Assembly (NCBI GenBank): GCA_900318645.1
Contig: ONLH01000031.1
Location: forward strand, 30,356 to 94,355
Direction: 5' to 3'
Length of the DNA stretch: 64,000 bases
DNA from: an uncultured Prevotellaceae bacterium
Lineage (GTDB): Bacteria > Bacteroidota > Bacteroidia > Bacteroidales > Muribaculaceae
Both the position numbers and the translations under genes were made by a program. This document shows, piece by piece, positions 1-64,000 of this stretch (position 1 is its first letter; every line of letters begins with the position of its first letter). Under the pieces are notes generated by a model. It was not told the DNA's origin, made no database searches, and saw only the letters and a list, made by a program, of their open reading frames with translations.

Positions 1-69
1 TCAAGAGAATTCAGTTTAGACATCAGATTACTATTTATAACTACTTAATTTTTTATTCTCATTGTTGTT

Positions 70-3000
70 ATGAAAAATTTACTAACCTTTCTGTTAGTTG
101 CTCTGCTGGCCTTCAGCGTCGGCTGGGCAGAAACGACTACTGTTACAGCCAGTAAAATTACTAGTTCATCTGTCACATGGACAGGCTCTGGTAATGAAAC
201 CTGGAGTGTAATTGTTAATGGAGGCGCAACAAACCAAAACGTGATTTCGGACTATGCGCAGGTGGGCTCAAGAAATAGCCCGTCTACTTCAATTACATTT
301 TCCACTTCTGGTATAACTGGCACAATAACAAGTATCGTTGTCAATTGTGCTTCGTACAATGGTTTAGCCACTCTTAGCGCTACTGTTGGTGGGAATGCCT
401 TTGGTAACCAGCAGCCCACACCATCTTGGAGTAACAACTCAGGTGGGAACGTGACATTCAGTGGAAGTGCTTCAGGTGCGATTGTCATCACGATGACTAA
501 TGGCAATGGTGGCCGTGCTATGTACATCAAGAGTATTACTGTAACCTATACCCCTAGTATTACTGAGACTTGTGCTGCCCCAACGTTCTCGCCCGCAGCT
601 GGTACTTACACCGAGGCTCAGAGCGTGACCATCTCGACCACGACCAGTGGAGCAAGCATCTATTACACCACTGATGGCTCTACTCCCAGCTCCAGCAATG
701 GCACACTCTACAATGGTGCCATCAATGTGAGCGAGGACATGACCATCAAGGCCATCGCCGTCAAGGCAGGCAGCAATGACAGCCCAGTAAGTGAGGCTGC
801 CTACACAATCATTAGTGGTAGTGGCAGTGATTCAAAGATGTACCGCAAGTTAACCAGCACCGATGAATTGGTTCCTGGTCAGAAGTACATTATCGTATAT
901 GAGAATGGCAACTCATCATACGCTATGGGTGCAATGAATGGCAATTATGGTTCTGCCATCGGTGTTAGCGTAAGTAACCATCAAGTGAATATCGCTAGCG
1001 CAACTGGTGTAGTAGAATTTATCTTAGGAGGTAATACCAATGCGTGGACGTTATTCATGGGCGATAAGTATCTGGGCTATTCGGGGTCTGGAACTAACTT
1101 GGCAACAAACGATGTCCCACAGAATAACAACTATTATTGGACGATTGACAATTCCGCTTTAATCCAAAATAATGGTGCTAACACTCGCTATATTAGATTC
1201 TATACTAGCACCCCTACATTTAGGGCATATACCACTTCTAATGGAGAAAATGCCTATCTCTATGTTCAAAACATTGAGCCGACGTTGCATGCTGAGCCCA
1301 ATCCGCTCAACATCAACGACAATAACGAGAATGGCGACAGGACTGGCACCATCACTGTGACTGGTGAAAACCTAGGTACGGACAACGTGGGCGTGAATGT
1401 GCTTGCTGGCTCGGGCAACTTCTCAAGGTGGGCCGGCAACGAAGGTTGGGGCTTTAACAATAATGGAGGGTCGGTGAACGGCACAGCTTATGTGACCTAT
1501 AACGGCCATGCCCTGAGTGCCACTGGTCAAGTCCAAGCCGCTAACAATATCGTGAGCACGATTGTTGACGTGAACTACCTCTACACTGGTCCCATCTATG
1601 TAGTGGGCAATGTGAACGACAAGGGTTGGCAGACCGTTGACGGTGTGCTGATGACGCGCGATGCCAGCACGGGCCAGTACACGGTGGACGTGAATGCTTA
1701 CAACAACGGTGACGGCAATGCTTATATATTCTTTACCAAGTCGATTTCCGGCAATAGCTACGATGCTTTGGGCGACAACCGTTTCGGCCCTGTGAGCAGT
1801 GGTAACTGGGGCCTTGCTCCTGAAACGACAGATGTCTTCTGCCCTCTGGATACAATGGCCAACCTGCATACCATTGAAATGGCACCGGGTGCTTACACGA
1901 TTACCATTGATCCGGCAACCAACAAGTTTAAGATTACTCCTTATGTAATCAACGTGACAATTTCTCCCGAGGATGGCACCCATTTCACGGGCCCGACCAT
2001 CAGCGGTACGATCGCCGACAGTCCTGCCGGCACCATTGAGTGGAGCACCGACGGCACCAACTGGCAGCCCTACACCGACGGCTTTACCGCCACAGTCAAT
2101 CAGGTGGGTGGCAGCGTGACGATTTATGCCCGCTCGACCAGCAACGGCGTGACCAGTGACGTGGTCAGCGCGACCTATACTCGTGACCTTGCTCCTGCTC
2201 CTGAGGCTCCCAGCTTCAGCATGGGCAGCAGTGCGGTAACTGCAGGTACTGTAATCACCATCACTGCTCCTGAGGGATGCACCCTCTATGTGAATGGTCA
2301 GCAGGTGACCAGCCCCTATGACGTGACCATCAACCATGGCACTACCATCACTGCCTACTGTGAGAACGATGAGGGCACCCCGAGCACGACGGTGACCTAC
2401 ACCTACACCATCGCTACTGTCTGCGCCGCCGAGGTGGTGTTCAAGGATCATGGGAGCGACGCAACGGCCACAACGACTTGGAATGCTATTGGTGGTGAGG
2501 ATGATAACGACTATTTTGAGGCCGGTAAAACTTACATTGACGATGCCCCTGAAATTGTCCGGGTATTTAAGAGCACGACAGGTCTCAAGTTTGGAAACTC
2601 AAATGATGGCGGTACCATCACCTTTAATCTTGATGACCAGACCGAGTGGAAGGTGAGCCACATCACCCTGAGCGCCAGAAATTATCGTGACAGCGAAGCA
2701 GTCACGTTTACCGTGACAACCGATAACGACCAGTCACAGACTACCTCTGCGATTAGCAGCACCCTAGGCGGTTATACGCTCGACTTTGACGGCTCGGCAA
2801 TCACTTCAATTACCATCAGCTCCTCTGCTCGCGCCTACTTGAAGGGCTTCACGATTACCTATGACTGCGCTCCCGAAATTGAGACGGCATCGCTGGCCGA
2901 AATCGAGTCCACTCCCAGTTTGGATCAAAAGTTGGTGAAGGTGAGTGACGAACTCATTGGCGCTTGGGCTGTAGTGAATCCCCAGACTGGTGCTAAGCTC

Positions 3001-4035
3001 TTGTGGGCTAAGGACCAGGGCAACGCTTCGATCGATAAATTACCTGGCAAGACTGATGGACAGCGCGACTATGTGAAGGATATCCTCAAGTATAAGCGTA
3101 TCCTTGATGATGAGGTTCAGCCGGCCTGGGACGAAAGCAACTGGGTAGTCCTGGACTTCTCTGACATCAATGGTGCTGATCCGTTTGAGTTTGTCGGTCA
3201 CAAGATCACTCCTAATACTGTCGTTGGCGAGTATTACGAGTACTCTGATGGTGTGAACTACATGATCAAGCTCACTGAGAAACCTGATCAGTTCAACGAG
3301 AATCCTTTTGTCATGGATGTTACCGAGTATCAGGGCTATGATGGCCCGTTCCCCGAGAACAAGCTGGGCACTAAGTATGACTTGGCCTACAACACCTATG
3401 TTCCCGCCAACTTCATGGTTGAGAACCATAACCATGAGGTGGATGGCAAGGTAGTCGGCTTTGTGGCCGACAACGGCGCCCTTCCCGGTTTGGCTGGTGA
3501 CTCGCTTTACTTCGTCAATCCCAAGAGTCAAGAGGTTGCCCACATCTGGGCCGTTTGGAACGGTGGTGATGAGGACATCTTCAGGGTTTACCAAACCGAG
3601 CACAAGGAGAATGAGAACATCAATGCTTGGCACCTGAACGGTACGTTCCGGGTGAACTGGTCCTACAACTGCACGGGTATCGATCTCAATGAGAGCTCGG
3701 CTCTCGTTTATAGTCGTCCCACTGACCTCGTGCCGAATATGGCCTATGAGTTCCATGCTGTGGTGATGAAACCCAATAGCACTCGCTTGACTGTGGCTCC
3801 TCAGGGTACTGCTGAACCCGGTACTCCGAGCCAGAGCTACATCATCTATCCTTTGGATATGTCCAACGGTGGTACTCCCACTGCTGTTATCGAGCTGAAT
3901 GCAACGAAGAACGTGGTTAGTGAGCACTACTACAACCTGATGGGTGTTGAGAGCAACAAGCCCTTCGAGGGCGTCAACATCGTTGTGACCCGTTACAACG
4001 ACGGCAGCATCTCGACCCGCAAGGTCCTGCGTTGA
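70..4035 (+). CDS. Large secreted multi-domain protein with chitobiase-like Ig modules and a type IX-like C-terminal tail
   Basis: A 1321-aa exported protein with a clear signal peptide (MKNLLTFLLVALLAFSVGWA). Around residues 165-245 there is a chitobiase/beta-hexosaminidase C-terminal-type module (motif IYYTTDGSTPSSSNGTLY). Around 505-625 there is a beta-sandwich segment resembling starch-binding SusE/F-type domains (PIYVVGNVNDKGW). Two further Ig-like segments lie around 636-785, the first with EWSTDGTNWQPYTDGF. The tail (HYYNLMGVESNKPF, then GVNIVVTRYNDGS and a basic end RKVLR) matches the tails of the proteins ending at 39837 and 63187 and looks like a type IX secretion C-terminal signal. 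No catalytic domain is recognisable, so a surface-binding or structural role is inferred. Only 69 bases lie upstream, so its promoter may be outside the window. Confidence 0.75.
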   Translation: MKNLLTFLLVALLAFSVGWAETTTVTASKITSSSVTWTGSGNETWSVIVNGGATNQNVISDYAQVGSRNSPSTSITFSTSGITGTITSIVVNCASYNGLATLSATVGGNAFGNQQPTPSWSNNSGGNVTFSGSASGAIVITMTNGNGGRAMYIKSITVTYTPSITETCAAPTFSPAAGTYTEAQSVTISTTTSGASIYYTTDGSTPSSSNGTLYNGAINVSEDMTIKAIAVKAGSNDSPVSEAAYTIISGSGSDSKMYRKLTSTDELVPGQKYIIVYENGNSSYAMGAMNGNYGSAIGVSVSNHQVNIASATGVVEFILGGNTNAWTLFMGDKYLGYSGSGTNLATNDVPQNNNYYWTIDNSALIQNNGANTRYIRFYTSTPTFRAYTTSNGENAYLYVQNIEPTLHAEPNPLNINDNNENGDRTGTITVTGENLGTDNVGVNVLAGSGNFSRWAGNEGWGFNNNGGSVNGTAYVTYNGHALSATGQVQAANNIVSTIVDVNYLYTGPIYVVGNVNDKGWQTVDGVLMTRDASTGQYTVDVNAYNNGDGNAYIFFTKSISGNSYDALGDNRFGPVSSGNWGLAPETTDVFCPLDTMANLHTIEMAPGAYTITIDPATNKFKITPYVINVTISPEDGTHFTGPTISGTIADSPAGTIEWSTDGTNWQPYTDGFTATVNQVGGSVTIYARSTSNGVTSDVVSATYTRDLAPAPEAPSFSMGSSAVTAGTVITITAPEGCTLYVNGQQVTSPYDVTINHGTTITAYCENDEGTPSTTVTYTYTIATVCAAEVVFKDHGSDATATTTWNAIGGEDDNDYFEAGKTYIDDAPEIVRVFKSTTGLKFGNSNDGGTITFNLDDQTEWKVSHITLSARNYRDSEAVTFTVTTDNDQSQTTSAISSTLGGYTLDFDGSAITSITISSSARAYLKGFTITYDCAPEIETASLAEIESTPSLDQKLVKVSDELIGAWAVVNPQTGAKLLWAKDQGNASIDKLPGKTDGQRDYVKDILKYKRILDDEVQPAWDESNWVVLDFSDINGADPFEFVGHKITPNTVVGEYYEYSDGVNYMIKLTEKPDQFNENPFVMDVTEYQGYDGPFPENKLGTKYDLAYNTYVPANFMVENHNHEVDGKVVGFVADNGALPGLAGDSLYFVNPKSQEVAHIWAVWNGGDEDIFRVYQTEHKENENINAWHLNGTFRVNWSYNCTGIDLNESSALVYSRPTDLVPNMAYEFHAVVMKPNSTRLTVAPQGTAEPGTPSQSYIIYPLDMSNGGTPTAVIELNATKNVVSEHYYNLMGVESNKPFEGVNIVVTRYNDGSISTRKVLR

Positions 4036-4074
4036 AAATGACATTAGGGCGATAGCCCATCAATAAGGAAATGT

Positions 4075-4107
4075 GCAGGCGACACCCGATTGTGGGGTGC
4101 CGCCTGC
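4075..4107 (+). terminator. Hairpin after the 1321-aa secreted protein gene
   Basis: GCAGGCG and CGCCTGC arms with inner ACCC/GGGT pairing form a strong hairpin 40 bases after the stop codon. No T-run follows, so it is a probable but not classic intrinsic terminator. Confidence 0.5.
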
Positions 4108-4208
4108 AATATATTGTAACGGCAAGTTATGGGATGGTTGGCCTGTTTTGACAAGGCTTTTAATCGTCAATTTTTGGTAAAAAAGAGTGTTCTTTATTGA
4201 AAAAGCAC

Positions 4209-4216
4209 TATATTTG
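4209..4216 (+). promoter_or_regulatory. Bacteroidetes -7 element for the LRR/dockerin gene
   Basis: TATATTTG fits TAnnTTTG and lies 106 bases before the start codon. The -33 element is not clear. Confidence 0.5.
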
Positions 4217-4321
4217 CACATTTAACCAGTGTGTTCTCGCTCCACTGTTGACCCTCTGGGCAGAATTGTGGAGCATGAATTGGTATGTATGAATATGATT
4301 ATCAATAAAAACAGAGAAATA

Positions 4322-6283
4322 ATGAAAAGGATTATCATTGCTGCCATCATAGCCCTCATGGCGTTGCAGGTCCCTGCTGTCGAAGTAGAGAACAGTGCGG
4401 GCGACTTGTCACAACGAGTGACTGACTTGAACGCCAGTACACTCGTTGTAACGGGTTCCATGGATGCAAGGGATTTCTATTTTATCGTGGACAACATGAA
4501 GAAACTCACGTCAATTGACTTGACGAACGTGCAGGTTGTGCCGTGCTCGATGCTGTATCAGCGCTATTGGCAGGATGGTTTTGCCGCCGACGAGGTCCCT
4601 GTGGGAGCCTTTGCCGGAATGGGCATGACCAGCGTGAAGCTGCCGTCAACGCTCAAGTCTATCGGTGAAGCGGCTTTTACTGGCTGCCACAAGTTGTCCA
4701 ACGTGGTATGGCCTACAGCGCTCGACAGCATCGGTGACTATGCCTTTGCTGGTTGTACGTCACTTGCTTCGGTTACGTTGCCTGCCAGCGTGAGGGTAGT
4801 GGGCAAGGGTGCCTTCATGCGCTGCTCTTCACTCAGGCACTTGGGCGTGAAATCCGGAAGTCAGCTGCAACGGCTTGAAGCCACGGCGCTGCTGGATTGC
4901 CCCAAACTGACGACGGTTTCGCTTGGTCCTAATACACAAGTTATCGGCGAGCGCGCCCTGGCGGGTACTGCTATCACACAGCTGGATTTGACCGCCAATA
5001 AGAAGTTGACAACCATCGGTGACGGGGCCTTCGTCTTGATGCCGCTCACGAGTGCAGTACTGCCCACGAGCGTGACAACGGTAGGCGATGCCGCTTTCCT
5101 CTATGACGAGGACCTGACTCAGGTTAACCTGGGAGGCCGTGTGACGGAATTGAACGACTTCCTGCTGGCAGGAACGTCACTGAACAATGGCCTTAACCTG
5201 AATGGCATTCAACGAATCGGTGATTACGCCCTCTATAATGTCTCAACCATGTCGGTCGTGGAGCTACCTGCCACCATGACTTGGCTTGGCTCCTATGCGA
5301 TGGCGGGCATGACAGGCATGACGGCGCTCACCTGTAATGCCATCGAAGTGCCTGAGCTCGGGACTGATGTATGGGCCGGTGTGAACCAGAAGGCCATCCC
5401 GCTGACGGTTCCTGCTGAGTCCAAAGAGCGCTATCAGGTCGCTGACCAGTGGAGAGACTTCCTGTATGAGATTTCTTGGCTCCGTGGCGATGTCAACAAC
5501 GATGGCGAGGTGAATATCGCCGATGTCAACACGTTGATCGACATTATCCTGGGCGGAAAATTTGACGATATGACGATGCTGCGTGCCGATGTCAACGGTG
5601 ACGGCGAAATCGGTATTGCCGATATCAATGAGGTTCAGGACATCATCCTGTCGGCTGGCAGTCATGCTCCGGCAATCATCGATACCGATAACCAGTTGCA
5701 CATCGATGATGTGGATTTACACCCCGGTGAACAGCGTTCCATCAATGTGGCGGTTGACCAGGCATCGGCCTACAGCGCTCTGCAGTGCGACCTCATGCTG
5801 CCGCAGGGACTGAGCCTTGTTGAGGTGCGTTCGGCACAGGGTCACAAGATTGAACGTCGTGACGTGGACGGAGCTACCACACGCTTGCTGCTCTACTCGA
5901 TGGACAAGGAGCCTCTTGACGAAGTGGCCGTTCTCCAAATCATCGTGCGTGCCGATGATGCCCTCGCTGCCGAAAGCCAGATTACTTTGAACAACATTGT
6001 CCTGGCCGACGACTATAACACGGGCTGGCATCTCGCCGATTGCACTGCTCGCGTGACTAACAGCAGCGGTATCGAGGATCTGAATGCCGACAGCGACCGC
6101 CTGTGGGTTGAAGGCCATACACTGTGCATCCAGAGCCGTAACGACGGCGAGGCTCAGGTAGTCGCCGTCAACGGCACATCACGCAACATCAGTGTTACCG
6201 ATGGCGTAACCCGCTACCAGATGGAATCAGGCTACTATGTGGTCGTGCTCAACGGCAAGAGCCACAAGATTGCCATTCGTTGA
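4322..6283 (+). CDS. Secreted BspA-type leucine-rich-repeat protein with dockerin-like and cohesin-like modules
   Basis: A 653-aa protein. The ATG at 4322 is chosen because it opens a signal peptide ([19 protein letters not shown]); an in-frame ATG at 4229 would bury it behind 31 polar residues. Residues about 85-340 are BspA-type LRR_5 repeats ([20 protein letters not shown], then [18 protein letters not shown]). Residues 388-445 are two dockerin-like EF-hand repeats ([19 protein letters not shown] and [19 protein letters not shown]). Residues about 458-580 form a cohesin-like beta-sandwich ([19 protein letters not shown]). The end ([18 protein letters not shown]) resembles a short type A type IX sorting domain. 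It has the same module order as the protein at 39837-41924, so the two are paralogues. A surface adhesion or scaffold role is inferred. Confidence 0.8.
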
Positions 6284-6308
6284 ACCTATTGATGATAAAC
6301 TGGATATC

Positions 6309-7091
6309 ATGGGAAAGAATAAACTCAAGAAATTTGCCGACATGGAACGCATGCAGTGTGTGTTCCAGTTCCCTTTTGCGGTGGTGACCCAGGAGGGGGG
6401 CTGCCCCATGCGCGGCAAGTGGAATGAGCAGTATTTCAAGAATGACAACCCCATCGTGCTGGAGCTGGGCTGTGGCAAGGGGGAATATGCCGTGGGATTG
6501 GCACAACGCTTCCCTGGCAAGAACTACATCGGCGTGGACATCAAGGGCGCTCGCATGTGGACCGGTGCCAAGATGGCGACCGAACTTGGATTACCCAATG
6601 TGGCCTTCCTGAGAACGAGCATCGAGCTGATTGACCGCATGTTTGCCCCCGATGAGGTGTCCGAAATTTGGATCACGTTCCCTGATCCGCAGATGAAGAA
6701 GGTGAACAAGCGACTGACATCGACCCGTTTCCTCGACAACTACCGGCACATCCTGTGCGACGGTGGCACGGTCCACCTCAAGACCGACAGCCCCTTCCTC
6801 TACACCTATACCCATGCGCTGGTCGAGGAAAACCATCTGCCCGTGACAGCCGATACCGATGACCTGTATGCCAGCGGCTTGGCTGATGACATTCTGGACA
6901 TCAAGACGCACTATGAGATGCAGTGGCTGCAACGTGGATTGACAATCAAGTACATCCGTTTTTCCTTGCCTCACGGTGTGGAACTCATTGAACCCGACAT
7001 TGACATCGAGCCCGACACCTACCGTAGCTACAACCGCGGCTACATCCAGATGCCGCAGCTGATGCCCGACCAAGAAGAAACTGACAACTAA
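6309..7091 (+). CDS. trmB: tRNA (guanine46-N7)-methyltransferase
   Basis: TrmB transfers a methyl group from S-adenosylmethionine to N7 of G46 in the tRNA variable loop. The 260-aa protein from the ATG at 6309 ([15 protein letters not shown]) shows the SAM-binding motif [20 protein letters not shown] followed by [13 protein letters not shown]. It also has the family signature [18 protein letters not shown] with the downstream FLDNY. An ATG at 6237 in the same frame overlaps the previous gene and is not needed. It lies just upstream of the Mrp-type ATPase; this pairing recurs in Bacteroidales. Cytoplasmic. Confidence 0.93.
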
Positions 7092-7121
7092 TAACTAACA
7101 ACTGACAACTAACAACTAAAC
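7086..7121 (+). repeat. Short degenerate tandem repeat (aactaacaactgac type) between trmB and mrp
   Basis: The spacer between the two genes consists almost entirely of imperfect copies of AACTAACAACT/ACTGACAACT. Similar strings occur after xseA and before the gene at 59545. Confidence 0.7.
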
Positions 7122-8225
7122 ATGACCATTTATCCGAATCTAATATTAGACGCCCTGCGCACCGTGCGCTATCCCGGAACGGGAAAAGACATCGTCGAGA
7201 TGGGCATGGTAAACGATGACATTCGCATCGACGGTAACCATGTCAGCTTCTCGCTTACCTTTGAGAAGCCCACCGACCCCTTTATCAAGAGTGTTGTTAA
7301 GTCTGCCGAGGCTGCTATCCTCGCCCATGTGGGTGGTGATGTGGACATCAAGGGCAACATCGGAGTGAAGACCGCACAAGACAACCCTGTACGCAAAATA
7401 GATAAACCGTTGCCTGGTGTGAAGAATATCATCGCCGTCAGCTCTGGCAAGGGTGGAGTAGGGAAGTCCACCATCGCCTGCAACCTGGCTGTGGCACTTG
7501 CGCTGCAAGGCTACCGCGTGGGATTGCTGGATGCTGATATCTTCGGCCCCTCGATGCCCAAGATGTTTGGTGCCGAGGACGAGCAACTCTATATGCACGA
7601 GGTGGACGGCAAGAACCTGATTATCCCTCTGGAGAAATATGGCGTGAAGATGCTTTCGCTGGGCTTCCTCGTGGACAAGGAGAAAGCTATCCTGTGGCGT
7701 GGCGCGATGGCTAGCAATGCCCTGCGCCAACTTATCAACGAAGCCGACTGGGGCGAGTTGGACTACTTTGTCATCGACCTGCCCCCTGGCACCAGCGACA
7801 TCCATCTGACGCTGGTACAGACGCTCGCCATTACGGGTGCCATCGTGGTCACCACACCGCAGCAGGTGGCACTGGCCGACGCACGCAAGGGCATCAGCAT
7901 GTTCCTGGGTGAACATGTCAATGTTCCTGTGCTGGGCATTGTCGAGAATATGTCCTGGTTCACGCCTGCCGCTCATCCCGATGAGAAATACTATATCTTC
8001 GGGCATGACGGTGGCAAGCAACTCGCCGAGACCTTGAACGTGGAGCTGTTGGGACAGATTCCGATGGTAGCCAGTATCTGCAAGGGCAGCGATGACGGAC
8101 AGCCCGTTGTGCGCATGAACGATGTGAGCGGTGTGGCTTTCAAGCAGCTCGCTACACGCGTAGTCGAGGCCATCGATCGTCGCAACGAGACCCTGCCGCC
8201 CACCGAGGTCGTTCAAACCCATTGA
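7122..8225 (+). CDS. mrp: Mrp/NBP35-type P-loop ATPase, iron-sulfur cluster carrier
   Basis: A 367-aa cytoplasmic protein with an N-terminal DUF59/MIP18-like domain (residues about 1-85) and a ParA/MinD-type P-loop domain. The deviant Walker A GKGGVGKST is at residues 109-117, followed by LLDADIFGPSMPKMFG and the switch-like DLPPGTSDIHLTL. The family transfers Fe-S clusters to apo-enzymes. The C-terminal CxxC that binds the cluster in many Mrp proteins is absent: after VENMSWF the sequence reads TPAAHPDEKYYIFG with no cysteine. It follows trmB by 30 bases and is probably co-transcribed. Confidence 0.92.
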   Translation: MTIYPNLILDALRTVRYPGTGKDIVEMGMVNDDIRIDGNHVSFSLTFEKPTDPFIKSVVKSAEAAILAHVGGDVDIKGNIGVKTAQDNPVRKIDKPLPGVKNIIAVSSGKGGVGKSTIACNLAVALALQGYRVGLLDADIFGPSMPKMFGAEDEQLYMHEVDGKNLIIPLEKYGVKMLSLGFLVDKEKAILWRGAMASNALRQLINEADWGELDYFVIDLPPGTSDIHLTLVQTLAITGAIVVTTPQQVALADARKGISMFLGEHVNVPVLGIVENMSWFTPAAHPDEKYYIFGHDGGKQLAETLNVELLGQIPMVASICKGSDDGQPVVRMNDVSGVAFKQLATRVVEAIDRRNETLPPTEVVQTH

Positions 8226-8268
8226 TTGTCAATAACCAATTTAATGTATAACTAAAAATCTGTCGATT

Positions 8269-9072
8269 ATGAAAAAGATTATCGCAATGCTGGCTGTAGC
8301 AGCTATGCTGCTCACCAGTTGTGGATCGGTTCCTATTACCGGCCGCAAACAGTTGAACCTCGTCAGCGACCAGGAAGTGCTGGCTGCAAGTCTCCAGCAG
8401 TACGCCAGCTTCATGCAGACGGCGACCATCTCCAACAAGAAGACCCAGAGTGCCCAGGTTACCCGTGTGGGGCAGCGCATCGCACAAGCTACCGAGGCCT
8501 ATCTCAGGTATGCTGGTCTGGAAAGCGAGTTGCAGAATTTCGCTTGGGAGTTTAACCTCGTCAAGAGTGACGACGTGAACGCTTGGTGTATGCCGGGTGG
8601 TAAAATCGTGGTCTATGAGGGTATTATGAACCTGGTGGGCAGTGACGATGAACTGGCTGTCGTGATTGGTCACGAGGTGGCACATGCCATTGCTAAACAT
8701 AGCAATGAGCGCATGAGTCAGCAGGTGCTCGCCGAGTACGGTGCCAATGCTATCGGTATCTTCACCAGCGGCAAGAGTGCTGCCACGCAGCAGATTGCAC
8801 AGCAGGTCTATGGCCTGGGTGCACAGTATGGCGTGATGCAGCCCTTCTCGCGCAAGCATGAGAGCGAGGCCGACAAGATGGGACTCGTGCTGATGACCAT
8901 CGCCGGCTACAATCCTGATGTGGCTGTGACCTTCTGGCAGAAGATGGCAGCCTCCACGACTCAGGAGCCACCCGAGTTCATGAGCTCGCACCCGAGCCAC
9001 GCGACCCGTATCGCCGACATCCAGAAGTGGTTGCCCGAGGTCAAGAAACAGTATGGCGCTAAGAAGAATTAG
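8269..9072 (+). CDS. M48-family zinc metalloprotease lipoprotein
   Basis: A 267-aa lipoprotein; the lipobox LLTSC puts the lipidated cysteine at residue 18. The zinc-binding helix GHEVAHAIAKH has His135 and His139 as ligands and Glu136 as catalytic base. RKHESEADKMG supplies the third ligand, probably Glu198. This is the soluble, single-domain M48 type (LoiP/YcaL/BepA-like) that acts in envelope protein quality control at the outer membrane. Downstream of mrp by 43 bases on the same strand. Confidence 0.9.
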   Translation: MKKIIAMLAVAAMLLTSCGSVPITGRKQLNLVSDQEVLAASLQQYASFMQTATISNKKTQSAQVTRVGQRIAQATEAYLRYAGLESELQNFAWEFNLVKSDDVNAWCMPGGKIVVYEGIMNLVGSDDELAVVIGHEVAHAIAKHSNERMSQQVLAEYGANAIGIFTSGKSAATQQIAQQVYGLGAQYGVMQPFSRKHESEADKMGLVLMTIAGYNPDVAVTFWQKMAASTTQEPPEFMSSHPSHATRIADIQKWLPEVKKQYGAKKN

Positions 9073-9153
9073 TTGCCGTTAAACCATTGACATGGTGGAC
9101 CTGCTGTCAAGGGTGGGTCCACCATGTTTAAAACGCATTTTTGCTGAGTGAGA

Positions 9154-9795
9154 ATGAGGAGATTTCTGACCATTTTTGCCTTGTTGTTGGCGCTGTTGCC
9201 ATCGATGGGTAACGCTCGCACTATCGCTGACCTGTTCGCCATTGAGCCAGGTACCATTTTTCCGCTATTGACGCGTACCAATCGACTTGATATGGTGGAT
9301 TACTACAATAGTGGTCAGCAGGTGAGCATTGGAAACAACCTGGTGGGCGAGAGCAAGTTGCTGGAACTGGATAGCGCTTATCTCAAAGTGCAGACTAGCC
9401 CCAGCCGCCTGGTGGAGATGCGCATGAGGACCGTGGGCAAGGACACCGTCATCACCGTCATTGAGACGGTGTTGACTCCCGTGCCCGATAGCCGCCTCAC
9501 GCAGTGGAATGTCCACTGGCAGCGTTATACCAGCGACAAACTCTTCAAGATGCCTGAAATTGACGATTTCATCGTGAAAAAGATGTCGCCCGAGAAGCGT
9601 GCCGACCTCGAGGCGGTGATGATTTTCCCACTCGTGCAACTCACGTTCAAGGGCGAGAACCACGACATCATCGAGGCAACGCATGGGTTGGAGCAATTTC
9701 TCGCTCCCGTTGAATACAAGCGTTTTGCCGAGCACTTCAAGCCGTCGATCAGTTACCAATTCAATGGACTGAAAATCAAGCCTGTCAAGAAGTAA
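9154..9795 (+). CDS. DUF3256-family exported protein
   Basis: A 213-aa protein with a signal peptide (FLTIFALLLALLPSMGNA). The sequence beginning RTIADLFAIEPGTIFPLL matches the Bacteroidales-specific DUF3256 family as I remember it; its function is unknown. The ATG at 9154 is preferred; a GTG two codons upstream at 9148 is also possible. It ends 2 bases before xseA, so translation of the two is probably coupled. Confidence 0.8.
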   Translation: MRRFLTIFALLLALLPSMGNARTIADLFAIEPGTIFPLLTRTNRLDMVDYYNSGQQVSIGNNLVGESKLLELDSAYLKVQTSPSRLVEMRMRTVGKDTVITVIETVLTPVPDSRLTQWNVHWQRYTSDKLFKMPEIDDFIVKKMSPEKRADLEAVMIFPLVQLTFKGENHDIIEATHGLEQFLAPVEYKRFAEHFKPSISYQFNGLKIKPVKK

Positions 9796-9797
9796 CC

Positions 9798-11123
9798 ATG
9801 CAACAGCCGTCTCTTTTCCCTGATCAGCCCCAAGGAATGACTCTGAGCGAGTTTAACGCTCGCATCGAGAGGCATGTCAATGGCGTGCCTAGCCTCCAGA
9901 ACCAGTGGGTCATCGCCGAGACCAGCGACTTGCGACTCAATCGCAGTGGGCATTGCTATACCGAGCTCATTGAGAAGGATGACCGTGGCACTACCATCGC
10001 CAAGATTGGAGCCGCCATCTGGGCGGGGACCTACAGGGATTTGTATAACAAGTTCTTGAGATCCACTGGCCAGGTCCTTGCCACGGGCATGAAGGTGATG
10101 GTCAAGGTGACGGTCAATTTCCACAGCCTCTATGGCATGAAGGTCGTCATCAACGACATTGACCCCAACTACACGTTGGGCGACATGGCACGGCAACGGC
10201 AGGAAATCATCAACCGCCTCACTGCCGAGGGCATCATCGACCTGAATAAGGAACTGCCGTGGCCCGAAGTGCCCCAGCGCATCGCCATCATTTCGGCCGA
10301 GGGGGCTGCTGGCTATGGCGACTTCATGAACCAGTTGACAGGTAACCCCTATGGCTTGCAGTTCTATACCTGCCTGTTCAATGCCGTCATGCAGGGCGCA
10401 CAGACGGTGCCCACAGTGATGGCTGCCATGGACCGCATCAACCGGCACATCGATTTGTTTGACTGCGTGGTCATTATCCGTGGCGGTGGTGCAACCTCCG
10501 AGCTCAACTCGTTTGACAACTATGACTTGGCGTCCTACGTCGCCAACTTCCCGATTCCCGTCATCGTGGGCATCGGACACGAGCGCGATGTGACGGTACT
10601 GGACTATGTCGCTGCCTTGCACGTCAAGACACCGACCGCCGCTGCCGAGACCCTCATCCAGCGCGGAACCACAGCGTTAGTCCATCTTGACGAGTTGCAG
10701 GATGCCGTCGTGACTGCCGTGCGCGACACGGTGGGTCAAGCCCGGGAACATCTGGCATTTTTCACCACCATGATACCCGCTGCAGCACGGCACCTGATTG
10801 ACACCAACCGCATCAGGCTAGACAATCATGCCAGGAATATCCCTTTTGCTGCCAAGGGTCTCATCGTCAACCAGCGCACGCGTCTGGAACGGGCTGTGGA
10901 ACGCATGGGCGACACTGTGTCGCGGGCCTTGCAGCGTGAGCAGCAACGTCTGGTGGCTTTGGGCGACAAGGCGACACTGCTATCACCCGTCAACACCTTG
11001 CAGCGAGGCTATTCCCTCGTGAGACGTGGCGACAAGTGCGTCACCGCAGCCGACCAGCTGCACTCCGGTGACCAGATTACTGTGCAGTTTGCCACCGGCA
11101 CCACCGACGCCACCGTCAATTAA
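9798..11123 (+). CDS. xseA: Exodeoxyribonuclease VII large subunit
   Basis: The 441-aa catalytic subunit of ExoVII, which degrades single-stranded DNA to acid-soluble oligonucleotides. An OB-fold-type nucleic-acid-binding region lies at residues about 10-105. The catalytic core shows RIAIISAEGAAGYGDFMNQL, then VVIIRGGGATSELNSFD, then IVGIGHERDVTVLDYVA and VKTPTAAAE, all family signatures. A helical C-terminal part follows. The small-subunit gene xseB is 41 bases downstream. Confidence 0.95.
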   Translation: MQQPSLFPDQPQGMTLSEFNARIERHVNGVPSLQNQWVIAETSDLRLNRSGHCYTELIEKDDRGTTIAKIGAAIWAGTYRDLYNKFLRSTGQVLATGMKVMVKVTVNFHSLYGMKVVINDIDPNYTLGDMARQRQEIINRLTAEGIIDLNKELPWPEVPQRIAIISAEGAAGYGDFMNQLTGNPYGLQFYTCLFNAVMQGAQTVPTVMAAMDRINRHIDLFDCVVIIRGGGATSELNSFDNYDLASYVANFPIPVIVGIGHERDVTVLDYVAALHVKTPTAAAETLIQRGTTALVHLDELQDAVVTAVRDTVGQAREHLAFFTTMIPAAARHLIDTNRIRLDNHARNIPFAAKGLIVNQRTRLERAVERMGDTVSRALQREQQRLVALGDKATLLSPVNTLQRGYSLVRRGDKCVTAADQLHSGDQITVQFATGTTDATVN

Positions 11124-11163
11124 CTAGCAACTGAAAACTTACAACTGACAACTGACAACTGAA
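11122..11163 (+). repeat. Degenerate ACAACTGA tandem repeat between xseA and xseB
   Basis: The spacer reads as repeated AACTGAAAACTTACAACTGA-type units up to the xseB start, like the strings at 7086 and 59479. Confidence 0.7.
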
Positions 11164-11164
11164 T

Positions 11165-11377
11165 ATGGAAGAGAACACTCAAATGACCTATACCCAAGCC
11201 GTGACCGAGCTTGAGCAACTCGTGCAGAAGATGCAGGACCCGCAGTGCAGCATCGACAACCTGACTGACTACACCAAGCGCAGCAAGGAACTCCTTGACA
11301 TCTGCCGCAAGAAGCTCACCCAAGCCGACGAGCAACTCAAGCAAATCCTCGCCGACATCCAGCAGCAAGGCCAATAA
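11165..11377 (+). CDS. xseB: Exodeoxyribonuclease VII small subunit
   Basis: A 70-aa, highly charged helical protein of the usual XseB length. It carries the family pattern TYTQAVTELEQLVQKMQDP at the N-terminus and a SKELLDICRKKLTQADEQL helix. It binds the XseA C-terminal helices and is required for the active ExoVII complex. Position directly after xseA supports the call. Confidence 0.92.
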   Translation: MEENTQMTYTQAVTELEQLVQKMQDPQCSIDNLTDYTKRSKELLDICRKKLTQADEQLKQILADIQQQGQ

Positions 11378-11468
11378 ACCAGTTAATAAAGGAGGGGCTC
11401 TCCAGCCAAGAACCAAGAGAAAATCAAACTATTCTCTATTAACTGTTCTCTATTAACTAAAAAAAGCC

Positions 11469-11476
11469 TATCTTTG
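11469..11476 (+). promoter_or_regulatory. -7 element of the tRNA-Leu promoter
   Basis: TATCTTTG fits TAnnTTTG, 18 bases before the mature tRNA start. The region before it (11420-11458) is a repeat of CTCTATTAACTGTT and gives no clear -33 box. Confidence 0.6.
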
Positions 11477-11493
11477 CACCCGCAAAAAAGCCC

Positions 11494-11575
11494 GCGCCTG
11501 TGGCGAAATTGGTAGACGCGCCAGACTTAGGATCTGGTAACTCCGGTTGTGTAGGTTCGAGTCCTATCAGGCGCA
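11494..11575 (+). tRNA. tRNA-Leu (anticodon UAG)
   Basis: An 82-nt class II tRNA. The acceptor stem pairs GCGCCTG with CAGGCGC, the discriminator base is A, and CCA is not encoded. The anticodon stem CCAGA/TCTGG encloses CTTAGGA with anticodon TAG. A long variable arm and the T-arm GGTTCGAGTCC are visible. Its 3' end (bases 11559-11576) recurs four more times up to position 18087. Confidence 0.95.
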
Positions 11576-11584
11576 CAGTAACAC

Positions 11585-11611
11585 AAAACCCGCTGAAAAT
11601 CAGCGGGTTTT
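11585..11611 (+). terminator. Terminator of tRNA-Leu
   Basis: AAAACCCGCTG and CAGCGGGTTTT form a strong hairpin followed by T residues, 10 bases after the tRNA. Confidence 0.85.
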
Positions 11612-11660
11612 ATGCGTTAATTTAGGCCCTGAAATGAAACTGAACCTATTGAAATGCGTT

Positions 11661-11684
11661 ACATTAAAACGATTTCTTTGATGT
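11661..11684 (-). terminator. Likely terminator of serpin A
   Basis: An inverted repeat ACATTAAA...TTTGATGT lies 14 bases past the serpin stop codon. The same stem follows serpin B (15029-15052) and, in variant form, serpin C. Confidence 0.5.
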
Positions 11685-11697
11685 GTTTACCATCGGT

Positions 11698-13467
11698 TTA
11701 ATTGTTTAATCCTTCATTGCCTTTTCGAGGTAATTTGAAGGTGACGGGTAGGGTATACCACACGGCAACGGCTTGACGATTCTGGCGGCCAGGATTGAAC
11801 TTGGGTAGCGTCTTGATGATGCGAACGGCCTCCTCGTCAAGGTCTTTGTCCACCGAGCGGACAACCTTTACTTCACCAATATTACCGGTCTTGTCAACAA
11901 CGAACTGAACAACCACGCGACCCTGAATATTGTTCGCCTTCGCCATAGGCGGGTAGTTGATGTGCATCTTCAGGTACTTCATCAGTGCAGCCTCACCACC
12001 AGGGAATTGAGGCATTCGTTCAGCGCTACGGTAAATTTTATCTTGGTCTTCTGATCTTTTTTCTTTTTTGCCATGATCTGAGGCAACAACAATTTCGTCT
12101 TCTTCGTCAATATTTTGAATATTTACCTTTTCGCCGCCATTTTCACCACAATAAGTGCCCATGAAGAGAATCGTGCCAGTGCTGTGCTCAACGATGTAAT
12201 ATACAAATGGGCGAGTGGCATGGAACTGGAACGTTTGTCCTTGTTCTACGACTACTTCTTCTTTTAGTTGCATCTGAACAACCGTGACAGCAGCAGCTTT
12301 AGTCCCCTCTTCCGCTACTTCGATTTTAGCCTTCTGCTTCATCATCGATACATAGAGGTCATCAATGTGTCCCTGTGCCATGTTGGGGAACTCAGCACTC
12401 ATTCCGAATGCACGCGGCATGCCCATCGACGAGAGTATAGCCTCAAGTGGTGTCTCGCTTTCGGTGGAGAAACGGGGCATCAGAATATCGACCTCATTAA
12501 TAGTCATGTGCCTATGTTGTTCCAATTTTTGCGCCGATAGACTCCGGATGACATTGTGGATTGTCTTACCCTTGCGAGGAAGCAGCACAACCATGCTGTA
12601 GCCACCATTGCCATAAGGCAGGCGCAGCATCTTACATAGGTCGTTCTCGCCGTAGGCTGCCCTAGTTTTGAGATGCATCATCTTGTGCTTGACAATTGTA
12701 CCGTCCTGTTTTGTGAAATACTTATCTTTGGTTTCATTGGGGTTAAATTCCTTGGTCCACAGGGCCTTGAAGTAAACGGCGTTCATCAGAATCATGGCTG
12801 GAGGAGGATTGAGCTCATGCTTTTTAAGAATATTGGGAATCATGCCGTCGGTGTGTGTCTTGCACCAGTTGTTGATGATGGTCAGGCTACTGTCTTTTCT
12901 GAAGTCCAGCGCATCGACTTGAGCATTGTAATACTTCAGCATATCGGTCTCGTACTGCGGGATGAGCCTGATGTCCTTTGCCGAGTTGACATCAATGCAG
13001 TTGGCGGTTTTTACTATCACTTTCGTATCAACAATAGGGGTTTCATCTATCATCTTCTTGAAGTACTTGTTGATCTCCTCTACAGTACTACCATTCAGTC
13101 CAAGTACATCGGTAATCTGCCGACGTGTCTCGCCGTCGGCACCCTCGTTAAGCATCCCCAGCAGGTAGCTCACACTGATGGGAGACACGATGATGCTGCG
13201 ATTGTCCTTTCTCTGCTTGTAAATAGTGCGGAACAGGTTGCAGATGAAATCATTGTTGCTATTACACATCTTGCGTTGGGATTCGGTCAATCTGATGTCC
13301 TTGGGGAAATCATTGTCAATGTCACTCACCTCGGGTTGAGTTGGGGTGATGTCTTCGTTCACAGGCTGCTCTTTGGCAGAAAGGAAGTTGTCATCTTTAA
13401 TAAAGACAACGAGGGTGGTGAGCAGCACTACTGCAGCTAATGTGCTAAATATCCAGTTTCGTTTCAT
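11698..13467 (-). CDS. Serpin A: exported serpin fused to a TonB C-terminal domain
   Basis: A 589-aa protein. The ATG at 13467 is used; the frame extends three codons to a TTG. An N-terminal hydrophobic segment (STLAAVVLLTTLVVFI) is a signal peptide or membrane anchor. Residues about 67-440 are a serpin (MNEGADGETRRQITDVLGL-like start, NAVYFKALW, VVLLPRKGKT). The inhibitory hinge EEGTKAAAVTV is intact, which favours a true inhibitor. By spacing from the hinge, the scissile P1-P1' is roughly Lys-Glu in VQMQLKEEVVVE, but the loop is long. The shutter/C-terminal motif RPFVYYIVEHSTGTILFMG follows. Residues about 481-580 are a TonB_C domain (PQFPGGEAALMKYLK, INYPPMA, GRVVVQFVVDKTG). Related to serpins B and C below. 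Confidence 0.88.
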   Translation of the reverse strand: MKRNWIFSTLAAVVLLTTLVVFIKDDNFLSAKEQPVNEDITPTQPEVSDIDNDFPKDIRLTESQRKMCNSNNDFICNLFRTIYKQRKDNRSIIVSPISVSYLLGMLNEGADGETRRQITDVLGLNGSTVEEINKYFKKMIDETPIVDTKVIVKTANCIDVNSAKDIRLIPQYETDMLKYYNAQVDALDFRKDSSLTIINNWCKTHTDGMIPNILKKHELNPPPAMILMNAVYFKALWTKEFNPNETKDKYFTKQDGTIVKHKMMHLKTRAAYGENDLCKMLRLPYGNGGYSMVVLLPRKGKTIHNVIRSLSAQKLEQHRHMTINEVDILMPRFSTESETPLEAILSSMGMPRAFGMSAEFPNMAQGHIDDLYVSMMKQKAKIEVAEEGTKAAAVTVVQMQLKEEVVVEQGQTFQFHATRPFVYYIVEHSTGTILFMGTYCGENGGEKVNIQNIDEEDEIVVASDHGKKEKRSEDQDKIYRSAERMPQFPGGEAALMKYLKMHINYPPMAKANNIQGRVVVQFVVDKTGNIGEVKVVRSVDKDLDEEAVRIIKTLPKFNPGRQNRQAVAVWYTLPVTFKLPRKGNEGLNN

Positions 13468-13513
13468 ATCAGTCAAATTTTTAGGTTGATAAAAACGGGT
13501 TAACTCTCGCCTG

Positions 13514-13521
13514 CAAAGTTA
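13514..13521 (-). promoter_or_regulatory. -7 element of serpin A
   Basis: Reverse complement TAACTTTG, 47 bases before the start codon, inside a stretch conserved upstream of serpin B. Confidence 0.55.
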
Positions 13522-13668
13522 CAACTGATTATTGAAATAACTACTAAAAAAGACCAACATTCATAGATCATTTCATAAAGGTAAACAGATTGATTTACAG
13601 GCGTCTACATAATAAAAAGGTCATTAATGGGTAATTCACTTGAACAAGCACTGAAAAGGTGTGATTTT

Positions 13669-13688
13669 GGGGGTGCGTGCGCTCCCCC
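13669..13688. repeat. G/C-rich hairpin (gggggtgc...gctccccc) with T-run
   Basis: GGGGGTGC and GCGCTCCCCC can pair apart from one T-T mismatch, followed by TTTTT on the plus strand. It belongs to the same family as 14794-14813, 16909-16928, 17957-17976 and 19989-20010. It precedes the 63-bp core. Confidence 0.7.
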
Positions 13689-13708
13689 TTTTTGCGCCGT
13701 TCAACGCA

Positions 13709-13771
13709 ATCAGGCGTCGGGAGGTTTTTAAGGGTTTTGGGAGGCGCGAGCCTGAGTCCTATCAGGCGCAC
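13709..13771 (+). repeat. 63-bp array repeat, copy 1, ending in the tRNA-Leu 3' end
   Basis: Starts ATCAGGCGTCGGGAGG, continues TTTTTAAGGGTTTTGGGAGG, and ends GAGTCCTATCAGGCGCAC. ATCAGGCG occurs at both ends, and GCCTGA/TCAGGC form an internal stem. Confidence 0.85.
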
Positions 13772-13772
13772 G

Positions 13773-13799
13773 ATAACTCGCTGATAATCAGCGAGTTAT
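13773..13799 (+). terminator. Hairpin after array repeat copy 1
   Basis: ATAACTCGCTGA and TCAGCGAGTTAT pair perfectly around a 3-base loop. It occupies the same place as the tRNA terminator but has diverged in sequence with compensatory pairs. Confidence 0.6.
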
Positions 13800-13925
13800 A
13801 TTATTTTAACACCCCTCCACGCTCCCCCATTCAGGCATAATTGCTCACTTGAATTGCCATATTAGCACATATTCCCTGATCCATTACTCTTGTCTCAATG
13901 TAGAAACGATTCCATATTATAGATT

Positions 13926-14600
13926 CTATTTGTAGTATTCTGGGTATAACTCATAGGTTATTGAAACATGTTTACGGGGAACATATTGAATGCGTACACT
14001 ATATTCCTGATAATAAAAGGTAGTTACTTTACCAGATTTGATTTTACTTAGTGCCTCAGATCTATTAAAGCTTTTTCCGCTCGTAATTAGATCATATAAA
14101 TGTTCCAATTTAATATCCTTATATTTCAAAGTAGAATACTGCTTATATACTATACCATTATACATAGAAAATATCATATCCGCTGATTCTATCTTATAGC
14201 TTCCATCTTTCCGTTTAATCAAATTTGGATACATACATTGTATTAGTTGGAGCGAGCTTTTTAGAAGATTCTCAGGAAGAATGACATGCCTGTGTGGACA
14301 AAAGCATAATTCATGCCACTCATTCATTTCAATGACAAGAGAAGAATCATTCAAGATCTCTACAAACTTGGTATAGTATCCCACATAAGAGAACTTAAGG
14401 ATATTACCTTTTTCAACTTCAATGCTGAAATTGCCATCACCATCGGTCGCTGTGCCGCGGTCGGTGCCGCCGACCATAACGCTCGCACCGATACATTGCA
14501 GACTATCTCTTGCATCAATCACCTTACCCGTTATCTTAAACGGTTCGGCACTTACACTAAAGGCGAATAATATAAATATGTATAAAAATAGCTGTCTCAT
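13926..14600 (-). CDS. Exported protein with a CarboxypepD_reg-like beta-sandwich
   Basis: A 224-aa protein. The start at 14600 is chosen because GGAGG lies 8-9 bases upstream, a rare visible ribosome-binding site here, and a signal peptide follows (LFLYIFILFAFSVSA). Residues about 18-95 are a carboxypeptidase-regulatory-like domain (FKITGKVIDARDSLQCIGA, GTATDGDGNFSIEV, LKFSYVGYYTKFVEI), as found at the N-terminus of SusC-type receptors. The remaining roughly 125 residues have no family I recognise. It is more AT-rich than its neighbours, which suggests a different origin. It is the only gene of the second array module. Function unknown. Confidence 0.75.
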   Translation of the reverse strand: MRQLFLYIFILFAFSVSAEPFKITGKVIDARDSLQCIGASVMVGGTDRGTATDGDGNFSIEVEKGNILKFSYVGYYTKFVEILNDSSLVIEMNEWHELCFCPHRHVILPENLLKSSLQLIQCMYPNLIKRKDGSYKIESADMIFSMYNGIVYKQYSTLKYKDIKLEHLYDLITSGKSFNRSEALSKIKSGKVTTFYYQEYSVRIQYVPRKHVSITYELYPEYYK

Positions 14601-14624
14601 AAAGCGTTCCTCCATATATTTTTG

Positions 14625-14632
14625 CAAATATA
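14625..14632 (-). promoter_or_regulatory. -7 element for the CarboxypepD_reg-like gene
   Basis: Reverse complement TATATTTG, 25 bases before the chosen start codon. Confidence 0.5.
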
Positions 14633-14793
14633 CGATTTAATCCCAATAATCGTATTCAAAATACGATAAAATTTAATTTATATGAATATGAAATGCTGTC
14701 AACCTCGGGAATGCAGCAAATTCTGGTCTGGTGTATCTGATGCGAGTCTAACAGTTTAAACTGCTCGGTGCCTTGATAGAAGTTGTATCGCAG

Positions 14794-14813
14794 GGGGGAG
14801 CGTACGCTCCCCC
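14794..14813. repeat. Perfect 20-bp palindrome GGGGGAGCGTACGCTCCCCC
   Basis: Self-complementary over all 20 bases and followed by TTTT. It heads array repeat copy 2. The sequence between it and the 63-bp core is rich in GCGCC/GACGCC units. Confidence 0.8.
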
Positions 14814-14880
14814 TTTTCGCGCCCTTCTGCGCCTTTAGACGCCTTTTCGCGCCTGATAGGTTTTTCACAAACGACTCTCA

Positions 14881-14943
14881 ATCAGGCGTCGGGAGGTTTT
14901 TAAAGGTTTTGGGTAGCGCGAGCCTGAGTCCTATCAGGCGCAC
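14881..14943 (+). repeat. 63-bp array repeat, copy 2
   Basis: Same 63-bp core as 13709-13771, with only a few substitutions (TTTTGGGTAGCGCGAGCCT) and the identical 18-base tRNA end at 14926-14943. Confidence 0.88.
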
Positions 14944-14952
14944 AGGAAACCA

Positions 14953-14979
14953 AAAACCCGCTGAATCCCAGCGGGTTTT
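14953..14979 (+). terminator. Copy of the tRNA-Leu terminator
   Basis: AAAACCCGCTG and CAGCGGGTTTT, the same stem as at 11585, with a different loop (AATCC). The similarity to the tRNA downstream region continues into the serpin B gene. Confidence 0.7.
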
Positions 14980-15028
14980 ATGCGTTAATTTAGGCCCTGA
15001 AATGAAACTGAACCTATTGAAATGCGTT

Positions 15029-15052
15029 ACATCAAAACGATTTCTTTGATGT
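15029..15052 (-). terminator. Likely terminator of serpin B
   Basis: Perfect 8-base stem ACATCAAA/TTTGATGT, 13 bases beyond the stop codon. Confidence 0.5.
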
Positions 15053-15065
15053 GTTTACTATCGTT

Positions 15066-16706
15066 TTAATTGTTTAATCCTTCATTGCCTTTTTGAGGTA
15101 ATTTGAATGTGACGGGTAGGGTATACCACACGGCAACTGCTTGACCATTCTGGCGACCTGGAATGAACTTGGGTAGCGTCTTGATTAGACGAACAGCCTC
15201 CTTGTCAAGGTCCTTGTCCACCGAGCGGACAACCTTTACTTCACCAATTTCACCGGTTTTGTCAACAACAAACTGCAAGATGACACGTCCCTGAATATTA
15301 TTTTTGGCAGCTTCGGGAGGATATTGAATGTGACTGTCTAAATACTTTATCAGAGCGGCATCACCACCGGGAAATTGAGGCATCTGCTCTACTGACTTGA
15401 GGATTTCATTTTCATCTCGCTTAGGCATTTCAACTACAGGATCATATCGACCAAATTCTATTTCACGCTCCTCAAGTGGTTCTTTTATGGTCACCGGTTC
15501 ACCAGTATCGTCGAAACAATAGGTGCCCATAAAGTAGATGGTGCCAGTATTTTTTTCCATGATGTAATATACAAATGGCCGCGTGGCGTAGAAGTACTTA
15601 TAAAAGTTCACTCCTATTGCTACATCTTCTTCTACCGTTACTGCAGCGGCCTTGGTGCCCTCTTCGTTGACCTCGATTTTGGCCTTCTGCTTCATCATCG
15701 ACACATACAGACCCTCCTTTTGTATCATATTGGGGAATTCAGCATCACCTCCGAATGCCAGTGGCATACCCATCGAGGAAAGAATATCCTCAAGATGTGT
15801 CTCGCTTTCGGTAGTAAAGCGGGGCATTAGGACATCGACTTCCTCTGTCCTCATCTGTGACTGCCACTCCTTCAGTTTTTGTGCCGAGAGGTTCCGGATG
15901 ATATCGACGGTCGTTTTACCCTCGTTGGGAAGCAACACAACCATGCTGTAGGCTTTGTTGCCGTAGGGCAGGCACAGCATTTTGCACAGGTCGTTCTTGC
16001 CGTAGTCGGCCATACCATGGTGTTGCATCATCGGCCGCTTGACGGTTTTGCCGTCAAGTGTTATAAAGTCCAGGTCGCGAGTGCTCATGGGGTCAAATTG
16101 ATCGGCCCACGAAGCCTTGAAATAGACGGCGTTCAACAGGTACATCCTTCGATTGGGATGAAGTTCACCCTTTTTCAAGAGTTCTGGTATCATGCCGTCG
16201 GTATGTGTCTTGCACCAATTGTTGATTTTGTTCAAGATGCTGCTTGAGTTGAAGTTAATCGCTTCAACATGCGCGTTATAATAGTTTTGCATGTCAGCTT
16301 TAAACTTCGGGTTGATGCTCATTCCCAATTTGAAGTAGATGCAGTTGGCGTTTTTTAATGTCACGCTTGGGTCAACTGATTGGGCTTCATCCATCATCTT
16401 TTTGAAATATTCGTTAATCTCCTGCACTGAGCCTCCTAGCCCAAGTACATCGGTTATCTGCTGGCGTGTCTCGCCGTCAGCTCCCTCGTTGAGCATGCCT
16501 AGCACATAGCTTACACTGATGGGCGACACGATGCTACTCCCCTTTTTCTGCTCGTTGATGGTGCGGAACAGTTTGCAGGCAAAATCATTGTTGTTATCTG
16601 CCATCTTGCCTTGAGGCGCGGTCGGTGTGCTGTCCTTGGCGAAAGACAGGAAACAGTTCATCAGCACCACGGCAACCATTGCGCCAAATTTCCAAAATCG
16701 TTTCAT
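15066..16706 (-). CDS. Serpin B: exported serpin fused to a TonB C-terminal domain
   Basis: A 546-aa close paralogue of serpin A. The ATG at 16706 aligns with the starts of A and C; here the codon three upstream (16715) is also ATG and could be used. It has a signal peptide (GAMVAVVLMNCFLSFA), a serpin domain (residues about 30-400) with NAVYFKASWADQFDP and the hinge EEGTKAAAVTV, then the loop EEDVAIGVNFYKYFYAT before RPFVYYI. The loop is five residues shorter than that of A, and the predicted P1 is near Ile-Gly. The C-terminal ~105 residues are TonB_C (PQFPGGDAALIKYLDSHIQY), nearly identical to A, including the end KGNEGLNN. It is the single gene of the third array module. Confidence 0.88.
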   Translation of the reverse strand: MKRFWKFGAMVAVVLMNCFLSFAKDSTPTAPQGKMADNNNDFACKLFRTINEQKKGSSIVSPISVSYVLGMLNEGADGETRQQITDVLGLGGSVQEINEYFKKMMDEAQSVDPSVTLKNANCIYFKLGMSINPKFKADMQNYYNAHVEAINFNSSSILNKINNWCKTHTDGMIPELLKKGELHPNRRMYLLNAVYFKASWADQFDPMSTRDLDFITLDGKTVKRPMMQHHGMADYGKNDLCKMLCLPYGNKAYSMVVLLPNEGKTTVDIIRNLSAQKLKEWQSQMRTEEVDVLMPRFTTESETHLEDILSSMGMPLAFGGDAEFPNMIQKEGLYVSMMKQKAKIEVNEEGTKAAAVTVEEDVAIGVNFYKYFYATRPFVYYIMEKNTGTIYFMGTYCFDDTGEPVTIKEPLEEREIEFGRYDPVVEMPKRDENEILKSVEQMPQFPGGDAALIKYLDSHIQYPPEAAKNNIQGRVILQFVVDKTGEIGEVKVVRSVDKDLDKEAVRLIKTLPKFIPGRQNGQAVAVWYTLPVTFKLPQKGNEGLNN

Positions 16707-16753
16707 ATCAGTCATATTTTTTAGGTTGATAAAAACGGGTTAACTCTCGCCTG

Positions 16754-16761
16754 CAAAATTA
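16754..16761 (-). promoter_or_regulatory. -7 element of serpin B
   Basis: Reverse complement TAATTTTG, in the same place as the TAACTTTG of serpin A. Confidence 0.55.
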
Positions 16762-16908
16762 CAACCGATTATTGAAACAACTATTAAAAAAGGCCAACAT
16801 TCGAAGGTCATTTCTTGGAATTAAATTGGTTGATTTATAGGTGTTTAAATAATAAAAAGGTCATTAATGGGTAATTCACTTGAACAAGCACTGAAAAGGT
16901 GTGATTTT

Positions 16909-16976
16909 GGGGGTGCGTGCGCTCCCCCTTTTTGCGCCGTTCAACGCGCTCCCCCTTTTTGCGCCGTTCAACGCCT
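16909..16976. repeat. G/C-rich hairpin plus 28-bp tandem duplication
   Basis: The hairpin of 13669 recurs. The following unit GCTCCCCCTTTTTGCGCCGT plus TCAACGC is then repeated in tandem (from 16921 and from 16948). The stretch 16849-16947 is identical to 13609-13707. Confidence 0.8.
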
Positions 16977-17022
16977 TTAGACGCCCTTAAACGTCTCATC
17001 GACATCCTGGAATGGGCTGTCT

Positions 17023-17085
17023 ATCAGGCGTCGGGAGGTTTTTAAAGGTTTTGGGAGGCGCGAGCCTGAGTCCTATCAGGCGCAA
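17023..17085 (+). repeat. 63-bp array repeat, copy 3
   Basis: Same core as copies 1 and 2; the tRNA-derived end is 17 bases (17068-17084), with the final C replaced by A. Confidence 0.88.
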
Positions 17086-17096
17086 TAGGAAAATAT

Positions 17097-17122
17097 AAAC
17101 CCGCTGAACTCCAGCGGGTTTT
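17097..17122 (+). terminator. Copy of the tRNA-Leu terminator
   Basis: AAACCCGCTG/CAGCGGGTTT stem followed by TT, at the spacing seen after the tRNA. Confidence 0.65.
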
Positions 17123-17272
17123 GTGTGTTGATTTGGGCCGTAAATTCAAGTTGAAATCATTGAGATTAGTTCCTTGCTCAAAAGCACATCAAAAGAACTC
17201 TCCCTTTGATGTGTGTGGTAGAAGACGCGGTTTTTTTAATGAGTTTAGTGCAATTTGGTATGATTTTTGCAG

Positions 17273-17280
17273 TATTTTTG
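17273..17280 (+). promoter_or_regulatory. -7 element for the DUF2007 gene
   Basis: TATTTTTG, 37 bases before the chosen start codon; TTTG at 17254 is a weak -33 candidate with short spacing. Confidence 0.45.
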
Positions 17281-17317
17281 CATAAAACAGATAATCTCTA
17301 ACGAAAACATAAAACTT

Positions 17318-17734
17318 ATGAGTATGAAACCAGTATTATTAGCCTGTTTTGATGATGAAATGACCGCTACCAGATTACAACAAGATTTGGATGCAAGCGG
17401 CATTGACTGTGTCGTACAAGAAGAGGTAAAAACCTATGATGTCTTGATTAGTCTTAATCATAGTGGTTCTTGTTTCGCATTATATGTTGATGAGAAAGAT
17501 TACACTGCAGCAAAAGGAGTTTTTGAGCAATTCAGCAAAACAAGAGACGAAGAAAAACCTTGGTGCCCAAAATGTGGTTCTGAAGATGTAACGCGCACAA
17601 AAGTTCATCATCCGCATGGCCCAAAATGGTTGTGGTATATTTTCGATTCAGCACTTGCAGCGCACTTCTATTTCCAGGAATATGATGAAGAGGATTGCCA
17701 CTGTAATAGTTGTGGGCACGATTTCAAACGGTAG
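17318..17734 (+). CDS. Small cytoplasmic protein: DUF2007-like domain plus zinc ribbon
   Basis: A 138-aa soluble protein. The start at 17318 (MSMKPVLLACFDDEMTATRL) is preferred over an upstream ATG that overlaps the likely promoter. Residues about 3-70 resemble DUF2007 (annotated as putative signal-transducing): ACFDDEMTATRLQQDLDASG, then SCFALYVDEKDYTAA. Residues about 80-138 carry paired cysteines, WCPKCGSEDVTR and CHCNSCGHDFKR, which should bind one zinc ion. Its AT content is higher than that of the neighbours. It is the only gene of the fourth array module and has no signal peptide, unlike the other cargo. Confidence 0.7.
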   Translation: MSMKPVLLACFDDEMTATRLQQDLDASGIDCVVQEEVKTYDVLISLNHSGSCFALYVDEKDYTAAKGVFEQFSKTRDEEKPWCPKCGSEDVTRTKVHHPHGPKWLWYIFDSALAAHFYFQEYDEEDCHCNSCGHDFKR

Positions 17735-17882
17735 TGAAACCTCATCCTTTTGATTTACCTCTACATTTTTCAGATATTCTTTCTCTGACTATTCATCACC
17801 GTACACATTCGCTCATGATGCTGTAATAATTTCTTTCTAATTCTGGATTCTAAAAACTCAGTGAATCGTATAACCAAGGCAT

Positions 17883-17937
17883 AGCATATATTGGGAAGCG
17901 CTTGCGGCAGTGCCTCGTACAATGACAGCAGTATGCC
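17883..17937. repeat. Roughly 55-bp sequence similar to 22861-22917
   Basis: AGCATAT...GGAAGCGCTTGCGGCAG...ATGACAGCAG resembles AGCATATGCAAAGGGAACCG...TTTGCGGCAG...GCCAGCAG at 22861. The second copy lies in the orphan dockerin fragment. No gene is apparent here. Confidence 0.45.
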
Positions 17938-17956
17938 GCATCGCCAATTGCTTTTT

Positions 17957-17976
17957 TGGGGGGGCGTACGCTCCCC
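17957..17976. repeat. G/C-rich hairpin of the array family
   Basis: GGGGGCGTACGCTCCCCC-type near-palindrome followed by TTTTT and GCGCCCTTAAACGCC, as ahead of the other 63-bp cores. Confidence 0.7.
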
Positions 17977-18024
17977 CTTTTTGCGCCCTTAAACGCCTCA
18001 TCGGCTTGCTGGAAAATGCTGTCC

Positions 18025-18087
18025 ATCAGGTGTCAGGAGGTTTTTAAAGGTTTTGGGAGGCGCGAGCTTGACTCCTATCAGGCGCAC
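18025..18087 (+). repeat. 63-bp array repeat, copy 4
   Basis: Same length with no indels but more substitutions (ATCAGGTGTCAGGAGG, GAGCTTGACTCCTATCAGG). It is the last copy and is not followed by the CCCGCTG hairpin. The C10 peptidase gene starts 188 bases later. Confidence 0.85.
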
Positions 18088-18206
18088 AGGAAAAGTTTAT
18101 TTCAATGTTTCTTTTCTCATTTCACTATAAAAACATTATTCATTGTTGAATGGGACGTGGTTGGTGTGCTTGATGACTTCAGTGCAGTTTCTCCCCTCAT
18201 CAGGAA

Positions 18207-18237
18207 TTGCACAAGTGTAAGGTATGTTGTATATTTG
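18207..18237 (+). promoter_or_regulatory. Promoter of the first C10 peptidase
   Basis: TTG at 18207 and TATATTTG at 18230-18237, 20 bases apart. The start codon is 39 bases downstream. Confidence 0.65.
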
Positions 18238-18275
18238 CAGTCATGAAGTCGTACAATCTTTTAATTTATTGAGCT

Positions 18276-19937
18276 ATGAAACGTATTTTCCTTTTGATTT
18301 CGATGATGGTTTTGGCAGTATCGGGTGTTCTAGCCGCGAGTGTTACTGTTGATCAGGCTAAGGCTGCAGCTCAGCGTTTTACTCAGGAGAACCGATCGCG
18401 CTTTGCTTCGGGCAAAGCTGGAGACAACCTGCAACTGGCCTTTACGGCCCGCAGCAACGGGATTGATGCCGATTACTATGTGTTTAACGTGAAGGCTGAT
18501 GGCGGTTACATCGTCGTTGGTGGTGACGACCTGGCGGAGCTTGTTTGGGGCTACAGCACGCATGGTGAGTTTGATTATGACAAGATGCCTGAGAATATGC
18601 GTTGGTGGCTCTCAGAGTTTCAGCGTCAGCTGAATTGGCTGCGCGAGCATGCCAAAGCAGGAGCCCGTCGGCTTACCACACTCTCGAGAAGTGTGGCGCC
18701 CTTGATGTCCTCGATATGGGGTCAGGATGTCCCCTTCAACAATTATTGCCCCCAAATTGGCAATGCAATTGCCCCGACAGGTTGCTTGGCTACCGCGATG
18801 GCCCAAATTATGTATTATCATCGTTGGCCCAAGCAGGGCGCAGGCAGCCACAGTTACACTTTCGTGCCTTATAATGGCCAAGAAATGACACTTTCGGCTG
18901 ATTTCTCGCAGTCAACCTATGATTGGGACAATATGCTAGACAGCTATGAATCATCCTATAATGAGGAACAAGCTGACGCAGTGGCTAGATTGATGAGCGA
19001 TGTTGGCATCTCTATTGACATGGAGTATAGCGCTGATGAGAGTTTTGCCTATTATAGTCATGCCATTGAAGCACTGATGGCTTATTTTGATTACTCGACT
19101 TCAATGAGCTATTTGTTAAAGGACAGCTATACTGGCGATTGGGACGAGATGCTGCGCAACGAGTTAGATGCCAACAGGCCTGTTTTCTATTTCGGCCAAA
19201 GTGCAACTTTCGCTGGCCATGCCTTTGTCCTGGACGGTTATGACGACAATGGCTATTTCCATGTGAATTGGGGCTGGTATGGCCGGTATGATAATTATTT
19301 CTTGACGAGCCTGTTGCGTCCTTATGTTGGCGACAATAACCCAGATGAAGCTAATTATTCTTATGATCAAGGAGTCGTTGCCGGTATTCAGCCTGATGTC
19401 ACCGGTGACGGAGCTATTGTCCTGAAATCGGGTATCATCCCGGCAGCATCAACAATGCCTGCAAATGATGTCAAGGCTTCATTTGACATTCAGGCTTTAG
19501 GAGGTCCATATACGGGGACTTTGAATTTCGTGGTTTGTTCTAAAACTGGCGATGACTCTTATAGTTGGTATAATAGCAATGTTGTAAGAATCAACGTGTC
19601 GCTAGCTGCGGGCGAGAGGAAGACCATCGAGGTGAATCGTGCGTTCAATAACTTGAACGAAGGCAATACTTATTATTTCTTCCTGATTAATCCTTATATT
19701 ACTATTGCCAACTATTATTGGTGTACTCCAGTTGGGTTTACGGTTGGTGCTTGGCCTGTCATGGTGGGCGACGTGAATGGTGACCACAATGTTACCATCA
19801 GCGACGTAACAGCACTCATCGATCTGCTGTTAAGCAGCGGAACGATCAGCAATGAGGCCGCTGACGTCAATAAAGATGGCAATGTAAGCATCGCTGATGT
19901 AACCGCCTTGATTGACTACCTGCTGAGTGGTAATTAA
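18276..19937 (+). CDS. C10 family (streptopain-like) cysteine peptidase with dockerin-like tail
   Basis: A 553-aa secreted protease precursor. Signal peptide MKRIFLLISMMVLAVSGVLA. An N-terminal C10 pro-domain follows (VTVDQAKAAAQRF, residues about 22-135; DYYVFNVKADGGYIVVGGDD). The papain-fold catalytic domain has Cys170 in APTGCLATAMAQIMYYHRWP and His315 in FAGHAFVLDGYDDNGYFHVN, with the conserved NWGWYG after it. All catalytic residues are intact. Residues about 400-490 are a beta-sandwich. The last ~55 residues are two dockerin-like repeats (GDVNGDHNVTISDVTALID, ADVNKDGNVSIADVTALID). It lies between serpins B and C. Secreted or surface proteolysis is inferred from the SpeB/interpain family. 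Confidence 0.93.
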   Translation: MKRIFLLISMMVLAVSGVLAASVTVDQAKAAAQRFTQENRSRFASGKAGDNLQLAFTARSNGIDADYYVFNVKADGGYIVVGGDDLAELVWGYSTHGEFDYDKMPENMRWWLSEFQRQLNWLREHAKAGARRLTTLSRSVAPLMSSIWGQDVPFNNYCPQIGNAIAPTGCLATAMAQIMYYHRWPKQGAGSHSYTFVPYNGQEMTLSADFSQSTYDWDNMLDSYESSYNEEQADAVARLMSDVGISIDMEYSADESFAYYSHAIEALMAYFDYSTSMSYLLKDSYTGDWDEMLRNELDANRPVFYFGQSATFAGHAFVLDGYDDNGYFHVNWGWYGRYDNYFLTSLLRPYVGDNNPDEANYSYDQGVVAGIQPDVTGDGAIVLKSGIIPAASTMPANDVKASFDIQALGGPYTGTLNFVVCSKTGDDSYSWYNSNVVRINVSLAAGERKTIEVNRAFNNLNEGNTYYFFLINPYITIANYYWCTPVGFTVGAWPVMVGDVNGDHNVTISDVTALIDLLLSSGTISNEAADVNKDGNVSIADVTALIDYLLSGN

Positions 19938-19988
19938 TGAGTACACCAAGCAGTCTGCATTTTTAAGGCAAGTTTTTATCTTATTTCT

Positions 19989-20018
19989 GGGGGGAGCATG
20001 CGCTCCCCCCTTTTTTTT
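19989..20018 (+). terminator. Terminator of the first C10 peptidase
   Basis: GGGGGGAGC and GCTCCCCCC form a 9-bp stem followed by eight T residues. It is the array-type hairpin used as a classic intrinsic terminator. Confidence 0.85.
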
Positions 20019-20067
20019 GTCGTTCAGTGCCTGTCTGGCGGTGCGTTGTCGGTTGGGCTGGATGTTG

Positions 20068-20847
20068 TCAGTCGTGAGTGAGGATTAGCGTGGCGATGAC
20101 TGGGTAGTGGTCGCTCAGTTTGACTGGTATGACCTGCGACTCAATGGTGTGCCAGGACTGTTTGGGTTGGGCGAGGATGTAGTCAATCTTCTCACTGGGG
20201 GAGTTGGCGCTGAATGTGAAATCGCCCGTTGTGCAGTCAAGCCACTGGTTCATGAGCCGTTCAATCACAGGGTCGTCTGGCGAGGCATTGAAGTCGCCGG
20301 CTAATATCACGGGGTGCGTCGAATTGGAAAAATGCTCCAGAATGAACTGAACCTGGGCAGTCCGGCTGATGTTATCGAAGGCTTCAAGATGGGTGCATGC
20401 GAAGGTGATGGTATCGCCATCGGCAAGGATGAAGGTTCCCTGGAGCATGCCCCGCTGCTCCATGCGGCCGATGGGATGCGGCAGTTTGATGTTGTGGACA
20501 TCGACGAACTGATGCCGTGTGAGCAGGCCGATGCCGTAATAACCTCCGCTGAACTTGATGGTGGGCCCGAACAGCCCTTGCATGCCGCTGTAGTGGGCCA
20601 ACTCGGTGATAAAATCGCGGTCATTCTGATGGGGACAATTGGAGCGCTGGGTATTGTGATCCACTTCCTGCAGCGCGACAAAGTCGGGTTGGTATCGCTT
20701 GATGAACTGACCTAACTGCTGCAGACTGGCATCATGGCCGGCATGGATGTTAAAGGTCATGACCCTGATGGTGTCGTTGTGACCTTGAGCCGAGGCCGCA
20801 CATGCCACCAGCCATGCCGATATCAGAAGTATATGACGGAGTCTCAT
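20068..20847 (-). CDS. Secreted endonuclease/exonuclease/phosphatase-fold protein
   Basis: A 259-aa protein with a signal peptide (HILLISAWLVACAASAQ). It has the EEP fold motifs in order: VMTFNIHAGHD, then FVALQEVDHNTQRS (metal-binding Glu), FACTHLEAFD, ILAGDFNASPDD and the final KLSDHYPVIATL (catalytic Asp-His). Members include DNase I-like enzymes, sphingomyelinases and inositol phosphatases; the substrate here cannot be decided. Export points to an extracellular or periplasmic phosphodiester or nucleic acid substrate. Confidence 0.88.
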   Translation of the reverse strand: MRLRHILLISAWLVACAASAQGHNDTIRVMTFNIHAGHDASLQQLGQFIKRYQPDFVALQEVDHNTQRSNCPHQNDRDFITELAHYSGMQGLFGPTIKFSGGYYGIGLLTRHQFVDVHNIKLPHPIGRMEQRGMLQGTFILADGDTITFACTHLEAFDNISRTAQVQFILEHFSNSTHPVILAGDFNASPDDPVIERLMNQWLDCTTGDFTFSANSPSEKIDYILAQPKQSWHTIESQVIPVKLSDHYPVIATLILTHD

Positions 20848-20873
20848 AGTGAATGAAAAAATGGTTAGATGTG

Positions 20874-20881
20874 CAAAAATA
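20874..20881 (-). promoter_or_regulatory. -7 element of the EEP-fold gene
   Basis: Reverse complement TATTTTTG, 27 bases before the start codon. Confidence 0.5.
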
Positions 20882-20930
20882 CTAATTATTTAGGCACTGA
20901 AATTGAAACTATTATTGTTGTTCGTTTTTT

Positions 20931-20991
20931 ACATCAAAAGAACCGTCCCTTTGATGTACCTTTGATGTAAAAAGAACCATCCCTTTGATGT
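20931..20991 (-). repeat. ACATCAAA/TTTGATGT repeats after serpin C, probable terminator
   Basis: TTTGATGT occurs three times (20950, 20961, 20984) and ACATCAAA once (20931), with the unit AAAGAACC[GA]TCCCTTTGATG duplicated. The last copy touches the serpin C stop codon. It is a variant of the stem after serpins A and B and of a copy at 17191-17215. Confidence 0.65.
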
Positions 20992-22673
20992 CACATTGTG
21001 AACGTCACTGGGAGCACGTACCACACATCGACGGGCTTGCCATTGTGGCTGCCTGGGGTGAAATTGCGCAAGGACTTCACGAGGCGGGTGGCCTCTTTGT
21101 CAAGGTATTCGTCAGCTGAGCGGACAACCTTTACCTCACCGACCTTTCCAGTCGTCTTGTCGACAAGAAACTGCACAATGACCCTTCCCTCAATCATGTT
21201 CTCGGCAGCCATGGGCGGATAGTTGATGTGCGACTGGATATATTTCATCAAGGCATCATCGCCACCAGGGAACTGAGGCTTTTGTTCTACGCTGTAGCCT
21301 TTGTGATTAATAGACAATTCAGGACGGGGTATGTCTCCACGTGTTTTGCCGAAACATTTCACCAACACTTCCGGGAGGACTTCAACGGCATCATCGCTGT
21401 CAAAACTATCTACATCTATCTTCACTTCGGTGGGAATGACTACACCTTCTTCACCGCAATAGGTGCCCATGAAATAAATCGTGCCCGTGCTGTTATCGAC
21501 GATGTAATATACAAATGGGCGTGTAGCGTGGAATTCCTTCCATATTGTGCCGCTGGGATTCAATGATTTAGTCATCATCCCAGTAACAGTAACGGCAGCA
21601 GCCTTGGTTCCCTTTTCATTGACCTCGATTTTAGCCTTCTGCTCCATCATCGAAACCCAGAGTTCTTCATCTTTGACCATATTGGAGAATTCAGCGTCGC
21701 GGGGATTGAATGCCCGCGGCATGCCCATTGACGAGAGGACTTCTTCAAGTCTGATTTCGCTTTCGCTGGTGAAACGGGGCATCAGGATATCCACATTGTG
21801 ATTAGTCATTTCCTGGGTTCGTTGCATCTCCAGTTGTTCAGCTGAGAGGTTTTGGATAATGTCGCCGATGGTCTTGCCCTCGTGTGGAAGCAACACAATC
21901 ATGCTGTAGCTGCCGTTGCCATAGGGCAGGGATAGCATCTTACACAAGTCGTTGGAGCCGTAAGCGACTCCTTTAATAGAAACGTGCATCATCTTATGCT
22001 CAAGAATAGTGCCGTCCTGTTTTGTGAAAATCTTGTTGCGGGTATTCTTGGGGTCAAATTTGTTGGTCCACGAGGCCTTGAAATAGACAGCGTTGAGCAG
22101 ATACATTGCGACTTGGGGCTCGAGCATGTCAAGAATATGGGGTATCATACCGTCGGTGTGGATTTTGCACCAGTTGTTGATGATGTCCACATTCCTGCTA
22201 TTGCTGAAGTCAAACGCATCGATTTGAGCATCATAAAACTTCTGCATATTCTCCTTATACTTGGGGATAAGACAGTAGTTCCATGCCGAGTTGATGTTGA
22301 TGCTGTTTGCGATTTTTATCGTCACCGTTGAGTCAACACCTGAGGCTACATCCATTATCTTCTTGAAGTGCTGGCTGATCTCTTGCGCCGAGCCATCCAG
22401 TCCAAGCACATCGGTAATCTGGCGCTGCGTCTGGCCTTCAGCACCCTCGTTGAGCATTCCCAGCATATAGCTCACGCTGATGGGAGACATGATGAAGCTG
22501 CGATTGCCATGCCTTTGCCCGTAGATGGTGCGGAACAGGTTGCAAGCGAAATCATTGTTGCCTTCAGCTATCTTGTCTTGAGTTGCGGTCGGTGCGCTGT
22601 CCTTGGCAAATGCCAGTAGGCTGCTCATCAGCACCAAGGCAGCCATTGCGCCAAATTTCCAAGTTCGTTTCAT
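20991..22673 (-). CDS. Serpin C: exported serpin fused to a TonB C-terminal domain
   Basis: A 560-aa third paralogue, more diverged than A and B. The start at 22673 matches theirs; the codon three upstream is TTG. It has a signal peptide (GAMAALVLMSSLLAFA), a serpin domain at residues about 30-410 (NAVYFKASWTNKFDPKNTR, MIVLLPHEGKTIGDII), and the hinge EKGTKAAAVTV. The loop TGMMTKSLNPSGTIW precedes RPFVYYIVDNSTGTIYFMG; the predicted P1 is near Lys-Ser. The last ~100 residues are TonB_C (PQFPGGDDALMKYIQSHINY, ending VLPVTFTM), without the KGNEGLNN end of A and B. It lies outside the 63-bp repeat array but beside the C10 peptidase. Confidence 0.88.
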   Translation of the reverse strand: MKRTWKFGAMAALVLMSSLLAFAKDSAPTATQDKIAEGNNDFACNLFRTIYGQRHGNRSFIMSPISVSYMLGMLNEGAEGQTQRQITDVLGLDGSAQEISQHFKKIMDVASGVDSTVTIKIANSININSAWNYCLIPKYKENMQKFYDAQIDAFDFSNSRNVDIINNWCKIHTDGMIPHILDMLEPQVAMYLLNAVYFKASWTNKFDPKNTRNKIFTKQDGTILEHKMMHVSIKGVAYGSNDLCKMLSLPYGNGSYSMIVLLPHEGKTIGDIIQNLSAEQLEMQRTQEMTNHNVDILMPRFTSESEIRLEEVLSSMGMPRAFNPRDAEFSNMVKDEELWVSMMEQKAKIEVNEKGTKAAAVTVTGMMTKSLNPSGTIWKEFHATRPFVYYIVDNSTGTIYFMGTYCGEEGVVIPTEVKIDVDSFDSDDAVEVLPEVLVKCFGKTRGDIPRPELSINHKGYSVEQKPQFPGGDDALMKYIQSHINYPPMAAENMIEGRVIVQFLVDKTTGKVGEVKVVRSADEYLDKEATRLVKSLRNFTPGSHNGKPVDVWYVLPVTFTM

Positions 22674-22719
22674 GTCAGTCAAAATAATTAGGTTGATAAA
22701 ACGGATAATCTCTCGTTGG

Positions 22720-22727
22720 CAAAGTTA
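22720..22727 (-). promoter_or_regulatory. -7 element of serpin C
   Basis: Reverse complement TAACTTTG, in the same context (before CGAGAG) as in serpin A. Confidence 0.55.
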
Positions 22728-22865
22728 CAACGGATTATTTGATTTAATGCGATAAAATGCTAAAATCCATAGCATATTTTGTAAAATTAAACGATTTATT
22801 TACAATTATTTACCAAAAAGTCATCACTGGGTCATTCACTTATAAAGCCCGGTCAATAGTAGCAT

Positions 22866-23048
22866 ATGCAAAGGGAACCGTTTGCGGCAGAGCCTTGTGC
22901 TATGCCAGCAGGTCCCGGCAACGGTGAGTACCTCGAAGGCGATGTAAATGGTGACGGTGAGTTCAACATTGCTGATGTCAATGCCATTATCGATATGATC
23001 TTGAGGAATTTGTTGAACCTGTTCCGTGTTCCAATGCGTATTATATAA
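22866..23048 (+). pseudogene. Orphan dockerin fragment
   Basis: A 60-codon frame whose only recognisable part is one dockerin-like repeat (GDVNGDGEFNIADVNAIIDM). No signal peptide precedes it and the second repeat has decayed. It probably represents the 3' remnant of a lost dockerin-tailed gene; expression as a small peptide cannot be excluded. The 22861-22917 part resembles 17883-17937. Confidence 0.5.
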
Positions 23049-23112
23049 TGTCAGTCTTATAGCGTGCAATTCGAATTGATGTTGATGTCAAAACCAAATT
23101 TTCCATAATAAT

Positions 23113-23144
23113 TTTGGAGCTAAAGAAGGAAAACTGTAATTTTG
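23113..23144 (+). promoter_or_regulatory. Promoter of the LRR/Big_2/dockerin gene
   Basis: TTTG at 23113 and TAATTTTG at 23137-23144 with a 20-base gap. The leader to the start codon is about 100 bases. Confidence 0.6.
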
Positions 23145-23248
23145 CGATGTGATAATTCCGTAGCCTTCCCAAACCGTTGAATGATACCAATCATCCACGC
23201 ATAGATTAAAATGAATCAAATACTAACCAAAAAATAAATAATGAAGAG

Positions 23249-24541
23249 ATGAAAAAGTTTTTAATGTTATTCGTGGCAATGGCGGCAATGCTGCCAGCCA
23301 GCATGTCGGCCTACGACTTTAAGGAAGGCGGCTTATTCTATAATGTGAACGGCAATGAAGCTGCGGTGACCTTTGAGGTCGAAAATGTGGGCGGCTACAG
23401 TGGCGACGTTGTAATTCCCGAGACCGTAGTCCACAATGGTGTGGAGTATGCCGTTACGGCCATTGGTTATAAAGCTTTCTGCCGTTGCTATAATTTGACC
23501 AGCATCGAGATTCCCAATTCGATTGACAGTATTAGCTCTCACGCTTTCAATGGTTGCGAGAGATTGCAGCGTGTCGTTATTCCCAATTCTGTCGTCACCT
23601 TGTACCCATGCGCTTTCAACTCGTGCACTAGCCTGAAATCGGTAGTGATAGGTAATTCTGTTCGCGTTATTGAAGAGTATTGTTTCCAGTATTGCTATCA
23701 GTTGACTGACGTGGTGATCGGTTCATCAGTGACATATCTGGCACACAAGGCTTTCAGTGATTGCTCAGCGTTGAGGAAAGTAACATGTCTGGCACCCGAG
23801 CCTCCGGCGATGGATGCCTATTACAGTTTCAGTGACCAAGCCTATACCTATGGGACCTTGTATGTCCCTGAAGCTTCCATGAAGGCATACAGGTATGACG
23901 AGAACTGGGGCCGTTTCAGCAATTTTCAGAGCCTGATGCTCGCCGAGCAGCTCTCGCTTGATAAGACGTCGCTCACACTGTATGGCAACGAAAGCCAGCA
24001 ATTGACAGCCACCGTTCTGCCAGCCGAAGCCAGCCAGGAATTGATGTGGACGTCCAGCGATGAGAGCGTGGCCACGGTAAGTCAGAGTGGCTTGGTCAGC
24101 GCCGTGGCACCCGGTCAGGCCGTTATTACCGCAACAACGACCGACGGCACTGACTTGAGCGCTTCTTGCAATGTAACAGTTTTGCATGTGCAAGCTGAGT
24201 CCATACAGTTGAATGTGACGACTGCGGGTTTAAATGAGGGCTCGACCCTGCAACTGACAGCGACTATTCTGCCCGAGGAATGTGATATTAAAACCGTGCT
24301 TTGGGCATCGAATAATCCGAGTGTCGCCACTGTTGACAGTAACGGCTTGGTAACAACACACAGCGTGGGCACTGCCACCATCACAGCCATAACCACCGAT
24401 GGCAGTAATCTGAGCACTACTTGTACGGTGACTCTCCTGCCCGTGGGTGTCAAGGGTGATATGGACGACAACGGTCGTGTGAACGTTGATGACGTGACGG
24501 CCCTGATTGACTATCTGCTGGGACTTGCCAGGTCAAATTAA
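23249..24541 (+). CDS. Secreted LRR_5 protein with two Big_2 Ig-like domains and half a dockerin
   Basis: A 430-aa protein. Signal peptide MKKFLMLFVAMAAMLPASMSA from the ATG at 23249. Residues about 70-190 are BspA-type LRR_5 repeats (AIGYKAFCRCYNLTSIEIPN, RVIEEYCFQYCYQLTDVVIG). Residues about 233-312 and 313-395 are bacterial Ig-like group 2 domains (SSDESVATVSQSGLVSAV; SNNPSVATVDSNGLVTTH). The end has only one dockerin-like repeat (GDMDDNGRVNVDDVTALIDY), half the usual pair. The role is probably surface adhesion or binding. Confidence 0.85.
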   Translation: MKKFLMLFVAMAAMLPASMSAYDFKEGGLFYNVNGNEAAVTFEVENVGGYSGDVVIPETVVHNGVEYAVTAIGYKAFCRCYNLTSIEIPNSIDSISSHAFNGCERLQRVVIPNSVVTLYPCAFNSCTSLKSVVIGNSVRVIEEYCFQYCYQLTDVVIGSSVTYLAHKAFSDCSALRKVTCLAPEPPAMDAYYSFSDQAYTYGTLYVPEASMKAYRYDENWGRFSNFQSLMLAEQLSLDKTSLTLYGNESQQLTATVLPAEASQELMWTSSDESVATVSQSGLVSAVAPGQAVITATTTDGTDLSASCNVTVLHVQAESIQLNVTTAGLNEGSTLQLTATILPEECDIKTVLWASNNPSVATVDSNGLVTTHSVGTATITAITTDGSNLSTTCTVTLLPVGVKGDMDDNGRVNVDDVTALIDYLLGLARSN

Positions 24542-24580
24542 TTCTCCTGCAAATCTATGACAAATCCCTCATGCCCGTCA

Positions 24581-24784
24581 TGAAGTGACCCCAAAAAGTT
24601 GGACGGGTTAAATATTATTGATTAAGATCAAAGAGTTCGGTATTGCACCGGGCTCTTTCCTTTTAACAGTGATTTGATTCTTTTATTGTTATAATAGTCT
24701 ATATATTCATCTTCTTCAAAATTATACTTCATAAACAAACTGCACTCAAAAAGTTTTGTGTCTAACTTTTGGGGTGCAGTTCAC
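24581..24784 (-). mobile_element. Internally deleted IS3-family insertion sequence
   Basis: Both ends are recognisable: GAAGTGACCCCAAAAAGTTG at the left and AACTTTTGGGGTGCAGTTCA at the right, typical inverted ends of Bacteroidales IS3-type elements. Between them only the last ~38 codons of an OrfB transposase remain on the minus strand (stop at 24628; peptide DYYNNKRIKSLLKGKSPVQY). The catalytic DDE region is missing, so the element cannot move by itself. Confidence 0.75.
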
Positions 24785-24882
24785 AGGTCGGGAGGCTTTT
24801 TCTTTATGCTGTTTATTTATCCATGTCTTCCCTTATTTATGCCTAAAAGGTGAATTGAATTACAGATTGTCTAAAAAATGCC

Positions 24883-24912
24883 TTGCGGTATGAGAAAATA
24901 AAAGTACTTTTG
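24883..24912 (+). promoter_or_regulatory. Promoter of the giant LamG protein gene
   Basis: TTG at 24883 and TACTTTTG at 24905-24912 with a 19-base gap. The leader to the ATG is about 80 bases. Confidence 0.7.
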
Positions 24913-24993
24913 CGTATGAAATCCAGACTTTTGCAGTTTCTCAATATGGAATTGTATTATTATGCTATTTATAACCAATAATCAAATAAAGCG

Positions 24994-27900
24994 ATGAAGA
25001 GATTAAGGATGTATTTTGCCTTGGCCATCATGATGTGTATGTGCCTGGGCGCTAATGCTCGGTCGAGTTATTACGATGACCCGGGCGGAGGATTGTACTA
25101 TGCCAATGTGTACATGGCTTGGTCGACCGATAACGAGTCTTACGGCTGGTGTACCGGTGACAGCGAGTATGATGCAATGGGCCGGTTCACAGGCTTCTCC
25201 AGCGAGAATGGAGGGAACTTCACGACTGACCGTCCCGGAATGATGATCAGGTTCCGTTACCATACCTCGCAGTCCAAGGACTTTAACTACAAGAGCACGG
25301 AGTATAAGGTCTATGCCTTGATGGCCGACGGAACTTCGATTCAGATCGGTCATAATAATGCAGGCTCAGTACGCTTGGAAAATGACAATACGGCCTACGC
25401 GGTGCTTGTGAGTCCTGGATTTGACGGTACTTGGGCGAGTTTCCGCATATTCCTGAATCAGAGGGCCATTGACCAAGGTATCAAAACGATTATGATTTCT
25501 GGAACGTCCTCCTATCATCAGGACAACTTTTTCACCAAGGACCGTGACATGAAGATCAGCTACTGGTATGAGAAAGATGTGCGCACCAACTACACCCGTG
25601 TGCCGGCACCAACCATCACATGGGACAAGCCTGGTGAGGTTCAGGTGCTTATGGACCATACCAGCATCCCCTTACCCGATGAGGACCAGTACTGGCGCAA
25701 CTTGGGTACGGGCAATCCGCAGCATCGCAACGGAATCGGCACCCTTGCAGGTGAGTACCAGTATAAGGGTATCTACAAAGTGACCGTGCTCGGCGTCGAT
25801 GATAGGGTTATCGTACCGACCCAGACGCTGGAATATGACGGCCATGACAAGAAAACTGTCGCCATCCAAGTTCCGATGGACAAGACCTTCAAGGTGACAG
25901 TGGAGCGCAGCACAGCAGCGAGAATGCGCATCAATTACTGGAATGGTGGAGGTGAAGAGTATGCTACCAATTGGACCATTACCGAGAATCTCGCGGGCAG
26001 TGAGACGACTACCACAACGTTCAATAATGACAAACTCAATGTGAGTGTCGATTTCAACCAGGTGACAGGCGATTTGCGCTTGGGATGGGACGATCAGGCC
26101 GACCCCAAAGAAGGTGATTTCCAGATCTATCGAACGACAGTGGATGAGAACGGCAACTTCAAGAGCAACCGCATGAAGTTGGGAACGACATCCCGCCAGT
26201 ATTACATTGACGGCCTGGAACAAGGTCTGGAATACGGCAAGCGATACCGTTACGAGGTCTTCCAACTCAAGCAGGTATGGAGTGATATCAACATTCCCAC
26301 CGATCCTGAACCCTTGACCATCCTTGATGCCTCCGAGGTTTGGGTAAGCACCACCCCTGTCATCCCGTTGACCCTTGTTCAGGACGCTACGGTTACCGAC
26401 AAGGTGAAGATTGATTGGGAATTTGGCGGCATACCCGCCAGTGACAATATGGTGAAGTTTGCTGTCAACCGCATCACCCCCGACGGCACCCTGGAAAACA
26501 ATTATGGTACTGTCGATGTTGACAGGCGGGCAGGTAAAGCCTCGTTTGAGGACACACGGCCTGCCAGCAATTGCGACATCTACCGCTACTTTGTCACGAC
26601 CGACCTGGTGGACAACAAGATTCATTATAGCAGCGACACCATCGCAGCCCATGTGCTTGACGGCAGTGTCGTCACCTCAGTGACAATCAGCAAGGGTGAC
26701 TTTAAAACGGGTGTGCGTCTCACGTGGAGAGCCAAGCAAGTGGGTACCCTGCCGACGACCTATGACGTGAAACGTCGTTTCATCGGCGATGATGAGTGGA
26801 TTACCATCTACACTACCCAGGGCACTGCGACAGAGTATGTCTATCTTGACGAATCTGCCGAGCCGGGCCGCTACTATGAATACCGCGTGACAGCCTATGG
26901 CGCTGACTGTGATGGCACCGGAAATATGGTTGTGAGCAACTATATCGAGGAGACGGGCTTCGGTCAGGCAACAGGTGTGATTGCTGGACGTGTGACCTTT
27001 GAGACCGGTACCGCTGTCCAGAATGTGCAAGTCATGCTGGACCGAACCAACGACGAGCAGTCAACGCGTGACCAATTCTATAGCCGCCGTATCTATCAAG
27101 GCGGTTTAGGCGTCATGTGGCAGCCCACATTGAACTATGCCCAGGGATTGATTGCTCCCGAGAAAGCCTTTACTGTGCAGATGTGGCTCAGTCCTGACCA
27201 GACCATCCGTAATGCTAGTGGCAGCACCGTCGATTATTCAAAGGTGTTGACGCTTGACGGTATCGGCGACCTGAGGCTTGTCCCGACAGAGACCAGTGGT
27301 CAATATCTGCTGCAGTGGCACATGGACAGCAACGAGGCACCACTCATCGTAGCACCCGACACGGTCTGTGCCGGCATCTTCAGCCATGTTACCCTGCGTC
27401 ACGATGGCGCCGGCAAATATGATATGATCCTGAATAACGAATCTGATGTGGTGAGTGCCCAGGTGAGCGGGGACTATGCGTTCACCGACCATAACGGCAA
27501 AGCAATCATCTACTTTGGCGGCGGTGACGAGGACAAGATTCATGGTTATAGCGGCTATATTGATGATGTGCGACTGTGGAGCAAGGCCTTGACCAATGAT
27601 GAGATTGCCCGAGACCGCAACCGCATCCTCAGTGGTCGTGAGGAGGGCTTGAAGCTCTACTATCCGTTTGACGAAGGCTTGACCCTGTACGCCTATGACA
27701 ATTCTTATACCAATGGCGCACCCAATGGCAACCATCCCATCATCAACCGCAACAGCCTTGCGTCAACGCTCATTCCCACCCATGACCAATTAAGCCTGTA
27801 TGGAATGACCAATGCCAATGGCGAGTACATTATCCGTGGTATCCCCTTCAGTGGCAGTGGAACGGGCTACACCGTTCGCCCCGTGTTGGGTGTTCACGAT

Positions 27901-30900
27901 TTCAGTCCTACAAGCCGCACGGGCTTCATCAGCGCCAATTCATTGTCACTCAACGGGTATGACTTCACCGATGTGTCAAGCTTCACTGTGAGTGGTACCA
28001 TCCGCTACTCCGGGACCACCGTTCCTGTCGACAGTGTCATGTTCTTTGTTGACGGAACCCCCTGCACGCGCGAGAACAAGACCATCTATAGTGATGCCAA
28101 TGGTGAATTCACCATTTCGGTGCCCATCGGTGAGCACTATATTGAGGTCAAGCGCAACGGTCACACCTTTGAGGGAGCGGGCCGATATCCGCAGCAGGAG
28201 GGAGAACGCTATGACTTCCGCAGTGAAACGCATCTTGATTTCTATGACAACACGCTGGTTAACTTCTCAGGTCGCGTCACTGGCGGTGCCGCCCAAGGCA
28301 GTGTTCCCCTGGGTTATGGCTATAGCCAGAATACCATCGGCAAGGCCACCATCAGACTCACCATGCTCGACCACCCGCAACGACGCATCAATGCCATCAA
28401 GCAGGAGACGGGCACCACTGTAGAATGGATAGACAATCCCGAGCGTGTCGATGTCCCCTCGGCTGCCGATGCCATCCACAGTACCTCATGGCGTGGGTTT
28501 AACGACCCCGATGAGGTGAAAGTGGTCTATATCACGACCGACTCCCTCACGGGCGAGTTCAGCGCCATGCTGCCGCCCCTGCGCTATGCAGTCGAGAGCG
28601 TGAAATTTGACAATAACCATGGCCTGGAGACCGATGAGGTGTTCCGCAACATTCCGGCCATCAACCTGACCAATCCGTTGGACAGCGTTCGTCCTGACAC
28701 CCTGTGGAATGAGTTACACACCACCTATCTGCCGCTCTACCGCTGCAACAAGAAACTGTTGTTGACCTATCGCAGCCAGCCCGTGTTTGATGTGATTCAG
28801 ATAGGTGCAGCAGCGGGTGCATTCGGCAGCGATACCATCATGGTGGGTGATGAAAACGATATTGCCTTGCCTATTTATCATGTTGACGAGGGCACAGGAA
28901 ACGTCAATTATCATTATGACTACCCGCTGTTCTTGCAGCACCGCAATTACCGCTACAAGATCAAACTCTATGAGCCATACCATAACTATGACCGTTTGGC
29001 AGAGGGTATCCTGTATCGGGACGTCATGGCCGACTCCATCATTTCCATCAATAACGAGATGGGCAACGGGGTGGCTGTCATGGCCAACGACACCACAATT
29101 GATGGGCGCACAATCTATGCGGGCACCATCATCGAAATGCAGGCTAACCAAATCCAATTGGACAACAAGGGCGAAGCCATCTATGAGTGGACTGCCGGTT
29201 TCCCCAATCTGACGGCGCCTTATGTACGTTCGATGAACATTGCCTCGGTCATCAATGGCAAATCGGTCAATTGGTTACCCAATTCGTTACAGGGTATTGT
29301 GCTGGGCGTTGTGCCCACAGGCAATAACTTCATTACCGCCGGTCCCAGTTATGTGGACATGGTATTGCGAGATCCCCCTGGTTCGGGTTCCAGCGCCACG
29401 TGGAGCGTTGATACCGTCAAGACAGCCTATACCACTAAGATCCATGGCTTGCATCAGGGTACTAATATCAAGTTCAAGTATTCGACGGGATTTGAGGTTA
29501 TCACTTCATTCGGCATTGGCGTGGCATCGGTCACTACCGCTAAAATCCTACATGATGAAATTGTTACTGGAGGCTATGAACTGTCTTCGGACTGGGACAA
29601 TACGAGATACACGACCTATACCAACTCCCACAGCGTTTCAACCTCCAGTGGAGGTGGTTATGTGGGCAGCGATGGTGATGTGTTTATCGGTTACTCCACC
29701 AACTACATCGTGGGAGCTGCCAACGAAGTCAATCTGATGCTGCAGGACGATGGAACCTATAAGTTGGGCAATGACCGCTGCATGAGCATGGGCGAGAAAT
29801 TCGGCACCCATTTCAATTATACGCAGAAGTATATTGAGAAAACCCTTATTCCCAACATCAAAGCCACACGCAACAGTAAGTTTACACACATCACCGACTT
29901 GAGCCAGATGGAGGAGAATCCCGTAGTGCCCACCTATTACACGCTCTTGACCGAGGATAATCCCAACTATGGACTGTCCAATGATGATGAGATGTGGGGC
30001 GACCAAGCCAATCCAACAACTGAAGGCCCGATGCCCAGCTACTACTTCCGCGCACCCAAAACCTATAATGGTTGCGATAGCGTGCGCTGGTTCAATGAGT
30101 CCATCAAACTATGGAGAGACCAGTTGGAACTCAACGAGAAGGACAAGGTCGAGGCGTTCCAGAATGAGAGCAAATATCTCAAGAGGAATGAGTCGTTCGA
30201 GTTCGGAGATGTGGTGAATGCATCGTCAATCACCGACAGTTTGCGTCGTAGCAATCAGACGTTGAAGGTAAAGTCAACCTTAGTTTGGAACTCATTGGGC
30301 GGCTTTAGCGCCAATGGCACCGGAGTATCCATTGAAAGCGCCATCAGTGCCGGGCACAATTATGTCAAGAACGATGTTGACGAGCAGAAGTTCAAGGAAG
30401 TATTCAGCTACAAATTCGACGACACAAATTCAGAAGAGGCTCACACGGTGGACATCTTTACCTCTCCTCGCAGTTGGGGACCGATTTTCCGTACACGAGC
30501 GGGTCAGACCCGATGCCCCTATGAGCCCGAGCAACGTACCAAGTACTATGAAGCGGGGCGCCACATCCTGAACTATGGCACGATGAAACTTGACAACCCC
30601 AAGATCAGCATGCCCCAGCGCAATATCACCGATATTCCCGCCGGTCATGATGCCAACATCGAGGTGTGGCTCACCAACGAGAGTGAGACACAATCCCAGT
30701 ACAATGTCATCAAACTGGCGATGGATCCTCTCAGCAATCCTAACGGGTTGGTTGTACTGTTCAACGGTCTGCCGCTGGCTCAAGGAAGCGAGATCTGGAT
30801 TCCTTACGGCCAGACGGTAAAATTGACGCTCACCATCCGTCAGAGCGACCCGTCGGTTCTTGACTATAACGATCTCAAGTTGCGGTTGATGAGCACCTGC

Positions 30901-33900
30901 CAGGCAAACAATGTCATGGACGAAGTTACCTTCAGTGCCCACTTTGTACCCGCAGCACCTGCTGTCACGCTGAATTTGAACAAGAATATCTTGAACTACA
31001 AGGCTTATAGGGACAATGATGGCATCGTGGCCACCATCAGCGACATTTATCGTCAGTTCACGGGCTTTAAGGGAATAAGGCTCAAGTACCGCTTCATCGG
31101 TGACGACAACTGGATTGTCGCCCACGATTGGGTGAACGGTGAACAGTATCTTGACGAAGGTGAAGAAACTGAATTCCAGAGCCTGATTCCTAGCGAGTCA
31201 CCCAATATCAACTACACCCTGCAGTTGCCCAATATCGACGGACGCTACTTGGTTGTCGCCGAGAGCTATTGCACTAATGGTGTGGTCAATGTCACCCCCG
31301 AACTCGAGATCATCCGCGACACCCGCGGTCCCAAGCTATTAGGCCAGGTGGAGCCCAATACCGGCATCTTTACGCCCGCCGATAATATCCACCTCCGCTT
31401 CAACGAGGACATCCGCGAGAGTTACCTCACCAAGGATGATAACTTCGTCATTACAGGTGTGCTCAACGACGCTCCTGTAGATCACGAGGTATCGCTCCAG
31501 CTCAACGGCAACGAGGTCAGCACCGAGGCTTATCTGCCAATCAATGATACAGACTTCTCGCTGAGCTTTTGGATGAAGCGCCAGTCGGGTGGAACAGTCC
31601 TCTGTCATGGTACCAACGACAACTTTATAGCCCTCAAGGTCACCGACGACGGGCATGCCATGCTCGACATGACGGGAGAACTGTTCACTTCAAGCGCGAC
31701 GATACCTGTTGACAAGTGGGTATTTGTCGGTATGACCTACAAGCATGGTGCTTCGCCGGTTATCAATGCATTCTATGCCATCGAGGATCAGGTAGAGCCC
31801 TTATTTGATAACATTATCGTGCCTTCCTATGTCGGTGAGGGTCGCGTGAGTGTAGGTGACGGCTTCCATGGCGCTATGCATCAGTTGTCCATCTGGAAGA
31901 AGCTGCTCACTCGTGAAGAGATTCTGGAAAACAAGATGAACAACATCCCGCCCTACACTCCAGGCATTATCAGTTACTGGAAGATGAATGAGGGACACGG
32001 CACTATCGTGAGAGACTATGCACGCAGCCGCAACATGATTATGGAAACCGAACAGTGGAATATCGACAATGTGAATCTGGCGGCACATCTCGACGGACAG
32101 ACCTCATTGAAGGCCGATATCTCTAGGATGGATTCACGCTCGACCGACAGCTATCTCATTGAGATGTGGTTCCGTGGTGAGCCTGACGCTAATCATGAGG
32201 CAACACTGTTCTCCATCGTCAATAACATCTGGTTGGGCTTCAATGAAGCCGGAGGCTTGGAAGTACGCACTTTCGGTCAGGGACCACAGTCTTCGCTCAT
32301 TTCCGAGGGCACCCGTTATCTCCTCAGTGATGTGAATTATAGTGACGGCTATTGGCACCACTTGGCATTCAACGTGCGACGTGGTTTGAGTACCATAGCC
32401 TATGTTGATGGCAAAGCTGTAAAGACCATGGCCGAGCAACTGATACCCGCTCCCCAGGGTGATTATCTTTACATCGGCTCGACGAAGCGTAAGGTGGACA
32501 CTGAGGAAGTGGATGCACGCTTCTTCAAGGGTGACATCGATGAGTTGCGCGTGTGGAGCATCGCTGCCGATGCCACAACGGTTACCAGCGGCCGATATGC
32601 TATGGTTGATACTGCCAAGGTTGTCGGTCTGGTGGGTTACTTCCCCATGCAGCGTGCACTGCTTGATGCGAATGGCAACATTATCCATGAGTTCTCTCTT
32701 GTGAACAAGATGCTGCCATCGACAGCCTTGACGCCCACTCATGCCACTCCTACTCAAGCGCTCACCGCTCCGGCGTTGAAGAGTGCTCCCGACGAGCAGA
32801 ACATCGACTTTGACTTCACGGCCAGCAATGACGAGATTTACATCACCCTGCGTGAACTGCCCTCGCGACTGCATGGCAATCAGATCAACGTCCGTGTGAA
32901 GAATGTGAAGGACAACTGCGATAACCTCAGCGAGAACATATCGTGGTGTGCTGTTGCCAACTATAACTCACTTGAATGGGAGGACGATGATATTCAGTTT
33001 GAAGTTGATCGCCTTAAAGAGTTCTCCTTCTTCGGCTGGATCAAGAACAATAGCAGTACCAGCACTTCCTTTGCCATCAGTGGTGCGCCCAGATGGGTAA
33101 AGGTTTCACCCGCCGAAGGAAGCATCGGAGTTAATAGCGATGCAAGAATCTCGTTCACTGTTGAGGCTGGTTCACCTGTTGGCAAGCATGATTTGGTCAT
33201 CTATGCCTGTGACGAGGACGGCATCTACACGCCCTTGCATGTGTCTCTCGACATCAAGGGTAATGAGCCCTCATGGAGCGTAGATATCAATAATTATGAG
33301 TCCACCATGAACGTGATAGGTCAGTTCTATCTCAATGACAAGATTGACCAGAACTCCAATACCAAGGTGGCTGCATTTATCAATGGAGAGTGCCGAGGTG
33401 TAGCCTCGCCTCGCCTCTTGACCTCACGTGGTGCCTACTTTGTAAACATGACCATCTATGGTACCGAAGAGTCGGTTGTTCCCGAGCCTATCGTATTCAA
33501 GATCTACAGTGGCGAGGATGGGGTTGTTTACAACAATGTGACCACTATCGTCGGTAGTTTGATAAGACCGCTCAATTTCCAGCCTAACGCGTTGATTGGT
33601 ACCTATGATGAACCGGTCAAGTGGATTGTGGATGACGAGATAGAGCAGACGATAGACTTCAAGAAAGGCTGGAACTGGATTTCGTTCTACGTTGATCCTT
33701 ATGTCAAACCCATGGGACCCGAGCAAGCCTTCGGTCATGATTGGGCCTATGAACGCATCAACAGCAAGAACGATGGCTTCAGCGTGTGTGACAGTACCGA
33801 GTGGATTGGTACACTGACTGAGCTCCATGCTGGTAATATGTATAAGGTGAGAGTCAACCGCGATGTGACAGCCCACATCCAGGGTACATACATTGACCCG

Positions 33901-34788
33901 TCGGTTACCAGCCAGCAGATTGTCAGCGGATGGAACTGGATTGGACCGTTCTCCATCTATAACCTGACGATTAGTGAGGCGTTTGCCGACTTGGATCCTG
34001 TCAAGGGAGACTACATCAAGAACAAGGAACGCATCTCCATCTATAATGGCCAATTCTGGGACGGTACGCTGACTGCCATTATTCCGGGCGAGGGATACTA
34101 TTACTTCAATAATGGTCCCGACAAGTCATTCCGTTATCCCAGTGGCAAGGGAACGGAGAATGCTCCCATGCGTCAATCTGGACAGGACCAGTGGTATCCG
34201 TTCACGCCGATGGATCACCACAACTTCAGCGACAACATGAATGTCATTGCCAAGGTTAAGTTTGGTGATACGCTTGTTGACACAGTTGCCATCGGTGCGT
34301 TTATTGAGAACCAGTGCCGCGGTGTCGTGCGCGCCATCAATGGCACTTACTACCTCACCGTGGCTGCCAATGCCGATGAGAGCGGCAATCAGGTTGACTT
34401 CCGCACGCTCATCAACGGTCAGGTATTAGTGGCCAATAATCCTGTCACCTTCACCAGTGACCGCCTGATTGGAGGCCTAGATGAGCCCTACATCATCAGC
34501 TTCGGTTCCAGCGGTGTGAATGATATGGCCATGATGCCCGCGTCAATACTTGTCGCTCCCACATTGACAAACGGTAACGTCAACGTCAAGGCGACAGTTC
34601 CCCTTGCCGACGTGAGAGTTTACTCCAGCGGCGGAGCCCTGATGAAACAGGTGAAGGCCAATGGTAGCCAGTCACTCACGATTGACTTGAGTGGCTATGC
34701 CAGCGGTGTTTACCTCGTTGAGGTGGTGACTGCCAGCGGTGAGCGTCATGTAGAGCGAGTCGTCCTCTCACCCACCGCAAACAACTGA
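24994..34788 (+). CDS. Giant surface protein with LamG and carboxypeptidase-regulatory domains and a type IX sorting tail
   Basis: A 3264-aa exported protein, the largest gene here. Signal peptide MKRLRMYFALAIMMCMCLGANA. Fibronectin-III-like segments occupy residues about 350-660. LamG/concanavalin-like domains lie at about 715-865 (KAFTVQMWLSPDQTI), 2165-2300 (DFSLSFWMKRQSGGTVL) and 2365-2520 (DSYLIEMWFRGEPD). Carboxypeptidase-regulatory modules lie around 660, 935 and 1000 (NANGEYIIRGIPF; DANGEFTISVPIG). Near the end are two copies of a module with NMNVI and ECRGV/QCRGV motifs, separated by GWNWISFY and GWNWIGPF repeats. The last ~85 residues are a type A type IX sorting domain (DVRVYSSGGALMKQVKANG; GYASGVYLVEVVTASGE). 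No enzyme domain is seen; adhesion to glycans or host or microbial surfaces is inferred. Confidence 0.85.
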   Translation: MKRLRMYFALAIMMCMCLGANARSSYYDDPGGGLYYANVYMAWSTDNESYGWCTGDSEYDAMGRFTGFSSENGGNFTTDRPGMMIRFRYHTSQSKDFNYKSTEYKVYALMADGTSIQIGHNNAGSVRLENDNTAYAVLVSPGFDGTWASFRIFLNQRAIDQGIKTIMISGTSSYHQDNFFTKDRDMKISYWYEKDVRTNYTRVPAPTITWDKPGEVQVLMDHTSIPLPDEDQYWRNLGTGNPQHRNGIGTLAGEYQYKGIYKVTVLGVDDRVIVPTQTLEYDGHDKKTVAIQVPMDKTFKVTVERSTAARMRINYWNGGGEEYATNWTITENLAGSETTTTTFNNDKLNVSVDFNQVTGDLRLGWDDQADPKEGDFQIYRTTVDENGNFKSNRMKLGTTSRQYYIDGLEQGLEYGKRYRYEVFQLKQVWSDINIPTDPEPLTILDASEVWVSTTPVIPLTLVQDATVTDKVKIDWEFGGIPASDNMVKFAVNRITPDGTLENNYGTVDVDRRAGKASFEDTRPASNCDIYRYFVTTDLVDNKIHYSSDTIAAHVLDGSVVTSVTISKGDFKTGVRLTWRAKQVGTLPTTYDVKRRFIGDDEWITIYTTQGTATEYVYLDESAEPGRYYEYRVTAYGADCDGTGNMVVSNYIEETGFGQATGVIAGRVTFETGTAVQNVQVMLDRTNDEQSTRDQFYSRRIYQGGLGVMWQPTLNYAQGLIAPEKAFTVQMWLSPDQTIRNASGSTVDYSKVLTLDGIGDLRLVPTETSGQYLLQWHMDSNEAPLIVAPDTVCAGIFSHVTLRHDGAGKYDMILNNESDVVSAQVSGDYAFTDHNGKAIIYFGGGDEDKIHGYSGYIDDVRLWSKALTNDEIARDRNRILSGREEGLKLYYPFDEGLTLYAYDNSYTNGAPNGNHPIINRNSLASTLIPTHDQLSLYGMTNANGEYIIRGIPFSGSGTGYTVRPVLGVHDFSPTSRTGFISANSLSLNGYDFTDVSSFTVSGTIRYSGTTVPVDSVMFFVDGTPCTRENKTIYSDANGEFTISVPIGEHYIEVKRNGHTFEGAGRYPQQEGERYDFRSETHLDFYDNTLVNFSGRVTGGAAQGSVPLGYGYSQNTIGKATIRLTMLDHPQRRINAIKQETGTTVEWIDNPERVDVPSAADAIHSTSWRGFNDPDEVKVVYITTDSLTGEFSAMLPPLRYAVESVKFDNNHGLETDEVFRNIPAINLTNPLDSVRPDTLWNELHTTYLPLYRCNKKLLLTYRSQPVFDVIQIGAAAGAFGSDTIMVGDENDIALPIYHVDEGTGNVNYHYDYPLFLQHRNYRYKIKLYEPYHNYDRLAEGILYRDVMADSIISINNEMGNGVAVMANDTTIDGRTIYAGTIIEMQANQIQLDNKGEAIYEWTAGFPNLTAPYVRSMNIASVINGKSVNWLPNSLQGIVLGVVPTGNNFITAGPSYVDMVLRDPPGSGSSATWSVDTVKTAYTTKIHGLHQGTNIKFKYSTGFEVITSFGIGVASVTTAKILHDEIVTGGYELSSDWDNTRYTTYTNSHSVSTSSGGGYVGSDGDVFIGYSTNYIVGAANEVNLMLQDDGTYKLGNDRCMSMGEKFGTHFNYTQKYIEKTLIPNIKATRNSKFTHITDLSQMEENPVVPTYYTLLTEDNPNYGLSNDDEMWGDQANPTTEGPMPSYYFRAPKTYNGCDSVRWFNESIKLWRDQLELNEKDKVEAFQNESKYLKRNESFEFGDVVNASSITDSLRRSNQTLKVKSTLVWNSLGGFSANGTGVSIESAISAGHNYVKNDVDEQKFKEVFSYKFDDTNSEEAHTVDIFTSPRSWGPIFRTRAGQTRCPYEPEQRTKYYEAGRHILNYGTMKLDNPKISMPQRNITDIPAGHDANIEVWLTNESETQSQYNVIKLAMDPLSNPNGLVVLFNGLPLAQGSEIWIPYGQTVKLTLTIRQSDPSVLDYNDLKLRLMSTCQANNVMDEVTFSAHFVPAAPAVTLNLNKNILNYKAYRDNDGIVATISDIYRQFTGFKGIRLKYRFIGDDNWIVAHDWVNGEQYLDEGEETEFQSLIPSESPNINYTLQLPNIDGRYLVVAESYCTNGVVNVTPELEIIRDTRGPKLLGQVEPNTGIFTPADNIHLRFNEDIRESYLTKDDNFVITGVLNDAPVDHEVSLQLNGNEVSTEAYLPINDTDFSLSFWMKRQSGGTVLCHGTNDNFIALKVTDDGHAMLDMTGELFTSSATIPVDKWVFVGMTYKHGASPVINAFYAIEDQVEPLFDNIIVPSYVGEGRVSVGDGFHGAMHQLSIWKKLLTREEILENKMNNIPPYTPGIISYWKMNEGHGTIVRDYARSRNMIMETEQWNIDNVNLAAHLDGQTSLKADISRMDSRSTDSYLIEMWFRGEPDANHEATLFSIVNNIWLGFNEAGGLEVRTFGQGPQSSLISEGTRYLLSDVNYSDGYWHHLAFNVRRGLSTIAYVDGKAVKTMAEQLIPAPQGDYLYIGSTKRKVDTEEVDARFFKGDIDELRVWSIAADATTVTSGRYAMVDTAKVVGLVGYFPMQRALLDANGNIIHEFSLVNKMLPSTALTPTHATPTQALTAPALKSAPDEQNIDFDFTASNDEIYITLRELPSRLHGNQINVRVKNVKDNCDNLSENISWCAVANYNSLEWEDDDIQFEVDRLKEFSFFGWIKNNSSTSTSFAISGAPRWVKVSPAEGSIGVNSDARISFTVEAGSPVGKHDLVIYACDEDGIYTPLHVSLDIKGNEPSWSVDINNYESTMNVIGQFYLNDKIDQNSNTKVAAFINGECRGVASPRLLTSRGAYFVNMTIYGTEESVVPEPIVFKIYSGEDGVVYNNVTTIVGSLIRPLNFQPNALIGTYDEPVKWIVDDEIEQTIDFKKGWNWISFYVDPYVKPMGPEQAFGHDWAYERINSKNDGFSVCDSTEWIGTLTELHAGNMYKVRVNRDVTAHIQGTYIDPSVTSQQIVSGWNWIGPFSIYNLTISEAFADLDPVKGDYIKNKERISIYNGQFWDGTLTAIIPGEGYYYFNNGPDKSFRYPSGKGTENAPMRQSGQDQWYPFTPMDHHNFSDNMNVIAKVKFGDTLVDTVAIGAFIENQCRGVVRAINGTYYLTVAANADESGNQVDFRTLINGQVLVANNPVTFTSDRLIGGLDEPYIISFGSSGVNDMAMMPASILVAPTLTNGNVNVKATVPLADVRVYSSGGALMKQVKANGSQSLTIDLSGYASGVYLVEVVTASGERHVERVVLSPTANN

Positions 34789-34817
34789 TAGAATCGTCCC
34801 ATTGGGGCGCAAATATG

Positions 34818-34852
34818 AACGAAGCGGCTGAGAATCCTCAGTCGCTTCGTTC
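34818..34852 (+). terminator. Hairpin after the giant protein gene
   Basis: GAACGAAGCG and CGCTTCGTTC with an inner CTGAG/CTCAG stem, 30 bases after the stop codon. Only a short T-rich tail follows. Confidence 0.65.
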
Positions 34853-34928
34853 GTTATCGTTGGTGACTACTGAAAGTCCAAAACCCCTTAGCTATGCCGA
34901 TAAACAAGGCTTGTGATTACGATTCTTT

Positions 34929-35963
34929 TCATTTGTTTTTGGTTGCCGTTACCCAGACGGGGTCTTCGCTCATCACTGGCTTGTTCACCGCCATCACACC
35001 CGATAGGTTGTGAGGCATGTAGGGCTCCTCTAGATAACGGATGTCGTCGGCAGTAAGCTTTACATCAAGCGACTTCACGGCCCCCTCGATGTGGTGCAGC
35101 TTGGTGGCTCCCACGATAGGCGACTCTACCTTGCTCAGTAACCATGCCAGTGCAATCTGCGTCATCTCCACGCCATAACGGTCGGCCAGTTCTACTACAC
35201 GCTCCACGATGAGGTTGTCCTGCTCGGCTGTAGCGTCGTACTTAAAGTGCATGAAGGCGTCCTTCTCCTGACGCAGGGAGGTCTCTCCTGGACGCTTGGC
35301 CAACTTGCCTGAGGCCAACGCACTGTAAGGGGTCTGTGCGATATTGTCCTCACGGCACAGCGGTTGCATTTCGCGTTCCTCCTCGCGCATGATCAGATTG
35401 TAGTGGTTCTGGACGCTGATGAACTTTGCCCAGCCATTCTTTTCGGCCAAAGCATTCATCTTCGCCAACTGGTAGGCATAGGCATTGGCGATGCCGATAT
35501 AGCGGGCCTTGCCTGAGCGTACAGCCTCGTTCATGCCCTCAAGAATCTCTTCGGCAGGCGTCTTATAGTCCCAGATGTGGTAGATATACAGGTCCACATA
35601 GTCCATCCCCAAGTGTTGTAGGCTGCTGTCGATATTATTCAGCACATGCTGGCGGCCATTGATGCCAGTAGCAATCTCCTCGTCGGTACGCGGCAGGAAT
35701 TTGGTGGCGACAACCACATCCTCACGCTTCGCCATATCGCGCAAAGCTTTTCCGACATACTGCTCGGACGTGCCCAGCTGGTAGGCGATGGCCGTGTCAA
35801 AGAAGTTCACGCCCAAGTCGAGAGCTCGGCGGATAATCTCCCTTGTCGGTTCCTCGCCGACGGTCCATGAGTGCTGGCCGATGGTCGGATCGCCGAAGCC
35901 CATGCAGCCCAAGCAGATGCGCGATACGCGCAAGTCAGAATTTCCCAGTTTTACGTATTCCAT
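34929..35963 (-). CDS. Aldo/keto reductase (NADPH-dependent), operon gene 4
   Basis: A 344-aa cytoplasmic TIM-barrel oxidoreductase of the AKR superfamily. The tetrad is visible: Asp and Tyr in FFDTAIAYQLGTSEQYVG, Lys in VVATKFLPR, and His in DLYIYHIWDYKTP. The cofactor-binding end VGATKLHHIEGAVKSLDVKL is typical. It begins 1 base past the stop of the cupin-ABM gene, so the operon is tightly coupled. The substrate cannot be named; AKRs reduce aldehydes and ketones. Confidence 0.92.
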   Translation of the reverse strand: MEYVKLGNSDLRVSRICLGCMGFGDPTIGQHSWTVGEEPTREIIRRALDLGVNFFDTAIAYQLGTSEQYVGKALRDMAKREDVVVATKFLPRTDEEIATGINGRQHVLNNIDSSLQHLGMDYVDLYIYHIWDYKTPAEEILEGMNEAVRSGKARYIGIANAYAYQLAKMNALAEKNGWAKFISVQNHYNLIMREEEREMQPLCREDNIAQTPYSALASGKLAKRPGETSLRQEKDAFMHFKYDATAEQDNLIVERVVELADRYGVEMTQIALAWLLSKVESPIVGATKLHHIEGAVKSLDVKLTADDIRYLEEPYMPHNLSGVMAVNKPVMSEDPVWVTATKNK

Positions 35964-35964
35964 A

Positions 35965-36747
35965 TTATCGTTGTTTCTTAAAGATCAGTTGCATTGTTTC
36001 AGGGTCAAGTGGCTGCATCGTGGGCAGCTTCAGGCTTTTTACCATGTGCAACGTGCCCTGCTTATATTTCTGGAAATGCTCCGTCTGCAGATGCAATTGG
36101 TAGGCGGCATCCGAAGCATAAATCTCCAGGATACGAATCTGCGTGGAATCCTCGGCGGTCTGCATCGGGAACAGGCAGATGACACCCGGCTCACGTTCCA
36201 CACTGAGGCGATCCACTTCGTTGGCAAACGCCAGATACTCTTCCAAGTATTGCGGATACACTTCAATTTCAGCAATGCGGACAATCATCGTCTCGCTTGT
36301 GATAGGACTTGTGAATTCATCATCAGTCACCTTGCTCAACTGCACGGCATGCTCCTCACCCTCGACTATTTCGGTGACGGTCATACATTCGGCAGCACTC
36401 CAGGGTGTAGCTCCATTCCAATGGCGGACATTGGGCGCAGTGGTCACCACGTCACCTTTGCGTAGCAGCTGCTTGGGCTTGCCTTCCTCCTGATAGTAAG
36501 CCTCACCGCTGAGCACCATCAGCACTTGAGTCGCATTGGGATGGTAGTGCCAGGAATTGCGGCTTCCCTGTTCAAAAAGGAAATTGGTGGTTATCTGCCG
36601 ATCGCTGCGACTGAGTACTGAGATGCGGACTGTGCCCGTATTAAATTCGGCGGGAGCAGTGAATTCGGTGGGAAAAATGGTCTGCGCCTGAACTGCGGCA
36701 CACAGGCTCAGTAGAGCAGTCAGTAACAGAAATGATATCTTCTTCAT
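35965..36747 (-). CDS. Exported cupin fused to an antibiotic-biosynthesis-monooxygenase-like domain, operon gene 3
   Basis: A 260-aa protein; the start at 36747 gives a signal peptide (ISFLLLTALLSLCAAVQA). Residues about 25-135 are a cupin with the metal-binding pattern HYHPNATQVLMVLSGEAYY and VRHWNGATPW. Residues about 145-255 are a ferredoxin-like ABM/quinol-oxygenase-type domain (EVYPQYLEEYLAFANEVDRL; EIYASDAAYQLHLQTEHFQK). The two domains are commonly separate proteins. Likely a periplasmic small-molecule oxidoreductase or sensor of reactive compounds; not proven. Confidence 0.82.
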   Translation of the reverse strand: MKKISFLLLTALLSLCAAVQAQTIFPTEFTAPAEFNTGTVRISVLSRSDRQITTNFLFEQGSRNSWHYHPNATQVLMVLSGEAYYQEEGKPKQLLRKGDVVTTAPNVRHWNGATPWSAAECMTVTEIVEGEEHAVQLSKVTDDEFTSPITSETMIVRIAEIEVYPQYLEEYLAFANEVDRLSVEREPGVICLFPMQTAEDSTQIRILEIYASDAAYQLHLQTEHFQKYKQGTLHMVKSLKLPTMQPLDPETMQLIFKKQR

Positions 36748-36757
36748 CGGTGTTTGG

Positions 36758-37741
36758 TCATTTAAATAATTGATTTGCATTCTTCCACAGGATAAGTTCC
36801 TTGAACGGTGCCAGGTCGGGCTCGTCGCTGAGGTACTGTTTCATTCTCGCTAAGCTCTGCGTGAGCACCTGCGGGGCAACGTATGGATAGTCCGAGCCAT
36901 ATAGCAGATGGTCGGGCGTGGTGATGGTGAGCATCATGCGGATGGCCTCGGGCGAATGGGCGCCTGCCAGGTCGTAGTAGAGCGCGGCGAGGTTGGCTTC
37001 CCAATCAATGTCGCCCACCATCTTGTTGGCCTGCATGACGGGCGTGAGCGACTTCATGCGCGGTACGGCCAGGGGCAGATAGGCCCCACAATGGGGAACC
37101 ACGACCTTCACGTTAGGATAACGGGCCAGCACGTTGCGGCTGATCATGTTGCTCACGGCGCGGGTCGTTTCCGACAGGTATTCCTGCATGGCCAACGGAG
37201 TCTGTGCCATCACCTCGTGGTTGACAGGGTTAGGACGGTGAGGATGCAGGATGACAACCGCACGACGCTCGTTGAGCACGGCAAATAGCGTGTCTAGTTC
37301 CGGCGCACCCAGGTATTGACCCTGCACGTTGGTAGCCAGTTTGATGCCATCAGCGCCCAGCGTGTCAAGCGCATAGGCCACCTCGCGGATAGCTGCCTGC
37401 ACATCAGGCAACGGCAGCGCGGCGCAGAACAGGAACCGGCCAGGATGCTCGCGCTTGATGCGGGCTGCCTCCTCGTTGGTTGCTCTCACCACGTCGGCCG
37501 ATGACGGTTGTGGAGCAGCCAGAGTCAGCACCGAGGTCTCAATGCCCGCCTCGTCCATCCACCTCAGATGGCTCTCCACGTCATACTGTGGCAGCGGGAA
37601 CCCTTCCTCCATGAGCCGGCCTTCACTTTCCAGCGCAGAAACGAAGCCAGGAGTGATGATGTGGCTGTGCACATCCATCACTCCCTGAGCCATCATACTT
37701 AAGGCAATAGCCATGTATAGAAACGTGACTTTGATTCTCAT
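36758..37741 (-). CDS. Amidohydrolase_2 (ACMSD-like) family protein with signal peptide, operon gene 2
   Basis: A 327-aa protein; the ATG at 37741 opens a hydrophobic leader (VTFLYMAIALSMMAQG). The metal-dependent hydrolase/decarboxylase motifs are MDVHSHIITPGF, ILHPHRPNPVNHE, VVVPHCGAYLPLA and LLYGSDYPYVAPQ, which fit the amidohydrolase_2 (2-amino-3-carboxymuconate semialdehyde decarboxylase-like) family. It is flanked by the cupin-ABM gene and an aldo/keto reductase with almost no spacing. Confidence 0.88.
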   Translation of the reverse strand: MRIKVTFLYMAIALSMMAQGVMDVHSHIITPGFVSALESEGRLMEEGFPLPQYDVESHLRWMDEAGIETSVLTLAAPQPSSADVVRATNEEAARIKREHPGRFLFCAALPLPDVQAAIREVAYALDTLGADGIKLATNVQGQYLGAPELDTLFAVLNERRAVVILHPHRPNPVNHEVMAQTPLAMQEYLSETTRAVSNMISRNVLARYPNVKVVVPHCGAYLPLAVPRMKSLTPVMQANKMVGDIDWEANLAALYYDLAGAHSPEAIRMMLTITTPDHLLYGSDYPYVAPQVLTQSLARMKQYLSDEPDLAPFKELILWKNANQLFK

Positions 37742-37742
37742 C

Positions 37743-38687
37743 TCATTCCATGCTGTGTTCCCAGCCGCCGCGGGTATCGATACCAGTGGCATCAGCCAGT
37801 TTTTCTAATCTTGCCACTTCTTCGTCAGTCAATTGAATCTTTGCAGCTTCGGCGGCCTCAATGACGTGGCGCTCCTTGGTCGCTCCAATGAGAGGCAACA
37901 CACCCTTGGCGATGGCCCAAGCGATGCCAATCTGTGAACAAGATGCACCATATTTCTGGCCAATAGCCGTCATTTCATTAGTCAGAACCTCCAACTCAGA
38001 CAGTACGGGATTGTACTTCTTGCCGCGGTCACTCTCCTCGGGCAGTGGATTCTCCTTGTTGTACTTGCCGCTGAGGGCGCCTTGCTCCAGCACCATGTAG
38101 GCCCAGAATTCAATGCCGTTCTTCTTGCAGTAGTCAAGCACTCCACCTTTTTCGCTCGAGCGGTACAGCAATGAGAAATGGTTCTGGACTGCCGAAACCT
38201 TGAAACCTGCTTCGCCCAGGATCTCGTTGGCGCGTTCAATCTCCTGGATGTTATGGTTGGATACGCCCACGCGTTTCACTTTGCCGCTCTTCAACAAGGG
38301 GATGAGACCAGGTGTCCAACGCTCCACATCCATCGGATTGTGAATCCAGTAAATGTCGATGTAACCGCAGTCCATGCGTTCGATGGATGCATCGGCCATC
38401 TTTACAACACTATTTTCATAAATCTCAGCAAGTTGCGGGGTGAACTTGGTTGAAATCGCAACATCTTCACGATTTACCCCCTTGGCGAGTGTGCCGAGTA
38501 TGCGCTCCGATTCGCCCATACCATAAACAGTGGCAGTGTCCCACAGGTTCAGTCCGCACTTCATCGCTGTTTCAAACACGGGTTTCAAGTTCTCAACATC
38601 GGTATTGGAACCGAATACGGCATCTCCGCCAAACGCTCCTGCGCCCCAAGCCCAGGTGCCCAATGCAATCTTTGTCTCTTTCATCAT
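37743..38687 (-). CDS. Aldo/keto reductase, operon gene 1
   Basis: A 314-aa AKR. The start at 38687 (MMKETKIALGTWAWG) replaces a longer frame that would run into the promoter. It shows Asp/Tyr in WDTATVYGMGESERI, Lys in ISTKFTPQ, and His in YWIHNPMDVERW, with IGATKERHVIEAAEAAKIQL at the end. It is only distantly similar to the AKR at 34929, so this is not a recent duplication. First gene of the operon, divergent from the AraC regulator. Confidence 0.92.
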   Translation of the reverse strand: MMKETKIALGTWAWGAGAFGGDAVFGSNTDVENLKPVFETAMKCGLNLWDTATVYGMGESERILGTLAKGVNREDVAISTKFTPQLAEIYENSVVKMADASIERMDCGYIDIYWIHNPMDVERWTPGLIPLLKSGKVKRVGVSNHNIQEIERANEILGEAGFKVSAVQNHFSLLYRSSEKGGVLDYCKKNGIEFWAYMVLEQGALSGKYNKENPLPEESDRGKKYNPVLSELEVLTNEMTAIGQKYGASCSQIGIAWAIAKGVLPLIGATKERHVIEAAEAAKIQLTDEEVARLEKLADATGIDTRGGWEHSME

Positions 38688-38726
38688 CGAGTTTTCTTTT
38701 TTAATTAGTTGTTTGTTTACTGGATG

Positions 38727-38734
38727 CAAAGGTA
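38727..38734 (-). promoter_or_regulatory. -7 element of the aldo/keto reductase operon
   Basis: Reverse complement TACCTTTG, 40 bases before the first operon gene. No clear -33 box, which fits a promoter dependent on an activator such as the divergent AraC protein. Confidence 0.5.
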
Positions 38735-38788
38735 CGAAAACATGACAACCACCCAGTTAAACAAATTACGGATAAATCAACCAAATGC

Positions 38789-38818
38789 TTGGAATATGGC
38801 AATTAATGTGTAATTTTG
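38789..38818 (+). promoter_or_regulatory. Promoter of the AraC-family regulator
   Basis: TTG at 38789 and TAATTTTG at 38811-38818 with a 19-base gap, only 12 bases before the ATG, so the leader is very short or absent. Confidence 0.65.
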
Positions 38819-38829
38819 CATAAGTCATT

Positions 38830-39729
38830 ATGAAGAAAATCCTCAAAGTCCATAGCGTTAACGATTATGCCAGGTACATCGGTGCTCCTGTGCTCCATCC
38901 GCTCGTCTCGGTCATCCACTATGACGAGTTGGAGCATTGCCGGCACTCGTTGAACAACTACGATGTTTATGGACTCTTCATTGCCGATGAGACATTGGAG
39001 GAACTGACCTATGGTCTCACAACCTATGACCTGCACTGCCATGCCTTGATGTGCGTCTCTCCAGGGCAGATAGGCGGCAAGGCAGACACCGGAGTGGAAA
39101 TACAGACCAAGGGCTGGGCATTGTTATTTGACCCCGTACTGATCAACGGTACCGACCTGGAGAAGCGGATGCCAGCCTACAGCTTTTTCTCTTATAACAC
39201 TAATGAGGCCCTGCTCATGAGTGATGACCAGCGACAAATCATCGTCGCCCTATTGGAAGCGTTGAGAAACGAATTGCGGGGCGGTGATGACGAGCACCAG
39301 CGGCATATCATTGTGTCCTATATTGAACTGGTGCTTGAACATGTGGCGCGTTTCTATGCCAAGCAACTATCATTGCAGACGGCAAAGACCAATGACCTCT
39401 TGACCCGGTTCGAAAACCTGCTGAATCGATATTATGCCGAGGGCATCTATCGTATCCATGGACTCCCGACTGTAAGATACTGCGCCCAAGAACTGTTCCT
39501 GTCGCCCAATTACTTCGGTGACTTGATCCATCAGATGACTGATGACACAGCAAGCAATATCATCCGTCGTTTCGTCATGCAGCGTGCACAGAAACTACTC
39601 ATCGGCGGAACCAACATCACCCAAACAGCCGAACTACTGGGCTTTGATTATCCGCAACACTTTACCCGTTTGTTCAAGAAATTCTATGGTGTGTCACCCA
39701 GTGTCTATCTGAAGCAATTATCAAGGTAA
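38830..39729 (+). CDS. AraC-family transcriptional regulator
   Basis: A 299-aa cytoplasmic protein. Residues about 1-180 are a ligand-sensing region without a recognised motif. Residues about 200-297 hold the two helix-turn-helix units of AraC/XylS regulators (RYCAQELFLSPNYFGDLIHQ; ITQTAELLGFDYPQHFTRLF, then KKFYGVSPSVYLKQ). It is divergent from the AKR operon with a 142-base shared intergenic region, a layout typical of a regulator and its target. Confidence 0.92.
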   Translation: MKKILKVHSVNDYARYIGAPVLHPLVSVIHYDELEHCRHSLNNYDVYGLFIADETLEELTYGLTTYDLHCHALMCVSPGQIGGKADTGVEIQTKGWALLFDPVLINGTDLEKRMPAYSFFSYNTNEALLMSDDQRQIIVALLEALRNELRGGDDEHQRHIIVSYIELVLEHVARFYAKQLSLQTAKTNDLLTRFENLLNRYYAEGIYRIHGLPTVRYCAQELFLSPNYFGDLIHQMTDDTASNIIRRFVMQRAQKLLIGGTNITQTAELLGFDYPQHFTRLFKKFYGVSPSVYLKQLSR

Positions 39730-39784
39730 GTGTCCTTTATTGTATAACGCGGGCCTCCATTCCAAACAAACGATTATAAAAAAA

Positions 39785-39812
39785 GTCCGCATGGTTAGAA
39801 GACCATGCGGAC
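39785..39812 (-). terminator. Terminator of the LRR/dockerin/cohesin-like gene
   Basis: GTCCGCATGGT and ACCATGCGGAC form an 11-bp perfect stem. On the minus strand it is followed by a run of seven T residues. Confidence 0.85.
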
Positions 39813-39836
39813 GATATGAATGAAACGTATCTAACT

Positions 39837-41924
39837 TTACTTGACCACCTTGGCAGTAGTTGTGGTACCGTCGGTATAGGTGGTTACCATGATATTTACG
39901 CCAGTGAAGGGCTTGTCACTCTCTTGGCCAGCCACGTTGATATAGCGCACGTGGTCGATCTCCTTATCAGAGGTTATTTGTTCGATGCCAGAATGGTTGT
40001 TCACCTTAGCGACAGCATCGTCAGCGAGGAAACTCTCGTTATGGTCGGTTACGAGCACGACATTAACAAGTTTAACCTCTGCATTTGAACCCTCAAAATC
40101 ATCGCCAGCTTTGAGCGTCAGGCGCATTACCTTGCCCTCAGTGCCAGAGAAATTCTGCATGTTCATATCCACACCCATGATGGTATAAACATTGTTCTCT
40201 ACGCTATTGCGAGCCGAGTAGAAAGAGTGGTCGGTAGTGCGGTCAAGAGGCTTGATGTTGACCAGTTCCAAACCTTGAGGCAGGATGATTTCACAGCGCA
40301 GGGCAGTATAGGCATGCTCTGCGTTATCCAGTTCAACATCAATGGCTCTCGTTTCACCAGATTTCAAGGTAACAGCGGGCAAGATAAACTTGTCGTTGGT
40401 GGATACGGTCTGGTTGACAATCGCGTCATGGATGCTTGATACAGACTTGCTGGAACTGCTGCTGAGCAGCATGTTGATCAAGGCGGTCACGTCGCCGATG
40501 CTGACGCCACCGTCTTGGTTGGCATCTGCAGCGTTCACGTTGACGCTGGTGTCATCGCCTGACAGCAGATAGTTGATCAAGGCGGTCACGTCGGCGATGG
40601 AGACTTTGCCGTCGCCGTTGACGTCACCGACAATGAAATCTTCTTGAGGTTCAAAGAAGAAGTTCATCCACTGGTCTGCAGCCTTGTACAGTTTGGCACT
40701 GGCGTTATCAGGAGTAATCAGGGGAACAGAGGGCTGATCCACGCCGGCCCATACGTCATTACCCAGAGCGGGAACTTCAGTAGCATCGGTTACGAGATTT
40801 TTCATTCCCGTCATACCTGCCATGGCCATGTCGCCCAGGTAGGAGACAGAGGACGGGAGCCACATGGTATCCATATCGGCACTGACATTGTAGAATGCAT
40901 AATTGCCGATTGTGGTCACGCCGTTGCGCAACAGGTCACCGGCATTGAGCATGCCATCGCCTGCAAATGTGTAGTCATTGATTTCGGCAAGCGTGTGGGG
41001 ACGATGCGGTGCGCGGCGGGGATTGTTGGGATTGTCATGTCCCATGCCCGGCAGGGTGACGTTCTCCAGCAGGCTGTTATGTGCCAGTGCGCCTTCACCC
41101 AGTACGGTCATACCGTTGGTCAACTGGATGTTGGTCAACTTGGTCTGGGCCAGTGCCCATTCGCCGATGGTACCTACACCCAGGGTGTTCAGGTCGATGC
41201 TCTCAAGGCCAGAATTGATAAAGGCTTCATCATCGATACGGGTAATGGTGCAGGCGGGGTCAATGTTGATCGATTTCAATGCGGTGCAACCATTGAACAT
41301 GCCTTTTGAAATATTACGAACGGTAGGTCCGAGGGTTACTTGGCTCAGTTGGCTGTCACCCAGGAAGATGAAATTATCAATGAAAGTGCCATCGATGGCC
41401 GCACTCGTCAGGTTCTCACAACGGGCAAACGCTCCCTTGCCGATAACTTGTACTGTAGCAGGTACGGTGACGTTTGTCAGGGCGCTGCCGGCAAAGGCGT
41501 ATTCACCGATGCGGGTCAGCGAAGCAGGGAACGTCACACTGCGGAGCTGATAGCAGCCGGCAAAAGCAGCAAATCCCACCGACTCGATGTTCGCCGGAAG
41601 AACGACTGACGTCAGCTTCTTGCCGAAGAAAGCGGTGCGGGGCACTTCGTTGGCTGGATAAGTCGTGGCAGTGCCATAGAGCATGGTGCCGTTCTCCACT
41701 GGGATGATGGAAACCTGACTAAGGTTGATAGAGGTCAACTCGGATAGCTCATTGGTGATGAACAGGAAGTCACGGGCATCCATGGTGCCGGTAACAGTCA
41801 GCTCAGTAATTTGGGTGTTAGTCACCAATTGTGACAATTGTCCTGCCGTATTCTGGATGGTCACGGCTTGACTCCCCAAGGCTGTTGCTGCTGCCAAAAG
41901 CAGCAGGAAAAACAATTTGCGCAT
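39837..41924 (-). CDS. Secreted BspA-type LRR protein with dockerin-like and cohesin-like modules and type IX-like tail
   Basis: A 695-aa paralogue of the protein at 4322-6283. Signal peptide (LFFLLLLAAATALGSQA). Residues about 95-390 are LRR_5 repeats (FAAFAGCYQLRSVTFPASLT, IGEYAFAGSALTNVTVPATV). Residues about 433-488 are two dockerin-like repeats (GDVNGDGKVSIADVTALINY; ADANQDGGVSIGDVTALINM). Residues about 510-630 are a cohesin-like sandwich (YTALRCEIILPQGLELVNI). The tail VRYINVAGQESDKPF, GVNIMVTTYTDGT, AKVVK matches that of the 1321-aa protein. A scaffold or adhesin role is inferred. Confidence 0.85.
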   Translation of the reverse strand: MRKLFFLLLLAAATALGSQAVTIQNTAGQLSQLVTNTQITELTVTGTMDARDFLFITNELSELTSINLSQVSIIPVENGTMLYGTATTYPANEVPRTAFFGKKLTSVVLPANIESVGFAAFAGCYQLRSVTFPASLTRIGEYAFAGSALTNVTVPATVQVIGKGAFARCENLTSAAIDGTFIDNFIFLGDSQLSQVTLGPTVRNISKGMFNGCTALKSINIDPACTITRIDDEAFINSGLESIDLNTLGVGTIGEWALAQTKLTNIQLTNGMTVLGEGALAHNSLLENVTLPGMGHDNPNNPRRAPHRPHTLAEINDYTFAGDGMLNAGDLLRNGVTTIGNYAFYNVSADMDTMWLPSSVSYLGDMAMAGMTGMKNLVTDATEVPALGNDVWAGVDQPSVPLITPDNASAKLYKAADQWMNFFFEPQEDFIVGDVNGDGKVSIADVTALINYLLSGDDTSVNVNAADANQDGGVSIGDVTALINMLLSSSSSKSVSSIHDAIVNQTVSTNDKFILPAVTLKSGETRAIDVELDNAEHAYTALRCEIILPQGLELVNIKPLDRTTDHSFYSARNSVENNVYTIMGVDMNMQNFSGTEGKVMRLTLKAGDDFEGSNAEVKLVNVVLVTDHNESFLADDAVAKVNNHSGIEQITSDKEIDHVRYINVAGQESDKPFTGVNIMVTTYTDGTTTTAKVVK

Positions 41925-41968
41925 ATCGTTTTTTAATTTCTTGGTTGTTATTTTCGCGTTTTAACCTG

Positions 41969-41976
41969 CAAATGTA
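41969..41976 (-). promoter_or_regulatory. -7 element of the 695-aa LRR protein gene
   Basis: Reverse complement TACATTTG, 45 bases before the start codon. Confidence 0.5.
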
Positions 41977-42104
41977 CATATTATTTTGGCATGGCCACTA
42001 CATTTAACTATTTTTTTGAAAAACAACGCATAGGGGGCTTGAGTCATCTGATAGCGATAATGCGTTGTTTTTGTTGTCTGGATTTTAAGAATATCGCGTG
42101 CTTT

Positions 42105-42137
42105 TTGCTGATGTGTTATTTGTTTTTTGTACTTTTG
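42105..42137 (+). promoter_or_regulatory. Promoter of the P1 peptidase gene
   Basis: TTG at 42105 and TACTTTTG at 42130-42137, 22 bases apart; the ATG is 29 bases downstream. Confidence 0.6.
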
Positions 42138-42165
42138 TGAAACGACAATTCTTTTCAGTCACTAA

Positions 42166-43308
42166 ATGTTGAATATGAATAATTTACGTTATATTTTGGC
42201 GCCCTGTGTGGCTGTGTTGATGTCTCTTACTGTAATCGCTGGGCAGCCGCACAAGACGTTGCGTGAATGGGGATTCCCCACAGGCATCTTTGAAACAGGC
42301 CGGTATAATGCGATTACCGATGTCCCCGGTGTCACTGTGGGGCATGTCACATGCATTGAGGGGGACAGCATTCGCACGGGAGTTACTGCAATCGTGCCGC
42401 ATCAGGGAAATATCTTCAGGAACAAAGTGCCCGCAGCCATCTATGTGGGAAACGGTTTCGGCAAGCTGGCTGGCATGAGCCAGGTGAGTGAGCTCGGCAA
42501 CATCGAGACCCCGGTGATTCTTACTAACACCTTGAGTGTAGCGGCAGGCATCGAGGGTGCAGTGCGCTACACTTTGATGCAACCGGGCAACGAGCAGGTG
42601 AGATCGGTCAATGCTGTGGTAGGAGAGACCAATGACGGCGGGTTGAACAAGATAAGCCAGATGTATATCACGCCCCAGATGGTCATTGACGCCATCAACA
42701 ATGCACATGGCGGCCCCGTGGAGCAGGGCAACGTCGGGGCTGGTACTGGAACCACCTGTTTCGGCTTTAAGGGTGGCATCGGCACATCCTCACGTGTGTT
42801 GCCAGCATCGTTGGGTGGGTACACCATTGGCGTGCTTGTCCAGACCAATTATGGGGGTATCCTTGAGATTGACGGTGTGCAGGTAGGGCAACGCCTTCAG
42901 AAGCATGATTTTATCAACCATGTGCGCAAGGCCGAGAATGTTGACGGTTCCTGCATGATGGTTGTGATTACCGATGCTCCACTTGATTCACGCAACTTGG
43001 AACGTGTCGCCAAGCGGGCAATGATGGGAATGGCCAAGACCGGTGGCATTGCTTCCAATGGCAGTGGAGATTATGTAATTGCTATGTCGGTAGCCCCTGG
43101 GAACCTGATTGATGATAAGGCTAAATACATCACATCGACCGTCCTTGCCAATAGCGAGATGTCTTCTATCTTTGCCGCGACTATTGAGGCAACTGCCGAG
43201 GCCTTGTGGAACTCCCTTTTCATGGCCGACCCGATGTCGGGCCGGGATGGCTACCATGTTGACGCCCTGCCCGTTGAGCGCGTGCTGGATATGCTACGCA
43301 ACCGTTAA
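42166..43308 (+). CDS. P1-family (DmpA-like) self-processing aminopeptidase, exported
   Basis: A 380-aa N-terminal-nucleophile peptidase with a signal peptide (RYILAPCVAVLMSLTVIA). Family motifs: NAITDVPGVTVGHVTCIEGD near the N-terminus, GNVGAGTGTTCFGFKGGIGT in the middle. The processing site is predicted at Gly261-Ser262 in VDGSCMMVVITDAPLDSRNL, where DmpA cleaves itself to expose the catalytic serine of the beta subunit. DmpA-type enzymes release N-terminal L- or D-amino acids or beta-amino acids; the substrate here is unknown. ATGs at 42166 and 42175 are both possible starts. Confidence 0.9.
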   Translation: MLNMNNLRYILAPCVAVLMSLTVIAGQPHKTLREWGFPTGIFETGRYNAITDVPGVTVGHVTCIEGDSIRTGVTAIVPHQGNIFRNKVPAAIYVGNGFGKLAGMSQVSELGNIETPVILTNTLSVAAGIEGAVRYTLMQPGNEQVRSVNAVVGETNDGGLNKISQMYITPQMVIDAINNAHGGPVEQGNVGAGTGTTCFGFKGGIGTSSRVLPASLGGYTIGVLVQTNYGGILEIDGVQVGQRLQKHDFINHVRKAENVDGSCMMVVITDAPLDSRNLERVAKRAMMGMAKTGGIASNGSGDYVIAMSVAPGNLIDDKAKYITSTVLANSEMSSIFAATIEATAEALWNSLFMADPMSGRDGYHVDALPVERVLDMLRNR

Positions 43309-43544
43309 ATGGTATAGAAATATCATATTTTGAACTATGGTCTGAATGGGTTTTTGCTGCGGTTTTGTTGCTATCAGTTCCGATATACATAACTACTTGT
43401 TGATTACGATAACGATTGTGTATAATATTGATTTTCAGTATATTAGATTTTGGATTTGCTAATTTAGTGTTTGATAATTACTGTCTTTTCATGAATTTTT
43501 TTGTGTTTTTACAAAAATAAATTTGTTAATTTCAATATAAAAAC
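43309..43544. other. AT-rich intergenic stretch
   Basis: Together with the leader to 43698 this is a 390-base gap. Apart from the promoter at 43523-43552 I see no gene, repeat or hairpin in it. Confidence 0.6.
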
Positions 43545-43552
43545 TATCTTTG
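43523..43552 (+). promoter_or_regulatory. Promoter of the second C10 peptidase, with a 146-base leader
   Basis: TTG at 43523 and TATCTTTG at 43545-43552 with a 19-base gap. The leader (43553-43698) is AT-rich near the start codon, as in other strongly expressed Bacteroidales genes. Confidence 0.7.
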
Positions 43553-43698
43553 CAGTCTAAAAAGATTGTGAGGTGTGATCATGTAGATGGTATCTTTTGC
43601 AATACCAGTAAGATTACCCTCTTTTTTTGAATTAATATTGCCAATAATACTGGACTGTAAACTTTGAGTTTTATTAATTATATCTAATATTTTTGTTT

Positions 43699-45426
43699 AT
43701 GAAGAAATTACTGTTTTTACTGTCGGTGTGTGCGTTATTTACGCAAAGCATTGACGCCAAAAGTATTACCGTTGACCAGGCTAGGGCAATTGCCAAGCAG
43801 CAGTTTGCCAGCAGCACCAGGTTCAATGCTTCAAATGTCAATATGACTTTGGACTATGAAGCAACTAACCTGAAGGGTCAGAGTGACTATTATGTGTTCA
43901 ACCGTGATGGTGGTCAGGGTTTCGTTATCGTAGCTGGTGATGACATGTCATCACCCGTCTTGGCTTACAGCACCAAGGGTTCATTTGACATGAACGAGGT
44001 TCCCGAGCCTTTGAAGGACTTGCTCAAGGCTTATCAGCGTCAGATGGATGTGATGCGTCTCCATCCCAATACTGCCAAGAAGCCGACCTTGAACTATGAC
44101 CTGCAGCCCTACGGCGTGTATCCCATCTGCGGTGAGGTACACTGGCATCAGTTCCCTCCCTACAACAACAACGCTCCTCGCTCCTCGCACGCCTTGACTT
44201 CCAATGGCCGCTGCTATGCAGGTTGCTCTCCTATTGCTTTTGCAACAATCATGAAGGGCCTGAGGTACCCGCGTTATGGTGTAGGCTCATTCAGCTATAA
44301 TTATATGCTGGATGGTCAAGAGATGACCGCTACTGCAAAGTTCGATGACTGGTATTATGATTACGGCAAGATGAAGAATGGCTATGGTGAGACCCAGTCC
44401 GCCCCGGAGGTTGCTGAGCTGTGCTATGAAGTCGGCGTAGCCTTCCACACGGTCTTCTCAGGCGAGAGCAGTGATGTTCTTCTCAGGAATGTGTTCAGGG
44501 GTATCATCACTTTCTTCAACTACAATGCCAATATCCAGTATGTACAGAAGTCAAGTTATCAATACAATGAGCAGGGCTGGTATGACATGATGTACAACGA
44601 GATTGACAATGGCCGTCCTATTTACTACATGGGTTATAGGGTCATTGACAACAGTGGTAACCAGTGCCACATTGGCCACGCCTTCGTGCTCGACGGCTAT
44701 GATTCCAACGGTAAGGTTCACGTCAACTGGGGTTTCCAGCCTGATGAGTACAACGGCTATTTTGACTGGGAGCTGCTCTCACCGAGGAACAACTATGACT
44801 ATGATGCCTATGATTCTGGCTTCAACCATGAACAGGCTGCTATCATCGGCCTCTGCGAGGATACCACTGGCATCGGTGGCGTTGTCGTTAAGAACGTGAA
44901 TAAGGTAGCTGAAACCATGCCCGCCAATGATTTGCGTCTCTCCATTGACGTGCAGTCTCTGGGCGGTGTTTGGAATGGCACCCTGAAGTATGGTATTGTT
45001 TCCAAGAACTCTGATAATACTTACAGCCCCGTTGTCACCAAGACTGCTTCTAACGTAGAGATCGAGGACAACGGTACCGTAAATCTTGACCTGACTGGTG
45101 ATTATTCACAGTACTACATGTCTCAGGGCCGTACCTATTACGCTGTTGTCTATACTCCTTACTTCACCTACAGCACTGAAACTAACTGGATGTGGTTCCT
45201 GGATGATCCCGTGCCCTTCACCATTGGTGAGTGGGAAACTCCTCCCGATCCCCAGTTCATCTTGGGTGATGTGAATGAAGATGGCGAGGTAACCATTGCT
45301 GACGTTACCGAACTCATCAATAAGTTGCTGAGTGGCGCAGAGTATATGGAGGCTGCTGATGTGAACATGGACGGCAAGATGACCATTGCTGACGTTACTG
45401 GACTCATCAATATGTTGCTGAACTAA
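43699..45426 (+). CDS. C10 family cysteine peptidase with dockerin-like tail
   Basis: A 575-aa secreted protease. The ATG at 43699 is preferred over a TTG two codons upstream. Signal peptide KKLLFLLSVCALFTQSIDA. The pro-domain starts ITVDQARAIAKQQF and contains DYYVFNRDGGQGFVIVAGDD. Catalytic Cys176 lies in CYAGCSPIAFATIMKGLRYP and His327 in CHIGHAFVLDGYDSNGKVHV, with NWGFQPDEYNGYFDW after it. The Cys context CYAGCSP differs from the TGCLAT of the first C10 peptidase and may affect specificity. A beta-sandwich region then two dockerin-like repeats follow (GDVNEDGEVTIADVTELINK; ADVNMDGKMTIADVTGLINM). Confidence 0.92.
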   Translation: MKKLLFLLSVCALFTQSIDAKSITVDQARAIAKQQFASSTRFNASNVNMTLDYEATNLKGQSDYYVFNRDGGQGFVIVAGDDMSSPVLAYSTKGSFDMNEVPEPLKDLLKAYQRQMDVMRLHPNTAKKPTLNYDLQPYGVYPICGEVHWHQFPPYNNNAPRSSHALTSNGRCYAGCSPIAFATIMKGLRYPRYGVGSFSYNYMLDGQEMTATAKFDDWYYDYGKMKNGYGETQSAPEVAELCYEVGVAFHTVFSGESSDVLLRNVFRGIITFFNYNANIQYVQKSSYQYNEQGWYDMMYNEIDNGRPIYYMGYRVIDNSGNQCHIGHAFVLDGYDSNGKVHVNWGFQPDEYNGYFDWELLSPRNNYDYDAYDSGFNHEQAAIIGLCEDTTGIGGVVVKNVNKVAETMPANDLRLSIDVQSLGGVWNGTLKYGIVSKNSDNTYSPVVTKTASNVEIEDNGTVNLDLTGDYSQYYMSQGRTYYAVVYTPYFTYSTETNWMWFLDDPVPFTIGEWETPPDPQFILGDVNEDGEVTIADVTELINKLLSGAEYMEAADVNMDGKMTIADVTGLINMLLN

Positions 45427-45479
45427 GCTCCCGTGTCATTAATATCATCAAGAATAGTTCGATAAAACGACTATAATGG

Positions 45480-45518
45480 GCTGTGCTGGGAAACAAGGTT
45501 TTCCCGGCACAGCTATTT
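45480..45518 (+). terminator. Terminator of the second C10 peptidase
   Basis: GCTGTGCTGGGAA and TTCCCGGCACAGC form a 13-base stem (one mismatch) followed by TATTTTT. Confidence 0.85.
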
Positions 45519-45554
45519 TTGTGGTCTCCTGTGTGCCTTTTCCTGTTTTTTATG

Positions 45555-45562
45555 TACTTTTG
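45555..45562 (+). promoter_or_regulatory. -7 element of the C26-like gene
   Basis: TACTTTTG, 27 bases before the ATG. Confidence 0.55.
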
Positions 45563-45588
45563 TCAACAGGTTAATCATTTACTCAATC

Positions 45589-47151
45589 ATGCAGATGAAA
45601 CGGTCTATACTTATTATTTGGGCGTTGTTGCTTGCCGTCGTGGTAGCAGGTGGCGAAATGCCTGTACGCGTCGGTATCGCTTGGCAACCCACGGCTGCGG
45701 CCTATGAGCGCGTCATCATGTCCATTGAGCAGGCTGGTGGCGAGGCTGTGATTTTGCCACAGCTGCGCCCTGCTGGTTTTGACTATGATGATATGGTGTT
45801 ATGCCCCAAATATACCGATGAAATGGGCGTTTTGCGGCAGCAGTATGCCGATGTCGTCAAGCATGTAACCTATCATGGAACCAATGCCGACAGCCTGTTG
45901 GCAGGTGTCCAGGCTGTCGTCTTCCTGGGTGGGGGAGATATCAGTTCCACGTTGTTTGCTGTCCCTCAGCCGTGGCATGCCATTGCTGATGACAGCCCCG
46001 CCAATGCCACCCGTGATGTGTCGGAATACCTCACGATGGCCTATTGCCTGGACCATGACATTCCAGTGCTGGGTTTGTGCCGAGGCATGCAGTTGTTGGG
46101 TGTCGTTTCTGGGGCACCGCTCATTCAGGATTTGGGCAAATTCTTCGATGAAATGGGCGAAAATTACCGTTTTCTGCACCGCATGCAGCGCGACAGTGAG
46201 GGCAAGCGTTACTATACGCCCCATGACGTGACGGTGACTGACCGCAATTCGTTGCTCTATGCCATCACAGGCACCGACATCATCCGTAACGTGCCCTCGT
46301 GGCATCATCAGGTAGTGGGCAACGTGACAGGTACGCCCTTGAAGGTGACGGGTGTGACGATGACTGACGGGGTAGAGATTATCGAGGCCATTGAGCGCAC
46401 CGACAAGCATTTTGCACTCGGTGTCCAGTTCCACCCCGAGGAAGCCTTGAAAAAGCATCTCAAAAACGAACCTGATGCAGACCGTTTCATGCCGCTTGAG
46501 GAGTCAGTCAAGTATTTTACTGCCCTGATAGCGAATGCTCAAGAAGGGAAACACTTCATTCCAGGGCGTGCCTATACCCGTTCGGATACTACTGTATACA
46601 ATAAGACCGTCGATGAGTGCTACAACTTCTTTGCGGTCTTGGGGCGTGCCGAGCAGGGCTCCCTTGATGGGGCTACCGCAGAACTGTCCTTGCTGCTTAA
46701 CCTGTTTGAGCGTCGCCACCCAGACGCTGGCGATGTGTCTATTCAGGAAGTTGCCAAGTGGGCTACCGAGTGTGGCTGGTTCGCCCATGCCGCCCGTCGC
46801 TGGGAAAAGATAGCCGATCCCGAGTATGTGGCAGTGGCGCGTAACGTCCTGGGCGGCAATCGCGTGTTACCGTCTAATATCGTTGAGCATGACTGCATGG
46901 AGGACTTGGCCTATATTGAGACCAATGGGGTCAGGTACAGCCCCTATGAGCGCGACAAGTACGTGAGTGGCGTGACGGTCGTCTATCAAGCCCCTGTCCA
47001 CGAACACAATGGCCGAAAGTTCGGATTTAGGAAGCCAGTGCACTGGATTTTCTATACATTCCCTGCTGCCAAGAGTGACCCGTTCGGTTCGCTGTGCGAC
47101 GAGGGCTGTGGCCACGAAAATGCCATCAGCGAGGATGACATCATCCGATGA
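45589..47151 (+). CDS. Exported class I glutamine-amidotransferase-like (C26) protein with an extra C-terminal domain
   Basis: A 520-aa protein with a signal peptide (RSILIIWALLLAVVVAGG). Residues about 25-310 are a gamma-glutamyl-hydrolase-type C26 domain: AVVFLGGGDISS, the nucleophile Cys164 in VLGLCRGMQLLGV, and His282/Glu284 in GVQFHPEEALKKH. The family hydrolyses gamma-glutamyl bonds; here it would act outside the cytoplasm. Residues about 320-520 are an additional domain with VAVARNVLGGNRVLPSNIVE and VHWIFYTFPAAKSDPFGSL. That part resembles, from memory, phage-type cell-wall hydrolase proteins; this is a weak assignment. The full length is about twice that of a usual C26 enzyme. Confidence 0.8.
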   Translation: MQMKRSILIIWALLLAVVVAGGEMPVRVGIAWQPTAAAYERVIMSIEQAGGEAVILPQLRPAGFDYDDMVLCPKYTDEMGVLRQQYADVVKHVTYHGTNADSLLAGVQAVVFLGGGDISSTLFAVPQPWHAIADDSPANATRDVSEYLTMAYCLDHDIPVLGLCRGMQLLGVVSGAPLIQDLGKFFDEMGENYRFLHRMQRDSEGKRYYTPHDVTVTDRNSLLYAITGTDIIRNVPSWHHQVVGNVTGTPLKVTGVTMTDGVEIIEAIERTDKHFALGVQFHPEEALKKHLKNEPDADRFMPLEESVKYFTALIANAQEGKHFIPGRAYTRSDTTVYNKTVDECYNFFAVLGRAEQGSLDGATAELSLLLNLFERRHPDAGDVSIQEVAKWATECGWFAHAARRWEKIADPEYVAVARNVLGGNRVLPSNIVEHDCMEDLAYIETNGVRYSPYERDKYVSGVTVVYQAPVHEHNGRKFGFRKPVHWIFYTFPAAKSDPFGSLCDEGCGHENAISEDDIIR

Positions 47152-47214
47152 TAATTGTTAGGACTAACGTAAGTTTGGCGAATATAAAATGTTGATGCTC
47201 AACACTCCCGCCAT

Positions 47215-47295
47215 GTAGAGACGCAAAATCTTGCGTCTCGGTGAAGACTTTTTATAGCGCTTAACGATGGGAGACGCAAGATTTTGCGTCTCTAC
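47215..47295. repeat. 81-bp inverted-repeat element, copy 1
   Basis: GTAGAGACGCAAAATCTTGC at one end and GCAAGATTTTGCGTCTCTAC at the other. Each arm is itself nearly palindromic (GAGACGCAAAATCTTGCGTCTC). The same element with the same length lies at 63272-63352. No coding capacity; MITE- or REP-like. Confidence 0.88.
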
Positions 47296-47356
47296 AAGTC
47301 TATGATGGCTAACATGCTGATAAGCATTGTATAATGTTGTTGAATTCGCGCTGGGA

Positions 47357-49135
47357 TTACAGCAGCATCAAGGGCATCTCAAGAGGCGCCTCTTTGAAAA
47401 GAAATTCCGCTAACTGATTGATGGTGAAGGCCGTCTCAATGCTGGTGCAACGGGCGATGCGTCGTGCGGTACCATTCGCGATGGCATAACAACCATTGTT
47501 CTCGCTGATGTGTTCGTCACCAGTGACGCTCAGCGCAAGCGTGAGGTCAGGATGTGCCAAGGCAAATAACTGTAAGGCTTCCAAGGCATTGATGACACGC
47601 ACCATCCCCTTATAATGCGGTTTTACAAGATAGTAGGATTTGTCAAATTGGCTATAGACTTGCAGCGCCTTCCAGTTGCGTTCGTCCTGCAGCAGTACGC
47701 AGGGTCGTGACAGCTGCCATCGGTCATAGGCCTCAAAGCCGTTTTCCACTACATTCTCGTCTTGATGCGTAGCGATGCCGACCTGAGCATAACCGAACTT
47801 TTCGTACATCTCCTGCAATCCCTCTTGTTCAATCAGCAAGGCAGATAACACCTTGCCCTGACACAAGAGACCGCGGTGCATATACTTGAATAGCCGTGCA
47901 ATCAGGTGCTGGCCGCGCCACTCGGGTAGGGTACCCACAGCATAGAGATAGACGACGTCGGTCTCATGGCCATGATAGCGCATGCGATAGGGTAGAGCCT
48001 GGGCAGCCGATACAACTTGACTATCCTCAAAGCGGCAGTAATTGCCAGTGGGGCTATAAACGCGTGTGAAGAAGATGTCGAGTGCCTCGTCGCGGTCATT
48101 AAACACCGTTTTCATCAGGTGGCGCACGCCTTCGCGTTTACGCTCCTCTATATGGATGGACAGTTCAGGACGAGATACGGCACGGTCTTTCTGAATCTGA
48201 TAGGCAGGGTGATAGGATGATTTGGCGCGTCGTAGTCCTGGCAGCCCCATGTCTTCCTCCAGATTGATGTAGATGTATTGCTCTGGAATCTGCTGCATGA
48301 ACTCGTGGCGCACGACAGTGTAAACGCCCTTGAAGTTGATGTCGCCTTTCTCGACACACAAGTCGAACGTATTACTGTTTATCGGCACACCATAGGTGAA
48401 GGCTACCATCTTGCCGTCCACGAACAAGGCCCCGCCGATGGCCCCAAACCGCTCCCAGTTGTCAAATACCTGGCTAATGGACTCACGTTCCATCACCTTA
48501 CTGTCAGCGCCCTGGAGGTGGCCGATGGCTTCGGCGTTGTCACTCCATTGCTGCAGCAGTTGCAGGCACTCGGGGAACAGGCTGGGCTCCAGTGGGCGGT
48601 ATTGGTGATTGGGATAGAAGCGTGGGAATTGGTACAGGTGCTGGCGCTTGGGACGCATCTCCTTACCCTCGAGGGTGATAATCTTCTCACGCAGGCAGAT
48701 GTAGTCATAGCGCTCGGTCCTCGGCTCGCTGAACTCAAATTCACCAGGGAATGTCTGTTGCAGGAAGTCAATTCCTTGCTGGTTGATGTTGGTGAGGCTG
48801 AAGGGCTGGTGATGGGCAAAGCACTCGTCGCGCAGGGCTCGGATGACACATTCCAGGCACCCTTCGCCAGACTCGGCCAGGCGTGGATGCTCAACCCCTT
48901 CGGGCACTGGCGGTAGCGGCATGGTGTGGGTGTATTGCCCGTTGTAGATGAACCGCAGCACCAGATACCCCTTGACGATGGCATATTCCAATCCAAAGCG
49001 GTTCCACGTGAGCAGGTTCACGCTACTCCATTCACACCCCTGTACATCCTCCCACCGAAGATATGGGCGGATGATATCCAGATCCTTAAAGCCTATCGCC
49101 TTATACTCAATCACATGAGTCGTATTGAAGTCCAC
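47357..49135 (-). CDS. DUF2156-like domain fused to a GNAT acetyltransferase
   Basis: A 592-aa cytoplasmic protein starting with GTG at 49135. Residues about 1-305 match DUF2156 (the GNAT-like domain of phosphatidylglycerol lysyltransferases): RPYLRWEDVQGCEWSSVNLL, then FGAIGGALFVDGKMVAFTYG, and YIYINLEEDMGLPGLRRAK. Residues about 330-480 are a second GNAT domain (YLYAVGTLPEWRGQHLIARL with the acetyl-CoA loop; MYEKFGYAQVG). The last ~100 residues resemble a sterol-carrier-type tail. In many Bacteroidales I recall the two parts as adjacent genes; here they are one. An aminoacyl- or acetyl-transfer role is inferred. Confidence 0.82.
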   Translation of the reverse strand: MDFNTTHVIEYKAIGFKDLDIIRPYLRWEDVQGCEWSSVNLLTWNRFGLEYAIVKGYLVLRFIYNGQYTHTMPLPPVPEGVEHPRLAESGEGCLECVIRALRDECFAHHQPFSLTNINQQGIDFLQQTFPGEFEFSEPRTERYDYICLREKIITLEGKEMRPKRQHLYQFPRFYPNHQYRPLEPSLFPECLQLLQQWSDNAEAIGHLQGADSKVMERESISQVFDNWERFGAIGGALFVDGKMVAFTYGVPINSNTFDLCVEKGDINFKGVYTVVRHEFMQQIPEQYIYINLEEDMGLPGLRRAKSSYHPAYQIQKDRAVSRPELSIHIEERKREGVRHLMKTVFNDRDEALDIFFTRVYSPTGNYCRFEDSQVVSAAQALPYRMRYHGHETDVVYLYAVGTLPEWRGQHLIARLFKYMHRGLLCQGKVLSALLIEQEGLQEMYEKFGYAQVGIATHQDENVVENGFEAYDRWQLSRPCVLLQDERNWKALQVYSQFDKSYYLVKPHYKGMVRVINALEALQLFALAHPDLTLALSVTGDEHISENNGCYAIANGTARRIARCTSIETAFTINQLAEFLFKEAPLEMPLMLL

Positions 49136-49136
49136 A

Positions 49137-49170
49137 CCTAACGCCTAAAGCCTAACACCTAAAGCCTACT
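49137..49170. repeat. CCTAAAGC/CCTAACAC tandem repeat
   Basis: Five imperfect copies of (A)CCTAA[AC][GA]C fill the gap between two minus-strand genes. Confidence 0.65.
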
Positions 49171-50260
49171 TAGTAGTAGTGTGATAGCCTAAAGCTTGGA
49201 GTTCCTGCTTGGATCTTTGCTTGCAGTGAAGGCCTACACGTTCAATCTTGTAGTCGCCGTCTTTTTTAACCGTTACCCTGACGAGCAGGTCATCGCCGCC
49301 ATTGGGGTGATCCACAAAGTTCATCGAGGGCATGGTGATGTGGTGAACATTGCCAAAATCACGCTCGTCCCATGCGTGGACATGTCCCCAGAACGCGATG
49401 GTCGTTTGCCAGTCTGCCAGTTTGTCCAGGATATAGTACAATTCCTCACGGCAATAGGTCGAAGCAAACTCGTTGAGCGACGGGCGGAAGATATTGGTGT
49501 GGGTAAAGGTAAAGACGTGACGGATTTTTTTCTTGTCGCGCTGGAAGATACCGTTCTCAATTTCGTCAATCTGATAATTGCCAAGTGTGCCATTGGCCGA
49601 GTCCAAGAAGATGAATCGGTCATAGACAGTGTCATTATCGTTGATTACTCTAACGGTGAACTCATAAAACGATGTTTTGAAAATTCTGCTAAACAGAGCC
49701 CAGCCATTGTGGGTGATGTCATGGTTGCCAACAACAGGATAGAACGGCAGGCTCGTTGGGAAGATATTATATTTGTGTTTATGATAGATGTCACCGGTTC
49801 GAGGGTCTGTGAAAAGTGCCGTATCTACAAAAACCTCCCCATCTTCCTTGTAAACGGGAACAAGGTATTTATCCATCCATTTTTCTGTTTCTTTCTGTAT
49901 AACCATCTCGGTATTATCGTAATACTCGGTCTTGGTGTCAGCAAGGTCGCCCAAGTGGCAATAGAAGAGGTCGTCGTGCTCCATGCCGATTTCGATCATT
50001 TCTTCAAGTCGGCCTGGGTCTTCGGTGATGTGGCTGTCGCTGCCCACGAGGAAGGAATACTCATGGATAGTATCGGCCAGCTCTTTGTCCCAAGCTACTT
50101 CAAAGGACGAAAAGTTGACCACTGATTGCTTCACACGGTCGTCAACACTGGTGTTGCCGATGAGCACGCCCGTCGGGCTCACTTTTTCACAGGAAGTGAA
50201 TAATCCGCTTGCAGTCAGCAGGACTGCTGCCATGAGGCTATATGATATTGACTTTTTCAT
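49166..50260 (-). CDS. Calcineurin-like metallophosphoesterase lipoprotein
   Basis: A 364-aa lipoprotein; the start at 50260 opens ISYSLMAAVLLTASGLFTSC, with the lipobox cysteine at about residue 24. The dinuclear-metal motifs appear in order: FLVGSDSHITEDPGR (a GDxH variant with SDSH), YCHLGDLADTKTE, VVGNHDITHNG, FTFTHTNIFRPS and FWGHVHAWDERDFG. It acts on phosphate esters in the periplasm or at the cell surface; substrate unknown. It follows the beta-barrel gene by 2 bases. Confidence 0.88.
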   Translation of the reverse strand: MKKSISYSLMAAVLLTASGLFTSCEKVSPTGVLIGNTSVDDRVKQSVVNFSSFEVAWDKELADTIHEYSFLVGSDSHITEDPGRLEEMIEIGMEHDDLFYCHLGDLADTKTEYYDNTEMVIQKETEKWMDKYLVPVYKEDGEVFVDTALFTDPRTGDIYHKHKYNIFPTSLPFYPVVGNHDITHNGWALFSRIFKTSFYEFTVRVINDNDTVYDRFIFLDSANGTLGNYQIDEIENGIFQRDKKKIRHVFTFTHTNIFRPSLNEFASTYCREELYYILDKLADWQTTIAFWGHVHAWDERDFGNVHHITMPSMNFVDHPNGGDDLLVRVTVKKDGDYKIERVGLHCKQRSKQELQALGYHTTTK

Positions 50261-50262
50261 TG

Positions 50263-50982
50263 TTATTTCCATCGATAAATTAAACCAACTTTACCTGTTG
50301 TCTCATATTTGCTTGCCAACTGGCTCATGGAGCCGGCAGGGCGGATGTTGAACTCGCCGAACATCTTCCATTTGGAATTGAACCTGTAATAGAAGTCCAG
50401 ACCCCAATTGATGTTCCAATTCTCGTAGTAGAAGTCGTCATAGTTGCGGAACAGCAGGCCCACGTTCCAGTTGTTGGTGCGGGGGCGCAGTGACGCATGG
50501 GCACCGAAGGTGAGCGTGATGGGCTCAGTGTAGTGGTCACCCATCATGTTGTAACCGATGAACGAGCCGCCCAGGGTGATGTCCCAATAGCCGCGCTCAA
50601 AGCGGAGCGACATGTTGCCCACATTCTCATTGGTGTTATAGTCGTGGTAATGGTTAAACATGTATTCTCCCGAAGCGAACATGTGGAAAGATTTGATCTT
50701 CAAGTGATACTCGCCCTTGGCCTTGAATCCATACAGTCCCTTAGTGTACTGCAGATTGGCACCACCGTCAATGCTCCAGTGATTGTTGAAGTAATGCTTG
50801 TAGTGCACAGTGTTGCCGATACAAGGGCCGGTGATGATGTTCTTACCCGTGGTTAATGAGAGAGAGGCCTCATTCTGGTGCTCACCATCAAAGGTATGCT
50901 CCCCGCTATAGTATTGTGCCTGCATGGAAATCGCTGCCAGACAGCACAATGCCGATAATGATAATCGCTTTAATAAATGCAT
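50263..50982 (-). CDS. Small outer-membrane beta-barrel protein
   Basis: A 239-aa protein; the start at 50982 gives a signal peptide (LSLSALCCLAAISMQA). The rest is alternating aromatic/polar strands typical of an 8-10-strand barrel (SIDGGANLQYTKGLYGFKAK; WNINWGLDFYYRFNSKWKMF; final TGKVGLIYRWK ending in an aromatic/basic strand). No family name can be given with confidence. It is the first gene of a two-gene operon with the metallophosphoesterase. Confidence 0.75.
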   Translation of the reverse strand: MHLLKRLSLSALCCLAAISMQAQYYSGEHTFDGEHQNEASLSLTTGKNIITGPCIGNTVHYKHYFNNHWSIDGGANLQYTKGLYGFKAKGEYHLKIKSFHMFASGEYMFNHYHDYNTNENVGNMSLRFERGYWDITLGGSFIGYNMMGDHYTEPITLTFGAHASLRPRTNNWNVGLLFRNYDDFYYENWNINWGLDFYYRFNSKWKMFGEFNIRPAGSMSQLASKYETTGKVGLIYRWK

Positions 50983-51034
50983 ATTACACGACGTTAATGC
51001 TGATAAAAATCTACTATTATCTTTTTTGGTGGTG

Positions 51035-51042
51035 CAAAGATA
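51035..51042 (-). promoter_or_regulatory. -7 element of the beta-barrel/phosphoesterase operon
   Basis: Reverse complement TATCTTTG, 53 bases before the start codon; divergent from the promoter at 51065. Confidence 0.55.
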
Positions 51043-51064
51043 CAATTTTTTTTCAAAAAAAGTG

Positions 51065-51072
51065 TACCTTTG
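51065..51072 (+). promoter_or_regulatory. -7 element of the rhodanese/NUDIX operon
   Basis: TACCTTTG, 24 bases before the likely ATG at 51096. Confidence 0.55.
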
Positions 51073-51095
51073 CCAAACATAAAAATTTAAAACTT

Positions 51096-51536
51096 ATGCT
51101 GATTCTTTTGATGATAGGTATCAAGAAGTTAATATTGATTGCTATAGTGACAATCATTGCTGTCTCGTGTGCGAGAATCTTCAGTAAAGGAACTACTGGC
51201 AAGGCTGAACCCCTTCCATCGTTCGCCACTGTAGGGGTTGAGGAGTTCCAGACTTTTATTGCCGATGACTTTGTTCAGCTGGTGGACGTGCGTGAACCTG
51301 AGGAGTTTGAAGAGGGGCACATCGTCGGATCCGTTCTCATTGATGTCAATGAGCAGGATTTCTTGGAGAAAGCATTGGCTACGCTTGACAAGCAGCGTCC
51401 GGTGGCCGTCTATTGCCGCAGTGGCCGTCGCAGCGCCCGGGCTGCAAGCATGCTCGCCGGTCAGGGATTCAAAGTAACTAATCTTGGTGGCGGAGTCTTG
51501 GCATGGCAGGACCAGGGTAAAGCGCTCGTGAAATAA
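51096..51536 (+). CDS. Rhodanese-like domain protein with N-terminal lipoprotein-type leader
   Basis: A 146-aa protein from the ATG at 51096 (an ATG at 51111 is also possible). The leader KKLILIAIVTIIAVSCARIF looks like a lipoprotein signal with a cysteine. The rhodanese domain shows LVDVREPEEFEEGHIVGSVL and the active-site loop VYCRSGRRSARAASML with its catalytic cysteine, then LGGGVLAWQ. Family members transfer or carry sulfane sulfur. Its stop overlaps the NUDIX start in TAATG, so the two are translationally coupled. Confidence 0.9.
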   Translation: MLILLMIGIKKLILIAIVTIIAVSCARIFSKGTTGKAEPLPSFATVGVEEFQTFIADDFVQLVDVREPEEFEEGHIVGSVLIDVNEQDFLEKALATLDKQRPVAVYCRSGRRSARAASMLAGQGFKVTNLGGGVLAWQDQGKALVK

Positions 51537-51958
51537 TGTGTCAACGCAAGCATTACAACGTCGTGGCTGCCGTCATCGAGGTGGACGGCAAGGTGCTGTG
51601 CATGCAGCGTGGTGTGTCACGTTATGACTACATCAGCCATCATTGGGAATTCCCTGGTGGAAAGATTGAGCCCGGTGAGACCCCGCAACAGGCAGTGCAC
51701 CGCGAGTTGCTAGAGGAAATGGACTTTGACGTTAAGGTTCACGAGCATCTCGCCACCGTCACCCACGATTATCCCGACTTTACCATCACCCTTGCTGCCT
51801 ATCGCTGCACAGCGACCACAACTACATTCACCATGCGTGAACATGCGGCCTGCCGCTGGCTCCCCTCGGACGAGCTCATGACCCTCCCCTGGTGTGCCGC
51901 CGACGAGCGCCTCATCAAGCAGTTTGGAGACCTCTCTTCTCTAAACTCTAAACACTAA
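51536..51958 (+). CDS. MutT-type NUDIX hydrolase
   Basis: A 140-aa cytoplasmic enzyme with the NUDIX box GKIEPGETPQQAVHRELLEE, followed by MDF where Gly is usual. The N-terminus VVAAVIEVDGKVLCMQRG and the C-terminal ACRWLPSDELMTLPWCAADE match (deoxy)nucleoside-triphosphate pyrophosphohydrolases of the MutT/CTP-pyrophosphohydrolase group. It likely sanitises oxidised nucleotides. The start codon overlaps the stop of the rhodanese gene by one base. Confidence 0.9.
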   Translation: MCQRKHYNVVAAVIEVDGKVLCMQRGVSRYDYISHHWEFPGGKIEPGETPQQAVHRELLEEMDFDVKVHEHLATVTHDYPDFTITLAAYRCTATTTTFTMREHAACRWLPSDELMTLPWCAADERLIKQFGDLSSLNSKH

Positions 51959-51975
51959 ACATTAAACATTAAACT
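51939..51975. repeat. CTCTAAA/CACTAAA/CATTAAA tandem repeat
   Basis: Degenerate 7-base units cover the end of the NUDIX gene and the spacer before the convergent terminator. Confidence 0.6.
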
Positions 51976-51979
51976 AAAT

Positions 51980-52010
51980 CAAGAGGCACTTCTCAATGAA
52001 GTGCCTCTTG
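51980..52010. terminator. Shared terminator between convergent genes
   Basis: CAAGAGGCACTT and AAGTGCCTCTTG form a 12-bp perfect stem between the NUDIX gene and carboxynorspermidine dehydrogenase. Confidence 0.75.
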
Positions 52011-52012
52011 AT

Positions 52013-53209
52013 TTATGCCTCCAGGTCGATGTTAAACTGCTCGTGCCAGGGTAGGCCCTGCTTGTTGAGCACATCCAGGAACGGATCGGGGTCAAATTCC
52101 TCAACGTTGTGGACACCTGGCTTCACCCAGAGTCCTTTGAGGAACATCATGGCACCCGTCATAGCGGGCACGCCGGTCGTGTAGCTCACGGCCTGCATTC
52201 CGGTTTCCTCGTAGGCCTTGTGGTGGTCGCAGTTGTTGTAGATGTAGTAGGTCAACGGCTTGCCCTCCTTGTCGGTACCGCTGATGCGGCAGCCGATGCT
52301 CGTCTCGCCGGTGTAGTTCTCGCCCAGGTCTTGCGGATTGGGCAGCACGGCCTTGAGGAACTGCAGCGGCACGATGTCCATGCCCTGGTAGTTGATGGGC
52401 TCGATGCTCGCCATGCCGATATCTTGAATCACACGCAGGTGGGTCAGGTACTCTTCACCGAAGGTCATCCAGAATCGTGCACGCTTGATGGTGGGGAAGT
52501 TGATGACGAGTGACTCCAGCTCCTCGTGATACATCAGGTAGCTCTCACGCGGGCCAATCATGGGGTAGGTGAGGGGCTTGTGGATTTCCAGTGCACCAGT
52601 CTCGACCCACTTGCCGTTCTCCCAGTAACGTCCCTTCTGGGTAATCTCGCGGATGTTGATTTCGGGGTTGAAGTTGGTGGCGAATGCCTTACCATGGTTA
52701 CCGGCGTTGCAGTCCACGATGTCGAGGGTGTGCATCTCGCCGAAGTGGTGCTTGGCAGCATAGGCAGTATAGACGCCGCTCACACCCGGGTCAAAACCAC
52801 AACCCAGAATGGCTGTCAAGCCGGCCTGCTCGAAGCGCTCGCGGTAGGCCCACTGCCAGCTGTACTCAAAGTGTGCCTCGTCACGCGGTTCGTAGTTGGC
52901 TGTATCCAGATAGTTTACCCCGCAGCGCAGGCAAGCCTCCATGATTGTCAAGTCCTGATAAGGCAATGCCAGGTTAATGACCATGTCAGGTTTGTGACGC
53001 TCCAGCAGGGCAACAAGCTGGTCCACGTCGTCGGCATCCACCTGATCGGTGGTGATGTTATCTTTGCCGATGGCACGTGCCACTGCGTCACACTTGGCGC
53101 GGTTGCGCGAAGCAATCACGATCTCGTTAAACACGTCAGGGTTTTGCGCGCACTTATGAGCGCACACGGTGCCGACGCCACCGCATCCGATGATAATGAC
53201 TTTGCTCAT
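52013..53209 (-). CDS. Carboxynorspermidine dehydrogenase (saccharopine-dehydrogenase family)
   Basis: A 398-aa cytoplasmic NADPH enzyme. It condenses aspartate semialdehyde with a diamine (putrescine or 1,3-diaminopropane) to make carboxyspermidine or carboxynorspermidine, the alternative polyamine route of many Bacteroidetes. The Rossmann start VIIIGCGGVGTVCAHKCAQN is clear. LILGCGFDPGVS-like GCGFDPGVSGVYTAYAAKHH and IVDCNAGNHGKAFATNFNPE are typical of the group, as is the length. The decarboxylase partner (nspC) is not in this window. Confidence 0.92.
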   Translation of the reverse strand: MSKVIIIGCGGVGTVCAHKCAQNPDVFNEIVIASRNRAKCDAVARAIGKDNITTDQVDADDVDQLVALLERHKPDMVINLALPYQDLTIMEACLRCGVNYLDTANYEPRDEAHFEYSWQWAYRERFEQAGLTAILGCGFDPGVSGVYTAYAAKHHFGEMHTLDIVDCNAGNHGKAFATNFNPEINIREITQKGRYWENGKWVETGALEIHKPLTYPMIGPRESYLMYHEELESLVINFPTIKRARFWMTFGEEYLTHLRVIQDIGMASIEPINYQGMDIVPLQFLKAVLPNPQDLGENYTGETSIGCRISGTDKEGKPLTYYIYNNCDHHKAYEETGMQAVSYTTGVPAMTGAMMFLKGLWVKPGVHNVEEFDPDPFLDVLNKQGLPWHEQFNIDLEA

Positions 53210-53241
53210 AATTCTTTAAGTCCCATATTTTGATTTGAGGG

Positions 53242-53273
53242 CAAAGTTAGTGGTTTTTCTTTACTGAGGCAAA
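53242..53273 (-). promoter_or_regulatory. Promoter of carboxynorspermidine dehydrogenase
   Basis: Reverse-complement TAACTTTG (53242-53249) and TTTG (53270-53273), 20 bases apart. Confidence 0.6.
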
Positions 53274-53365
53274 TTCCTAGCAGGAAAAATAGTCCATTAT
53301 ACAGAATATCTTATTTGGAATTTTTTCTCATTTGTCTATAAAAACAGTGGAATTATCTAATTTTT

Positions 53366-53396
53366 TTGTCCTATTTACTAGTTTCAAGTAATTTTG
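53366..53396 (+). promoter_or_regulatory. Promoter of the TonB-dependent receptor
   Basis: TTG at 53366 and TAATTTTG at 53389-53396 with a 20-base gap; the ATG is 36 bases downstream. Confidence 0.65.
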
Positions 53397-53432
53397 CAGC
53401 ATCAAATCACACATTATCATATACTACACGAC

Positions 53433-56258
53433 ATGAAAAAGTTTATTATTTCCCTTGTGGTCGCCCTGAGTTGCGTGTTACCGCTCGCCACTCATGCCGC
53501 TGTCATCAACGGTGTGCTGGTTGACTCACAGGATACGACAGAACTCATTGAGGCTACTGTTAGGCTCCTCATGGCCAATAAGGACAGTACCATGGTGAAA
53601 GGCACCACCACCGACATGAACGGAGTGTTCAATATCAAGGGAGTCAAGGCGGGTAAGTACCTGCTGCGCTTCTCCTATCTGGGCTACAACGATGTCATCA
53701 AGCACGTTACCATTGGTGAAGACGGTCGTGACGTGAATTTGGGCGTAGTCACGATGGACCCTAACACCATCATGCTTAAGGAGGCTGTGGTTGTGGGCGT
53801 CAAGACGGCTATCACCGTCAAGGAGGATACGGTCGAGTTTAACGCCGACTCCTATAAGACGCAAGCCAACGCTGTGGTAGAGGATCTGTTGAAGCGTCTG
53901 CCCGGTGTTGAGATAGGTTCTGACGGCAAGATTACAGCCAATGGCAAGGAAGTGAAAAAGATTCTCATCGACGGCAAGGAATTTTTCAGCGACGACCCCA
54001 CGGTGGCCAGTAAGAATATTCCCGCCGACATGATTAACAAGCTGCAGGTCATCGACCGCAAGAGCGACCTTGCCCGCCTGACAGGTGTGGACGACGGCGA
54101 TGACGAGACCGTCATCAACCTCACGGTCAAGAAGGGTATGAACAACGGTTGGTTTGGCACAGTCAATGCCGGCTATGGTACTGACAAGCGCTATGCGGGC
54201 AATGTGATGATCAACCACTTCCGCGATGGTAACCAGTTCACTATCTTGGGCGGTGGCAACAATGTGAACAACCTGGGCTTCAGTGACGGCGCTTCGGGAC
54301 GTTTCCAGCGCTGGGGCGGTGATCGAGGTGTGACCTCGTCTCAATATGCCGGCATCAACTTCAACGTCGGCAGCAAGGAGGACGAGCACTTCCGCGTGGG
54401 TGGTGACATCATGTACAGTCATAGCGACCGCGATACCCGCACCCGCACGGCACGCCAGAACTTGTTGACCGATTCAGTCAGCTACTATGACGCCAGCACT
54501 GCTGCCCGTGACAAGGGTCACAACCTGCGTGGTGATTTCCGCATCAAGTGGGAGGTGGACAGCAACAATACCCTCGAAATCAGGCCCAATTTCTCGTTCA
54601 ATTTCAACAAGAGCGAGCGTGCTGACTCGTCGTTCACCAGTGCCGGCGATGCTGCCAGGACTGCCGTGAACCGCAGTTTGAGCAACTTCTTCAACGACGG
54701 CAAGAGCTACGAGTGGGGCACCCGCCTGATTTATAACCACAAGGTCGCTAGCCACCCGGGCCGCAGTCAGAGTTTGATGCTCAACTATCGTTATAGCAAT
54801 GTGAGGGAGGATGCCGATACCTATACCGACAACACTTATTTCTTGCTGCCCGATATGGATCAACTCATTGACCAGACCGCCAACAACCGTCGCAAGACGC
54901 ACAACATCACGGGACGCATTTCATGGACCGAGCCGATTGGCGACGTGAAGAATGCCCGCTTCCTGGAATTCTCCTACCGCGGCAACTACCGTTACACCAC
55001 GAGCGACAAGATGGTCTATGACAACGAGCGCAGCGGCATCTGGCCTGGTGGAACGATTGCTCATGCCGAGTGGAACGAGGACTTGTCCAACAGTTTCCGC
55101 AACACGTTCTTCAATCAGGAATTCAGTGCGGGCTTCCGTCAGGTACGCAAAGCCTATAACCTCAATGTGGGACTGTCGGTCAACAGTGCGATGTCCAAGA
55201 GCAAAGACCTCATCAACAGCGCCCGCGACATCGCTGAGCGTTGGGCTTGGTCGGTGGCTCCCTATGCACGCTTCCGTTACAAGTTCTCCGATACGCGTAA
55301 CCTCAATTTCTTCTACCGTATGCGTGCTAACCAGCCAAGTATCACCCAGTTGCAGCCCGTTGCCGACGAGAGCAACCCGTTGAATGTCGTCATTGGTAAT
55401 CCCGAGTTGAAGCCTACCTTCAACCACAACATCAATCTGCGATTTGGTGACTTCGCGCAGGGTGCTCAGCGCAGCATCATGGCGATGATGAACGTGGACT
55501 TTGCCCAGAACAGCATCGTCTCGGACGTAATCACCGACGAGCAAACTGGTGGACGCATTACCAGTTACACCAACGTGGGCGGCGTTTGGAGCGCCATGGC
55601 AATGAATATGCTGAGTTTCCCCTTCGGCGCCAGCAAGGTCTGGTACTTCACCAGCCACATGTTTACCCGTTATGGCGTCACTAAGAGTGTCACCAACGGC
55701 ATCGAGAACCGTAGCAACACGTGGTTCATCAATTATTCGCCTGGCTTGGCATTCCGCAACAGCGTCTTTGACATTGAGTTGCGTCCCCGTTACAGTTTCC
55801 AGAACACCACTACCTCGGTGCTCAAGTCCAACACGCGCAACATCCACACTTGGGGCGGTATGTTTGATGGCACCTATTCGGCACCTTTCGGACTGGTTGT
55901 CAGCACCGACCTGAGCTACAGCACCACCAGTGGTTACAGCGCCGGTTACAACAGCGACCAGTGGATTTGGAACGGCTCGATTGCTTATCAGTTCCTGAAA
56001 GATAAACAGGCAGCCTTGACCATCTCGGTCTATGACATCCTGGGACAGCGCAAGAACATCTACCGCAATGTCACTGGTGACTACATCGAGGATGTTTACT
56101 ACAATTCCCTGGGCCGTTATGGCATGGTGACTTTCACCTATCGCTTCAACACCTTCAAGAAGGGTGAGCAGCCCAAGGACCGTAACGCCGATAGCTGGGG
56201 ACCTGGTGGCCCTGGTGGCCGTCCTGGCGGCTTCGGCGGTGGCCGTCGCCCCTTCTGA
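53433..56258 (+). CDS. TonB-dependent receptor, OMP_b-brl type
   Basis: A 941-aa outer-membrane protein from the ATG at 53433 (signal peptide KKFIISLVVALSCVLPLATHA). Residues about 24-110 are a carboxypeptidase-regulatory domain (GTTTDMNGVFNIKGVKAGKY; LLRFSYLGYNDVIKHV). Residues about 125-235 are the plug (VVEDLLKRLPGVEIGSDGKI; KILIDGKEFFSDDPTVASKN). The rest is a large beta-barrel (RGNYRYTTSDKMVYDNERSG). It ends in an unusual Gly/Pro/Arg-rich tail (GPGGPGGRPGGFGGGRRPF) after the last barrel strand. There is no SusD partner next to it, so a peptide, metal or other substrate is as likely as a glycan. Confidence 0.9.
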   Translation: MKKFIISLVVALSCVLPLATHAAVINGVLVDSQDTTELIEATVRLLMANKDSTMVKGTTTDMNGVFNIKGVKAGKYLLRFSYLGYNDVIKHVTIGEDGRDVNLGVVTMDPNTIMLKEAVVVGVKTAITVKEDTVEFNADSYKTQANAVVEDLLKRLPGVEIGSDGKITANGKEVKKILIDGKEFFSDDPTVASKNIPADMINKLQVIDRKSDLARLTGVDDGDDETVINLTVKKGMNNGWFGTVNAGYGTDKRYAGNVMINHFRDGNQFTILGGGNNVNNLGFSDGASGRFQRWGGDRGVTSSQYAGINFNVGSKEDEHFRVGGDIMYSHSDRDTRTRTARQNLLTDSVSYYDASTAARDKGHNLRGDFRIKWEVDSNNTLEIRPNFSFNFNKSERADSSFTSAGDAARTAVNRSLSNFFNDGKSYEWGTRLIYNHKVASHPGRSQSLMLNYRYSNVREDADTYTDNTYFLLPDMDQLIDQTANNRRKTHNITGRISWTEPIGDVKNARFLEFSYRGNYRYTTSDKMVYDNERSGIWPGGTIAHAEWNEDLSNSFRNTFFNQEFSAGFRQVRKAYNLNVGLSVNSAMSKSKDLINSARDIAERWAWSVAPYARFRYKFSDTRNLNFFYRMRANQPSITQLQPVADESNPLNVVIGNPELKPTFNHNINLRFGDFAQGAQRSIMAMMNVDFAQNSIVSDVITDEQTGGRITSYTNVGGVWSAMAMNMLSFPFGASKVWYFTSHMFTRYGVTKSVTNGIENRSNTWFINYSPGLAFRNSVFDIELRPRYSFQNTTTSVLKSNTRNIHTWGGMFDGTYSAPFGLVVSTDLSYSTTSGYSAGYNSDQWIWNGSIAYQFLKDKQAALTISVYDILGQRKNIYRNVTGDYIEDVYYNSLGRYGMVTFTYRFNTFKKGEQPKDRNADSWGPGGPGGRPGGFGGGRRPF

Positions 56259-56283
56259 TCATCCTCAGACAAATCAGAACAAA

Positions 56284-56323
56284 CAACACGGGACAACTGC
56301 TTTCAAGTTGTCCCGTGTTGTTT
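56284..56323. terminator. Shared terminator of the receptor and the 972-aa protein
   Basis: CAACACGGGACAACT and AGTTGTCCCGTGTTG form a 15-bp perfect stem followed by TTT, between convergent genes. Confidence 0.85.
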
Positions 56324-56342
56324 AGGTATATCTGCCTGCCAG

Positions 56343-59261
56343 TTAATGGCTCAGCAAGATGTTGATGAGTGTGGTCACATCCTCAATGTTGCATTTACCG
56401 TCGATGTTAGCGTCGGCAGCAGCCAGGTTGATGGCCGAAGTGTTACCGCTCAGCAGGTAATTGATGAGGGCTGTCACGTCATCGATAGAGACTTTACCAT
56501 CGTTGTTGACGTCTCCGGTAAGGTAATCCTGGACAGGTTCGAGCACTACATCATAGTAGTTCTGCAGATTCAGGTATCCGGTCTTGTTGATACCGATACC
56601 CAGCGGCATGGACAGATTGGAGAATACGCGGCTTTGCGCGTTGTAGTCAAGAGTGACTTGGCGTACCAGCAGACCGGTCTCAGGATCAAATGCGTTGACG
56701 TAAATGGGGTAGGATAGTCCATACTCCTCATTGTAATTGTCAAGATACTGGGGCAGGTCAAGTACTAACTGTCCATTGACGAGTCTGCCCTTGATCCAAG
56801 CGTAGGAAAGATACTCCCAGATGCCAAGGATGTAAACCTGGTCACCCGTGATGCCTACAGTAACAGGCTGTTCCATCGCGATCAGGTCGCCGTTCTCGTT
56901 AGTCGTCTTGCACTTGAGGGTGTAGTCATAGGTCTTGAGACCTTCAGGAGCAACAACCGGAGCATCAGGCTCTGTGGAAATCGTCAGTCCCTGATAATAG
57001 GTGATATAGGAGAGGTTGTTCTTATCACTGGTGATGAACACATAATCATAGGTATAGATGGTGTTGTCATCGGCGATGGTCATTACCATATCCTTCTGCG
57101 TCGTGGTGCCGGTGACGGGGTCGACATCAGCACACTTGAAGTAGAGCAATACCTCGTAGGAACCGAGCAGCTGCGAGTTGGGGAATACGAACGTGTCCCC
57201 GACGCGGGTACCCTTGATCCAGGCGCTGGGCAGGAACTGGGAAATGCCCTGCAGCCAGATGTCGTCACCATCAATTCCTACGGCGACAGTGGCCTTATAG
57301 GGTTCCCACTCATAACCGTCATTGATGGCGGTCGTCAGGTAGAAATTCTCGGTCACCAGGCCTGCGGGCGGTGTGATGGGCTGCTCGTTGATGGGAATGT
57401 AAACCGAACCGTAGTCGCCGGCCTGCAGCCACTCGTAGTCGAGATACTGGAAATTCTGGCCGAAGGCGCGGTTCATCGTACCCAGGATGATGTTGGGGTC
57501 GGTATCGTTCTGCGTGATGGTGCCGTCATCGTTGAGGGTATAGGTCAGTTCCTCGATGGACGGGTCGTACACGTAGGTATCGGCATTGCTGTCATAGGTG
57601 AACATTGCCACTTGGACAGCCATCTCCAGTGATGAGGTGTAGGCGATATACTGGCCCATGGGCACGGTGATGGTCTTGCCGTCCTCTTCCAGGGTGCCTT
57701 CAACCCAGCCATTGTAGTAGGACCAGGAAACGGGACGCTGGAAATAAACCTTGTTGTCCTCGCCGAAGACGATGCTCAATGTGCCGTCCTGTTCTTCGGT
57801 GATGATCTCATAGGGGTTCTCGCCCTCTTCAACGGTGTAGCTCTTTTCCACTTCACGGACTACGCCACCTGTGCGCTGATACACGCGCAGCTCGCCCGCG
57901 GGCTGGTTCTCGATGACGTAGGGGATAAAGGTCTCTTTCTCGACGATGGTGTAGTGGAAGGTCAATTCGGGGTTCACCGTGCCGCTGGAGATCAGCTCGA
58001 TGCAGCCGGCGGGCACATGAAGGGTGTAGTTGCCCAATATGCCCAGCGGATACTCCTTATATATAAAGGCATTGCCGCCAATCTCTATCAGGTTGCATTG
58101 ATAGATTGTCCCCGTCTCGTCATCGACTAGCGTGGGACGGGCGTCCTCGTTGACGGCGACTGGTGTGCCGTAGGAGATGGTGAAGTTCTGCAACAGATAG
58201 ACCTCACCCTCAGGGGGATTGATAGTGTATTCTGCTGCATCTTGGCTCTTGATGGTGTAGTGGAAATTCAGCTCGGCGATGGTTTCGTCCAGCGAGTTGA
58301 TGATCAGTGAAGCCTCGGGGATGGTGAGCGTGTAAGTGCCGGGCTCGACAATCGCCTCGGGGTAGTTCACCGTCACGTCGTGACCTGACGCTGTCATGGC
58401 GGCCTGGTAGGTAGCACCGCTCGTTTCGTTGGTCAATGTGGCCATGCTGCCGCTGGCGATGCCGTTCACGACCTCGGGGAAGGTGATGGTGAAGTTCTGC
58501 AGGTCGGCAACCGTTCCCTCGGCGGGATCGATGGTAATCAGGTCATAGAAGGTCTCCTCGTCGTCACCCTCGATGGTGTAGTGGAAGTTGAGTTCCTCCA
58601 CGTCAAAGCCCAGGGAGTAAATGACCACGGCACCAGCGGGAATCGTGAGCGTGTAGTTGCCCGACTTGGTGATCTCTTCGGGGAAGTAAATCAGCACATT
58701 GTAGCGCACCTCATACATTTCGGCCTGATAGGTCGTTCCCGTCTTGTCGTTCCTCAACGTGGCCTTATAGCCTTCGGCAATCTCGCCAATGTATTGCGGG
58801 AAAGAGACGGTGAAGTTCTGCAGGCTCTCCACTGTGCCCTCGGCAGGATTCACGGTGATTTGTTCATAGAACGAGTCAGCATCGCCGATGATATTGAACC
58901 TGAGCGTCAGCGGAAGCAGAACTTGGCCATTGACAGTAATCGAGTTCTCGGGAATATTCAGATAATAGTCACCTGAAGCAGTGCAGCATTCGTCAAAGTC
59001 GATCAACACGGTCTTGCCGTCGGCTCCCAGGCTTATCTGTCCTTCAAGCGTGCGGCCGCCACCTTTGTCCAGGGTGGGGATGGCGTTCTCATTGACCACC
59101 ACTGGCAGGCCGTCAAAGGTGATGGTGAAGTGTTGCAGGCTAGTCACGACCCCCTCGGCAGGGGTGATGACCATCGCCTCATAAGGGTCAACGGCCGCAA
59201 AGGCCGATGTGCTGTACACGATGGACAGCATCACAGCTAGAAATTGTAAAGTTTTTCTCAT
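56343..59261 (-). CDS. Secreted protein with four tandem beta-sandwich repeats and a dockerin-like tail
   Basis: A 972-aa protein with a signal peptide (KTLQFLAVMLSIVYSTSAFA). Residues about 25-460 are four tandem repeats of 100-115 aa, each opening with a P-A/P-EG-V motif (ITPAEGVVTSLQHFTITFDG; VNPAEGTVESLQNFTVSF; IDPAEGTVADLQNFTITFPE; INPPEGEVYLLQNFTISYG). The later ones close with ELNFHYTI/ELTFHYTI. Residues about 470-910 are long beta-rich segments without a family I know. The end has two dockerin-like repeats (GDVNNDGKVSIDDVTALINY; ADANIDGKCNIEDVTTLINI). It is probably a surface-attached binding or structural protein. Confidence 0.82.
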   Translation of the reverse strand: MRKTLQFLAVMLSIVYSTSAFAAVDPYEAMVITPAEGVVTSLQHFTITFDGLPVVVNENAIPTLDKGGGRTLEGQISLGADGKTVLIDFDECCTASGDYYLNIPENSITVNGQVLLPLTLRFNIIGDADSFYEQITVNPAEGTVESLQNFTVSFPQYIGEIAEGYKATLRNDKTGTTYQAEMYEVRYNVLIYFPEEITKSGNYTLTIPAGAVVIYSLGFDVEELNFHYTIEGDDEETFYDLITIDPAEGTVADLQNFTITFPEVVNGIASGSMATLTNETSGATYQAAMTASGHDVTVNYPEAIVEPGTYTLTIPEASLIINSLDETIAELNFHYTIKSQDAAEYTINPPEGEVYLLQNFTISYGTPVAVNEDARPTLVDDETGTIYQCNLIEIGGNAFIYKEYPLGILGNYTLHVPAGCIELISSGTVNPELTFHYTIVEKETFIPYVIENQPAGELRVYQRTGGVVREVEKSYTVEEGENPYEIITEEQDGTLSIVFGEDNKVYFQRPVSWSYYNGWVEGTLEEDGKTITVPMGQYIAYTSSLEMAVQVAMFTYDSNADTYVYDPSIEELTYTLNDDGTITQNDTDPNIILGTMNRAFGQNFQYLDYEWLQAGDYGSVYIPINEQPITPPAGLVTENFYLTTAINDGYEWEPYKATVAVGIDGDDIWLQGISQFLPSAWIKGTRVGDTFVFPNSQLLGSYEVLLYFKCADVDPVTGTTTQKDMVMTIADDNTIYTYDYVFITSDKNNLSYITYYQGLTISTEPDAPVVAPEGLKTYDYTLKCKTTNENGDLIAMEQPVTVGITGDQVYILGIWEYLSYAWIKGRLVNGQLVLDLPQYLDNYNEEYGLSYPIYVNAFDPETGLLVRQVTLDYNAQSRVFSNLSMPLGIGINKTGYLNLQNYYDVVLEPVQDYLTGDVNNDGKVSIDDVTALINYLLSGNTSAINLAAADANIDGKCNIEDVTTLINILLSH

Positions 59262-59306
59262 TGCTTATTTTTTAGTTTTTGATTGGTGTTAATGATGAAT
59301 TTTCCG

Positions 59307-59314
59307 CAAAATTA
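59307..59314 (-). promoter_or_regulatory. -7 element of the 972-aa protein gene
   Basis: Reverse complement TAATTTTG, 46 bases before the start codon. Confidence 0.5.
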
Positions 59315-59446
59315 AGTTATTTCGGTGAATAATGATAATGTTTTGGGTAAAAAAGCAACAAAGTGACAGATTTGGTCGGGCCTCTCTTAGGCCTGACCCT
59401 CTTAAAAATAGGTAATCCTTCACCCCTGTTATCTAATCTTTTTTAC

Positions 59447-59454
59447 TACCTTTG
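59447..59454 (+). promoter_or_regulatory. -7 element of the nucleoside-recognition-type gene
   Basis: TACCTTTG, 91 bases before the start codon; the repeat below lies between them, in the 5' leader. Confidence 0.5.
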
Positions 59455-59478
59455 CCCCGTTTTTTTAGCGTCTAACAC

Positions 59479-59541
59479 CAAACAACTGACAACTAAATAC
59501 TAACAACTGACAACTGTCAACTGACAACTGAAAACTGAAAA
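59479..59541 (+). repeat. ACAACTGA-type degenerate tandem repeat in a 5' leader
   Basis: About seven imperfect copies of ACAACTGACAACT/ACTGAAAACT run up to the start codon region of the gene at 59545. The same unit appears at 7086 and 11122. Confidence 0.75.
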
Positions 59542-59544
59542 GTT

Positions 59545-60729
59545 ATGAGAATGCGTAGAATGCACATGTCGCTGGCCAAGAGGTACATCCGTTCCTTGAA
59601 GCGGGCACGTCACCGCCTCAGCGGCGTCACCTGTCTGTCAATCGTCGTCGCCCTGTTCGCCGGACTGGCCATCAAGATGGGTGCCGCCAACATGCTCAAT
59701 ACCGTCATGCACACCGCCCATGACCTCTTGCTCAACACCTGTTTCTTCCTCATGGCCGTCTGCGTCGTCACCGGTGCTATCGGACGTCTGTTCGTTGAGT
59801 TCGGTGTCGTGGAACTGTTGGAAAAGGCCTTGAGGCCCTTGATGAAACCGCTGTTCAACCTGCCCGGTATGGCATCGCTCGGTGCCGTGCTCACCTTCTT
59901 GAGCGACAACCCCGCCATCATCACCCTTTCTCAGGATAAACGCTTTGCTTCCCACTTCAAGAAATACCAGTTCATATCGTTGACCAACTTCGGTACAGCC
60001 TTCGGTATGGGCCTGATTGTCATCATCTTCATGATGGGTTACGGCTTCTTCAAGGAGCCCCTCATCGGACTCGTTGGAGCCATCTTCGGCTGTATGGTCT
60101 CCACGCGCCTCATGCAGTACTTCGTCAAGAAGACCCATCCCGAGTATGCCGAAGAGCCCGCCTGTGAACTCACCGAGGCCGACCTCCAGGTCGAGCACGA
60201 GGAATACAAGTCGCTCTTCCTGCGCATCCTCAATTCCCTGCTCGATGGCGGCCGCACCGGTGTCGATGTGGGTTTGGCTATCATTCCCGGTGTCATCATC
60301 ATCTCCTCGCTCGTGATGATCCTCACCTTCTCGGCCAGCGCCGACGGCACTTACACCGGTGCAGCCTACGAAGGTGTCGCCGTCCTGCCTTGGCTCGGCG
60401 AGAAGGTCGGTTTTATCTTCCAGTGGCTCTTTGGCTTCAACGATCCGCACCTCATCGGCTTCCCCATCACGGCCCTTGGTGCTGTCGGTGCCGCACTCGG
60501 TCTGGTGCCCAGGTTCATCCAGGAGGGCTGGGTCGATGGTAATGCCATCGCTGTGTTCACCGCCATCGGCATGTGCTGGAGCGGTTTCTTGAGCACCCAC
60601 ACTGCCATGCTTGACTCGATGCACTACCGCGAGCTCACCTCGCGTGCCATCCTGTCCCACACCATCGGTGGCCTCTTTGCTGCCATCATTGCCCACTGGC
60701 TCTACGTCCTGGTCGTGATGATCCTCTGA
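59545..60729 (+). CDS. Integral membrane protein of the nucleoside-recognition (spore-maturation-like) type
   Basis: A 394-aa inner-membrane protein with about seven or eight hydrophobic segments (for example LSIVVALFAGLAIKMG, CFFLMAVCVVTGAIG, GMGLIVIIFMMGYGFF, LAIIPGVIIISSLVMIL, GGLFAAIIAHWLYVLVVMIL). NPAIITLSQDKRFASHF and GLAIIPGVIIISS are typical of the nucleoside-recognition/gate-type family, which is thought to move small solutes. The strongly basic N-terminus (MRMRRMHMSLAKRYIRSLKR) is consistent with a cytoplasmic start. Substrate unknown. Confidence 0.78.
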   Translation: MRMRRMHMSLAKRYIRSLKRARHRLSGVTCLSIVVALFAGLAIKMGAANMLNTVMHTAHDLLLNTCFFLMAVCVVTGAIGRLFVEFGVVELLEKALRPLMKPLFNLPGMASLGAVLTFLSDNPAIITLSQDKRFASHFKKYQFISLTNFGTAFGMGLIVIIFMMGYGFFKEPLIGLVGAIFGCMVSTRLMQYFVKKTHPEYAEEPACELTEADLQVEHEEYKSLFLRILNSLLDGGRTGVDVGLAIIPGVIIISSLVMILTFSASADGTYTGAAYEGVAVLPWLGEKVGFIFQWLFGFNDPHLIGFPITALGAVGAALGLVPRFIQEGWVDGNAIAVFTAIGMCWSGFLSTHTAMLDSMHYRELTSRAILSHTIGGLFAAIIAHWLYVLVVMIL

Positions 60730-60781
60730 TGCCCCCATCAGTCAAGCTTTCACGACTTGATTTCCGCCCTGGTGTGTAATG

Positions 60782-60811
60782 AACGGCCACGCCAAGGCGA
60801 GGCCCTACATC
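60782..60811. repeat. 30-bp inverted repeat, left copy
   Basis: AACGGCCACGCCAAGGCGAG plus GCCCTACATC is the exact reverse complement of 63371-63400. The pair flanks the Ig-like gene at 61286. The unit itself contains a GGCCACGCC/GGCGAGGCC near-palindrome. Confidence 0.85.
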
Positions 60812-60957
60812 CCGCGGTTTCTTAACCAATGGTTTGATTTCTCGGCCAGGGGGCCGATCATGTTCTGGAAGCGAACCATTTTCTTGAAGATTGTTGGTAT
60901 TGTGTCTATATTATCTTTCATTTTAAACTTTTTTAAGACTTTTTTTTCTCAATCTGC

Positions 60958-60988
60958 TTTGTCAGTTTGTAAAGAAGTTGTAATTTTG
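60958..60988 (+). promoter_or_regulatory. Promoter of the 633-aa secreted protein, with a ~290-base leader
   Basis: TTTG at 60958 and TAATTTTG at 60981-60988 with a 19-base gap. The leader reaches to 61285 and contains a 31-codon frame (61036-61131) and a block (61174-61215) similar to the leader of the next gene. Confidence 0.65.
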
Positions 60989-61285
60989 TGATGAGCTATA
61001 TAGTTAATCAACACAAGCATTTTTTTAAATTGCTAATGATGAGAATTTTAACTGTTACCCGTCACGGCTCCTTGACTACTCTTTATAGTCGGGATGAGCA
61101 TCGTGCACTAGATTTTGAACCGAAAAAATAGAGAATAACACATTATTGTTTAAAGAGAAAGGAGAAAAGACAGAGTAATCCGGAACGATTTGATGAACTC
61201 ATGAATTGATTTGACCACCAATTATGCAACTGAATGTGAATACTTTAATATTTTTTTTTATTAACTATTTAAATTTTTTGTTTTT

Positions 61286-63187
61286 ATGAAGAAGTTTTTA
61301 TTTACACTTGCAGCTCTGCTGATGGCTGGTAGCCTCTGCGCTCAGGAGAACTACCTCTATGTGCCTGATTTTGAACTGACTCAGGAGGAAGCAACCAATG
61401 GCGTTCAGAACAAGGCCATCTTCGTTGTTGCCCACTTCGATTCGTATGTAACGACTATCGACTGGACCATCAACTTCCCCGAGGGTGTTGAGTTCGTTTC
61501 AGCCAACATGCCCAACTCTGCAAAGCCCTACATCTATCAGTATGTAGATGTTGAGGATGAAGAAACGGGTGAGATCGTTCCGACTCTGACTCGTCAGCGC
61601 ATGAATCCGCAGCTGTTCGGTGATTATCCTCACTACATCACCACCACTTCTCTGGGTGCAACCTCCGACCTGTGCTACAGCGAGGATGGTAGCATTTGCT
61701 ACGGTGCTCCCAAGTGGGGTGGCGATGGCGTCGAGTTCAACTTCTATCGCTTCGTGATCAACATCGCTCCCGGCTTCGAGGGTGGTGACATCACTGTGCA
61801 CACCGAGCCCGCTTGCACCGACGATCCCCGTGGCAACACCTGCCCCAAGAATTCTGTATTCGACAAGGTTAACGCCATCACCGTTGAGGGTGGTGTTGAG
61901 CCCATCGTTACCGAAGCTCCCGAGATCGTTGTAACCGCTGGTGACGACGCTTACACCTTTGATGTTGTTGGTCCCGAGGGCGCTGAGCTCAAGCTCTTCG
62001 TTGACGGCGTTGAGGTTGAAATCCCCTACACCGTTGCTCGTACCGACGTTGACCAGATCGTTAAGCTGACCGCTACCGCTCACATCGAGGGCCAGACCGA
62101 CGGAACCGTTACTGGTGAGTACCTGGTTCCCGCTCTGGTAGTTCCCGAGCCCCAGGATCTGACTGGTGAGATCGTTATTGGCGATCCCGACGAGAATGGT
62201 AATGTTGTGATCGATTACACTGGCGACGAGGATGTTACCATCGTTGTTACTGTAAACGGCGAAGTTGTTGAGGTTGTTGACGGTGTTATCACCGTTGGTG
62301 AGGGTGAGAACGAGATCACCGTTACCGTTACCGCCGAGGGTTACAATGACCTGACCGAGACCGTTACCGTAGTTTACGAGCCCACTCCCGAGCCCCAGCC
62401 CACTGCAACTCCCACCATCAAGGTTACTGTTTATGACACCGAGGTTGTCATCTCTGCCGAAGGTGAGGGTGAGGTTATCCTGATGATCGACGGCGAGGTT
62501 GTTGACAATCCCACCACCATCGCTCGCGGCGAGGAGGATGTTGTCGTAACCGTTACCGCTACCGCTCAGGCTGAGGGTCAGCTCATCAGCGAGACCGCTG
62601 AGGAGGTTGTTACCATCCCCGCTTACGTTGACGATCCCGAGGGCCACATGACTGGCTACTGGGTAGTTCTCTACGACAAGGATAACAACGAGGTTTGGCA
62701 GCAGCTCCCCAATGCTAATGAGAACGATCCTAATCAGTATGTAGCTAATGTCGCTCTGCACTACTCACAGTTCGGTGGCAAGCCCCTGAGTGGTGACATG
62801 ACCGATGCTGACAACCCCATGGTTCCCTTCTACTTCATGATCAACGGCGTTCGCTATGCTTGCGCTGATGCTAATGTAGAGCCCAATTATGGCAATGCTA
62901 ACGAGAATCCTCTGTTCATGACCGACAACTGCTGGAACGTGCCCGTTGGTTACTTCTACACCATTGGCGTTCTGGTTGATCCCGAGACCAACGACCTGTA
63001 CATGCAGATCTCTAAGGGTCTCTACACCGGCATCGAGGAGCTCAACGGCGACAAGGCTGTTGCTGGCGTACGCTACTTCAACATGGCCGGTCAGGAGATG
63101 CAGGAGGCTAACGGCATGACCATCGTCGTTACCACCTACACCGACGGTACCACCAGCGCTGTTGTTATAGCCCCCCTCGGGCTCTAG
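61286..63187 (+). CDS. Secreted Ig-like repeat protein with strongly biased codon use
   Basis: A 633-aa protein. Signal peptide KKFLFTLAALLMAGSLCAQ. Residues about 20-205 are an unnamed N-terminal domain (ENYLYVPDFELTQEEATNGV), close to a cohesin-like or secreted adhesin fold. Residues about 210-455 are three Val/Thr/Glu-rich Ig-like segments (LKLFVDGVEVEIPYTVARTD; VILMIDGEVVDNPTTIARGE). Residues about 457-590 are a further beta-rich domain. The tail (VRYFNMAGQEMQEANG, IVVTTYTDGTTS) is the type IX-like tail, but its last residues read AVVIAPLGL instead of the basic end seen in relatives. Valine is almost always GTT, and ACC, GAG and GAC dominate, which suggests very high expression. A paralogue follows at 63904. 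Confidence 0.8.
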   Translation: MKKFLFTLAALLMAGSLCAQENYLYVPDFELTQEEATNGVQNKAIFVVAHFDSYVTTIDWTINFPEGVEFVSANMPNSAKPYIYQYVDVEDEETGEIVPTLTRQRMNPQLFGDYPHYITTTSLGATSDLCYSEDGSICYGAPKWGGDGVEFNFYRFVINIAPGFEGGDITVHTEPACTDDPRGNTCPKNSVFDKVNAITVEGGVEPIVTEAPEIVVTAGDDAYTFDVVGPEGAELKLFVDGVEVEIPYTVARTDVDQIVKLTATAHIEGQTDGTVTGEYLVPALVVPEPQDLTGEIVIGDPDENGNVVIDYTGDEDVTIVVTVNGEVVEVVDGVITVGEGENEITVTVTAEGYNDLTETVTVVYEPTPEPQPTATPTIKVTVYDTEVVISAEGEGEVILMIDGEVVDNPTTIARGEEDVVVTVTATAQAEGQLISETAEEVVTIPAYVDDPEGHMTGYWVVLYDKDNNEVWQQLPNANENDPNQYVANVALHYSQFGGKPLSGDMTDADNPMVPFYFMINGVRYACADANVEPNYGNANENPLFMTDNCWNVPVGYFYTIGVLVDPETNDLYMQISKGLYTGIEELNGDKAVAGVRYFNMAGQEMQEANGMTIVVTTYTDGTTSAVVIAPLGL

Positions 63188-63208
63188 CTGAAAGCGAATC
63201 CTAAAAAT

Positions 63209-63242
63209 CAGGCGACCCTCCCGCAGGGCCGCCTGTTTTTTT
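63209..63242 (+). terminator. Terminator of the 633-aa protein gene
   Basis: CAGGCG and CGCCTG with inner CCCT/AGGG form a strong stem followed by seven or eight T residues. Confidence 0.88.
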
Positions 63243-63271
63243 AGTTAGAAGTGAGGAGTGAGGAGTGAGAA

Positions 63272-63352
63272 GTAGAGACGCAAAATCTTGCGTCTCCGTT
63301 CCGTCTGGATGTTGTAATTCTCTCCTGGAGACGCAAAATTTTGCGTCTCTAC
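63272..63352. repeat. 81-bp inverted-repeat element, copy 2
   Basis: Same ends as 47215-47295 (GTAGAGACGCAAAATCTTGC and GCAAAATTTTGCGTCTCTAC) and the same 81-bp length, but an unrelated middle. Confidence 0.88.
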
Positions 63353-63370
63353 ATTGTCGCGCTGATGGGC

Positions 63371-63400
63371 GATGTAGGGCCTCGCCTTGGCGTGGCCGTT
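63371..63400. repeat. 30-bp inverted repeat, right copy
   Basis: Exact reverse complement of 60782-60811, on the other side of the 633-aa protein gene. Confidence 0.85.
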
Positions 63401-63596
63401 TTCAGCAGGCTTGGCCTGCTCACGCCTGGAGGGCGGGCCTCTGAGTAACCCGTGTTAATGCTGGCAATCGAACGGAATGTATAGCCTACTTTATCCATGA
63501 TTCTCAATACCCGTTTTTTTTCACTGCTCTTTTTGATAAATATGGTGGTTTTTGAAAAAAAAAGCAGGTTTTTTTCTTTATTTCAAAAAAATGATA

Positions 63597-63604
63597 TATC
63601 TTTG
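63597..63604 (+). promoter_or_regulatory. -7 element of the last (partial) gene, with a ~290-base leader
   Basis: TATCTTTG. The leader to 63903 holds a 28-codon frame (63661-63747) and the block 63793-63836 similar to 61174-61215. Confidence 0.55.
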
Positions 63605-63903
63605 CAGTCAAGATAAACCATTTAGCATTGAAAATTGTTGAAGTCAGGTTATTTAAAACGATGAAAAAACTGTATGAGATACATTCCAGGAATTCTGAGC
63701 CACATGCATCAGAGGGGTGGGATGTATTACTATTACTAGAGATATAACTTTACCTGATCTGAAATCTATTGTTTACCAGAAAATGACGAAGTGTAGTTAT
63801 TCCGGAACTCTATGAAGAATTGAAATTGGTTTGACCCTTGGATGTTTGAATTTTTTGTTTTTATTCACTTTATAGTTTTTATTAATTTAAATTTTATTCA
63901 ATT

Positions 63904-64000
63904 ATGAAGAAATTTTTATTTACACTTGTTGCTCTGCTGACTACAGGTAGCATGTTTGCTCAGGAGAACTACCTCTATGTTCCTGACATTGAGCTGACCC
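63904..64000 (+). CDS. Partial: paralogue of the 633-aa secreted protein, cut by the window end
   Basis: The first 32 codons read MKKFLFTLVALLTTGSMFAQ followed by ENYLYVPDIELT, matching the start of the protein at 61286 at almost every residue. The gene is complete on its 5' side and continues beyond the window. The two form a tandem pair with related leaders. Confidence 0.85.
   Translation, partial: MKKFLFTLVALLTTGSMFAQENYLYVPDIELT

Follow-up and report, generated by a model that had tools for sequence, protein, structure and literature searches.

The window analysed here, a 64,000-nucleotide stretch of DNA from an uncultured Prevotellaceae bacterium, encodes three serpins, predicted one-shot protease traps, that each end in a TonB C-terminal (TonB_C) domain, which raises the question of what a TonB-like tail does on a protease inhibitor. 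The three proteins and their parts are as follows.

11698..13476, minus strand: S1 (protein 1, serpin-TonB_C), 592 aa from TTG, uncleaved-anchor-like N-terminus
12148..13260, minus strand: S1 serpin domain (Pfam, residues 73-443)
12226..12312, minus strand: S1 hinge and reactive centre loop, nominal P1 Lys
11731..11964, minus strand: S1 TonB_C domain, 84% identical to the genome's canonical TonB domain
15066..16715, minus strand: S2 (protein 2, serpin-TonB_C), 549 aa, signal-peptide-like N-terminus
15519..16595, minus strand: S2 serpin domain (Pfam, residues 41-399)
15594..15665, minus strand: S2 hinge and reactive centre loop, nominal P1 Ile
15099..15332, minus strand: S2 TonB_C domain, 80% identical to the canonical TonB domain
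20991..22682, minus strand: S3 (protein 3, serpin-TonB_C), 563 aa from TTG, signal-peptide-like N-terminus
21456..22562, minus strand: S3 serpin domain (Pfam, residues 41-409)
21534..21617, minus strand: S3 hinge and reactive centre loop, nominal P1 Lys
20997..21230, minus strand: S3 TonB_C domain, 72% identical to the canonical TonB domain

Domain architecture and distribution

The initial annotation had read three serpin-TonB_C fusions from the letters alone and proposed a domain search as a check. The Pfam profile search bore this out, with both domains of all three ORFs scoring far above the Pfam cut-offs (27 bits for the serpin profile PF00079 and 24.6 bits for the TonB_C profile PF03544). 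The serpin scores of S1, S2 and S3 were 321, 348 and 320 bits, covering profile positions 2-368 of 370 in S1 and S3 and 2-367 in S2, while the TonB_C scores were 81.5, 80.6 and 65.9 bits, covering positions 2-79 or 2-78 of 79; NCBIfam TIGR01352 concurs with the TonB_C call. The hinge motif given in the same annotation, [ED][EK]GTKAAAVTV, is unbroken in each protein. Its EEGTKAAAV or EKGTKAAAV core is of the inhibitory kind, for which PMC8233489 describes small residues of the ExGTEAAAA type at P17-P9. The signal or anchor segment noted for each protein was also recovered, cleavable-looking in S2 and S3 and resembling an uncleaved anchor in S1, as read by eye; the probable translation start in each is the fourth codon, an ATG at 13467 in S1, 16706 in S2 and 22673 in S3. 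The same genome encodes two further serpins, both tailless lipoproteins.

The fusion is present in 18 of the 61 genomes of the source genus, a group of uncultured gut bacteria, and none appeared among the matches listed for 198 genomes of the family, 295 of the order and 395 of the phylum. The architecture is thus common but narrow, being confined to one genus among the matches listed. Both domains occur in 119 of the 120 homologues listed by a separate search. A 719-aa frame from another family (G674) is an outlier. The initial annotation knew of no described serpin-TonB_C architecture; a non-exhaustive literature search likewise found no description. It is not a one-genome curiosity.

The TonB_C tail and the predicted location of the inhibitor

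Comparison of the tails with the canonical TonB domain of the genome (L009) revealed identities of 84% for S1, 80% for S2 and 72% for S3, against 73%, 71% and 61% for the genome's secreted, M56-linked and Cys-rich TonB_C domains. Canonical TonB is matched more closely by the S1 and S2 tails than by any of these domains, whereas the S3 tail is less TonB-like and ends short of the final S1/S2 residues. At 56 columns conserved at 90% or more in 18 TonB rows of the genus, the conserved residue was kept in a mean share of 0.88 of 35 serpin rows, compared with 0.80 for the M56-linked and 0.67 for the Cys-rich domains; one secreted form retains these residues nearly as well (0.86, 4 rows), and the tail of one fused serpin (L025) is placed beside this form in the tree. 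S1-S3 thus share with the Bacteroidota TonB energy transducer a C-terminal domain of 72-84% identity but not the TonB N-terminal region, and the serpin takes the place of the periplasm-spanning linker. Judged by eye, their N-termini differ from those of the canonical TonBs of the genus, and S1-S3 do not qualify as energy transducers, which couple to ExbB/ExbD through an N-terminal helix and motif.

Analysis of dN/dS pooled over 192 pairs gave 0.26 for the serpin body, 0.13 for the hinge, in keeping with an inhibitory serpin, 1.01 for the reactive loop, 0.63 for the linker and 0.19 for TonB_C, with values agreeing within 0.01 over the 157 pairs that remain without near-duplicate rows; the TonB_C domain of canonical TonBs gave 0.13 (138 pairs). 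The tail and the hinge are under purifying selection and the reactive loop is not; the loop value, near but not above 1, is also what relaxed constraint would produce. About half of the fused proteins have Lys or Arg as their nominal P1 residue, and the commonest nominal P1 is Lys among fused rows and Thr among tailless ones.

Most tailless serpins of the genus are lipoproteins bearing a surface-export-like signal. These lipoproteins belong to the same serpin family (across the serpin, the L004 protein shares 50% identity with S2) but differ from the fused proteins in having a lipobox with an acidic export-like signal, no tail and different reactive loops. PMC5080379 describes surface lipoproteins as marked by K-(D/E)2 or by S with Asp at +3 and +4. 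A lipobox followed by an acidic motif of this kind was found in 29 of 39 tailless lipoprotein serpins and, with the motif judged by eye, in none of the 23 fused serpins whose signal could be read. Of the three proteins in the window, S1 and S3 lack a lipobox and that of S2 is marginal (LMN-C), with no acidic residue at +2 to +6; two fused homologues (P0103 and P0105) are lipoprotein-like without the acidic motif. The lipobox is not a clean opposite of the tail: the association (Fisher p 7.9e-8) falls to three independent pairs after kinship control and is then not significant. Some tailless serpins have an N-terminus of the fused type, so the tail is dispensable for some serpins.

Because the tail is TonB-like and constrained and the fused serpins lack a surface-export-like signal, we propose that the tail holds a periplasmic inhibitor at the TonB-dependent transporters of the outer membrane, so that proteases arriving in the periplasm would be trapped there; we give this reading about an even chance. 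The protein would be exported by its signal peptide or anchor and, since the lipoprotein export-like signal is missing, is predicted to stay in the periplasm. There the tail would, like TonB itself, bind transporters at their TonB box or N-terminal extension, and the genome's 28 Plug-domain matches are potential partners. Such docking would be passive rather than energised, because the fused proteins have no N-terminal region of canonical TonB, and the serpin would follow the usual serpin mechanism, in which the bait loop is cleaved and inserted and the protease trapped. The tether or periplasmic shield suggested in the initial annotation gains indirect support: the tail closely copies the housekeeping TonB domain and is under constraint, and the proteins that bear it are free of the surface-export-like signal of their tailless sisters. 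The role itself is still a proposal. If it holds, a protease inhibitor has been given a precise envelope address by a borrowed TonB docking domain, which suggests where serpins guard the Gram-negative cell; the system also makes it possible to ask directly, in living Bacteroidota, whether transporters are bound by an unpowered TonB domain.

The tail could instead be a general periplasmic handle that binds peptidoglycan, a dimerisation partner or another envelope protein, with the serpin simply kept in the periplasm and no docking on transporters. Many other envelope proteins of the genus also carry related TonB_C domains, in tandem, M56-linked, Cys-rich and secreted forms, so that a broader role for the domain is possible; the loci analysed hold 98 non-serpin TonB_C ORFs (canonical TonBs and cut copies included), and PMC8262864 links the TonB-like SjdR to septum structure in Anabaena. 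We consider this reading unlikely, as the S1 and S2 tails are closer to canonical TonB than the genome's other non-serpin forms and the serpin tails retain most conserved TonB residues. The tree of this short domain has few firm forks.

A separate matter is the target. The serpins may serve mainly as protection against cysteine proteases that the cell itself secretes, while these are in transit, a suggestion that is compatible with docking on transporters and that we rate as rather improbable. Two C10 peptidases with a Spi prodomain and a dockerin lie in the window, one of them between genes 2 and 3, and a related C10 gene lies near the fused serpin of L025, but L018 has a similar gene order without it. 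A conserved C10 link was rejected: the ORFs of 159 loci and the window gave only three C10 matches (many loci carry only 1-2 kb of flank), so this neighbourhood is not generally conserved. A radical-SAM neighbour, considered as a partner, was seen only in the second genomic context.

The tRNA-Leu repeat array and gene mosaicism

Analysis of the flanks revealed, unexpectedly, that genes 1 and 2 are bracketed by repeats of a tRNA-Leu 3' end; gene 3 is not. The elements are listed below; each repeat is 65 nt long and contains the tRNA-Leu 3' end.

11494..11576, plus strand: tRNA-Leu(TAG), the gene with the 3' end that recurs along the array
13707..13771, minus strand: repeat upstream of gene 1
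14879..14943, minus strand: repeat between gene 2 and a 233-aa ORF
17021..17085, minus strand: repeat upstream of gene 2
18023..18087, minus strand: repeat whose 16-nt core has one mismatch
11580..11879, minus strand: shared tail segment, the gene 1 3' end (~180 bp coding) and ~120 bp of flank, 93% identical to gene 2 at 14948-15247

A 16-mer of the tRNA-Leu 3' end has five copies in the window, the tRNA included, against 0.05 expected. The repeat recurs in 24 of the 61 genus genomes, often in arrays with varied cargo, and direct repeats of the tRNA 3' end lie at segment borders in both the window and its relatives, as in a tRNA-integrated element; an integrase adjoins the repeat in L280, the one case among 20 ORFs scanned near repeats. 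Tycheposons, which are tRNA-integrated, and integron cassettes are known elements with which the array can be compared. It resembles them in that repeated tRNA 3' ends bound short accessory segments, and differs in its segments of ~1-4.5 kb with one to three genes and its non-palindromic repeat (by eye); its mobility is putative.

Comparison of genes 1 and 2 shows a block of high identity at their 3' ends. Past the stop codons the flank is 93% identical for ~120 bp and then 83%, and upstream windows reach 81-99%, against 59-84% over most of the serpin. Positions 13527-13128, ~400 bp around the 5' end of S1, share 90-95% identity with the tailless serpins of L016 and L163, and gene 1 is a mosaic. 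One reading of these patterns is that the tail is a side effect of recombination: it would be a common stretch of 3' homology through which serpin cassettes exchange, with no binding function of its own. The arrays do hold tailless and fused genes together. We regard this as improbable, because the tail is constrained at the protein level (more strongly than the serpin body) and was gained or lost more than once. Tree comparison rejected a single clade of all 25 fused rows, L094 included (AU p 3.4e-8), and L094 falls among tailless serpins; its tail carries a GRNAxG insertion found in 4 of 121 TonB_C domains, all from its own genome (G010). The trees thus indicate that the tail was gained or lost more than once, although the firm forks of the TonB_C tree alone are compatible with a single origin.

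On the docking reading, borrowing of the TonB tail would have recurred within one genus. The tRNA-Leu arrays would be a simple route for gain, loss and recombination of such accessory genes. Combining this with docking gives a broader and more tentative proposal, possible but doubtful as a whole: the genus would run an exchangeable, integron-like cassette array at tRNA-Leu, one recurrent product of which is a TonB-tailed serpin that docks on nutrient transporters from inside and traps proteases on their way into the periplasm, with rapid change of its bait loop as the cassettes recombine.

PopC secretion, miropin and structure models

It is highly improbable that the protein is a TonB-like or export-coupled device, with a tail by which a transporter would drive the serpin or let it out of the cell: PMC6434023 reports that PopC secretion in Myxococcus requires the transporter Oar and its TonB box, and S1-type proteins have an uncleaved-anchor-like N-terminus, but in the PopC case the TonB domain sits on TonB and not on the cargo, and the fused N-termini lack, by eye, the region conserved in canonical TonBs of the genus.

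The closest solved serpin to S2, by sequence and by fold, is miropin of Tannerella forsythia, itself a member of the Bacteroidales. Miropin shares the serpin fold and the inhibitory hinge with S1-S3 but lacks a TonB_C tail, its chain of 375 residues being matched over 8-369. PMC4604654, citing Ksiazek 2015, reports that miropin is most likely exposed on the surface and that a fraction of it is periplasmic. Both fold searches returned serpins only among the matches listed, with no structural match to a TonB fold. The first structure model, built from 51 close sequences, was poor in the serpin part (mean pLDDT 55), and the second, built from more diverse rows, reached a mean pLDDT of 79, with 90-96 in the tail. 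The second model draws the reactive loop partly as a strand.

Domain composition and distribution of the fused serpins

Profile searches bore out the initial description of three serpin-TonB_C proteins (S1, S2 and S3), with both domains scoring far above chance and the inhibitory hinge intact in all three. Their genes are as follows:
11698-13476, minus strand: gene 1, encoding S1
15066-16715, minus strand: gene 2, encoding S2
20991-22682, minus strand: gene 3, encoding S3
The tail gave a significant profile match as a complete TonB_C domain and was modelled with pLDDT of 90-96 by structure prediction. The nearest solved structure to the serpin part of S2 is miropin, both by sequence (222 bits) and by fold comparison.

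Analysis of the genus set revealed a serpin match in 35 of 61 genomes and fused serpins in 18 of 61, the latter read from the table of ORF pieces. That table, built from the matches listed minus a 34-residue fragment in G033 (a weak match in G031 yielded no piece), holds 85 distinct serpin ORF pieces, with the pieces of broken genes counted separately: 26 fused, 54 not fused and 5 cut at the 3' side. A non-redundant protein search scored 8000 candidates, 2160 of them under E 0.001; among the matches listed, 120 of those 2160, both Pfam domains were present in 119. In one homologue, P0107, the serpin has two TonB_C domains after it. Tandem TonB_C pairs were also observed in small secreted-looking proteins (L027:11721-12674 and L020:3885-4715).

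The initial annotation knew of no described serpin-TonB_C architecture. The count places it as common in the genus, and none was found outside the genus among the matches listed. No match spanning both domains was listed outside the genus for 198 genomes of the family (16 of these in the genus), nor among the matches listed for 395 genomes of the phylum; for 295 genomes of the order, no listed serpin frame exceeded 508 aa, the own genome excepted. Weak or very different fusions outside the genus could be missed among the matches listed. The architecture was not found described in the titles and abstract openings of the papers listed for bacterial serpins, miropin and TonB, subscription literature lying mostly outside reach; the sole match to "serpin" with "TonB C-terminal" has Serpin as an author name. 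The accessible part of a serpin-family review mentions signal classes and no such fusion (PMC8233489). The named relatives are metagenome assemblies, and the titles of the 20 loci taken as the fused set, L016-L035 (RUG, Tb.RUG, water buffalo reticulum, roe deer abomasum or a read accession) read as mainly ruminant sources.

Signal type, selection and possible docking

Comparison of the signals revealed that 21 of the 23 fused serpins of the genus with a readable signal lack a lipobox by pattern, whereas 37 of 49 such tailless serpins have one, a contrast that is strong by count (Fisher 7.9e-8) and not significant across independent events (3 pairs only). The exceptions are S2, with a marginal LMN-C that reads LMSS or LMSG in relatives, and the fused serpin L094 (LGS-C). 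At least two acidic residues occupy positions +2 to +6 in 29 of 39 tailless lipoproteins (two 3'-cut ones included), resembling the surface-export signal reported for Bacteroidetes (PMC5080379); by eye, none of the 23 fused serpins combines a lipobox with this signal. The 119 fused homologues among the matches listed comprise 61 with a cleavable-looking signal, 14 anchor-like, 14 that match the lipobox pattern (LMN-C as in S2 in 12 of them, an ASC ending in two) and 30 without a readable signal.

Pooled dN/dS values, from pairs that are not independent (37 rows, 192 pairs, dS <1), were 0.26 for the serpin body, 0.13 for the hinge, 1.01 for the reactive loop, 0.63 for the linker and 0.19 for TonB_C. 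Removal of near-duplicates (34 rows, 157 pairs) gave 0.26, 0.14, 1.00, 0.62 and 0.19, respectively. The canonical TonB_C showed 0.13 (138 pairs), and the loop of tailless rows 0.62 (136 pairs; 53 rows, including a few 3'-cut ones possibly from fused genes). Such values are consistent with an inhibitor that conserves its scaffold and tail but varies its bait. Lys or Arg stands at the nominal P1 position, assigned by counting and hence uncertain, in 18 of 36 fused rows (16 of 34 once near-duplicates are removed) versus 15 of 53 tailless rows.

TonB and TolA C-terminal domains are reported to bind targets by strand addition (PMC12204202), the TonB domain engages the TonB box of transporters (PMC6434023), and in Bacteroidota an N-terminal extension of the transporter is implicated in TonB binding as well (PMC12204202). 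The genome holds 28 Plug matches, 27 above the cut-off. A periplasmic serpin with a near-copy of the TonB domain, uncoupled from the inner-membrane motor, would have a passive seat on transporters, where it might meet proteases leaking through or attacking the plug, or enzymes of the cell itself that pass through the periplasm. We give even chances that the tail docks on transporters.

Origin and probable exchange of the tail

Ten TonB_C matches occur in the genome, seven of them not on serpins. Closest to the tails among these seven is the canonical TonB, a 293-aa protein whose domain is 84% (S1), 80% (S2) and 72% (S3) identical to them. The fused serpin L094, from relative G010, is placed among tailless serpins in the tree. 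Of 121 TonB_C domains, 4 have the GRNAxG insertion of the L094 tail, and each of the 4 is from G010. A topology test rejects a single clade uniting the whole set of 25 fused serpins (AU p 3.4e-8, 455 log units difference). The L094 tail was therefore most likely gained separately. Further gains or losses, not separated from one another, are likely within the main fused group.

Genes 1 and 2 share 93% identity over 300 nt, made up of ~180 bp at the 3' end of the coding region and ~120 bp of flanking DNA, against 59-84% in windows over most of the serpin, and ~400 bp around the 5' end of gene 1 are 90-95% identical to tailless serpins of relatives. Gene 1 is thus mosaic, and recombination probably allows the tail to pass from one serpin to another.

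In a second context, seen in relatives such as L019, L022 and L030, the fused serpin lies in a gene row with other TonB_C proteins, one of them Cys-rich, and a gene for a radical-SAM protein resembling glycyl-radical activases. The row around the fused serpin is conserved in L019:8789-13444, L022, L029, L030 and L032.

Repeat-bounded arrays at tRNA-Leu

One further feature belongs to this part of the window:
11494-11576: tRNA-Leu
The window holds five copies of the 16-mer from its 3' end, one of them with a mismatch, versus 0.05 expected; one copy is in the tRNA and four are within a 65-nt repeat. The repeat borders enclose gene 1 (the tRNA itself being one border), a 233-aa ORF, gene 2 and a 155-aa ORF, with gene 3 outside. 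The tandem short cassettes cover 11494-18087 of the window and are also present in L280-L298, L024, L025 and L034. The 233-aa protein (13926-14627) looks secreted and stands alone between genes 1 and 2; its CarboxypepD_reg-like domain is similar to the N-terminal extension that SusC-type transporters carry.

A search with a 121-nt form of this repeat gave 47 matches in 24 of 61 genus genomes; by our own count, 12 of the 24 have a contig with at least two copies. tRNA-Leu(TAG) is present in 11 of 20 fetched repeat stretches, where some repeat marks at the tRNA are the tRNA end itself, and also in L024, L025, L034 and the window. Neighbouring repeats are separated by ~1 to 4.5 kb, and the intervals hold one to three genes, including fused serpins (L287, L290 twice, L295 and L298) and tailless ones (L291 and L298). 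Other cargo, from 20 ORFs scanned, comprises DUF4143 ATPases, BspA-type surface proteins, an Mrr-type nuclease, a Schlafen-type protein and family-less ORFs. By our own count, a serpin lies within 2.5 kb on 8 of 29 repeat-bearing contigs, so many arrays are without a serpin. In L280 the final repeat is followed by a gene for an integrase. Of the 12 integrase matches in the own genome, none is on the contig of the window. The natural reading is that the arrays formed by serial insertion at the tRNA, with putative mobility.

Elsewhere in the window, two C10 (streptopain-type) peptidases with a Spi prodomain and a C-terminal dockerin domain were observed (18276-19937 and 43693-45426), the former missing from the similar gene order of L018. 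By eye, the end of a 3264-aa secreted-looking protein (24994-34788) resembles a type IX secretion tail, and proteins in L219:192-1925 and L221:753-2465 combine a TonB_C end with N-termini that look kinase-like by eye.
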